DNA from: Branchiostoma lanceolatum
Lineage: Eukaryota > Chordata > Leptocardii > Amphioxiformes > Branchiostomatidae
Reading direction: 5' to 3'
NCBI RefSeq assembly: GCF_035083965.1
Contig: NC_089731.1
Coordinates: 8,778,501 to 8,842,500, forward strand
DNA: 64,000 nt
A model generated the notes under the pieces. That model did no database searches. It was given only the letters and a program-made list of their open reading frames with translations, and was not told the origin of the DNA. A program made the translations under genes and the position numbers. Positions 1 to 64,000 of this stretch are shown here, piece by piece (the stretch's first letter is position 1; the number at the start of each line of letters is the position of its first letter).

Positions 1-372
1 AGTAAGGAGAAACTTATGAATTATATCAATATCTTCGTATTCAGTACATGACATCGAACTGGTCTTCCAAGAACATCACAGTCTGTTCATAACTTGCTTT
101 TACAAACTGGATGAAGGAAAACTGTGTCAGGTTTTTGTTTCAGTCTTCATTTCTTTGCCATTTTAGACCAAGAAAGTCCATCGCAATTCATCCACAAGGC
201 ACAATGTTAGCGTTGATATGTAGAAAATGGTGGAAAAACTTCATTCGCACATACTTGTTGGTAGCCCAGGTATGCCCCCCCCCCATATGATGAGACGCGG
301 CCCCAGCATGCTGTTTGTATACATTAACACGTTTCTAAACACATGTTGAATAAGTCTTATCTTGTGTGCTAG

Positions 373-1574
373 GTGTGTAAGGTGTTAGACGACTTTATCA
401 ATGGCGATGATGGAGCCGCAAAGAAGATCGGAGCGATGCACAAGGGCCTGGGGATGTCAAACGACCAGATCAGCGTAAGTTACGACATTCGCAAGCATAC
501 ACATTGTCCAGTTTTACGTCATACGACAGTAGCACTCACCAGGCCTTTCTACGGGCGTATTGATCGTAGAATTCGGCAAAACGGCCAGTAGAGTCAGTCT
601 ACGGTGAGAGTCAATATTTCGCCCGCGCTTGCAAAAGAAACCCTCAAACTTCCCTGGCAAATATTCTCCTTATAGCTGGCGTAGTTGGTCTGGTAGAGAC
701 TAGTACGACAGGTTGATGGCAGCAAACTGAGAACCGATTCTTAAGACAGTCGTAGATTCGTCGTACAGATTTTTGCCATCGTAACCTTGATTTGTTTGTG
801 GTTACACCGCCCCAATCGGCAAACCAAAACTCCGCCATTGTATTGTGTCTGTGCTAACATGATAATTATGCAAATGCAAATGCCATGTTTAATTGTCCAA
901 TATGGTGGCTATTACGTACGTCATAGCCACATGAATGCAAGTGAGCTGAACTATCAACTGAACTGTTAAGGAGTGTGGCACGATAAAGACAGTGAACTTT
1001 TTATCGATACAACAAAAGTACAGCGACTTTCACGTGTACTGTATGTTAAGGTAGCAGAACACAGTACTTGGTCAATAGGGATTTTCATGGTTAAGGGTTA
1101 AGGACCCCAAAGTGAGAAGCTTCGACGCTTCAAACTTAAAAGTATTCGACGCTTCAAACTTAATGGTAGGGTGCACAAGTAAGGAACAAGATTTGAATAT
1201 GTTTGACTTCAGGGTACAATCTACAATATATGTGAAAAGTAGCTAAAGTCTGTTTGCTCGTTCTCTTTTTAAAGCCACTTTTATATGACGCCCTGCGGAA
1301 GGTCATCATACTGCAGCCGACGCACAGCAGTTGGTGGTAAGAATATTCAGCCGACCAAACACTGAACATCATAATCCAACTTCTACACTCTCGGTGTTAT
1401 GCTACCTTAAGGTTTGTGCGCCATGAGACTAACTACGTGTTTTTGTTCATTAAACCAGGCGATGAGGGGCGCCCTTGTTGCTGTGCTGGAGGGGGCGGGG
1501 TGCGGCGGTGCTGTGGGCGCCTGGCCGGAAAATTGTTCGACCGCTTCATGGAGGTTCACAAGTCAGCCTACTGA
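373..1574 (+). CDS. Globin, last two exons (gene enters from the left); last exon frameshifted
   Basis: Exon 373-474 (phase 0 at both ends) encodes an E-F helix segment: KVLDDFIN, then GAMHKGLGMSNDQIS. The His fits the proximal F8 haem ligand, and the exon ends 11 residues after it, exactly where the conserved globin G7.0 intron (phase 0) falls in neuroglobin. The exon from 1459 continues with a G-helix (AMRGALVAVLEG) and an H-helix (KLFDRFMEVHKSAY) followed by TGA at 1572-1574. The two helices are in different frames: one base appears missing near 1528-1535. The GH turn is also shorter than usual. The distal E7 position would be the last residue of the previous exon, outside the window. The window begins with a good donor (GTAAGG from position 2), so that exon probably ends at base 1. 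A pseudogene or an assembly error are both possible. AATAAA-type signals lie near 1734. Confidence 0.6.
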
Positions 1575-3193
1575 GCGCCCCCTTGCGTGCCCTTCAAGAA
1601 ACGCAACGGACCCACGACGTGTTTTATTCCCTTCAAAAATGAGGCCAAATTTTGGGCAGACGTTTTCCTTGATTATATGGATTTATTGGATCAGTGCAAC
1701 AGTTGAGTTGCACTGTAGAAGGCTTCTTAAAAAAATAAAATAGCAAAATACTTTGGGTCTGAGAAAGTGCTGGTTGAAACTATGTCTTCTTTGCTTGCCT
1801 ACAAACGGTGTCCTTGATTAGACCAAACAAAAACTAGACCGAAGGTTCGCTATTCTAGATACTGTAGATACGGGCATACATCGTTTGAAAAACCTCTATT
1901 CTGTGTATTTTTCTATTGACTGTCATTGTTGATATCCTACAACTGTGTAACCCTTCATACTAAACTGTCAAAAAAATAAGTGCGTTGTGTCTTTTTTGTT
2001 TCTGTGCTATCGATATAGCCATAGCTTTTGAATGTAGCGTACGAAACGTTGGTTGTTGCAGTAAAGGGCTTGTACATAAATTAAGGTGAACGGTTACAAA
2101 GACAAAGCAATGGGTATTCATACTTACGAGTTGTGTAATGAATTCAAAGCATTGCGCATTGTGTATATATAATCAAGTAAGCCGATAAGAAATAACATAA
2201 AACAAATCAGTTTTAGCTATTTAGCTCATATTTTTAGTTTAAAAGTATTTTAGTCAATGCACGTGTTGAACACATTTACCTGTGGCATAATCGCTAGTAC
2301 TAGTAGAGAACATTTCTGATAGATTTTCTTACCCGTGATTTAGAGCTAGAGCCGTAGCTCATTAATTCATCACTAAACTGCTAAATTATTGTGTTTTTTG
2401 TACGAAAAATCACTAGAAAACCTTTTTAACTTGCTTCGTCTTTTGCTGATACTAACTAGATAAATCTTCTAAATAATCAGGTCTAGCATATCGTTGTCTC
2501 CTCTTCATGTGGTTATTTTCTAATAATAAGTCCAATAGGAATCGGGTGCCATATTGAAAACCACATGGCTGTTTTCAACATTGCTGGCATCTGTCGTACG
2601 CAACGCCTACGCATATTTTTTTTCAACCTCAATCAAAACTTTATCAAACGGTTTTCAGATATGTCCTTTACAATAAACATACGACTATATGGACGATTCC
2701 AAGAAATCTAGTTTTAAAATATTCGAATGATTTTGTTGTAGTTTTATCACATCAGTGTTGCCCTTCTGTGCCAAAGTCCCATCTTATAAAAAGAATCATC
2801 GAATTTAAGTTGTTTTCTTAGAAACAACTGTCAGATTTTCCTGGTGAATATTCACACGATTACATAATCCTTGACATTAAGAGCCATATTTGGGCACGTA
2901 CATGTATGTATGTACCCGCGTGCTTTTAAATTGGTCTCGCGGTGTTTTATTGAATACGCTCTTTACATCAATATATGTAAGAGCCCTACTCCTTGATATT
3001 AGATTACTATAGCAGCAACAACGTATCTACAGGACTGGTGACAATTTCACAAACTGCTGTTGCGAGCTAGCGGGGCTGACTATATTGACTGTCGGAATGG
3101 GCGCAAACTAAGGTATTTCTTGCTCATTGTTTTCAGAGAAGTATATTTTGAAAAATAAGCTGATTTTTCAAAATGCCCTGTTGTGATTTTCAG
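1575..3193. other. Intergenic, no gene recognised
   Basis: After the globin stop the sequence is AT-rich, with no long open frame and no recognisable repeat of known class. Poly(A)-like AATAAA runs near 1734 probably belong to the globin 3' UTR. Confidence 0.5.
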
Positions 3194-3307
3194 CTAAACC
3201 AGAAAAATGTACTGTCAAGATCGACCATCATATACTCACGAAATATAGCACTGATGTTATTGTGTCGGTGAGCCAGAACCTGGGAGGTCGCTGGAAATGT
3301 GACGAAG
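3194..3307 (+). CDS. Possible orphan exon (38 codons, phase 1-1)
   Basis: A 114-nt open segment lies between a TTTTCAG acceptor and a GTATAA donor and has no ATG. Read in phase 1 it gives a Cys-containing extracellular-looking peptide including KPEKCTVKIDHH and GGRWKCDEG. The symmetric 1-1 phase is the same as that of the extracellular exons of the lectin gene just downstream. It could be an alternative or relic exon of that gene or part of an unrecognised neighbour. I cannot name the domain, and the call rests only on splice signals and frame. Confidence 0.3.
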
Positions 3308-3617
3308 GTATAAGTAACATCAAAGACGGATCCAATGTTGACAATACAGCATAATATATATATGATAGAATTTATCTTATCTGTCTTGGCAAATATTTTG
3401 ACGAACTATTAGTACGCGCTTAGTACTGCGTTCAAAAATTAATTCACATGCTGTATAAGCCATAGATCTATCGAAAAATATACATTGTGGGTCGGTCCTA
3501 AACCAGCACAAGTGACGTTAAGAATATCTAATTAGATCGTCGACTGCAATATGTCTACACTTTGTTTACTGGTGCGTAACTATTGTGTGTTTTTCAAAAT
3601 CAAGAAATAGAAAATAG

Positions 3618-6600
3618 ATGGCGGAAAACGGAACTGAAGAATCGTCGGTACATGAGTACGAAGACGTCGACAAGAAGTACGAAGACTTCGACAAAAAGTA
3701 CGAAGACGTCGACAAGAAGTACGAAGACGTGGACGGTAAAGATGGCTTTACCTTGCGCTCTGGCCTGAAACGCCAAGTTCCCGAACTGCCACCACCTCGG
3801 AATCGTACCGAACACAACTCTGATAGCAAAGATGTTTTTGCATCAAGGCCTGGACAACGCGAAGTGCCGAAAGCGTCCCCGCCTCGAGGTCGCCATCTGG
3901 ACATGGGAGACCACATGGTGGAGATTGGAGGGTACAAGGAACACACGCGCCCGGATGAGAGCTACAAGCCAGGCGATACTTCTGAGGATGAAGATCAGAA
4001 GAACTGTTGCTCTGGTTACAAAGTTAAAGGTAGGCCAAGATTTAATAACACTCGAATGTATTATCATCAGTTAAATGTAAATTCTATATGATAGCATTTG
4101 GTACTGATATACATAATCTATCCTCTATATCTGCCTGCAGAATACACACAAAATATCATAGCACTAATTCACATCAGTATGTGGTTACACTGCACCTTTG
4201 GACATTATTTGTTGGTTTGTTGAGGTTTAAATCCTTTAAGCATTCCAGAAGAATACGGCAACATCTAACGCCTATATGCATATTGCGACCACTGAAGGGA
4301 TTGTAAATATTACACTAGAATATTTGTTAACAGTCAGAGGGTTGTAAAACAAGAGTTGTCTCGGACCTGCCAAAGCGCGAGCTAATTTCATGGGTTATGA
4401 ACAGTTGTGCCATTTCTTTTAATCTTATTCATCGTCACTTGTCGTACTACAGATCCGAGTCTGAAATCGCTTTGTTGTTAGTACTTAAATGTTTAGATAC
4501 ATCTAAAGGTGATACGGAATAATTATATGGTGGGCGTTACTAGTAGTTATTGTTCTGATGTTGTTTATACGGCTCGAAAAGAGACATTTCAAGGTTACGG
4601 GACGGAATTTACATTTTTCAGCGATAGAAAGTATAACTCTCCAAGCAGAGGTTAGGCTCCAGCTGATTTTTGATGTCTTTTTAGGTGTTTTCGCCTGGTT
4701 TTCTATTTTGCCAGGTTTTCCTTTTGGTTGGCGGACAAAATTAAAGCTTCTTATTAGGCATTACTCTCAAGGTTTTGTGGTCTTTTTATGCCATTTATTA
4801 GGGCTTTTTATATTTCCAGGTTTTGGTTTTGTCCTTTTTAGCTGGCGGACAAAAAGAAAACCTGCCAAAATAGAAAGCCCGACGAAAACGCCAAAAAGGC
4901 GTCAAAATCAACCGGCCGAGTCTAACCTCTGCTTGGAGAATAAGCAGGCACTCTTTCAGTCATAGGAACGCTTTCGTCATTTAGACTTGACGTAACCTGA
5001 CATTTTTATATCTCAGAACGTGCCATGGAAATGTGGAATAAGTTCAAATCTAGAAAAGTTCATTGGCTTGCCCTTGGTTGCGGACTCGTGGTGATAGCGG
5101 CAGTTGTCAGCGCAGCAGTCCTGTCTACTTATCTCGTATCTGAGAGTAAGGTAGGCAAACAAGTCTCCATTCACTCCGGGTTCGATGGAAACATTCAAAG
5201 GGCATTAAACATCAAATATTGATAAGACATTGGTAATAACATCAACTCAAGATTATGTGAGTAGAATTAGAAAGCTGAAAATGAGTGTGAGTGTGTTTGT
5301 GTGTCAGTGTGTGCGCGCGTATGTGTCTGTGTATGTGCGCGCATGTGTTTTCGTGTGTGTGTGCGTTTGTGTGTGTGTGTGTCTGTGTGTGCGTGTGTGT
5401 CTGTGCGTTTGTTTGTGTGCGTTTGTGTATGTATGTATGTGTGTGTGTGTGTTTATCTTGTACATGCTCTTTGTCACAGGCACACGATTCCGATATTCAA
5501 GGTGACATTATGGTCGGAGAGAAGCTAAAGAAACCAACTACCCCATGGTACACGGAGTTCTACATGGAAAACATCTCGACTGTGGTGAATTCGACTTCAT
5601 TCACTTCACCATTGATGTTGGCATCAACAGAATCATTGGCAGCCACCATGACCAGTGGGAACGATGACACCTCCCCCGTTACCCTCACATCTCTACCAAC
5701 AACAGGTATGAAATTACGGACTCAGTCTAGCAAAACTATACTGGATATATCTTCATTGCCTGTTTTCTTTTTTACTTAATTCTTTGGGATTTCTATTTTT
5801 GAAGGGATTAACTTGAATTTTGATGACGTTAACGCCCATATGTTGGGTGTTACTCATAAGCGCATTTTACCGCCACCAAACAGAGAATAATGAGTGTGTG
5901 AGGAAGCCATGCCAATATGGAAGCTGTGAGAACAAAGATGGCGGATACAAATGTACCTGCTCTACCGGATGGACTGGACAGAACTGTCAGCAAGGTGAGA
6001 TTTTCTTCATTTTCATTTCGTGTTATATGGTCACTTTTCTCAACTGTGTTTCATGTTCCTCTCTGTAGAATAAGCATTCTTTTTGTTATCATTTAACTAT
6101 CAGGGCTTACTTTACAATTTTGCTTGTCTTTTATTGCACAGATATCAACGACTGTACCAGGAAAGCCTGTCAACATGGACGCTGTGTGAACAAAGATGGC
6201 GGATACAAATGTACCTGCTCGCCCGGATGGACTGGACAGAACTGTCAGCAAGGTGAAGTTTTCTTCATTTTCATTTCGTGTTATATGGACACTTTTCTGA
6301 ACAGTGTTTCATGTTCCTCTCTGTAGAGCAAGCATTCTGTTTTTGTGTCTTTACCATTTGAATATTAGAGCTTACTTTACAATTTTGTCGTCTTTTATTG
6401 CACAGATATCAACGAGTGTACCAGGAAAGCCTGTCAACATGGACGCTGTGAGAACCAAAATGGCGGATACAAATGTACCTGCTCACCTGGATGGACTGGA
6501 CAAAACTGTCAGCAAGGTAAGTATAATTTGAAGTCAGTTTCCATGGTTACCATAAAACTATACGGGAAATGGCAAGGATGACATTTGGTACAATCGGAGA

Positions 6601-9280
6601 ATGTGGTAACAGACGGTTTTTCGTTTACAATTAACGCGACAAAAATATCAAATGAGTGTTTCACAAAACGGGATTTTTTTAACCAGAGTTGGCGCATTTT
6701 GATAAAAAGTGGATATTTCACACACAGATGTCGACGAGTGCCTCAAGAAACCTTGCCTGAATGGAGCCTGTGTGAACAAAGATGGCGGATACGTCTGCCA
6801 ACCGCCGGGTAAATGCGATTTTCCTGGCATGTTTAAACTTGACAACGTCAATACAATGTCCTGGTTTTAGTAGTGGTTACATACAGGTAATATACTTAGG
6901 AATACGAGGGTATAGTCTGGTCTGGTCTAAAATACGACCCGTAGAATAAGTAGAATACCCTTGATTGTATCAACATTGTCTGGTCAGGGTCTTACTTTAC
7001 TCTACATCTAAGATAACCAAGTTGTATGTAGTTCGGACTCAGATCTTGGTAAGAACCAGTCCAGTTACAGGAGACACACATTTTACACCTCAAAGACAGT
7101 GCTTGTTTTTGGTTCATGTTAACACACCATTCTATTGTTTCTTACAGCCGGCGCATGCCAGAGTGGTTGGACCGAGTATAACAACCACTGCTACAAGTTG
7201 ATGACAGACGCAGCTGATTGGACTACGGCGAACACACTGTGTAACACAACGGGTGCAAGCCTCGCTCATATCAAAGACCAGAGAGAGAACAACTTCATAG
7301 AAAGTCTTATCCCTAATGGTGAGTGATATACAGCTTTTTGTCATCAACGGTGATTGATAACTTATCTACTAAATAAAAAAAGTCAATCACGTCATGCGAT
7401 CTGACAAATCATTACCCTGTACGCTGTAGATTCTGAACAGGACATGATAACATCATATTGAATATCTCTGTCTTGGTATGTGTTAGATATGAAAGTGAAT
7501 CAAATATCTGCCAGGGCAAATACAAGTCAAAACGGCAAAAAATTAATAAACGAAGACATTTGAAACAAGAGTTCGGAGACCTCATATTTCCATAAAATAT
7601 TCTGACTATGCAAATGACTTCCACATGTTCATAATCTATGCTTTGTTATGTCCAGCTTTAACTAATTTACATATGTCATAATGTTGACATTCCAATCATT
7701 TGCCATTTAGATGAATTATGGTACTTTTGCCAAATAGGGATTTATTTGCATAATTGGTAACTGTAAATGTGCCACCTGCCATAAACTACATATATTACAT
7801 GTATTTGAGTCCTATTGTACAGAATACTGGAATTAAAGAATTTCCTCATTTAATTATGAAAATTAAGTCCCAAATTGCATAATTTGCATTTCATTGTGTA
7901 CATCTCTGTCTAAAGCTACCTGCATATTAAAGCTCCCTGCATATGGAATATGATGGAAATCCATTTATTCAGTAATCCTGCAGCTCTAGAAGAAGCTGTT
8001 AGGAGGATAAAATCTACACCATTTCTTCCTTACATTAAAAGCTATCTGCCCCTCCCCCCAATCAAGACCATAGCATATCCAGGTCAAAAGATACAAAAAC
8101 AGAAAGTTCTGCTGCAGTGCCCCAAAATCGACATTGACCTTTGTCTTTCCAACACCTACCCACATGAATTCGGAAACACACACAGACACACGACGCACAT
8201 ACAAACACACATACATACATACATACATACAAATGTACAAACAAACAGACACACACAAAACAATATTTCCATTTTTCGTGAATATGATAAATCAACGAAG
8301 ACATTTGAAAGTTTAAAAAAGTGTCTCATTACGCTTGTGACCTGATCCTGACCTGGTCGCAAGAACAGCATGCCTGATATTCCTGTAATTGCAGGTCCTA
8401 AAAGGATAAAGAATATCTGGATCGGACTACGTGTCGATATCCAAAATCAACATCTAAAGTGGACGGATGGGTCAGAAGCAACCTATACACACTTGGCTCC
8501 AAAAGACACTATCACTGATGCTGTGAATGCTTTTGTGGGCGCAATGCGTGGTACCCTTGGACATCTGTGCATCGGTGTGTACCCCGAGGTGAGTGGACTA
8601 CATTTTGCACAGTAGAACGGACAGGGTTGTTCCACTCCCTTCTATCGACAGTCATCAACAGACTGAAGCAGGTCGAGTATTGGGGCATTACGAAGTTTCC
8701 AGAGCGGCGTTCCAAAGGAGCTGGACTTTTAGCAATTGTACCCCAGTGGTCAATATGGCACCCCTGCATGTATCGATTTATAATAGGTGTTCAGATGTAC
8801 CTACCTTAGCCCGGGACCTCAACTCCCCCATACATTGCCCCTGAAGAGGCTATTTGGGGGTACCAGCAATGTAGATGTACATGTAGATGCAGGGTTAGCA
8901 ACGTGCAAGGTGCTTTATCTGTCAGCCTCAGAGACAATTGAGCGAATTTATTTGTGTTTTTTTGGTTCATAACATTATTTCTGCCCATGGATACTATAAA
9001 AGCCAACAGAAAGATCTGTGAGTGAGAAACGTCTGACTGTTTCAAAATTTTATCCAGTTGCTTGAGTAACTATGTTTGGCGTACCTGTGAGTGCGTAACC
9101 CTTTTTGTGTTAACTTCTTTTCAACAGGCGACTACAATAATAAGCGGAGGTTGGCAGTTCAAGCGCATAAAAGTAAAAAGAGGCCAGTGGAAGAGAATTG
9201 CGTGTGAGATGAAGCTACCCTACATTTGTAAGGGTCCAAGTAACCACAAGAATGGCAGACATGGTAATGGTTATTGGTAA
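3618..9280 (+). CDS. Type II membrane protein with EGF modules and a C-type lectin domain
   Basis: Ten exons join in frame: 3618-4029, 5017-5150, 5480-5705, 5884-5994, 6142-6252, 6406-6516, 6728-6808, 7148-7318, 8395-8588, 9128-9280 (TAA). The first exon encodes an acidic cytoplasmic tail with four YED(V/F)D units near residues 14-40 and a basic, proline-containing stretch. Exon 2 holds the single membrane segment ([20 protein letters not shown]). A Ser/Thr-rich stalk follows, then three 37-residue EGF modules with D-I-N-(D/E)-C calcium-type starts and a fourth keeping only four cysteines. The last three exons form a C-type lectin fold: [20 protein letters not shown], terminal PYIC. The usual EPN/QPD and WND calcium-sugar motifs are absent (GQWKRIAC where WND is expected), so calcium-dependent sugar binding is doubtful. 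The start is the first ATG in frame and no signal peptide precedes it, giving N-inside topology. Likely a cell-surface recognition receptor; ligand unknown. Confidence 0.85.
4636..4945. mobile_element. Foldback MITE in lectin intron 1 (family shared with 33980-34190)
   Basis: The ends are inverted copies of CTCCAAGCAGAGGTTAGGCT, and the interior also folds back (GGCGGACAAAA motifs and their complements). The same termini bound a shorter copy at 33980-34190. There is no coding capacity, so it is a non-autonomous DNA element. The ORFs inside it are not genes. Confidence 0.75.
5283..5456. repeat. GT-rich microsatellite
   Basis: An imperfect (GT)n tract with GC interruptions lies in the third exon's upstream intron (5151-5479). 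All three frames stay open as Cys/Val repeats, which is a composition artefact. Confidence 0.9.
7640..8290. repeat. Dispersed repeat copy (family R) with an ACAT/CACA tail
   Basis: AT-rich sequence with ATTTGCAT and GCATAATTTGC words leads into a stretch ending in (ACAT)n and CACA runs, inside the lectin intron 7319-8394. It shares long matched segments with 40160-40800 in the same orientation (for example AGGTCAAAAGATACAAAAA) and, inverted, with 23630-24520. No coding potential. It is a non-autonomous interspersed family whose class I cannot assign. Confidence 0.65.
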
Positions 9281-9589
9281 TCTATTGGTAATGGGCGTCA
9301 CAATGTATGGTGACCAGTATGTGTTCCCGTTGCTGAGCACCGAACTTGGGTCAATACTAATATCTTCATATTGATATATCTTGGCCACAACATAAATGTT
9401 TCTTGCCAGTTAAGAAAGCTGAAGCGAAAGGAAGGAAATTGTTTATAATATTTCATAGAGAATCTAATCTGAATATGACACAGGAAGAAATGATACTGAA
9501 AATGGGAGGAGGAAATAGTAACATTTCATGCCATCTTCTTTATTTCAGACAAGAAGTAACTTTACCTGCCTATGCTAAGTTGCTAACTG

Positions 9590-10095
9590 ATTTATATTGT
9601 AGTATAAACTGACTCAAGTAGAGTCAGGTTAAGAACGTTAGTAAATAATACTTATCCCAAACCTGTCTTAGTGATCTGTCCTGTGATGGACAGACATGTA
9701 GCGTCAGGCTTAGATCTATAGAACGTTAGAAAATAATACATATTCCAAATCTGTCTTGCTGATCTATATTGTAGTAGACTGACTCTTGTAGAGTCAGTTT
9801 AGAAAGTTAGAAAGACTACATATTCTAAATCTACTAACTCTTGCCATAGTAATCTATATTGTAATGGACAGACTCAAGTAGAGACAGGTTTAGGAAGTAA
9901 AGAAATAATACATGTCTCAAACCTGTCTTACTGATATGTTGTAATGGGCAGACTCAAGTAAATTCAGGTTTAGACTGTTAGAAAATGATACATGTCTCAA
10001 ACCTGGCTTAGTGATCTACATGTATATTATAATGGACAGAATCAAGTAGAGTCAGGTTTAGAGTAAGGAAATAATAGATGTCTCAAACCTGTAGA
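9590..10095. repeat. Diverged minisatellite, about 80-bp unit, about six copies
   Basis: Units repeat the order GACTCAAGTAGAGTCAGGTT, GTTAGAAAATAATACAT, then TCTCAAACCTGTCTTA and GATCTATATTGTAATGGAC. Copies differ by substitutions and short indels. It follows the lectin 3' end and has no coding potential. Confidence 0.8.
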
Positions 10096-11329
10096 GTTAT
10101 AAGTTGTGAAGTGACAACCACCTCTTACACATGTTACCAGACAGAGCTGAAAGGTGTACAAAGGAACGGTAAAATTAGTTTTATAGTAAACACTATCACG
10201 TATAATGGTGTGTTGTGTAGAAGTGACCAGAGATTATGCGGTTAATTCCCAAAATAGAAGTACATTTGCAGACCTTAGAGACGAATGGGTACTGCAATAT
10301 TCTTAGACTGTACCAGTGGGGTAAGGGGCAAACAAGTTTTACCTCTGTTACATGTATTCAGTTTTTTTCGTGTTTCTAATGAATTATTAATCAGCTTTCA
10401 TTAATCAGTTGTTTTTTTTATCGTACATGTTGATGTTTTCGTTTGGTTTGCATTTCTAAATGTAACGAAGACCAAGGATTCTAAAATGACAAATGAATGT
10501 GAAAGATATTTTAAAAGATCATTTGTAGTGACAAATGAGCTAAAATTTCTTGGCTTCGAATCTTAAAGGGTGTACTTTGGGGTGTCTTGATTCTATTGTT
10601 TCTTTTTAATACACTTTCCCAAACATAGGAAACATTGTTATAGTCTCAAATCAGATTGAGAGAGCAAAGAAATTAGTAGTGAGTTGTAAAAGTAAACGGA
10701 ATTGTATATCTGTTTGTTTCGCATTGAATGTGGATTTGGAAATGTGGTGACCATGAAAATTTGACAATAAAGAAATAAAGACTTTGCCACTGGCATTGAA
10801 CTATATCTGTTTTCACATTGTACATTGCTGTTGGCTGTTATATTGGTCCAGCTGGAGCTCATGTATGATTAAATCATGAATGAAAATAAACAGTTACTCC
10901 ATATTGATTACTTTTACGTTTGAGCAATGATGTCACCAGTGTTCTGCGATGAAAACTGTAACTATTTAAGATTGCGACTCGTCCTAACAATTTTGGTTTT
11001 CTGTTGTTTTCGGTCGCCGTGGCGCCACGGGAGAGCCATCCACTATTCTTCTTCACTTAACCATATACTGGTTCTAAGCAATGGACTACAAATTACAACC
11101 TAATTACATTAAAATTTACAGTACTTCAATCATGCTCCACTTGCCAACTACGATTAAACATTCCTCTTCAAGATTAGTTTCCAACCAAGTAAACAAAACT
11201 GTTACCAAAGGTCAAGGACCTTTCAAGAGCTGACGATGTCTGTCCCTTTTCTTAAACAAGTTGTCCCACGCCTCAATTAGTCATGGTAATTTCATTACCT
11301 CTAGATTAAAGTCCAACAGCGCAGAATGA
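10096..11329. other. Intergenic, nothing recognised
   Basis: AT-rich sequence between the minisatellite and a LINE relic. I see no plausible exon, RNA gene or terminal repeat. Confidence 0.5.
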
Positions 11330-11566
11330 CACTGGCTGGTCACCGTATATTTTAGACACTCCGAAATCCCTGCATACCATCTTGTTATCTGGGAGCCTAC
11401 TACTGAAGGAAAAAGAGATAGGGGAAGGCACAGAGTCTCCTGCTTAGGCATCTACATAGCGATACAAACCTGCAAGATACTATAGAGCTACAAAGGGCCA
11501 TGGAGGACACAGTGCTGGGGAGTAGGCTCTCTGGATTGGTACAAGCGGGAGCTCGAACTACGTAAG
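11330..11566 (+). mobile_element. Degenerate 3' tail of a LINE ORF2
   Basis: Frames on the plus strand show the C-terminal end typical of non-LTR retrotransposon ORF2. HLVIWEPTTEGKRDRGRHR (the W-EP--GKR-RGR element) is followed in another frame by ELQRAMEDTVLG, ending AGARTT and TAA at about 11564. Internal stops and frame changes mark an old, dead fragment with no reverse transcriptase left. Confidence 0.6.
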
Positions 11567-12079
11567 TATAAATGAGTTAAATATTTCATCAAATAGTATG
11601 AATGGCGGTGAATAAAGCCCGGTATATTTGTTTCACCTGGGAGTTAATTTGTGTCGTGAACTTAAAGAAGATGGCCTCCTGCTGAACAAGTTCAATTGTT
11701 AAGGTATAGCTAAAATACGTCATCAACGTTCCGATGTTAACGTAATTTGGAAATTTCATTATGAGATCGTATAAGAGTGTATAGACCGTCACACACTGTT
11801 CATACTGTGGGGAGACTGGACGGTCAGACAGAAGCGAGCTCTCGAACATTCTGTCCGCATGGAGAGAAATTAGTCGGCAAGGGTCCTCCTGAAAACATGT
11901 AAGTCATCTTTGAATTCATATTGTGTAATGTAATGTACTGTCCAAGACACTTTTCACATTACATATATCTATTTATGTTACTCTTCAGAACATCTTTGGA
12001 TTGATCATGATTGTTAATTTGTTAGTAAACTTTACAACATGTTTTTACTGTTACGTTTCTAACTTTCTTCAGCTGAACC
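11567..12079. other. Upstream region of the tectonin gene
   Basis: No exon is recognised. A minus-strand ORF of 86 codons at 11589-11849 matches no family I know. The tectonin promoter should lie here, but I see no clear TATA box. Confidence 0.4.
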
Positions 12080-15000
12080 ATGTTCAACATGGGGTACGTG
12101 AACAGTGCCCTTGTCCTGCTGTGTATTGTGTCCCTATGGTGCAGTAAGGAGGCAGTCGGAACAACCCCGCAGGAAGCTGCCGAGATAAACAGTCAGTATT
12201 TGTTTGGTTTTACTCTCTTGAAGTCTCTTATGAATTTGTAAAAGTATTATGGATATGTAAGAGTAAATTCTTAGAATCATAAGAAAGGATTGTCATGTGG
12301 TAGACGTTTTTCTTTATAAAAGGTTGACGTTCTGGTCTTGTTGTTTACGCTAGGCCTGATAGCAGAAGCCGTGGCGAAGGTTCAACAACTGAAAACAAGG
12401 GTTGTGGACAATCAGGACCTGCTGGTCATAATAACGCAGTCAGGTAAGATTTTTCTAAAGAAACGTTGTTTTTTTACTTCGGTTTTTGACAGACAAGGAC
12501 GACGTGGCACTCAAGTTTTTATAACTTATATAAACAGTGCCACGTACAGATAACAACATACCCATTCTTTTATTCGACTGGGCGAAGTGAGGAAAGTCGT
12601 GTTAAGTGCCTTTCTCAAGGGCACTTAATCGGTGGCGTCAGGGGGATTCGAACTCGGGACCTCTTGGTTCTGGGCCGAACACCCTGCCGTTACGCCACAC
12701 GACCCCACTAAAGAAACTTTAGCTATAAATGCTTGACATTGTCAGCATTACAAATTTTTATATAGATTTTCTTTATTCGTGTTTTTGTTCATCTTTGTCT
12801 ATTTCAGCACCGAGGTGGAAACCTGTCGACGGTGCGATGAAGTATGTGACGGTTGGGTCCAGTGGGATCTGGGGAGTGGACCAAGCTGACTCCATCTACT
12901 ATCGTTCGGGAACGTTCGAGAACGAAGCCTCTGCCGGCAACAACTGGATGAACATCCCTTTTGGCCCTGGAGGTTTGAGTCAGATCGCGTCGGGACGCTC
13001 TGTCTGGGGGGTCAACCGCTCTCAAAATATTTTCGTACGACTGGGTCAGTATCTTTTACTTCACCCCACGTATTTCACCGCTGCCACTAGTGTTTTTATG
13101 TGTAAGAGTTATTGATTTGTTTATCGTTTCAATGCGCATACATACAAGCAAAATACAATCATAAGATTACGAAACCGTGATGAACGCAGTACGCTCGAGG
13201 AAACCTATCATGGTTGTTCTTGGGCCCTCCCCCGATCGCTATGATTTAGAATGCCCGTACGGCGTCAAATTCATCATTCAGATATCAACCAAAGCGTAAA
13301 CAAAGCATAACACAAGAACTGCAACTCCTAGCCGACCCCGACCAAAATCTGTAGATGTGCTTGGAGAATATTTTCTCACTTGCAAATATAGAATGATCTA
13401 CACCTAAAGCGCCCTCTCACTGGACCCGCGGCACGCTGGCGGCGTCGCTGCGGCTGATCGAATTAACAAAGCACTCAACGAATTTCATCTGCAAAAAAAA
13501 GACAAATCCTGTTAAGCTTTGTGTGCCTTGTTGTCTTTTTTATCATACTTGTACGTTTTGAATGATATTCCCATTATAAAGTCAAGGGTAACACAAATCC
13601 AGTTTAGGACGCAGCGATGCCGCCAGCGTGCCGCGGGTCCAGTGAGAGGGGGCTTTCAGGCACGTCCCATGGCCAGATCAAGGGTCAAGTTCTGCTGCAA
13701 TACTAAGGAAAGTCACTAGACCTAAATTTTATAATTCCTTCCCAATCAGGTATAACACCTAGCAACCCGACAGGAACCAGCTGGCACCAGATTGGCGGAG
13801 GGCTGAGTCAATTAGACGTGAGCTCTACAGCGTTCTCGCTTTGGGGTGTCAATTCTGGTGGCTACATCTACCGACGGACAGGGATCACGGCAGATAATCC
13901 CGGAGGTAAACTATGTGTCTGACAACATCAAAATCAATTGACGTGTCTTCCCCGATTTATAGCGAAGTGTTAGCTATCTTAACGTTGCTAATATTGCTAG
14001 GCCTCTCAGGTCTAAAAGAAGCTTGGAATAGCAAATGATGACTTTATTGTGTAAGAGTATAATATAACGTTATGTCAACTTCTGTTGCATTAACACCGAT
14101 TGTAGAAAACTAAACTTTTCTACAAGCTGTGTAGTTGAGATAATTCATGTTCATGAAAGACTGTCTGAAACGTCTGAATGTTTCAAAATCTTATCCAGGT
14201 GCATGCTTGAGTAATTATTTTTGGCGTATCTTATTACCTGGATGTCTAACCTTCATCAACGTTTCATGAGAAACACATATGCATTGGACAACAGAATTCT
14301 GTGTACACAAGTACATATAACAAAGTGTTTTATTAGTACCGACACTTAGGTTTGAAAACAGCAACTCTGACGACTGGTTTATGACTGGTTTACACTGAAC
14401 TACAAGAGACTATGTAGATAAGATTATACATATCTATGAGTAACAAATGGTGAGCATGTCTACCACACATACAGGTACAGGCTGGCAAAACATTGCCGGC
14501 GGGCTGAAGTTCGTGTCGACTGGTGCCGCCGGCGTGTGGGGGACGAACCGGAACAACGACGTCTTCTACCGCGTGGGGACGTACGGGAACGAGGCTTCCG
14601 CGGGTACCGGCTGGGCTCACATCGCGGGGAAGCGACTGAAGCAGGTGTCATCAGGGGACAACATTGTGTGGGGAGTGGACACCAACGATGACGTCTTCAT
14701 CAGGGAAGGTGAGTGCTTTCTTTTTCACATTCACAAGTCTCGTCATAGTCTCGTGTTCTCGCGAGACTAGGTCACTCCGTGATCAAGATGTACAGTAGAA
14801 ATCGAAAATTTGGAGGTGCGTATCTCGTTACCTTTTCTAATTCATTGATTGATGAATAGTCTTGTAACCAGAATTTTACAAATCATGAGCCCCTTTGTAA
14901 ATGATGACGCACTTCATGTGCATATTTCTATGAAGTGTCACATGCAAATTCATGAGAAATAAATCTAAATCTGAATCTTAAGTTGATAACCAACGTGTCA

Positions 15001-16162
15001 CGAGTCATACACATAATAACGTTTTGTTTCGTTTTGATATGATATGTTATGATACATGTATAGCATAATATGATGTACAATAGTATGTTATGTAATGATA
15101 TAATGTATAATAATATGCATTGTATGCGACAATGTAGTATGCAATACTATCATATTCAATAATATGAAATTATATGCATTAATATGCAATGATATGCAAT
15201 AACATAATATAATACATGTATATAATATAATATGATATAACACAATACAACATGACATGACATAACATAATAATATAATGAATCAGGGAAGTGACCAATC
15301 GGAACTAAGCCGGGTTGGTCAGTTCAAAAATGACGTAGTACAGCACTTAATCGATTAGATAATAATCACATATCTCGATGACACAGAGAAGACTATAAGT
15401 TAGATTTCTTTCCCTCAGGGATCAGCGCCAGCAGCCCCTCTGGAACCGGTTGGCGCCAGGTCCCAGTGAAACTGAAGCAGGTGGAGGCGAGCCCGAGGTT
15501 CGAGCTGGCGTGGGGCGTCAACTCAACCGACAACGTTCTGCAGCGTATAGCCGGAGTGCCACTTCCGGTAATAAGAAGTTCATGGTTTAAAATGTGTTAT
15601 TGTGTTATATAGTTAGATAGGTGCAATTTATAGTGTTAAAATACCAAAACGCACTAATCATTAAAAACGTGGGACTTTTCATCAGCCACTGCCTACAAAG
15701 AAGAAGTCAAACCCTCCAGTAATGTTATATGTAGAAACATTAGCTAGATGCATAGAATAGACACTTGTTACCATTATTACCTTACTACTATTTGTACCCT
15801 TGCAATTAGCCTACGGGCATGAATTTGCAAATAAAAAAGATTGTTGTTGTTTTGTAATTATTTGTCATCACTAGACTAAATGTTCTTTTTTTCATATACG
15901 TATAGAAAACAATGTATCCACTGAGTGTATACTAGTTAAATAGATAAATGAAATGAAATATACGTATACCTATAAGTTTCACCTATCTAACTGCATAAAT
16001 TCACTAGACATATGTCACACAGATCTGCATGATGATAATTATAAGACATAGTTTGATAATATGATATTTCTTATTCCAATCAAATCATTGGTATCTCATG
16101 TTTTTATCATTGGATTTAAATGCCTTTTTCGCTAATAGCCACATTTTCATTATTTCCAGTGA
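12080..16162 (+). CDS. Secreted tectonin-repeat protein (fish-egg-lectin / tachylectin-1-like)
   Basis: Coding exons are 12080-12191, 12354-12443, 12808-13044, 13750-13905, 14475-14708 and 15419-15567. All internal joins up to 15419 are phase 1. The last junction puts TGA as the first codon of exon 16160, which otherwise is 3' UTR; read-through of the donor would instead stop at 15610. The protein starts with a signal peptide ([14 protein letters not shown]) and a short helical linker (residues about 38-65, [19 protein letters not shown]). Six tectonin blades of 35-43 residues follow, each W-x-x-(I/V)-x-G-x-L-x-x-(V/I) ... (I/V/L)-W-G-V-(D/N) ... (V/I)-(F/Y)-x-R-x-G. Six blades suit a closed beta-propeller. 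Tectonin propellers of this class bind bacterial lipopolysaccharide or glycans; that role is inferred from the family. A SINE and a foldback MITE sit in its introns. Confidence 0.88.
12570..12706 (-). mobile_element. tRNA-derived SINE
   Basis: Read on the minus strand the head has an A-box-like TGGCGTAACGG about 30 bases before a B-box GAGTTCGAATCC, the spacing of a tRNA-type internal promoter. A body containing GCCCTTGAGAAAGGCACTTA follows, resembling the conserved central domain of several animal SINEs. It lies in tectonin intron 2 and is not a functional tRNA. Confidence 0.75.
13406..13657. mobile_element. Foldback MITE in tectonin intron 3
   Basis: Termini of about 42 bp are inverted copies (CCCTCTCACTGGACCCGCGG and on through CACGCTGGCGGC) at 13410-13451 and 13612-13653, with two or three mismatches. 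The interior is AT-rich and non-coding. No clear target duplication was found. Confidence 0.75.
15035..15285. repeat. ATGATA/TAATATG low-complexity tract
   Basis: Irregular runs of ATGATATG, TATAATATGATAT and related words lie in tectonin intron 14709-15418. AT content is very high. Confidence 0.75.
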
Positions 16163-17498
16163 GAACAAAGCACCCCCCCCCCTGCGGATGGATACGCCGG
16201 TCCCTGAGGACACTGCAATCCGCCTTAAGTTGTGCTGTGACTTGATAACCATTGTTTTTCTTACAACTATTCTCTAATTCGTACATATTGTTGAGAACAC
16301 GAAATGTTGGTTTTATGTATTAACACGCACGTTTGCTGTAAGTTGTTTCTATCGAAAAAAAATTAATCTCAATTCTTTCGAGCGACAGATGCAACGAATT
16401 TTATTAAGACCAATAGCATGTTTCATCTCCGGTGGATGTTTGAGGATAGCATCTGTCTCAAAGCAAGAACAAATTTCAAAATGCATCATTTTCATTTCTT
16501 GGTGTTCATAGTTAAGACTATCTTTGACTTTTAAGTGTCCGTATGTTGACCAATATACCATTAATTAACGTTAAGTGACGGCTAATGCTTTGCATTACAA
16601 AATAAACATCAAACTCGGAAGTTCTGTTGCAGTACCAAGGAGGCCGATAGGGGGCCCAAATTTCTTGATTTCTTCGTATCTAATAAGGACATAGCCTAAC
16701 TACACACCAATTTTTATGACGATCCATCCATATCTTCTTTAGTTATGATGCTAGTAATTAACTAAACTACATACATACAAACATCTAAACGCTACCAAAA
16801 GCATAGCCTTCGGATTTTCGAAGTTGATAAATCTCTGCTTCCTTAAAGCGAATTAATACGTAATAGATACAGACTTAATACAAGTCATGTAAACAGCTGC
16901 AGCACGTTTCTTTTAGCTGTATCTTTCGACCGATTGAATAGTATTTTTATGCACTTTTTGTTTTGTAATTTTTGTTTACATAGTATGTGTTCAGTCTGTA
17001 TATTGATTGACTGACAGTAGTAGTAGTAACAATAGCGAATATATGAGGTAAATTGAAAAAAAAAATGGCGGATCTGAAAACGGATACTTTTATGATAGTC
17101 GTAGAATACCAGAGTTAATTCGAAAGTCAAAGAAGAATTCGAAGATGTGAAAAAAACAAAATAAGCAATCTATTGTTCGGTATACCATACTCTTAAGTGG
17201 TTTATTCAACCTTCCTGACCATTTCATAATGAAGGCTTTTTTTTCGCACGCTCGTATCAGTTGTGGGGTTCCACATACTAGTAATGGAAGCAACATGGCC
17301 TAATATTGTAAAAACAAAAAGAATAAATAAATCTAATAAACTTACCCCAATAATTTCTGGACGGCCCCCGCCCCCTATAGCTTGCGGCACATTAACCTGA
17401 ACGACATGCAGCTACGTGACCCCTTCTTGACCTTTGTCCTTATCGCATGGTCTGATTTAAGTTTGCTCCTGTATATTTTTGCACGACTGTACTTGAAC
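16163..17498. other. Intergenic; 3' UTR of tectonin and upstream region of EctC-like copy A
   Basis: AATAAA at about 16601 may end the tectonin transcript. A family R fragment follows (about 16610-16735, TTCTGTTGCAGTACCAAGG). From about 16735 the sequence is homologous to 19835-20689, the upstream part of the duplicated EctC-like unit. Confidence 0.55.
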
Positions 17499-19479
17499 AT
17501 GATCGTTCGCCATTCCGTCGACCTTGTAGAGGGTCCTCTACCGAACCCAAATCTCCGGGGCAAGCAGCTGGTCGCAGCGGAGGATGGCATGAACTACACC
17601 GCCTACGATGTCTTTCTCCAACCGGGCGAAAGTGTGTGTTTGACATCGCCCCCCTCCCCCCTCCTGAACCATGTGTACTACTGCTTGTCGGGAAGTGGGA
17701 CAGGCACGGCGTCCAACGGTCAAGTGTACGGGTTCGGCCCTGATGTTGTAGTGGCGTTTTCATCCAGTATAACATGTATGGTATGCACATGATCACCTTA
17801 TCAAACATTTAGTAATTTAGTGGTTGTGACTGTGATTTTAACTGCTGCAATTTTGCCCCCGGGGCCCCTTTCACTATTTTGTTTGCTTAACCTGAGCACC
17901 CACCTTTCGATCTTTTATCTTTGTAGAAGTAGGTGAATTAACGTGCTTTGTCTTAAATCTGCATATAGTTACATTTACCATGTACATTTACACCGTCAGT
18001 AACTCATTCTGACATGGTTGTCCTTTCTTTCACCTCGGCTTCGACATGTCGAACAAAGTCTGTATAACACCATCTGGACTCTAGCCTGGATGCCGCACAC
18101 CCGATCTCTATCATATGCGGGGGCAGGTCTAACTCTGGGGACCTGTTATATAGAATTTTCTTGGAGGCATGCTGGCCCTAGAGCCGAAGAGTTGACCCGT
18201 GTACGCCCTGAAAACAGTCTGACGCCCAGGCTACACAATCCCTGAATCCAGGGCGCTACTTGGGAGAAGAGAAAATGATAATCTATATGGGGAAAAAGGA
18301 ATGTAGAGGAACAAAAAGATCACCGTTACGTACGTGTAATTAGTTGAATTAAATTGAACCCCTAAATGTGTTGTTGTGGTTGTTGTCCTTGTCTACCGCC
18401 TACGTAATTTCGCTAGACAGGGTGGGTCAGTATCTGTGCAACGATAATATGACAAAATGAAGTCGTGCCATGAGTGAGAGTTGATAAATTTGCAAAGCAA
18501 GAGAACATTCGGCAGCAGGTTAAATTTTCGATTTTTTGTTGGCATTGGCACTGTGATTGTGCTGTTAATTTGTATGGATAGGTGCAAATTCTATCATAAT
18601 GGTTAAGGCACCAGCCGCAGCGTCTGAACACAAACTGCGAAACAATATAGAAACAGTAATCTTGGTTGTCTTTTTAATTTTTTCAATATTGACGTCGACG
18701 TCTCCTTTATAGGTTAAAGTCACATCTGATCAACAGCTCCGCCTGTTCTGCATCTACTGTGATGACGTCGAGCCGTCCGTTGATCGGGCCGTGGCTCGGT
18801 CTCTTTCGGATATCGTCGGTACCGATCGTGACATCGACTGGGGCCGAGGCCACAGTCGAAGATTTCTGAAAAAGTCGGACGGTTTCCCGATCAGCGTCCA
18901 CAACACTTATGGAGAGGCTGGTTCAAGAAATGCGCTGTGCTTTTAACATCACGTTGAGTCTGCCTGCTATGTGAAAGGTACAGTATTCGTAGCGTGCAGT
19001 AGGTTTTATGATTGACAGGGGGCGTTGTCTTTATACCTCTGAAGAGAAGCTTTCGCTAACAGGTTGTCATTGTAGAGAGGAATCTGAAGGTCCATCAAAA
19101 AGTGACCACAATGGCCAGGTAAACTTTATGATTATACAGACAGACTCTGGGGTAGTCACCTGTACAGGTTTGACTGTATTATATCTGATTTACCGAGATG
19201 TATTTTGCTGGATTTTGTAAAACGAAAACAACAATCTGTATATCCCTTCTGTCTTTTGCTTTAGGTAGGGTCACCTACACATGGGAAGAGGGTGCCAAGA
19301 AGGCGGAGACCCGGATAGACGCTACGAACGGAAGCGTCTACAGTATGAATGCGCACGACCCGCACCACGCAATCATTCACGAGGACATGGAGTCCTTGTG
19401 TGTCTTCCACCCAGTCTTGGTTGGGAACGAGAACCACGATTTCAGCGGAGGGTACTCTGGATACAAGCCTTCTGAGTAA
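17499..19479 (+). pseudogene. EctC-like double-cupin gene, copy A (in-frame stop)
   Basis: Three exons, 17499-17780, 18713-18977 and 19265-19479 (TAA), correspond one to one with copy B. The start is the MIVR methionine, the same N-terminus as bacterial EctC. The second cupin keeps GTDRDIDWGRGHSRRF, then TAA at 18944-18946 falls where copy B has the lysine of C-Y-K-H-H-V-E. The reading frame resumes with the metal-ligand Glu and with VYSMNAHDPHH in exon 3. The stop removes the whole active site, so the copy looks recently inactivated unless exon 2 is bypassed or the base is an assembly error. Exon 1 ends in ATG|GTATGC where copy B has the stronger ACG|GTAAGT donor. Few other changes separate the copies, so inactivation is recent. 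Confidence 0.8.
18082..18233. mobile_element. Short MITE in copy A intron 1
   Basis: TAGCCTGG and CCAGGCTA bound about 150 bp of non-coding sequence inside intron 17781-18712. The corresponding intron of copy B lacks this element. Confidence 0.45.
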
Positions 19480-20689
19480 TGTGTTCAGTCGTCAGATTCA
19501 AAGTTTTTTTCTTCATTTGATAATATTAGCATGATTGGGTGGTTTCATTGCAACCATAACATACTCCTTGCAGTTAAACGTTTCAATGCCTCCTTTCTTT
19601 CGCATAAAACATGGCATAGATCATAAATAAACTAGAGTTCCACGACCCCATACCTTATATAATGATTATAACGTTCCTGTCATTAAGCATAATTAAAATA
19701 AAAAACTTAGCTCATCAATTATGTAAATCAAGTCCTATTTTGCATAATTAACATGCTATTACGTTGGTATTCATAAAGTTACCAACAGGTAAAAAATCAT
19801 TGAAATCCATCCCTTCTCGACTTGCCCTGCTTCTTTAGTTATGATGCTAGTAAACTAAACTACATACATACAAGCATCCAAAAACATAGACTTCTTGACG
19901 AAGCGAATTACAAACTTAATACAATTCATGCAAACAGTACGTATCTCTTTAGCTGTATGTTTCAATAGTGTTTTATGCTTTTTGTTTTGTAATGTTTGTA
20001 TGCGCAGTATGTGTCCCAATCTGTATAGACTGACAGTAGTAAGGTAAACGTATTCTCAATAAAAGACCATTTATGAAACAACACTAGGAGGCAGGTATTT
20101 CAGTATATTCTTGTGACCCAAACCGCTATTTGAGCCGCAGGTCGCAAACTTAGTGTACTCCTAGGGCCGGCTGACTCCTCTGGCATGTAAGCCGTCTAAT
20201 TTGCCAATTTCGACCATAGTACAATTTGTTCAAAGCAGCTGAAAAATGGGCAAACATATCATCAGTAAGTTGAAAACAAAAGTCTCGGAAAACGGATGCT
20301 AATGTCGTAGAGTTAATTCGAAAGTCAAAGAATCAATTGCTCAGTACACCATGTTCTTAAGTCGTTTGTTCAACCTTCCTAGATCCTTGACACAAGATTC
20401 CATAATGACGGCATTTCTTTGGGGGGGGGGGGTGCTTTTTTCAACCCGCTCGCATCGATGTCCGTTTTGAGGTTCCATATAATTGAATCAACATGGCCTA
20501 ATATTGTAAAAAAAAAACCTACCTCAATCGATTCTGGACTGCCCCGCCTCCCCATAGCTTGGAAATTGATTCTCAACGTGGCACAGTTGAACGAAATGCA
20601 GCCACACATTCCCTCGTTGACCTTTGTACTTCGCAAATGATCTGATCCAAGTTTGCTCCTGTATATTTTTGCACGACTGTAATTGAACC
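19480..20689. other. 3' flank of copy A and upstream region of copy B
   Basis: No gene is seen. AATAAA at about 19625 may end the copy A transcript. From about 19835 the sequence is the duplicated upstream region of copy B. It contains a G-run at about 20420 and no obvious TATA box near the start codon. Confidence 0.5.
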
Positions 20690-23600
20690 ATGATTGTCCG
20701 CCATTCCGTCGACCTTGTAGAGGGTCCTCTACCGAACCCAAATCTCCGGGGCAAGCAGCTGGTCGCAGCGGAGGATGGCATGAACTACACCGCCTACGAT
20801 GTCTTTCTCCAACCGGGCGAAAGTGTGTGTTTGACATCGCCCCCCTCCCCCCTCCTGAACCATGTGTACTACTGCTTGTCGGGAAGTGGGACAGGCACGG
20901 CGTCTAACGGTCAAGTGTATGAGTTTGGCCCTGATGTTGTAGTGGCGTTTTCATCCAGTATAACCTGCACGGTAAGTGCGATTTACGTAAAAACACCATG
21001 CTAGTTTGGATCTGAGTTGTATGCAATTGCCACTCTCCCACCCAACCTTCACTTTTTGTTTGTTTGACCACCGGCCTCTCTATCATTTATCTTTGTTAAA
21101 GCAGATGAGTTGCCATCAATCTGTGTAGAATTATACATTAACCATTACACCATTACTGAACACGACAGGGACACCCTATCCAGTAAATAAAACTCAGGGC
21201 ACGCGTTCTGTTCTGACATGGTTGTCCTGAAATTCTTTCACCTCTTCGAACAAAGGTTAATGTGTAACACAATCCTAGTCTCCAGGCAGATCCTACGGTG
21301 GCGGGCGGTATCCGTGGGACGGCATTTATTTGTATAAATAATGAAATTCTATTATAACGGTTACAGCTTTTGAACAAAAACAAAAACACCAAGAATATTA
21401 AAACAACGTACACCAGCTCTCTAATACAATACAATACAACACAACGCACACTCATCTTGATTGTAATTTAGATTTCTTCAATACCTTGACGTCTCCTTTA
21501 TAGGTTAAAGTCACATCTGATCAACAGCTCCGCCTGTTCTGCATCTACTGTGATGACGTCGAGCCGTCCGTTGATCGGGCCGTGGCTCGGTCTCTTTCGG
21601 AAATCGTCGGTACCGATCGTGACATCGACTGGGGCAGAGGCCACAGCCGAAGATTTCTGAAGAAGTCGGACGGTTTTCCGATCAGTGTCCACAACACCTA
21701 TGGAGAGGCTGGTGCAAGCAATGCGCTGTGCTACAAGCATCACGTTGAATCTGCCTACTACGTGAAAGGTACTGTATTCGCAGCATGCAGTAGGCTATAG
21801 GATTGATAAAAAGTATATTATGATAATGTTTTGCCAAAAATAATGTTTTTGCCTTTATACCTTTATAGACTTTGGAATGATTTTACTATGGACAATTGGT
21901 CATTTTAAAGAGAAATCTGAAGGTCTACCATTAAAAAGTGACCACAATGTACAGGTGAACTTTATCCAGACAGACTCCGGGGTAGTCACATGTACAGGTT
22001 TGACTGTATTATACAGACGACGCCACTTAATTGCACCTCGGATACACGCACCTTCCATTTAATTGCACCGAATCCCAATATCCAAAACCGTAGCCTGTAT
22101 TTACACAAGCTCTCGGCCGGAGGTTACTGATCCCCTAGGGGATGGCGGTTACGGGACTGGCTGGCCACTAGGAGCGCGACTCGTCAGGCTATCCAAAACC
22201 GATTCCCATTCACTGCATTGTTAGTGACTCCGCATATCTGCACCGCGCATGGTCACCAATGCCGGATAACCGAACCATTTTTTTTCTTCAAAAATCGTCG
22301 ACAAGTTAACTGAAAAGGTGCGCTAAAATCGGCAAACGCGGTACAAATGAGCCGATACCTGCCGGTGTAAAGGCACAATACCGCCAATATGTTTATCTCC
22401 ATGAAAAATGGAGATATAGTTTTGAGTGTGTCTGTTTGCCTGTCTGTCTGTTTGTCTTTTTGTGTTTCCGCACCACTCCAGTCAGCAGTCAAGAGCCTCT
22501 TGATGGATTACAATGATATTTGGTTTGTGGGCGGGTGTTTTGAAGCCGAAATTCATAACTATGATATTTTACTGTATAGTTGCTGTATAGTACGGTATTT
22601 TGCTGTACTTCACAGCGCAATTCAGGCGCAATGGTGACCTGTCATCATTTGTAAACATTTGTAAACATTTTAACATTTGTTAACATTTGTAAACTTTTAT
22701 AAACATTTGTAAACTTTTGTAAACTTTTGTAAACATTTGTAAACTTTTGTAAACTTTTGTAAACATTTGTAAACTTTTGTAAACATTTGTAAACTTTTAT
22801 AAACATTTGTTAACTTTTGTAAACATTTGTAAACTTTTGTAAACTTTTGTAAACGTTTGTAAACTTTTGTTAACTTTTGTAAACTTTTGTAAACATTTGT
22901 AAACTTTTGTAAACGTTTGTTAACTTTTGTAAACTTTTGTAAACTTTTGTAAACATTTGTAAACTTTTGTAAACTTTTGTAAACATTTGTAAACTTTTGT
23001 AAACATTTGTAAACTTTTGTAAACTTTTGTAAACTTTTGTAAACTTTTGTAAACTTTTGTAAACATTTGTAAACATTTGTAAACTTTTGTAAACATTTGT
23101 AAACCTTTGTAAACGTTTGTAAACTTTTGTAAACTTTTGTAAACATTTGTAAACTTTTGTAAACATTTGTAAACTTTTGTAAACTTTTGTAAACTTTTGT
23201 AAACTTTTGTAAACATTTGTAAACATTTGTAAACTTTTGTAAACATTTGTAAACTTTTGTAAACGTTTGTAAACTTTTGTAAACTTTTGTAAACATTTGT
23301 AAACTTTTGTAAACTTTTGTAAACTTTTGTAAACTTTTGTAAACTTTTGTAAACATTTGTAAACATTTGTAAACTTTTGTAAACATTTGTAAACTTTTGT
23401 AAACGTTTGTAAACTTTTGTAAACTTTTGTAAACATTTGTAAACTTTTGTAAACTTTTGTAAACATTTGTAAACTTTTGTAAACTTTTGTAAACTTTTGT
23501 AAACATTTGTCAACATTTGTAAACTTTTGTAAACATTTGTTAACTTTTGTAAACTTTAGTAAACATTTGTAAACTTTTGTAAACATGTGTTAACATTTGT

Positions 23601-25042
23601 AAACTTTTGTAAACTTTAGTAAACTTTTGGAGATATAGTTTTGGGTGTGTCTGTGTGTGTTTCCGGACTACTGTAAGCAGCATAACTCAAGAACCTCTTG
23701 ATGGATTACGATGATATTTGGTATTTGGGCAGGTGTTGTAAAAGGTCGATTTTGGGCCCCCTGGTATGTGACGTTGGTACTGCAGCAGAATTTCAATTTT
23801 TGTATCTTTTGACCTGGACGTGCTGTGGTCTTGATTTTTGGGTGGCAGATAGCTTGTGATGTAATAAAGAAGTGGTGTAGGTTTGGGCCCCCTAGCAGCT
23901 TCCTTGGCGTTTTAGTGAAAATCGTCTAAGGAGAATAACTGAACAAAGGAACAACGGATTTAGTATGCAGGTAGCTTAGATAGAGATATAAACAATGAAT
24001 TGCAAATTATGCTAATTGTGACTTTCTTTGCATAGCTAATGAGGAAAATCTATATTTGCAGTGTTTTCCATTATCAGACTCAAATGCATGTAACGTATGT
24101 AGTTTATGGAAAGTGGATCATCAACAGATATCAATTATGCAAATAAATTCCTAATTTGCATAATTAATGCAAAACAACATATCTCATCTAATTGGAAAAT
24201 TATAGGACTGTCAATATGATACTTAGTATGCAGGTAGCTTAGACAAAGATATACATAATGTAGTGCAAATTATACTTATTGTGACTTAATTTGCATAGCT
24301 AATGAGGAAAATCTATATTTGCAGTGTTTTCCATTATCAGACTTAAATATAACAGTTTATGGAAAGTGGAGCATCAACAGATACCAATTATGCAAATGAA
24401 TTCCTAGTTTGCATAATTAATGCAAAAACAACATAATCCATCTAATTGGAAAATTATAGGACTGTCAATATTTCAACATGTGTAAGTTAGATAAAGATGT
24501 TTATGACTTAGCATATATTATGCAAATGTGTAAGTCATTTGCATGAATAGAATTGTTCATGGAGATATGAGGTCGTGGAACTCTTGTTTCGTCTGTTTTC
24601 TTTGTGCTAGTGTTTCTAACTAACAATACACCCCCTCGCCCATGGTGGTGCGGTCCAGCTGGGCATTTCGCATAATTGCACCAGTCGGATAATTGCACCA
24701 AAAACGCTGACAAATGGGTGGTGCAGTTAAGCGGATTCTACTGGGGTATCTGATTTACAGATATGTATTTTGCTTGATTGTGTAAAAAAAACGACCAATC
24801 AGTTCATCCCTTCTATCTATCGCTTAGGGAAGGCCACCTACACATGGGAAGAGGGTGCCAAGAAGGCGGAGAGCAGGATAGATGCTACGAACGGGACCGT
24901 CTACAGTATGAACGCGCACGACCCGCACCACATGATCATCCACGAGGAGATCGAGGCCCTTTGTGTCTTCCACCCAGTCTTGGTTGGGAACGAGAACCAC
25001 GATTTCAGCGGAGGGTACTCTGGGTTCAAGCCTTCCGAGTAA
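20690..25042 (+). CDS. Ectoine synthase-like fused double cupin, copy B (intact)
   Basis: Exons 20690-20971, 21504-21768 and 24828-25042 (TAA) give 253 residues, about twice a bacterial EctC. Residues 1-110 form one EctC-like cupin (MIVR start, AAEDG, NHVYYCLSGSG, GQVYEFGPD). Residues 122-253 form a second, closer one: EIVGTDRDID, SRRFLKKSDGF, YKHHVESAYYVKG, VYSMNAHDPHH, CVFHPVLVGNENHD. The three iron ligands known for EctC map to Glu176, Tyr208 and His216, with the Tyr-to-His spacing of eight kept. The GxExH end motif is also kept (Gly236, Glu238, His240). In the first cupin the same positions are His58, Val85 and Cys93, so it is not expected to bind iron. EctC cyclises N-gamma-acetyl-diaminobutyrate to ectoine. 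The substrate here is unproven; the Trp before S-R-R in bacterial enzymes aligns with Gly140. No EctA or EctB partner is in the window. No signal peptide, so probably cytosolic. Confidence 0.82.
22065..22195. mobile_element. TAGCCTG MITE (also at 39599-39707 and 60724-60816)
   Basis: The element runs from AGCCTGTATTTACACAAGCT to GCGCGACTCGTCAGGCTA. Its core CGGCCGGAGGTTACTGA and GGCTGGCCACTAGGAGC recur in two other copies, one of them inverted. It is nested in the 2.73-kb insertion. Confidence 0.7.
22648..23629. repeat. 10-bp satellite (AAACTTTTGT), about 98 units
   Basis: Units AAACTTTTGT, AAACATTTGT and AAACGTTTGT run for nearly 1 kb without any indel from about 22681. Because the period is 10 and no unit has a minus-strand stop, all minus frames are open as a YKSLQKFTKV-type repeat; this is not a gene. 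G-variant units at 23111, 23261 and 23401 recur every 140-150 bp inside a repeated order of A- and T-variants. Family R sequence (GGAGATATAGTTTTG) flanks both sides. Confidence 0.95.
23630..24520. repeat. Family R segment with two tandem units of about 265 bp
   Basis: After GGAGATATAGTTTTGGGTGT the sequence matches 40160-40800 and 7920-8290 in inverted orientation. From 23958 to 24475 two similar units follow, each starting TTAGTATGCAGGTAGCTTAGA and ending GGACTGTCAATAT, with ATTTGCATA words. Non-coding. Confidence 0.7.
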
Positions 25043-26978
25043 TGTGTCCGTTAGGTTCAAGTTTTTTCTTACCTTTGAAATTGATTTGAAAAGATTTGGA
25101 TGGGTGGTTTCATTGCAACTATATATCTCATTGCAGTTTAATAAACCTTTCGATATCTTCCTTTTTTCGTATGAAATATGACATAGATGATAAATAAATG
25201 TATCTCTGCTTCCGTACGCAAATTGCTGAATACCAATTACGTGTCTACCAATTTAGACATGAACATCTTCACTATTAGAACATCTATGAAACTAGGAGAC
25301 ACATTCTAGTGTTTTCGTGGTCCACACTGCAATACGAGCACCCACACTAGGTGGCGTTTCTGTTTATTAATGTTCCCTTACCCTGGTTCCAATTTGTACA
25401 CAACGTAGTTTGCAAGCATATTTTGGCAGTTCTCCTTTTAGGTTGCATCATAAGCTTTGGTGCCAGCCGATCAGTAATGCGACGTTGTCATTGGTGATGT
25501 TGATGATTTGATTTAAACGCTCAGCTGTCCATTTCTCCAATGGTTAAATGAATATTGCCTTCTACATGTAGGGAGTGATTGACAGAAGCAGGACGCTGAA
25601 GTGTTTGATTCCAAAGGTTTTTGCAGCTTTGAGTTGTTTATCACTTTGGGATAAACAGATGTTAAAACAACACGAACGAATTAATGGCAAACACTCAAAG
25701 ACCCTCCCCTGTGAAAACACTACTAAAACAATGATTCTTGCTATTTGATTGCAATGATGCTGAAAAATGTTAGTGTTCAGTTCATATTGTGTTAGTCCGG
25801 TAAACAATGCTGAAATGTTTCTAATAACGCTAACAACTGTGACCCCAAGATATGCTAAAGATGCCTGGTTTCATTTTTTTCATCGTTGTCCTCGTATCAC
25901 CTGACAAATAATTTTGTCTCCGGAATACAAATTACATTAAAACGAGGGAAGTGGCTACTGACAGGATCATCCTGTCAGCAGTGCAAATTTTTCTACTGCT
26001 GACAGGATGATCCTGCTAATAGCGTCAGGCTAAAACGAGAGGTAATACGGCAGTTCCCGGTAACAAGATGCCGCATTCGCGAAAGCCCCAGAGCGACTGG
26101 CGTAAATGTCGCAGAAACGGCGAAAAATTTGTCGTAAAAGAACACATTAATGAAATACGCCATTATGAAAACCGCACACCGGAACGTCGTTTAACGTCGT
26201 ATCTCCCTTAATCATTACCTAATTGGCCTTCGGCTTTGAAGAGCCGTCGGAGGTTATACAACCTTGTAAAAACACACAATACGCTTCCGACAAAAGCAAA
26301 TAGTCTCATGGTCATACCTTTCCCATGATGCCATGTCTACATAATTCACTTGGGTGTAAATTTACCCAAAGGCCAATGGCCTGTTGGTCCCTCGACTACT
26401 TTATTAGGTCCAACAGTCATCAAACAAAGCTTTCTGAAAAACACGTTTCCGTAACTAGGTAACCACGATCGCGTTGAAGCATGGTGACGACTGATGTCCC
26501 TGCAACAAGGGCTTTATTGAAACATATAAAAGTTCTTTTGTACGGTCTCCCTAATTTAGAGTAACATCTACTGGCATTAGTATATCGTAATCATCAACCA
26601 TACAAATAAATTTGTGATCTAAAAAAGTATATCATAGTATCATTACGTTAATGGCTGAGGAACCTAAAATGGAGTTCATATTATTTGAAGACATATTCCA
26701 AATTCTTTACCCTGTATTATGTACGTACATGTAAGTACAAAGAATACGAGGACCATCGAATTCTAAGTACATATGGCATGTTTGGTAGTCCATCGCTTGA
26801 TGTAATATGTTACTAAATCTGGTGAATGATACAAGAACTAAACATTTAACTTGTAACCAAATTAATGGATATTTTCAATCTTGTGTGACAAATAAAAGCT
26901 TATGCATCCTCTATATAGAATATCCCTCCCCTTTGATTTTGTATATTGATGATGCATATTACAGGTAGGAAAACCTAG
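25043..26978. other. Intergenic between EctC-like copy B and carotenoid oxygenase 1
   Basis: The first 160 bp are homologous to the 3' flank of copy A. No exon is recognised in the rest except a nested hairpin at 25949-26024. The right end carries the 3' UTR of the minus-strand oxygenase gene: AATAAA, read on the minus strand, is not evident within 100 bp. Confidence 0.5.
25949..26024. mobile_element. Nested-palindrome element (second copy at 31938-32013)
   Basis: AAGTGGCTACTGACAGGATC opens a near-perfect palindrome, CTGACAGGATCATCCTGTCAG. A second palindromic arm, CTGCTGACAGGATGATCCTG, follows after 15 bp. Both arms pair with each other and with themselves. The same design recurs at 31938-32013, so this is a small foldback family. 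Confidence 0.7.
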
Positions 26979-29900
26979 TTAGAAAACTTCGGGGAAGAAT
27001 CGCCCGTGGATGGCAAACGGTATGTACGTCTTGGCGTAGGCATAGTTGATGGTTTTCAAAGTCTGCGCGTCAAGAATCAACAGATAACTTTCCTTTCGCT
27101 GTCCGTCGAGAATGGTGGAGATGAGAACGCCCTGGTCTTCTGCCGTGGCGTTCGGATCGGGGATGAAGTACGGTTCGTTAGGGTAGTGGTTAGGGATGTA
27201 CCAGTGCTTGTCGCCTCTCCCACCGTTGCAGAGATCCTTTTTAACGATGGCAAAGTTATCGTGCACTGTCGGAGTTTGCGGATCAAAGGAGAAGACGACT
27301 CCGTACACGTAACAGTAGTTGCCACTACGATGATTTTCGTTGATCACCGGGAGCTCCATTCGGTTCACGAAGTTCAGTTCGGGTGTTTTTGGAGAGAACG
27401 TGGAGACGCTGACTCTAGATTCCTCCATGTTGAGCGTGAAGCGCTTTAACATTGCCCGGTTGGTCAGTTTGCTTCTCTTCCCTTCGTCTAACATTGTGGC
27501 AATCTCGAATTGGTAAAGCATGGAGTTGTCCGGGTAGGTTATCATATCAACGACTATGTTGCCATCCCGCTCAAAGGCGTTGACGTGGTGTACAGCAAAG
27601 AAACCTGGCGTTTTCATCTCTGACACTTTCCCGTCTTTAAGAGAGATAACCAGAAACTTGGTATCATCCTTACCCTCCCATTCAAAACACTTGCCTGCCT
27701 CTGCCGAGTTCAGCATTTTGGGAACGCTGATATAGAGGGGGTAGAGAGAGACAATGGCGTAGTTGTCAGTGATAGAGAAGCTATGCATGTAAGATATCCT
27801 CTCTAACTTAACGTTTGTTATGATCTCTTGTGTAGAAGTGTCTTTCATCCTGAAGAGTGACAGGGTATGCTTGAGTCCTGGTACAATGTTCACGGTGTAG
27901 ACCAAGTTAATAGTGTGTCCCGTTTTGGGTTCGTATAGAGGGTGGGCTGTCGACATCAATGAGAGAAGATTTACGATTGGATGAGTGATGTCAGGTTTGA
28001 CCAGACTTATGGTACTCAGCGAACCAATGTCGAACTTAGAAAACACGGCTGCATCCGTGAGCCCGATGAATTCGGCGTCTCGTCCCGTCCCTATCTTCCA
28101 GACGTTTGCGTTGGTGTTGTCGATGCCGTACAGGAGAGCTTCGGCCCTTTCTTCGAACGTAAACGCGGGGTTCACACCGTCAAACGTAAGGGACGTGGCG
28201 TAGTCGTTCTCAGAAATGGACCGTGTGTAGGTGGACGTGCCTAAGAACGAGGCCGAGAAGAGAATCTGTGTGCCGTTGTTGATCTTGAAGGAATGCAGTT
28301 TGGCGAAACCGTCAAATGTGTGGATGACGCTCCGCCCTCCGATGTTGAAGCGACCTGGACCATTTCGTACCTGAAGAAACATACGTGAAAAAATCGAGTC
28401 ACCTTACTGATTGTAATATGCTAATGAGGTGAACGTATCCAAGTATGAGATTAAGTCGGCCTTAGAATAACGCCCTTTTGATAAATGTGAATCAATGGAA
28501 GAAAAAAAAAAAATCTTATCAAAATTAATGAGTTAGGTAGCGAAAACACTTTTAGAAGATATCATTATGCTATTACCCCATCTTAAGTCATGAGTTGCTA
28601 ATTTCCTGGTGATTTGATAAGTTGGTATACATAACATTAGTGACACAGCAGATTATAAATGTGACACTTAATCTGTAGTCTAACGGAAATGCTACTCTAT
28701 AGGAATACCAGCAACCACTGTGACAAACTCAGCAACACGGCCTTTATTCAGATAACAAACGACTCACTGTCTGCCTGTAGTCTGTCAAAACAGCTGGGAC
28801 CTCGTTGCAGTCGAGCAAATGTTGACATTTCTCGGCTTATCAAGTTGTGTAACATACCTAGTCAACACACGGTTAGCACGGCAGTCAGGCCAACTCAATT
28901 AATCAATCAGAATGTTTGGTTGAAATGATTACTCAGGTCCTTAGTTAGATACTAGGGGCTCTTTGTTTCCTTTGTGAATGGGACGTTTCTGTCAAAAGTC
29001 CTGAAATTGATGTTTTAAGTCCTGTGCTATGACAAAAAGGGATAAGGGTACATGTGTGTGTTAAAACCAAAGATTAGTTACAAAGGTAATTAATTGTCAT
29101 GTATGTCTCTCACACATATGCGGTACTGGAGAGACTTTACTTGTGTGGTAGTCTTCCTCTGCCTTTGGTTTTAAAACAAAATGTTGGATTACCTGACATC
29201 TGGCGTCAACATGTCTATTGATTAATGAATGTGACCGACACAAAAAGGTTACTATCAATGGGAGTCCAGTCAACATTTTCATAACATTGTTTAACATTTC
29301 ATGAGATTTTAGGAATCATTTTTGGTCAAATTCTGAGCATATAATATGTAACGGGGGTCCCATAACTTCGACAGTACCATAACTTCGACAGTACCATAAC
29401 CATTTTAATTTAGCGATTGCTAAAAGCTTTGATGGACGGCTATTGAAAAGTCAAAAAAAAGACTGCAATTGTAAATGACGAAAGATGATAATGATGATGA
29501 TGATGTAAATGACATGAAGGAAAATCTTCATTGTCCAGCGGAAATCATTAGTGATTAACATAATTTTTGAGAATCAAACGTCCTCGCCATCGAGCTTGCA
29601 AGCGTCTCCCGTCGTTTACAGATGTCAGTATAAACAGATCTTTGTGTCTTCTCATGTGCGAGTACAGCCCAATACTTGACTCTCGCAGAATCTCTATACA
29701 AAAATGAATGAGGATACACTACGACTCTTTTTTGAGAGTGAGAAATTGTCACTTATCTGTCTGCTCCTGGTGTGAATACGTAAAGCACACACTTCAAAAC
29801 TACCCCGTACAAAAGGTCCAATCCTGTGGACCACACTTCTCAACTATAACGATTCCCATGTGACTAAAAGCAAGATTCTTGAATCTTTCTTGTTGGATGT

Positions 29901-30300
29901 TGCCAGAAGATGTCAAAGTAGTTCTTAGACACTATCTTCTCTCGCTTCTTTCTTAGATAGATACACAGGTCGTGTTTGGTTATAAACATTGAAAAGATTA
30001 AAACCTTTGGTGGTTAAAGTTTCACAAGAGAGCCACGTGCACCGGCACGCTACAGCAGTCTCTAGCTAAATCTTAACTGGACTCTCAATGAATGACAGAA
30101 TGAAGTGACTAGTTACTCACGAAGGTGCCGTGGACCCAGTGTGGGACCGGTGTGTCGTTGAACCACTGGATCGGACGGTCTTGAAATTCTTCAAAGTTAT
30201 CTCTGAAGAAATATTCCAGTCCAACGGTGCTTGCTTGAACGCAGCCTGAAAAGGCTAGAATAACAGTTGACAAAAACAACATTTTGTTTCCCAGCGACAT
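26979..30300 (-). CDS. Carotenoid cleavage oxygenase 1 (BCO/RPE65 family) with signal peptide
   Basis: Two exons: 30300-30121 (60 codons) and 28370-26979, joined in phase 0, giving about 523 residues. Exon 1 starts with a hydrophobic leader (MLFLSTVILAFSGCVQA) and ends WVHGTF. Exon 2 opens VRNGPGRFNIGGRS, the family's entry motif. Four iron-binding histidines are present in their usual contexts: AHPLYEP, YMHSFSIT, VHHVNAFE and IHGRFF near the C-terminus. The late motif PDPNATAEDQGVLIS also fits. Family members cleave carotenoids or isomerise retinyl esters; the exact substrate cannot be read. Vertebrate members are cytosolic or mitochondrial, so a secretory leader is unusual, but all three copies here have one. 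Paralogues 2 and 3 have an extra intron after the first RN-P block, absent here. Intron 28371-30120 has no recognisable gene. Confidence 0.92.
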
Positions 30301-31937
30301 TTCTAAACTTTTTTTTCTGATGTGCCAGAACGAGATATCTGAGTTCTTGCAAATTTAGAAGTGCGACAAAGAATCCTTAAGAGGGGACTTATATTGACGT
30401 TCGGACATGTTTGCTCAGTCGATCACATAACAAATAGAGACGTTGGTATGATGATATCATCTGGGTATACTGCGCATGTGCAGTACTTTGATAGAAGACT
30501 GTTAGTCACGTGTTTGTCGAAAGAGAATAGACGGGCGTGTGTCATTTACTACGAACGTGTGACTCATGTCGTATTTCATTTCACACATGAGATATCCATC
30601 CTGTCCTGTCATGTCCTTTAGTATAAAAAAAGGGTTTCTTTCGTGCTTCAAGTCATGATATACTGTATGCAGACATGTGATATTAAAGTCATAATGCATT
30701 CTTATTTGGGAAGTAAATTGATGCATGATTGATTTGAATCTGTCAATAGGGAACTTATTATGGAAAAGTTAGGCAAATTGCACATTTGTGTATACTTATG
30801 ACGTTACCATCAAAGACTTATTGTGAAATGCACTACGTGATTGGAAATGTCCATGTTTTGTACGTACTTTGATTGACATGTATACTCTCTAGAGTTAGAT
30901 AAAAAATACACAAAGGGTGAGTATTTTATATAACAAGTCAAATCTTAGTGCAGAGTGCATTTAACAAGTGACGTAACCTTATTCTTGGGACTCTTATAAA
31001 ATATCTTATAAAAACTGTTATGCGTTCCCCTCCACATAGACTGTTTGCTATGCCTGTGCAATCTTTTATACGCAAATAAAATTCTAATTGACCTTTAGAC
31101 TTATAGTACAGTGCTAATATTTTTCCAACTATGTAACAGGTCTAGAGGTCCACTTTTTTTCTTTGCTGGTCATTCAAGGACGGTGTTGATTAAAGCGTAT
31201 AAACAACCATTACTGTCGTGTTCTCTTCTGTTTCAGTGGAGAATTCATAAGATGCAGCTGCAATAAGGAAGTTTAAACATTTGTTTTTTAATTCTATCTT
31301 ACTCATGTTATGAGCAAGGCAATACGTTTGGAAGCCAAGCTAGTTGTGACAGCGCTGAGCTATAACATTATGCTGTATCTGACACTAGTCAAGTACCATG
31401 CCTAAGAGTTTCAAACAAGTAACATGAGGCGATGGATTGAGGGGCAGCATGATTAGAAGTGGGGAGGGGGTGCAATATGAAGAAGAGGAGAAGGTTCATA
31501 TTCTTGGCTTACAATGCATCAAGTCAAGATTTCTTAATTCAACAATGTGGGCAAACACCGACGTTATGTACTTATTGTGAGTATGTTTGCCGACGAGCAG
31601 CGGAGTTTGTTCCGTCGGCTGTGTCTCACGGCCCGTCATGAGGGAATTCTGAAAAACAACTCGCCGTTGCTGGGTGACCAGAGTGTTGTGCAAGAATGGT
31701 AAGATCTACAGTATAGGAAATGAATGTTGTCACCTGACCGACCCCAGCAAAGTACTGCCGACCGTTTTTGGGGTCTGCCACTGACAAGGGGCTTTGGTAC
31801 CCCATGTACTGTGACAGTCTCCGCGCACCACACGGCATGTAGATTACTTTGCGTACTTCAATCCTTAAATGTCTATTTGACGACATTACCACACGTGCTG
31901 TGACTGAATGCGTTGTGACTTTAACTTCTATTTGCCC

Positions 31938-32013
31938 GGGGCTATTGACAGGATCATCCTGTCAATATCGAAAATTTTCTGTTATTGACAGGAAGATCCT
32001 GTCAATAGCCACT
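31938..32013. mobile_element. Nested-palindrome element, second copy
   Basis: GGCTATTGACAGGATCATCC and the mirrored end GGAAGATCCTGTCAATAGCC flank a short AT-rich loop. Each arm is itself palindromic. Same family as 25949-26024. Confidence 0.75.
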
Positions 32014-33979
32014 TGCCTTCTATTTTTCGACATCAACACACATAAAGGGACAGTTCATTGTGACTTTTACTTCTATTTTACGATATCACCACACATACTG
32101 TGACAGTTTGCGGTGACCTGCCAGATGACTGTGAGTCATTGACTTTAGTTAAGCTAAAGTCCTTCTTTCGGTGTACATTGTATGTAGGGGCGGTGCCCAT
32201 ATCCCTTGATTATACAACCTTCGCTATAACCCCTAGGCCACACAGGTACTGCCACACTGCGGTAGGGGGCTAGTCCACTGGTAGTGGACTGTGTTCAACT
32301 CCCACACTCTTTGTTAGTCAAAGTTAAAATCAAAATCCTCCCACACCATAAGGTGTATAAGGCGGTGCCCATCTCCGTTTCATAGCCTTGCTTCATAATC
32401 AAGTTTATATCATAACTAGAGAACAGTCACCTATTAGCTTTAATAATACCTCGCCGGATGGTTTATTGATGTGATGATGGTCGCTAAATAAGTACACCAT
32501 AGCGCTCCTATCGGCGAGTTACGGTAGTGCAGACAAATCATCCGTTTATGCTATGACTGTAGAATAAGCTCAATCTGGGAGTCAGATGCAGTGCATAGAA
32601 CTAGCATCGTCTAGTTGCTTTTTGTTTAACAGTCAAAGTACACAACTTCGAAACAACACGAAACAACGAAAGGCACAGGTATCTTGGACGACGGACTTTA
32701 TCCAGAATTTGTACAGCTCATGCAGACAAGTTGGACTTTGAAACGGTAGAGGGCGCTATTAGCACATTGCATGTACACGAACAAGCAATCAAATGGAAAA
32801 GCCACTTTGCAATTCCCTTGTGGTCAATGTGTTTAAAAGTTGCATATTCAGTAAGTTTTTGTTGTTGTAGATGTTCTTAGATATGTGCCCACCGTTTAAG
32901 AGACCGAATAAAGTTGTATTAGACTTTGTAGATAAAAAGCACTGCATCAGCATTTCCCATCACAGGACGACATACGTGACTAGGCGTTACATATGACCAG
33001 TTTTATTCGATAAAGAAAATATTATATGTTACATATCATACCTTAATGAATAATAGTAGAATCCCCTTTGCACATGCGCACAAGCTACCCAGTAGCACGT
33101 AACTCTGCATTACCCACTTAAACTAATCAAATCATGTGACTTATGTACACTCTAGTAAAGGTCATGACGGTTAGCTTAATGCTTGTAGTAAGTATGTCAT
33201 TAATCATATACATCTCATTGCCTCCAGATTTTCTTGCAATAATGATACATTGTTTTTTAATTGGCCGATTCATTTGCATTGAATTTTGATATAAAGGTGT
33301 CCACATTCAGCACAATTCAGCGTATCTATTCAGAGTATTCTTGAAACTAATCCAACACCAAACTTTACGCAAAGCAAGTTGCCTTCTAGCACAACCTATT
33401 CTATACTTTTCCAGGTACGTAACATTGTTTGTACTCATTGTACGTACTAACCATGGGTCTTTTCAAAGTACATCATAGTCTTGTGGATGTAGTCCTATGT
33501 CACACAGGTCGTGGACTTTATTTAATCACGATGTGCGCACGCATTCCCCACGCACTGTCCGATATGTGTGCTAGCGTTGGGTCCTTCACCCCTTTAGCTA
33601 ACAAAAATAACGTATACTCGGAAAAACATTTGGATTTAGGTCATCCCTTTGCGGGGAGGTAAAAGATCACACCGCGTTGCATAAACATGCATGGAGACAT
33701 TTGAAACACACCAAGCGTCATTTACACGGGGTTGGATGATTGTGAGGTAATGAAATATCTAGAGTTCCCTCGTTTTTGTGGTTATTGTGTTTTTTTTAAA
33801 TCCTAAAATCTGTTATAGCAAAAAGTAAAACATTTTTTTCTGGTTGATCAGTAGGGTCTGGGGATGTTTTTAATTCTGACACATACGAGCGAGAGAAGAA
33901 CCTTTTGTTTGTCAAAATCACCTATACAACCTCTTGTATCAGTAGCTCAGAATGGACCGACAGTCTCAAATTATATATT

Positions 33980-34190
33980 CTCCAAGCAGAGGTTAGGCTC
34001 GGGCTAGGTTGGGACTTTTTGTATACGACTGAGTCGGGCTTTCTATTTCATCAGTTTTTCTTTTGACCGCCAGCCAAATACAAACAAAAGAAAAGCTGAC
34101 AAAATAGGGAGCCCGATAAAAAACGCCTAAAAAACGTCAAAAACCTGCGGGAGCTCAACCTCTTATTGGAGAATATCAAAATTATTGTTT
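33980..34190. mobile_element. Foldback MITE (family of 4636-4945)
   Basis: The element starts TCTCCAAGCAGAGGTTAGGC and ends with a degenerate inverted copy (CTCAACCTCTTATTGGAGAA). The interior also pairs with itself. It is about 100 bp shorter than the first copy. Confidence 0.7.
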
Positions 34191-34309
34191 TAGAGCTGCC
34201 CTATAACTTGTATAAGCAATGGGAAAGGCACGAGGTTAGATCTAGCATGTCGGCCCCTTCTGTCTCTCAAAAATGCACAAGCGCACCATGAATAATTTAA
34301 CAATCCACA

Positions 34310-34560
34310 TGTACAAGAACAATCAAGACCACAGCACGTCAAGAAACATATAAAACCTGCCGTTCTGCGGCAGTAGCAAGGTCGGCCACCAGAGGCCCGA
34401 AATCGACCTTCATCACCTTTGCGTCTACAACACCTACAAACACACCAAATATCATCGCAATGCATTCGGGGGCTCTTAAAATATTGCGCCGGATACACAC
34501 ACACACGTGCGCACACACAGGCCCAGAACTTTACCTCCCATTTTTAGGGAGGTTATAAGG
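34310..34560. repeat. Family R fragment
   Basis: Words such as CACCAAATATCATCGCAATG and an (AC)n run near 34495 match the right part of the 40160-40800 copy. Confidence 0.5.
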
Positions 34561-34650
34561 AAACCACAAATAAGTCAGTAGCTGATACTTTAAACAAAGT
34601 GTTTATTAAAACCACCCTAAAAGTGATACAAAACTTTTAGATAAAGCCAT

Positions 34651-35091
34651 CACTGCGAAATGTTGTGGCAAATGTATTTTTCTGCCTGCATTTTACTTTA
34701 TAGAGTTAACCAAGCCATGCTTTAACAACCGTCCTTGTTCATACATGTAGTTTAATAGGTTGTATGTAAAGTACGCAGAAGTGTCGACGATGGTATTTTG
34801 ACAAATCCTTGTGAACTCTAAGTAACCCCTAAGGTATCAACGTCCAAGTCTTACATAAAGTGACCAACCAAACGGTACACGATAGCCAAAGGTCATACCT
34901 TAGGGGTTACTTATAGTTCACGAGGATTTGTCAAACTGCCATCATCGACACTTCTGCGTACTTTACAACTGTACATAACCTACTAAACTACATGTATGGA
35001 CAAGGACGGTTGTTAAATCATATTATATGGCTTGGTTGGCTACAAAATAAAATACAGGCAAAAAACACATTTGCCACAATATTTCGCAGTG
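34651..35091. mobile_element. Large foldback element, arms about 190 bp
   Basis: The left arm 34651-34837 (CACTGCGAAATGTTGTGGCA ... AACCCCTAAGGTAT) is the inverted, slightly diverged copy of the right arm 34895-35091. A loop of about 57 bp separates them. No coding sequence. Arm divergence of a few percent suggests a moderately young insertion. Confidence 0.8.
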
Positions 35092-35323
35092 AACTCTGGG
35101 CCATCCTCATTAGTTAATCGAGACTGCCATACTTCCCCGTTCCATCTCTATGTAAACCCTTCTACACAAGTGGGCCATATTCTTTCATTGTGGAAAAATA
35201 TATGAGAGCATATTTCTGTCAAGATTTTGCAAACAGAATTGACAGTCGTACAATATGTATGAACTTAGTGATCTTGAGAGTAACAACGAAACGTTAGGAG
35301 CTAAATCTTCCAAAAGGGAGCAC

Positions 35324-38300
35324 TTATTCTTTTGGGAAAAATTTGCCATGGAAGCCAAACGGAATGTATGTTGGCATGTAGGCACTGTTGATGGGTTTCA
35401 TGGTTTTGCCATCGAGAATGAGGAGATAGCTTTTGCCCTGATCGGCGTCGAAAACAGCCGACAGGACGACTACGTCATCTTCGTCTTTCCCGTCGGGATT
35501 GGCGACGACGCTCGGCTCACTGACGAAGTGAGTCGGTTTATACCAATAGAGATCTTTACCGGGGGTGCACAGGTTCTTTTTTACCAAAGCAAAGGAACCG
35601 TTTAAAGCGTTGGACGGAGAAAAGTCGAACACAACGCCATAAAGGTAACAGTAGTGGCGGCCTCGGTAGTTTTCGTTAATAATCGGAACGTCGACTTTGT
35701 GGAGATAGTCCTGCATGGGGTCGTCACTGCGGAAAGTTTTAGTTTGAACGGACTTGTTTGCTAAATCAATAGTGTAACGGTAAAGCCTAGATTTGGACGG
35801 CCTCTGGTGTAGAGTGGTTAGGTTTCGTAACATAGGGAGTTTATAGTCACCAAAAACAGCCACACCCTCCTCAAACGCGCAAACGTCGGCCACGATCTTA
35901 CCATCGGCAGTTTCGTAAGCGTTTGCGTGGTGCGTGTAAAAGATGGCGTCGGTTTCTACTGTTTCTATCTTTCCTGTTTTGAGGTTGGCCACTACGACTT
36001 GTGTCTTATCCTCGGGAAACCACCCCATAGAATCCCCCACCATTGCTGTGTTTACCATTTTGATAAAGTCAAAGACAGCTGGTTGAACAAAAAACACTGC
36101 GTAATTTTCAGTCAGGGCAAAACTATGCATGTATGATGACTTCTCTGACTGGAAGTTGGCCAAAACTTCGAAAGTGTTCAGGTCCTTAATTCTCACTACA
36201 TAGTACTGCTGTTTTTGACCGGGAATCAAACTAGGGAACATTAAGTAGTTAATGCTATTATTTGTACCGGGTTCGACAAGAGGGTGGGCACAGGATTGGA
36301 CAAGACGAGACCAATGTATGCCGTTAACTTGAGGAATATCAACTCCTTGGGAGGCAAGACTGTCCAGGTCAAACTTAGCGTAGACCCACGCGTCGGTGAG
36401 CGCGGCGTACACGCTGTTGTCCCCGTGCCCGTACTTCCACACGTTCACGTCGGTGTTGTCGTAAGGGAACTCGAAGGCTTCCAGCTTCTCAACAGCGTTA
36501 AACCCCGGGTCGACGCCGTAGAAGGTGATGGCAGGGGCGTAACGTTTGGCCGCCTTAGATCTGTTGAAGAATGTAAGAGATTAAGTTCTCCCAAGTCAGT
36601 TTTCTGGTCACTTTTTGCATTAGCAAATTGAGTAACCCCTATTCTACTTCAAATTGATATGCAGGTAGCAAATATGTGACATCATTGCGTTGTATGAGCA
36701 TGTAGAAAATAAACCTACTATCTTCGTTTGCATTACACCTTAGCATGTATTTGAAAATACCACTTATCTTAGAGTACCCGGCCTTGTATTCGTAATTATA
36801 TTCCCCTTCCAGTGGGAAGGGGGATATACTGTTTTTGCTTGCCTGTTCTTCTTCTTCTTCTTCTTTCTTCTTCTTCTTCTTCTTCTTCTTCTGCCAAAAA
36901 CCAAGTAGATGTGCGGTGGTACATGTAGCTCTACTAATGGTATTGCAAAACGTTATTTGTTCCTTATGTTACATGGTACGGATGTTATATTTGAGATGTA
37001 GGTACCTATAGGAAAGGTGAATACACCTGGACATAAATTATGTTAATGAGGACCTAATTTGCATAATCTATGCATAAACTTGTATTTCCCTTACCATAAA
37101 AGCTGCAGGTGTCATATTTGAGATGTAGGTACCTATAGGAAAGGTGAACACACCTGGCCATAAATTATGCTAATGAGGACCTCATTTCCATAATTTATGC
37201 ATACAATTGTATTTCCTTTACCGTAAAAGCTGCGGATGTCATCTTTTGAGATGTGGGTACCTTTAGGAAAGGTGAATGCACCTGGACATAAATTATGCTA
37301 ATGAGGACCTCATTTGCATAATTTATGCAGAAACGTGCATTTCCCTTACCGTAAAAGCTGCATATGTCATATTTGAGATGTAGGTACCTTAAGGAAAGGT
37401 GAACACACCTGGCCATAAATTATGCTAATGAGGACCTCATTTGCATAATTTATGCATAAAGTTGAATTTCCCTTACCGTCAAAGCTGCGGATGTCATCTT
37501 CAAGATGTGGGTACCTTTAGGAAAGTTGAAATCACCATGACATGAATTATGCTAATGAGGTCATCATTTGCATATATTATGCAGAAACTTGTATTTCCCT
37601 TACCATAAAAGCTGCAGATGTCATATTTGAGATGTAGGTACTTTAAGGAAAGATGAACACACCTGGCCATGAATTATGCTAATGAGGACATAATTTGCAT
37701 AATTTATGCATACACTTGTATTTTCCTTACCGTTAAAGCTATGGATGTCATATCTGAGGTGTAGGTACCATTAGGAAAGTTCAGAAAACCTGACCATGAA
37801 TTATGCTAATAAGGACCTTATTTGCATAATTTATGCAGTAACTTGAATTCTCCTTACCGTAAAAGCTACAGATGTCATATTTGAGTTGTAGGTACCTTTA
37901 GGAAAGGTGAATACACCTGGCCATAAATTATGCTAATCTGGACCTCATGTGCATAATCTAGGCATAAACTTGTATTTCCCTTACCGTGAAAGCTACGGAT
38001 GTTATATTTGAGATGTAGGTACCATTAGGAAAGGTCTGAAAACCTGGCCATAAATTATGCTAATGAGGGCCTCGTTTGTATAATTTATGCAGAAACTTTA
38101 TAATACCCCTACATTCAATGCTAAGGATGTCATATTTGAGGTGTAGGTAATGGGAGGGGAATATCCTGCATTTTCCCGAAAATGTTGCCATTCTAGTTGC
38201 TGACAATATTACCAATACTAGAATAGTTAAAAATTACTAACCAAGAGGTGCTAGAGCAAGCAGACATCCCATCTATGTACGAGATTTTACGGAAAAATAG

Positions 38301-40078
38301 ACTGCGCTGGCTAGGTCATGTCAGTCGGATGGACGACACAAGACTTCCAAAGAGAGTACTGTATGGTGAAATCTCTACTGGGAGCCGCCCCAGGGGAAGA
38401 CCTAAGCTGAGGTACAAGGATATCTGCAAATCTACGCTCCAAGATTTCTCTACTTGCAAGGACAACTGGGAATATATAGCAGCAGACAGATGTAGATGGA
38501 GAGCAGCAGTGCACAGCGGCATGGAGCTCTACAGGGCTGCCCGTGAGAAGAGAGAATCGGAAGCTAGACATAGAAGGAAAAACAGAACAGAGGGGATAAA
38601 CGTCAGTGAAGTCTTTCACTGCACTTTCTGCAACAGGATTTGCCGTGCCAGAATTGGTCTCCTAAGTCACGAGAGGCACTGCAAAGCTAGGACCCCCCCA
38701 GAGTGATCGTGACTGACTGCTAAGCTGAGAGATAGACCGAAAGCTGTCGACCGTCTTCAGAGACGACAAGAGCCAAAGTCCAAAGAATAGTTAAGAATAT
38801 CGAACTATTTCGGCCAGCGACAAAAGTAGGATATAGTGTAAATGCAGAAATGTTCACGGTGGTTTATGTTTTCGCGGCGACCGTTTCACCGCTCCCTTAA
38901 AACCACCGCGAAAATTTTTGTCCTATACTGTAGCAGTATGTGACTATAGCGCTGCCGCAAACTTAAAACCACCGCAAACACGCCATTTTCGTCTTAGTGC
39001 TAAATAAGAACCACGCGAACTTAAATGCATTTACAGTACTTGTTTTGGCTTCATAAAGAATAAAGCAGACCTTGTGTAGGCGCTTGTTTGCAGGAAGGCT
39101 GAAGAGAAGTTGATGGCCTGTTGTCCGATGGCTATGCTGTGGATCTTGGCAAAACCGTCAAACACGTGAATGGCTGAACGACCGCCAAGCTCGAACATCG
39201 CAGGAGCGTTCCGAACCTAAAGAACGGGGGTTTAAGGAAAACCATGTCGTTTATCAAGTTACAGTGGCCACAAACAAAAGCAAAGCGTCACAGAAAAGTG
39301 TGGACACCTTTGATGAGACGCCATGAGAATAAAAATTGCCGATCAAAACTAAATTTGTTTTACAAATCAGCGTTGCAAAAGACGACCAAAACGCTTCAGC
39401 TTCAAGCTCATCAAAAAGCAAATATCTGTGGGGGATTGTGAAATCAATTTGCCCTATGTACATACCTAATGATCTCTTCACCGCACCCCTACCCCCCTTC
39501 CTTCCCAGGAAAAGTGGTTTGACTTCAAACCTTCTCCTAATCGCATGTGGAATTTCTATCGGGCATTAACTTGATTTAGTTCATATCATTCGTATATTAG
39601 CCTGTGTTTACACCATCTCTCACTAGCGGAGGTTAACTAGTGACCCCCTCCCCGAGAGAGCGGTATCCGTCGGGCCGGCCGCTACGAGCGCGATTTAGTC
39701 AGGCAACTGCGTATCATCAACATCACTCTGACTCTAAAATACCTGACCGCTGACATGACCAGTACTTTTATAGGGGTAATCTTTCTCGGTGACAGTTCTA
39801 AATCTTAAGTATAAGTTTTGCTGATATGACGTTCTGAAACATTGCAAACGAATCCAACAAAAAAGTACTTTTCTGAAGATAAGCGGCATTTTCTCAGTAC
39901 TTACTAGAGTTCCTTCCAGCCATTTCGGGATGGTGTTGTTGGAGTCGTACTTCATGGGGACGTGTTGAAGTTCCTTCAAGTTTGTCGTGAAGAGGTCCAT
40001 AAGATGTTTGGGTGTCGCGGAGACCGCCGACACCGTCACGGCGAGAAGGAAGCACAGGTGGACCGTGGAGACCGCCAT
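35324..40078 (-). CDS. Carotenoid cleavage oxygenase 2 (BCO/RPE65 family) with signal peptide
   Basis: Three exons: 40078-39905, 39216-39071 and 36560-35324, giving about 518 residues. The start chosen (MAVSTVHLCFLLAVTVSAVSA) aligns with paralogue 3 and begins a signal peptide; the upstream ATG at 40120 has no counterpart there. Exon 2 begins VRNAPAMFELGGRS. Iron ligands lie in AHPLVEP, YMHSFALT, THHANAYE and FHGKFF. The acidic late motif PDGKDEDDVVVLS is present. The exon 2 donor is GTCTGC, weaker than the GTAAGT of paralogue 3. Intron 36561-39070 is swollen by a 128-bp tandem repeat and a LINE tail. The gene lies head to head with paralogue 3, 2.4 kb between starts, and their 5' UTRs are alignable. 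Substrate not readable. Confidence 0.93.
36843..36893. repeat. (CTT)n microsatellite
   Basis: An almost pure CTT tract in oxygenase 2 intron 2, next to the 128-bp tandem repeat. Confidence 0.9.
36970..38150. repeat. 128-bp tandem repeat, about nine copies
   Basis: Each unit carries GATGTCATATTTGAGATGTA, GGTACC, AGGAAAGGTGAA, CACCTGG, TTATGCTAATGAGGACCTC, ATTTGCATAATTTATGCA and TTTCCCTTACCGTAAAAGCT. Starts recur at about 36978, 37106, 37234, 37361, 37489, 37615, 37742, 37870 and 37997. Copies differ by 5-15 percent. It lies in oxygenase 2 intron 2. Every unit has a POU-octamer word (ATTTGCAT) and its near mirror ATGCTAAT. Confidence 0.9.
38230..38706 (+). mobile_element. LINE ORF2 C-terminal fragment
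   Basis: An open frame of about 150 codons shows the tail of a non-LTR retrotransposon ORF2: RLRWLGHVSRMDDTRLPKRV, GSRPRGRPKLRYKD, then a C2H2-like CTFCNRICRARIGLLSHERHC. It ends TGA at 38704-38706. The endonuclease and reverse transcriptase are missing, so it is a 5'-truncated copy, but the remaining frame is intact, hence fairly young. Its orientation is opposite to the host oxygenase gene. Confidence 0.88.
39599..39707. mobile_element. TAGCCTG MITE, second copy
   Basis: AGCCTGTGTTTACACCATCT to GAGCGCGATTTAGTCAGGC, with the GCGGAGGTTAACTAGTGACC core, in oxygenase 2 intron 1. Same family as 22065-22195. Confidence 0.65.
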
Positions 40079-40159
40079 GTCTGAAACCTTCTGAGCTCCG
40101 GGGGAAAGTGATGATCTCATCAGAGGTCTAGTGAACTTTGGTCATGTACACCTTTGACT

Positions 40160-40800
40160 GACCTACAAAAAGTCACAATGTCCACAGTCCAATCATTTAC
40201 CACTCAGAAGAAATATGCCATTTTTGCATTAATTATGCAAGTAAAGAATTTATTTCCATAATGGCATCTGTGAATGTTCCATCTACCAGAAAATACGTAT
40301 GTTCCATGGATTTGAGTCCTATAATGAAAAACACTGCAAATATAGCTTTTCCTCATTAATTATGCAAATTAAGTTTCGATTAGCATACGTACATCTCTGT
40401 CTAAGCTATCCGCATACTGAATTATCATGGAAATCCGTCGTTTCTTTGTTCAGTTATCATACTTCGAAGATTTTAACAAAAACGCCCCTGCAGACCTACA
40501 CCACTTCTTCCTTACATCACAAACTCTCTACCACCAAATTAAAATCAAAACGATAGCATGTGTAGGTCAAAAGATACAAAAAGGAAGTTTTGCTGCAGTA
40601 CCAAGGTCACATACCAGGGGACACACATTGACCTTGACCTTCGTCTTCCCAACATGTGAAGACCCTCATACCGCCTACCCACATACCAAAGACGCCTACT
40701 CACATACCAAATATCATCATAATCCATCCAGAGGTTCTTGACAAAATCTGGAAACACAAACCGACACACAGACAGACACACACACAAATAATATCTCCAT
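40160..40800. repeat. Family R interspersed repeat, best copy
   Basis: AT-rich start with ATTAATTATGCAA words, a middle block with GCAGACCTACACCACTTCTT and GGTCAAAAGATACAAAAAGG, and an end with (ACACA) runs. Copies or fragments recur at 7640-8290, 22390-22640, 23630-24520 and 34310-34560. Non-coding; class unknown. Confidence 0.7.
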
Positions 40801-42431
40801 TTTTCATTGAGACGATAATTTCACTTAGTTGAATTCGTACTAATATTAAGAGCCTTCCTCTGCTTCATTATACAAAGGCTGCACATTTTGTTGTACAGGC
40901 AACTCTTGGCTTATCACAATCAATTCGTGTATCTAGATCGACAAAGCGCGTGGGATCCAGTCCTCAGAACGATCCCAATCACCAAGAAAAGCAGTCCATG
41001 ATAATTCCAGTCAAGGCTTTCATTTCCACGTTGTGGTAAATGGGTTTGTGCTTGTATGTTTGGTTCCCGACCTATTGAAGGCCTGAACTATGGGTGACCC
41101 CTAGCTCCGGCCTTGTAACATTTAAAGTACATGTATTACATAACATGACCAAATGACGTACTATGACTAAAGGTCGCCATTCACCACAAAATCTATGGCG
41201 CAAAAGTAGTGCAGAGGCATGTAAACAGTTACGAATTAGGGATGTTTTGCGTATGCAGATGTAATCCAAAGATTGAAATGATCATTCAAATATCAAGAAA
41301 GAAAATGTCCACTTTGACCGTTTCCTGAGTCCGACTACATGCTATTGGTCCAATGCGATTACTTAGATCTTATCCAAGTTGGTGATCCTTTAATGTATGT
41401 AGCCTACAAGTAGGTCGTAGCTATCGCTGCCATTTCAATTCAGTAGAGAAATGGAATATCTACTATACAAATATATCAACATTGGGATCTTTGATGACAC
41501 ATTCAGGGGTAATCGATAGCCAGTCTATCAAAGTACTACGGCCCATAGACTTTGACGGTGTCGGACTACATGTCTACGAAATCGTGCAAAAACTCCAAGC
41601 CGAGAGCTTAAAGGAACCAAAACCTTGCCCTGGGGAAGTTGTAAAGGGAGTGCTCCTACTGTGAGCTGCCTAGCAGGTTGAGGGCTGGATTAATCCCCCA
41701 TAACCACATAAATTCATAAAAGGATTAGATGTCTGCCAGCCTGGGACAATAGCAGGGAAAGATTACCATAATAACTGTCAGAGAATTCAAACTTATTTTC
41801 TGTACTGGTTTTTCTATGAACAGTATCAAACAATGCAGAATAGCCCAGATATCTATCAAAAAGTCACATAATCCAAGGAAGTTTCAATCAGATAAGATCC
41901 CTTGGATAATGAAGACAATGCTATCTACAACTTTCAGTTTGGAGGAAGTCAACCTTCTTCAAATCTTCAAACTCTCAACGTTGTGTTAGAGTGTCTAAAT
42001 GGATATAAATTTCCAATGTCTTCCCAACATTAGCCTAGGTAGTTGTGTCTCTAGAATTATGACTTGGGATTTTTTGCGTCTTCTTGTTGTTGTAACCAGC
42101 ATAGAATAGGGCTCTGTAGAACAGTACATATAACTGCTAGCCAATGTCTCAAAGCTAAATTGCAAGCCAGTGTTGTCATTACTTTATTTCTTGGCTAACT
42201 GTCCTTCAAGCTAACTTCTTTATGTGTAGCCATACTTCAAATTCTTATATGTTATCTATAGATTTCAAACATGACTTGAAGAGTAACTTGTACATGGTAC
42301 AATTTCTTAGGCAGGCCTCCACTGATGTGCACTGTACGGCTGCCAGGCGCATACTGAAGCCTATAGTTTACATTATCCCGTATTTATATAGTTTTACTGG
42401 GGTCTTTAAGTAGTGGTGCCGTGAAACACAA

Positions 42432-42452
42432 AGTTCTGAGTTCGAAAGTTCA
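42432..42452 (+). promoter_or_regulatory. Three tandem AGTTC-type nuclear receptor half-sites
   Basis: AGTTCT, AGTTCG and AGTTCA follow each other with spacers of 1 and 2 bases (DR1 and DR2 layouts), about 70-90 bp before the start of oxygenase 3. AGTTCA is a known retinoic-acid-receptor half-site variant. Functional status is inference. Confidence 0.3.
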
Positions 42453-42519
42453 TTAGACATTGATTAAACTTAAACCACTCACGAGGTCACTGTCTCCTAG
42501 CGTTCAGAAGACTTCAGCA

Positions 42520-44846
42520 ATGGCGTTTCACGCGGTCCGCGTGTGCTTCCTTCTCGTCCTGACGTTGTCGGTCGTCGCCTCGGCTCCCGACGGCGTGTTA
42601 AACCTCTTCCGGACGAATGTCGAAGAATTACAACACATCCCGATGAAGTACGATTCTAACGGCACCGTTCCGAAATGGTTGGAGGGAACGCTGGCAAGTA
42701 CAAAATGCTACCGCTTATCTTCACCTTCAATAAGCATTACTATATGGCATCACGGTATGCCTCTCGGTTTCAGAAAGGCAATTTTGATAACGTTTTCATT
42801 TCTTTGCAATTCTACTTCGTATAATCACCCCTGTATACTAGTGCAGCTCCTGACCGCACAGTCTCAGCTCCTGGCAGCACGGTCTAGCTCCTGACCTTCA
42901 GTTATCATACACGATTTTGCTGTATTGCGGCCAGGAGCTGGACGTGCGGTCTGGAGCTGCATGGACCGTGCGGCCAGGAGCTGCACGTATACGGGGGTGA
43001 TTATGTAGAATGTGGCTGAAGTTTGAATGTCTTTGAAACTACCGCGAAATTTTCATAGATCTAGTTAACTTATATGGCGTACGTGCTTATCTGCAATGTC
43101 ATATTCTGCATGGTGTCTTTATGAAGGTTGATGCACAATTATGTACTAAGTGTTGTTACTGCGTAGATATCACTATTTCTATCGTCGTCGTCCTTGTGAC
43201 GTAAAAAGCAGCTAGATTCTCATTGATTTTCCCATCTTTTAGGTTCGTAACGCTCCTGCGATGTTCGAGCTTGGCGGCCGTTCGGTCATCCATGTTTTCG
43301 ACGGTTTTGCCAAGATGCACAGCGTAGCCATCGGGCAACACGGCTTAAACTTCTCCTCAGCTTTCCTCAAATCCAGCTCCTACACGAGGTAAGTTGTCAT
43401 TGGATCGGAGAAAAAATGTAATCTTGGAATTGAAATACTATGTCCCGGTGACAAGTGCTGATATCAAAGTTGTAATAACAAATATCAGAATGACATTACT
43501 GTTGTGTAACGATAGATATTTTTGACAATATTCTTTGATTTTCTTGAAAAAAAAGGAGCCCGTGTACGATATTTTTGACCAACATTGTGACCTCTATATT
43601 TTTTCCTGACAGATCTAAGAAGGCCAATCGTTACGCCCCTTCGCTCACTTTCCTTGGCGTTGATCCTGAGTTCAGCGAGCTTGAAAAGGTGGAAGCGCTC
43701 CTCTACCCCTTCGACAACACCGATGTCAACGTGTGGAAGTACGGACACGGGAAAAACAGCGAGTACGCCGCGCTGACAGACGAATGGGTCTACGCTAAGT
43801 TTGACCTGGAAACTCTTGTCACTACAGGAGTTTCCATCCCTCCAATCGATGGGGTACATTTTCTGTCACATTTTGTTCAATCCTGTGCCCACCCTCTTAT
43901 AGAACCTGGTACCAATAACAGCATTAACTATGTATTGGCACCGGGCTTGATACCGGGCCAGAAACAACAGTACTATGTAGTGAGAATGATGAATCTTACT
44001 TCTTTTGAAATCATAGCCAACTTTCAGACAGATAAATCAACTTACATGCATAGCTTCGGTCTAACTAAGAATTATGTTATATTCTTTGCCCATCCCGCAA
44101 TTGTCAGCGTGGAGAAAATGGTAACCACAGTCGAGGTGGCCGAGGCAATGCAGTGGTTCCCTGACGAGAAAACAACTATAGTAGTGGCGAACATCAAAAC
44201 TGGGAAGGTAGAATATCTTCAACATGACGCCATTTTTGTTACCCATCATGCAAACGCTTACGAAACAGACGACGGGAAGATTATTGTGGACATCTGTGCT
44301 TCAGATGATGGCATTTCTATCTTAACACAATACAAAATCCCCTTGCTACGAAATCAATCCGATCTTTACCAAAGTGTTGCCCAAACTAGGTTTCATCGGT
44401 ACACCATCGATCTAGCAAATAAATCGGTAGAGACTAAAACATTTCGCAGCAAAGACCCCATGCAGGACTTCCTTCACCAAATCGAAGTCCCGATTATCAA
44501 CGAAAATTACCGAGCCCGACACTATTGTTACGTGTATGGCGTCGTCCTCGACTTTTCTCCGTCTAACCCTGTCAATGGTTCGCTGTCTATAGTAAAAAAG
44601 AACTTGTGCGCCCCTGGGAAAGACCAAGTCTGGTTCCACCCGAATCACCACGCTAGTGAACCGAGTTTTGTTCCCAATCCGGACGGTAAGGACGAAGATG
44701 ATGGTGTTATTCTGTCGTCTGTTTTTGACGCAATCCTTGAGAAAAACTATCTTCTCATCCTCGATGGTAAAACTATGAAGAAAATCAACACCGCTTACAT
44801 GCCAACTTACATTCCGTTTGGCTTCCATGGCAGATTCTTCTCCTAA
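42520..44846 (+). CDS. Carotenoid cleavage oxygenase 3 (BCO/RPE65 family) with signal peptide; GC-AG first intron
   Basis: Exons 42520-42693, 43243-43388 and 43613-44846 (TAA) encode about 517 residues. The leader (VCFLLVLTLSVVASA) matches paralogue 2 in position. Exon 2 begins VRNAPAMFELGGRS. Iron ligands sit in AHPLIEP, YMHSFGLT, THHANAYE and FHGRFF. PNPDGKDEDDGVILS is the family's acidic motif. The exon 1 donor is GCAAGT instead of GT; the exon end and phase match paralogue 2 exactly, so this is a genuine GC-AG intron. It is the closest relative of oxygenase 2. The leader predicts entry into the secretory pathway, unusual for this family. Substrate unknown. Confidence 0.93.
42821..43005. 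mobile_element. Foldback MITE in oxygenase 3 intron 1
   Basis: ATAATCACCCCTGTATAC and its inverted copy GTATACGGGGGTGATTAT form the ends. The interior repeats GCAGCTCCTG and its complement several times. Confidence 0.7.
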
Positions 44847-47155
44847 CAGTAGGGTATATGAAGTATAGAATTTACTCAGTAAAATCCCTGTAAATAGACA
44901 AAGGGACCACAATACTGGAAATATGCAGCGCAACTCATTGTGCATTGAAAATATCAATGACAACTTTAACGTCACACGCGTACGAATGGAAGTTTTAATC
45001 ATTCCCCATTTTCATCGCCTAATATAGTGTCAAAAATTCCAGCTATCGCTACGGGAATGAAAATTATTCAAACTATTCATCTCCATTGGTAACATAGATT
45101 GTGAATGGAAATTATCGCAAGTAATACCATCATTTGCAAAATTACTCTACGTGAACCGGTTAAGCATTGTTTGTGCCGAAATGTGTGCGTGTGTGCGTGC
45201 GGTCAAGGTACAAATGTACATGTATTTTTAGCATACAATGGCTATCACGTGGATTGTTCAAATAAGACTATGGATGGAGTTCAAAACCTCTGTAACCATA
45301 ATATAGCAAATCGTATGTTGAAGTTAGAATTGGTGTGGGAAATAAGACTTTATGATGATATGATGTGATCCACAACCTATGTAACAGTATAAGGGAGTAT
45401 TTACAATAGCCAAAGATCATTACTAGGCTTCATCAAATCATGTTACAATGTATATCGACCATGCTGAAAACATTCTTAAAATGCTTTAATAGTGTGGGAA
45501 GCACATGAAATTTGACTTATAGAAAGCCTACAAATATGAGTAAGGTTGAAGTTAAAGCTGTCAGTAAAGTAAGGAAACATTAGCCTTAAGATTATGTGAG
45601 GACTGGGAACTTTTCTGCGATGTCTTACACGTCAATATTAATGTGGTTTGGGTTTGAGTGCATATACGTAAAAACTATCATTTGGATGTGTATACCGTTG
45701 TTAAAGGTTTTGAAAACTATGCTACATTTGCAACAGTCAGTGGCTAGCTAGTTGAGCTATCTTGGTTGGATATGTATCACAGCCGAACCAATAGATGGAA
45801 TAGATAAATCTATATAATGCTGTGTAAACAAAATTCCTATCTTAACTTACAGAGAATCAGACTGACATTTGTGTCTGTATAACTGGTATAACTGCCCTTC
45901 GGTGTAACACACCAGCTCCAAAACTCTCTGACAGCCCTGCCATTTGGCAACATCCTGCAGGGTGGCGCTCTCTTACAGCTGTGGTACGAATTGGCCATGT
46001 CTGCATGGGCACTAGACAGATCAGACTTTCTTTAGCATCAATAATAAACACACTACAAATAGACGCGGTAAAACAATGCAGAGTCGTGGAATTATTCTTA
46101 ACGTTATAGATCTTTCAATTGCTACGTATAAACTCTCTTTCCAGCCATATTCATCTCATCCTTTATGCGTACAATAATGCCATATATTTATAGGGATTTA
46201 TGATACCTCTCGCTTCATACAGTATAACTATACAAAAGCAAGTAGATATAAACAGAAGTTAGCTGCTAACACAAGATCGTAAATGTCTTGCAAGATTTTG
46301 CGAGAGCAAATTTACTGAGGAAACGTACATACCCATCAATAGTCGCAAAATCCATAACAATCCCTACAAAGCCGAAACAAAAACAAAATAGTAAAACTGT
46401 CTATATTTTGCAATACATGTAATTCTTTTGCCACCAACACCAACCCCACACCCTCCTACTAGCCAGACCAATGCATCTCTTAATGTAATCAGTAATGTTA
46501 CATATGGAAAACATAGGCTGGGTGCTATCCTCCGTAGATACCCCTGGCTCTCCATGTTCGCTTGATTACCGGTGCATTAACTAGAAGGATGGTACCCAGG
46601 CTATGAAAAACATGAGGTAACTGTGTGTAAACAATTCACTCGGCTGTCACACTGTCTGCAAGGATCAGCTGCCGGTTGCTGCAACTACAACAGATAAACA
46701 CGTTTCTGCGTATCCTGAATTTCGGTGAGTTCTAACGCTTATTCACTGAGTTAACCGCTACTGATCTTGCCCCACTGAACGCTACCCTCTCTCTATAGTT
46801 TAACGTCCGACTCTTTGATGAATGAATAATGAATGAAAGACCTTTATTGCACGTTTATGCTCTGATGAGCGAAGTTCAGGTCATGGTAATAAGCAGAAGT
46901 ACAGTTACAGTGATAACAAAAGGTGGTATCTAACTAGTGTGTACATCTTATTCTAAATACTAATTGATACCGCTATGTACAGGTTCAATTTCTTCTCGCT
47001 TCTTAAGAGTGTAGATATTGTTACTTTCCTCGTGGCCACTGCGCCAGTATAGGACGCAAAAAAGTAATATTCAGGCTGATGCATAGATGAAGGAGAACTA
47101 GAATCATTCCTGACTCAAATGAAGAGCTAACTATACGGCTGTCTTTCTCTTACAG
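44847..47155. other. Intergenic; mostly unannotated
   Basis: No gene is recognised. A block at about 45885-46030 shares GGTATAACTGCCCTTC and ACACACCAGCT with 55560-55615, so both are relics of one repeat. AATGAATGAAAGACCTTTATT at about 46829-46850 is the inverted form of a tail at 50040-50066, typical of LINE 3' ends. Confidence 0.45.
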
Positions 47156-47262
47156 AGTTGTCCCTAGCCGTGGCGACTGTTACACGGCTTACTTTTACTT
47201 GTTGTCTTGTATATACCGGCTATAATACAACAGTGCAACAGTCGCCACGGCTAAGTTGTCCC
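47156..47262. mobile_element. 89-bp Mutator-like MITE with 9-bp target duplication
   Basis: AGTTGTCCC at 47156-47164 and 47254-47262 flank an element that starts TAGCCGTGGCGACTGTT and ends in its inverted copy. The same terminus bounds the 665-bp foldback at 48587-49251. A 9-bp duplication is the hallmark of the Mutator superfamily. Confidence 0.85.
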
Positions 47263-47599
47263 TATCCTGTATTGCGTAGACTATCTTTTTTTTTGCCTTG
47301 ACTAGGCTACTAGTTTGTATTACACATTAAGAAACTACTTGGAAAATAATAATTCTAGTCTTTTATGCTCTATTTTGATTGCTTTGAGATAAGGATTACA
47401 CCGTAATATGTTCCGTTATATTTTCTATTTTAACCCTTATTCCATTTGTCGTCATGTTTTATAAATTATTTTACCGCCCACGTTTGACGTCAGCCGCCAA
47501 TTTTCTAAGCCGCTGCAGGTAAATTTGATTCGCTGAATGAATATGAAAATATGAACTGCATTTTACATATCACTGTGTATAGTTTCGACAAATAGTGCT

Positions 47600-48062
47600 C
47601 AACATCTCTTACATCGCTCTTCTTTCTGCTGCTTTCTGCAACAAATTGTAAGTGAAAACACTGAAGCTCGACAAGCGAACCGTGGTTGAATCTATAACGT
47701 TACATAGATTATCAAGTAAGGTCAAAGTTGAGAGGTTGCGGGGTCAGTCTTCACGCGGAAGTGAAAGACCGAAAAGTCGACTTGCCGTGTGGCTAGGAGG
47801 AAGCTTTCGTCCCCGTTTTTCGGCCCCAAACCGGGTTATTTTTCTTCCAAAATGCCCTTCACAACACGTTAGCAGGACAGCTAGACCTGTCTAGCGATAC
47901 AGGGCCGAGAAAAGCCGTGTCAGACGCCAAGATCTCCTGCCTTTTCCTTCAGAAGCTCAGACCTTAGCTTCACAAGTAGACATGTTATCCGGTATGCACA
48001 GATATTTCGGCCCGTTGTCGGAAAACAGGAAACCACGCTATCTATAGTGCAAACTATATCGG
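47600..48062 (+). other. Possible non-coding first exon and promoter of the PI3-kinase gene
   Basis: A CpG-richer stretch ends in a strong donor (ATCGG|GTAAGT, exon end 48062). The next plausible acceptor before the p110 start codon is TAACAG at about 52149-52154. No frame here is convincing, so it would be 5' UTR. It rests on composition and one splice site only. Confidence 0.3.
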
Positions 48063-48577
48063 GTAAGTAGTACCTCTTTTGTATACGATATTTCAACAAT
48101 AATTCGACATATTACCGTTTTCAATGTCTACGGAGCTAAGACGAAACACATGTATTTTGTAGCTCGTATGCATATCGATCAATGGTAGACATTTAGAGGT
48201 TAAACTCGCGGTAGAAACTTGAAGATATTTGATAATGTCGATGGTGTTGCTCAGCTTCTTGTACATGTTGACTTGACACAAATTAGTTTAAGACCCATGT
48301 ACAAATAATTTCGACATGTGTTAACTTTCTTTTTAAATTCTTAAAGAACCATGGGTGATTTTTCTTGGTTTTTCTACACCACCCCCCAACCCACCCTCCA
48401 CTTTGCGAGAACCGCCTTCTTTTGCAGTGCGCTGATTGGTCACGGCACATGCGTCATCATAATTTGATTGACATAGAATGTTGTAAACAACCTTAATTGT
48501 CTGTTTCTCCTGCAACAAAAGAGCGACATGCAACAATTTCCTTGGTGTGCAGATACACATTAATTTTTAATGTGCAC

Positions 48578-49260
48578 GTATTCAGGTAGCCGTGGCGACT
48601 AACGAAGGGAGTTTTTGCTTGATATTACATATACTTTCCCTTCTTAGTCGTGGGGCAGTACACGATTTGACTTCTAGTCTAGCGACGCCGGCCTTCAAAC
48701 TTGCACGCCGGGCCCGATTCTTGTTCTCCCTGAACTCCTAACACCCTTACCTGCGACGCCGGTCACTAAAACGACGCCGGAAACCCCATGATAATCCACA
48801 ACAGGGCTTGATGCAGCAGAAGTCAATGGAAAACAACATCGGGTCCGCCATTTTTGGTCTAAATTTTGAAGGAGCGCTTGTACAGCCTGATTGGTGCGTT
48901 TACTCAAATGACTAGGCTTGACCAATCAGGCTATACAAGCGCTGACGTAGTGATGACGTTCCTCTCCTTCAAAATTTAGACCAAAAATGGCGGACCCGAT
49001 GTTGTTTTCCATTGACTTCTGCCGCATCAAGCCCTGTTGTGGATTAACATGGGGTTTCCGGCGTCGTTTTAGTGACCGGCGTCGCAGGTAAGGGTGTTAG
49101 GAGTTCAGGGAGAACAAGAATCGGGCCCGGCGTGCAAGTTTGAAGGCCGGCGTCGCTAGACTAGAAGTCAAATCGTGTACTGCCCCACGACTAAGAAGGG
49201 AAAGTATATGTAATATCAAGCAAAAACTCCCTTCGTTAGTCGCCACGGCTAGTATTCAGG
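48578..49260. mobile_element. 665-bp near-perfect foldback, Mutator-like, 9-bp target duplication
   Basis: GTATTCAGG lies at 48578-48586 and 49252-49260. Between them two arms of about 310 bp (TAGCCGTGGCGACTAACGAA ... and inverted) are almost identical, with a central loop of about 40 bp around 48910. No protein is encoded. Such arm identity implies a recent insertion or arm-to-arm conversion. The termini are shared with the 89-bp element at 47165-47253. Confidence 0.92.
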
Positions 49261-50854
49261 CAGCTTGTTTGCATAGTTTTAGTGGTTTTATAGGCCACCT
49301 GCCTAATTATAATGTCTTTCCCACAATAACAATTTCCAACCACATTGGTAATACAAGTTCGGATAACTTATTCATTGCTCAAATTTCAAAAGGGTATATT
49401 GTATGTAAGGTTTTTTTTCGAAATGAAGGTTGTGAATCTTGATAAATTTATACTTATTTGCCCCTTTCTATTGATTTTTCTGTAGTACATGATAAGGTCT
49501 GTATGCGAGAAAATGTCATTCTCCTGCGAGGTCAGGATGGCGAAAAATGTAGTCCTCCAACACTAGTTAAGGCTGTATTGCAAAATATATTTTGGACAAT
49601 AAGTTATGTTTGGAAGTTGCAGCAATTAAGTCATGCCAACCAGATCTAATCGAACATTTACCAGATCTAATCGAACATTTACACCAGACAATACACCAAG
49701 AATCCAGTATTATATATAATAATTATAGTACCAGATCTTGTCAATCACAAAGAGTCCTGTTGGAAATTGACTTCCACAATTGCAAGTTTCTATTTGACTT
49801 GCCTCCAATTTCCAGTGACAGACTCAGCATATACATAGCTGAGAAGAACCTCTTTAAGTCTATTGACTAGACAAACCTACCATTGAAAAACACGTCTGTT
49901 CTTTTATATCTATCTACTATAACCGTTAAGCGAGGAGAAGTAGAATTTATCTAATGATAGCCATATTCTTTTGTATATGTAAACTGTACTTGTTATTTTG
50001 TTTTGTTGCGACCTGTACTTAGCCAAGTGTGGCAGAAATGTGCAATAAAGGTCTTCATTCATTCATTATATAAATCTGTACTAGTACTAAAGTACCTTTA
50101 TTCCCAAGGCCACTTAGTATTGAACCTCCATGGATGTCTCATGTACCCTATTAAAGGCTTGTACTGTCAGTGATCCCTTTGCTTGTATGTTGTGTTAACA
50201 TAGGGTATACATGTGCATGTGTACACAAAGTCATCATTACAGATAATGCTTAAAATAAACATATTTGTAGACAACTTAATGATAATAAACTGTACACTGA
50301 AAATGAGAAACATTAACCATTCTATAATTGTTTCAGAGAATAGACCTCTTCAAGTCAGGGGTATCTAGGAATTTCATTTCTACTAATTGTTTTGTTTATC
50401 CCTGAGGCTAGTCTACACTACTGTAGGTGTGCTCTCCACATGTAATGTTTGACTGTTACAGACTGCTTGCCCCAAATATTTGAAAAACTTGTATAGTGTC
50501 CACAACACAAATCCATTTGAAAAGGTCAAAATGGGCCTCTAATAATGAAGTAAAGGAAGAATAATTATAACCTTTTCAATGTCTGTCTGTCTCAAGAAAT
50601 GTGCAATTTGTATGTCCTTGCCTTTCCAGTGTGGCATTTCTGTGTTTTTTGCTTTGTTGCCATTTTACATGTTTCTGATACAATTACGAGGCACATTCCA
50701 TGTATTGTATCCTGATATCAAATTGAAATGTAATATTTACCTCAGTGATACATGTTTCTGCAAGTTGGCTTTTACTTTTTTTACTTGATAGTATACATCC
50801 TGCATTCATACATTGCAGTTAGGATTATCCAGCCAATGGAACAAACACTAAGTT
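49261..50854. other. Probable PI3-kinase 5' intron or intergenic; LINE-type tail at 50000-50066
   Basis: No exon is called. GTGCAATAAAGGTCTTCATTC with a short (ATTC)n end at about 50040-50066 looks like a LINE 3' terminus. A 19-bp direct repeat (AGATCTAATCGAACATTTAC) occurs at 49646 and 49665. Confidence 0.45.
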
Positions 50855-51244
50855 CAGGGCTCGAAATTCCGTTTTGGAGATAGGTGCACTGGTGCACCCA
50901 ACCAAAACAATTAGGTGCACAGAAAAAAATTTGGGTGCACCAAATAGAATAAAGTTGTATGTCAGCAAAACATAAGTTTGACACTATTGCCACCTTTGAT
51001 TAATAACTTCAGTCTGTAATTCTATCCAGATGTCAAATTTCAACCAAGCAATACATCAAATAAAGTACAACAAAAGGTTAATTGCTTTTTCTTATATGAC
51101 ATTTCACAAATATTCTGTATGCTAGTGTACAAGAGAACCGGTACCCTACAGTGTACAAAAATATCTTTCACAGTCAAAAATTAGGTGCACAGCTACAATT
51201 TTGGGTGCACACAGGTGCACATGCACCCACTATTTCGAGCCCTG
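50855..51244. mobile_element. hAT-like MITE, CAGGGCTCGAAAT termini
   Basis: CAGGGCTCGAAAT at the left and ATTTCGAGCCCTG at the right are perfect inverted ends. GGTGCACC words repeat inside both flanks. Only a 5-bp AAGTT direct repeat flanks it, so the 8-bp duplication expected for hAT is not confirmed. Confidence 0.75.
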
Positions 51245-52164
51245 AAGTTAATTAGATTAGAAGTGTTGTTTGCGGAAAGCCAAAACAACAAGATGATTTG
51301 ATTTGAGCTTCCACTTGTATAAAATTCTTCATCGTATTATCAATCTATTGATATGACAAATTTTTAGATGAACAATGTCTGAATGTATACTATTAGGTCT
51401 TATCATTCTTATAGCAAAAGGTATTTTATTTGATGCACCTGTAATAGTGAATAAAGTTCAAGTTTCAATTACTACTAAGGAGTCTTATAAAAAAAGAAGT
51501 AGCATTGACAAATTATCTGTGAATTGTTCCCCCTTGGCTATGAAACAGCCCAAGAATCTAATCTATGGGTCTTAACAGATAAAAGTGATCAAATTTGTGG
51601 GACTATGTTGAGAATGTCTGGCTCTGTCTGCAACATTATCTAATATATTTACAATCTGATGAGTAATGAAAAACATTTTAACTGCAATGGCATCATCTTT
51701 GAAAGAAATTTGTCTTTACATACACGCAACAGCATTATCTAATCCATATTCTCTTCAACAGTAATCCAAAATTTCTTGATTGTTGTAAGATCATTATTTC
51801 AATTCCAACTTATCAATTGAGTGCACAAGAATACAAGGTAGACAAATTAATCAAAAAATGTACTGTGCATTTTAGAGACTGAGTCACTGTATAGTTCTGC
51901 ATGTTTTATACAATGTACATATTTTGCATGTACGTAGTATTACATTACAGCGTAAATTGAGACAAACCACATATTATACTTTTATGGATCCATAACCCTG
52001 CCCACCTCAGTTAAATGATAGAAATGCAAATCAAACACAAAGAGGCAAAATATTCATCAAAAACAAAAATATGATAGACTCGCAGCCTAATCTCTTGATG
52101 ATGCGATGGTGACAGCTCACAGTTTACCTTGTACCTACATGTAGGTGACTAACAGCTACCCAAG
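51245..52164. other. Region just upstream of the PI3-kinase start codon
   Basis: AT-rich with no recognisable gene. It probably holds the end of a 5' UTR intron; a TAACAG acceptor lies about 10 bp before the start codon. Confidence 0.4.
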
Positions 52165-63998
<11,834 letters not shown>

Positions 63999-64000
63999 TA

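Follow-up and report, generated by a model that had tools for sequence, protein, structure and literature searches.

The locus analysed here raises the question of what a gene related to bacterial ectC, with two cupin domains in a single reading frame, is doing in an animal genome, and where it came from. The window, i.e. the whole 64-kb stretch of Branchiostoma lanceolatum DNA that was analysed, contains two tandem copies of the gene, referred to as copy A and copy B. The first-pass annotation had read copy B as an intron-bearing, double-domain ectoine synthase homologue.

Gene structure and surroundings of copy B

The earlier coordinates, exon structure and length of copy B were all reproduced (Table 1). 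The coding sequence of 762 nt, i.e. 253 codons and a stop codon, is distributed over three exons, and copy B is confirmed as a predicted three-exon gene for two fused EctC-type cupins in an animal genome. The paralogue, copy A, is identical to copy B at 273 of 282, 249 of 265 and 194 of 215 positions in exons 1, 2 and 3, respectively, and the dN/dS ratio between the copies is 0.20. That copy A encodes another functional enzyme is ruled out by its in-frame stop codon; it is probably a pseudogene or the source of a truncated product.

Table 1. Predicted exons and introns of the two tandem copies, with the identifiers of the bacterial fused proteins compared with them.
Feature	Position in window	Strand	Remarks
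Copy A exon 1 (tandem paralogue)	17499..17780	+	
Copy A exon 2	18713..18977	+	in-frame TAA at codon 172
Copy A exon 3	19265..19479	+	
Copy B exon 1	20690..20971	+	residues 1-94, most of the N-terminal cupin; MIVR start kept, iron ligands absent
Copy B intron 1	20972..21503	+	phase 0, GT-AG
Copy B exon 2	21504..21768	+	last part of the N-terminal cupin, then the first half of the C-terminal one; WGRGHSRRFL, iron ligand Glu176
Copy B intron 2	21769..24827	+	phase 1, GT-AG; made longer by a transposon-like insert that copy A does not have
Copy B exon 3	24828..25042	+	second half of the C-terminal cupin; Tyr208, His216, GNENH motif, stop codon
Bacterial fused doubles			L013; L121-L124; L131-L138

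Nine other frames of the window were scanned and seven of them matched families fitting an animal (RPE65-type oxygenase three times, PI3-kinase twice and tectonin twice), while two were without a family match. The placement of copy B among animal genes was upheld, as was the claim that an intron-bearing, fused EctC-family gene has settled in an animal genome. Bacterial contamination of the assembly could be argued from the relatives found here, which are bacterial, but it is refuted by the two GT-AG introns, the paralogue with introns of its own and the animal genes on both sides, and we give it practically no chance. The statement that no EctA/EctB partner is visible also held: tblastn with five bacterial queries (E ≤ 1) detected nothing matching EctA, EctB or EctD within the window, although short exons could escape such a search.

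Family membership and the active site

In the profile check against EctC and cupin families proposed by the first-pass annotation, PF06339 (Ectoine_synth) matched the whole copy B protein with an E-value of 5e-32 and 111.3 bits, well above the Pfam gathering cut-off of 27. The match falls in two stretches, the best covering residues 123-247, in agreement with two EctC-like cupins in one protein. The C half alone also passed the cut-off (94.7 bits). The N half alone stayed under it (20.8 bits) and was equally weak against the generic Cupin_2 profile (21.0 bits, also under its cut-off). The more specific NCBIfam model of ectoine synthase EctC (NF009806, cut-off 128 bits) was missed by copy B (111.8 bits) and by its C half (94.7 bits), and two of the bacterial fused proteins described below missed it as well, with 119.6 and 122.4 bits.

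Solved EctC structures align to residues 121-249 of copy B (best E 9.6e-18). The iron ligands proposed for the second cupin, Glu176, Tyr208 and His216, fall into the columns of the PlEctC ligands Glu57, Tyr84 and His92, and the N half displays a gap, Val and Cys at these columns. The described G-T-(D/E)-R-D-(I/V)-D start and GxExH end were found in the C half as GTDRDID and GNENH. The C half also keeps the equivalents of Ser23, Arg25, Thr40, Tyr52, Cys104, Phe106, Glu114 and His116, and has His at the Asn38 column, where this is the commonest residue in EctCs with Trp21 (9/16).

The residue at the Trp21 column itself is different. Copy B has Gly140 there, as do 81 of the 97 single EctCs compared, and its Trp137 stands three columns earlier, within WGRGHSRR (residues 137-144), which corresponds to the shifted-Trp motif WGxGxSRR of orphan EctC-type proteins. 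According to the portions of PMC6344544 available, Trp21 is completely conserved across 437 operon EctCs, and the shift in some orphan EctCs is by two residues, not three columns as here. In the free C-half tree the C half of copy B stood apart from canonical EctC (support 99/96). Forcing it into the Trp21 clade lowered the log-likelihood by 15.0, but this topology was not rejected (AU p 0.334).

With the EctC of ectABC operons (PF06339; PDB 5ONM, 5ONN, 5ONO), copy B shares the cupin, the Glu/Tyr/His iron ligands, most substrate-site residues and the GxExH motif. The operon enzyme is, however, a homodimer of subunits of about 130 residues with Trp21, encoded beside ectA/ectB, whereas copy B has two fused domains, one of them ligand-free, the displaced Trp, and neither partner gene in the window. 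Orphan EctC-type proteins share the WGxGxSRR motif with the shifted Trp but are single-domain. Three of them, 37-41 % identical to the C half of copy B, are encoded next to an NRPS gene (Mycetohabitans, L001), next to a PKS gene (Rhizobium gallicum, L008) and near a halogenase gene (Gloeothece, L003). In the accessible parts of PMC5924519 and PMC6344544, orphan EctC proteins are described as having no settled function.

Fused doubles in bacteria and their relationship to copy B

The two-cupin fusion was found in 13 bacterial proteins, one from a Salinarimonadaceae MAG (L013) and the others from 12 of the 87 genomes of one related family. These doubles have the same domain order as copy B and an N half without iron ligands, and their C halves have eight rare residues in common with the animal C half (control maximum 2). 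They differ by length (the copies read have 241-247 aa and copy B has 253), by the lack of introns, of which copy B has two, and by Phe at the position of the Tyr iron ligand in the eight bacterial C halves used, where copy B keeps Tyr.

The doubles seem to be rare. A profile scan gave 298 relatives, and among the best 80 of these both halves were matched only by L013. Sampling around the genome of L013 found the full double once among 60 relatives, once among 398 genomes of the phylum and, among matches listed at E ≤ 1e-37, once among 385 genomes of the class, always in that genome itself. At the same E-value limit, and without a positive control, it was listed in none of 244 genomes in the phylum of L036 (Nostocales) and none of 296 in the phylum of L033 (Amycolatopsis). 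In one further genome (G188) we observed a match to residues 62-241 crossing three stop codons. The copy B sequence alone, run against the genome collection and the viral collection, found no relative, and the latter gave no match to the profile or to L013 either. In a set of 72,556 plasmids, copy B as query was nowhere covered to 80 %; with L013 as query, one Paraburkholderia place reached 81 % coverage but spans just 174 codons. Five phage records matched, each through a single EctC-type domain; in four cases the protein bears the name ParB-like or ectoine synthase/ParB. Plasmids and phages together gave 123 matching records, and the neighbourhood was viewed in 12 of these.

For phylogenies, 115 rows were thinned to 76, with 67 entering the C-half tree and 47 the tree of N and C halves. 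Twelve loci with a reverse-strand match were left out of the sequence collection, and the trees and residue counts include eight of the 13 bacterial doubles (six in the N-and-C tree; L131 left out). In the N-and-C tree, animal and bacterial N halves group with support 97/96 and the C halves with 100/98, and the C-half tree gave the latter grouping with the same values. Since the N halves group across kingdoms and the C halves do likewise, the fusion would be older than the split between the animal and bacterial proteins. This conclusion is supported but open to long-branch doubt: the animal branches are long (C half 2.44, N half 2.48), the tree program issued a warning, and the bootstrap of the N-and-C tree was not quite settled. 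Each animal half also scored best on the profile of the matching bacterial half (C half 123.9 vs 108.0 bits, N half 39.8 vs 27.9 bits). A topology in which the two halves of copy B are each other's sisters was rejected (AU p 0.0036), and with it, given the bacterial proteins of like build, a duplication made within the animal. The fusion can thus no longer be regarded as an animal novelty.

We considered whether the animal lineage might have duplicated the domain, or fused two EctC genes, independently, with the bacterial doubles being convergent. Animal and bacterial N halves share just 23-26 identical residues of 111-112, and among the rows of the N-and-C tree the animal N half is closest in identity to a Trp21 single (L076, 30 %) and not to a bacterial N half. 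Forcing it among the Trp21 singles cost 7.3 log-likelihood units and was not rejected (AU p 0.11), and used alone in tblastn at E < 1 it missed the N half of L013 and matched many singles. Against these observations stand the cross-kingdom groupings, the rejection of the sister topology, the profile scores and the eight rare residues, and we deem an independent origin highly improbable. The trees, the profile scores and the rare shared residues favour one origin of the animal and bacterial doubles.

Possible function

A gene for a 2OG-Fe(II) oxygenase lies downstream of the double in 12 of the 13 cases, i.e. in all 12 genomes of the related family, and genes for a desferrioxamine-type (hydroxamate) siderophore are nearby in 10 (10/12 of that family). 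On its 12.5-kb contig, L013 has neither a siderophore gene nor an oxygenase gene of these types. Separate ectABC genes are present in 6 of the 12 related-family genomes carrying the double. As the closest relatives found are rare bacterial doubles located mostly near iron-scavenging genes, copy B probably makes a ring-shaped molecule other than ectoine. The view of copy B as chiefly an ectoine synthase seeking its substrate is not supported, given these neighbourhoods, the orphan-type position of Trp and the missed NCBIfam cut-off.

Based on these sequence comparisons, we consider it reasonably likely that copy B is an orphan-type EctC bicupin, most likely orthologous to the rare bacterial fused protein, with one active half and a cyclic amidine-like product other than the osmolyte ectoine. 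The N-terminal cupin would be a pseudo-subunit replacing one half of the head-to-tail EctC homodimer, and each chain would have one active site. Fe(II) on Glu176/Tyr208/His216 might activate the carbonyl of the acyl group in an N-acylated diamino substrate; attack by the free amine and loss of water would give a tetrahydropyrimidine-like cyclic amidine. The oxygenase and siderophore genes of the bacterial neighbourhoods suggest that the substrate is probably a specialised metabolite and not an osmolyte precursor. Since the eight bacterial C halves used have Phe in place of the Tyr ligand of copy B, the chemistry of the bacterial and animal proteins may differ. The gene would have passed between bacteria and the animal lineage, in either direction, gained introns and been duplicated, after which one copy acquired the stop codon.

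A structure was predicted for the bacterial protein, and two of the five versions score 63.4 and 61.7; pLDDT is 61-66 over the first 20 residues, where the dimer strand lies. Fold searches with this protein placed ureidoglycine aminohydrolase, BacB and quercetinase among the closest matches, and no solved EctC chain was among the 50 matches listed in either search. This is expected of a two-domain query, yet fold alone gives EctC no support. The known bicupins (S)-ureidoglycine aminohydrolase (PDB 4E2Q), the DUF861 proteins 1SFN/1RC6 and the cupin protein 1SEF are of another family, at 9-12 % identity.

Other readings have to be weighed against an orphan-type bicupin. Copy B could be a working ectoine synthase, supplied with N-gamma-acetyl-diaminobutyrate by microbes, the diet or genes elsewhere in the genome. 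This fits the kept iron triad and substrate-site residues, the His at the Asn38 column and the canonical placement that was not rejected. In the available text of PMC5924519, moreover, a Halomonas ectC mutant formed ectoine with the orphan EctC from Pseudomonas syringae, and P. syringae itself made ectoine once leaves of the host plant were added. The same source reports that external N-gamma-ADABA did not yield the expected ectoine in P. syringae, with data that the review calls not conclusive. Considering also the Trp position, the NF009806 score, the window without EctA/EctB and the separate ectABC in half of the related-family bacteria with the double, we find this reading possible but unlikely. 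Cupins catalyse widely varied reactions, and copy B might have another iron chemistry (isomerase, hydrolase, dioxygenase) or a binding role. The fold matches of the bacterial protein and the replaced Tyr ligand of the bacterial C halves used point in that direction, but the animal C half keeps the EctC substrate-site residues and GxExH, which makes this reading rather doubtful. Finally, copy B may be a functionless relic decaying in the wake of copy A, as the stop codon of copy A and the transposon-like insert in intron 2 of copy B could suggest. The intact frame with its iron triad and the dN/dS between the copies speak against decay, and we consider it very unlikely.

Calling the system undescribed was too strong as regards the type of gene. 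In the parts of PMC5924519 and PMC5796728 available, ectC-related sequences are cited after Harding et al. from the lancelet Branchiostoma floridae and the acorn worm Saccoglossus kowalevskii. These resemble copy B as EctC-family members in marine deuterostomes, and the window may hold a case of such a sequence. The eukaryotic fusions mentioned there are ectA-ectC(-ectD), not EctC-EctC, and no description of an EctC-EctC fusion was found in the literature searched, as far as the texts were accessible. The accessible part of PMC11639872 lists PF06339 in the corals Seriatopora and Favites, and that of PMC5447177 does not mention ectC, ectoine synthase, B. floridae or S. kowalevskii.

A bolder interpretation, which we regard as speculative and rather unlikely, is that an iron bicupin, common to the animal and to a bacterial neighbourhood of hydroxamate-siderophore and oxygenase genes, produces in the animal a cyclic metabolite that is undescribed and may bind metal, and that the first cupin has turned into an inbuilt dummy standing in for a subunit of the EctC dimer. 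The findings counsel caution in annotating animal PF06339 genes as ectoine makers. Copy B represents a case of a bicupin apparently common to bacteria and an animal, and the fused form together with a defined bacterial neighbourhood offers a handle on the function of orphan EctCs: the bacterial neighbours point to a product class, and the animal enzyme is open to direct test.

Gene structure and domains of the amphioxus pair

Copy B, which encodes the two-cupin EctC-like protein, has three exons, GT-AG introns and an intact frame of 253 codons, and its tandem paralogue, copy A, has the same exon structure. The copies share 273 of 282 nucleotides in exon 1, 249 of 265 in exon 2 and 194 of 215 in exon 3; with the stop codon excluded, dN is 0.032 and dS 0.164 (ratio 0.20). 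Copy A carries an in-frame TAA at codon 172. The DNA around the copies is animal, and nine other frames of the window were scanned: three matched RPE65-type oxygenases, two PI3-kinase, two tectonin and two no family.

Features of the window around the EctC-like pair
Feature	Position	Strand	Remark
Tectonin-repeat exons	12729-14767	+	upstream of copy A
Copy A	17499-19479		tandem paralogue of copy B
Copy B	20690-25042	+	
Insert in copy B intron 2	22014-24746		matching copy A site (19174) without insert
Minisatellite inside the insert	22648-23629		10-bp unit, about 98 copies
RPE65/carotenoid-oxygenase-type frames	26982-44843	two -, one +	three genes, adjoining the pair

The insert is flanked by TA on both sides and its inverted ends are imperfect (18 of 24 bases match), the right one stopping three bases short of the junction. 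It looks like a non-autonomous DNA transposon.

The copy B protein matches Pfam Ectoine_synth at residues 123-247 (5e-32, 111.3 bits, cut-off 27). The C half alone reaches 94.7 bits, and solved EctC structures match this domain with a best value of 9.6e-18. Residues 1-115 scored 20.8 bits with Ectoine_synth and 21.0 bits with the generic Cupin_2, both below cut-off. The first-pass annotation had described two EctC-like cupins, and the profile search upheld this clearly for the C half; the N half resembles EctC weakly, and the generic cupin profile equally so. The iron ligands of the reference EctC, PlEctC, are Glu57, Tyr84 and His92 (PMC6344544, excerpts). At these columns the C half carries Glu176, Tyr208 and His216, and it retains the GxExH motif together with the residues at PlEctC Ser23, Arg25, Thr40, Tyr52, Cys104 and Phe106, so the ligands and motifs read from the sequence at first were borne out by mapping on PlEctC. 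All three ligands are missing from the N half.

Orphan and osmolyte patterns

According to excerpts of PMC6344544, Trp21 of PlEctC is completely conserved in 437 operon-encoded EctCs, and in some orphan EctCs the Trp is shifted by two residues. The C half of copy B has Gly140 at the Trp21 column and its Trp three columns earlier, in WGRGHSRR. Among 97 single-domain relatives, 81 have Gly at this column (orphan pattern) and 16 have Trp, a ratio that is not a natural frequency since profiles and queries of copy B's kind had been used to collect the relatives. Eight orphan-pattern plasmid relatives with inspected neighbourhoods have NRPS, PKS, halogenase, AMP-binding/adenylate-forming or biotin-carboxylase-like (ATP-grasp) genes next to them or only a few genes away; three inspected plasmid relatives with Trp21 have ectA and ectB alongside. 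The NCBIfam ectoine-synthase model gave copy B 111.8 bits, below its cut-off of 128. Judged by its residues, the C half is not of the osmolyte EctC pattern, although forcing it into the Trp21 clade was not rejected (AU p 0.334), which counts against the orphan placement.

On three Streptomyces plasmids (L005, L009, L011) ectC-type genes recur in a cluster with AMP-binding, carrier-protein and acyl-CoA dehydrogenase genes; trpA and indole-3-glycerol-phosphate synthase genes are also nearby on two of the three. EctC-type matches were also seen in four proteins of Pseudoalteromonas and Mycobacterium phages (H42-H45), annotated as ectoine synthase/ParB multidomain or ParB-like.

Bacterial proteins with two EctC-like cupins

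The EctC-EctC fusion also occurs in bacteria. When 84,980 species, one genome each, were scanned with a profile, 298 relatives turned up, and among the best 80 that were kept a single one matched both halves: L013, from a Salinarimonadaceae MAG (residues 20-243, 33 %, 1e-38). Its order contained the full double in 5 of 397 sampled genomes, L013's included, and the family of another of these five, G147, in 12 of 87, G147 included (67-98 % identity to the G147 protein). No further full double was found in wider samples of 60 relatives, the class (385) and the phylum (398) of L013's genome and the phyla of two other EctC-type loci, L036 (244) and L033 (296); for the class and these two phyla this covers matches at E<=1e-37. 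The bacterial doubles total 13 proteins, presumably all from Alphaproteobacteria to judge by the family name. The ones that were aligned begin with IVR, and their first cupin lacks the iron ligands while the second resembles EctC.

A 2OG-Fe(II) oxygenase gene lies downstream of the double, within about 5.5 kb, in all 12 genomes of the G147 family (WelO5-like in the L121 copy, 5.5e-12). Ten of them have genes for a Lys/Orn N-monooxygenase (3.7e-115) and for an IucA/IucC synthetase (3.8e-77) in between; we label these desferrioxamine-type because the closest solved relatives of the synthetase are DfoC, an alcaligin protein and DesD. The 12.5-kb contig of L013 has neither this oxygenase gene nor these siderophore genes. 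Six of the 12 genomes have a second EctC-type match, 70-75 % identical to an operon EctC and with ectA and ectB beside it in every case; in the other six none was found at E<=1e-10, a threshold that does not prove absence. At least six bacteria therefore carry the double in addition to their osmolyte EctC.

Frames of 272-404 codons in G039, G080, G248 and G326 each have two weak EctC-type matches, both to the query C half, and may represent further two-cupin families. At G188:C8:166987-167523, residues 62-241 of the L013 double are matched by a stretch that three stop codons interrupt; a second scan recovered the C half only.

Origin of the fused protein

The animal and bacterial doubles are probably of one origin. 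In a joint tree of N and C halves (47 rows, six bacterial doubles) the animal and bacterial N halves group with 97/96 and the C halves with 100/98, and a tree of C halves only (67 rows) again gave 100/98; long branches drew a warning from the program, as did a bootstrap that had not fully converged. A tree with the animal's own N and C halves as sisters, the outcome expected of a duplication within the animal lineage, was rejected (AU p 0.0036). The animal C half scores 123.9 bits on the bacterial C halves versus 108.0 and 107.1 on profiles of singles. Eight of its residues (G161, Y180, Y187, W189, M210, M218, L227, F242) are common among the eight bacterial C halves used (each in at least 85 %) but rare among the 97 singles (each in at most 10 %). 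In a control with 97 sets of eight neighbouring singles the maximum was 2; a looser control, taking singles row by row, reached up to 7, so the set-based control carries this argument.

On a profile built from eight bacterial N halves the animal N half reaches 39.8 bits, or 36.6 if L013 is left out, versus 27.9 on the 81 orphan singles, 24.8 on the 16 Trp21 singles and 1.6 on the bacterial C halves. Several results speak against a shared N-half origin: the tree row with which it shares most identity is the Trp21 single L076, at 30 %; its tblastn search alone (E<1) recovered many singles, the L013 N half not among them; and forcing it with the Trp21 singles was not rejected (p 0.11). The link is for these reasons firmer for the C halves, and a common origin of the N halves appears likely. 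Transfer is usually expected to run from bacteria to animal, a direction that the rarity of bacterial doubles would caution against assuming.

Excerpts of two reviews (PMC5924519, PMC5796728) credit Harding et al. with the finding of sequences related to ectC in Branchiostoma floridae and Saccoglossus kowalevskii, and one of the reviews mentions ectA-ectC fusions in eukaryotes. The animal EctC-related gene type is already known in outline; no description of an EctC-EctC fusion was found in the titles, abstract openings and excerpts searched. The present analysis adds the fused architecture and the orphan pattern and, on the bacterial side, proteins built in the same way together with the genes around them.
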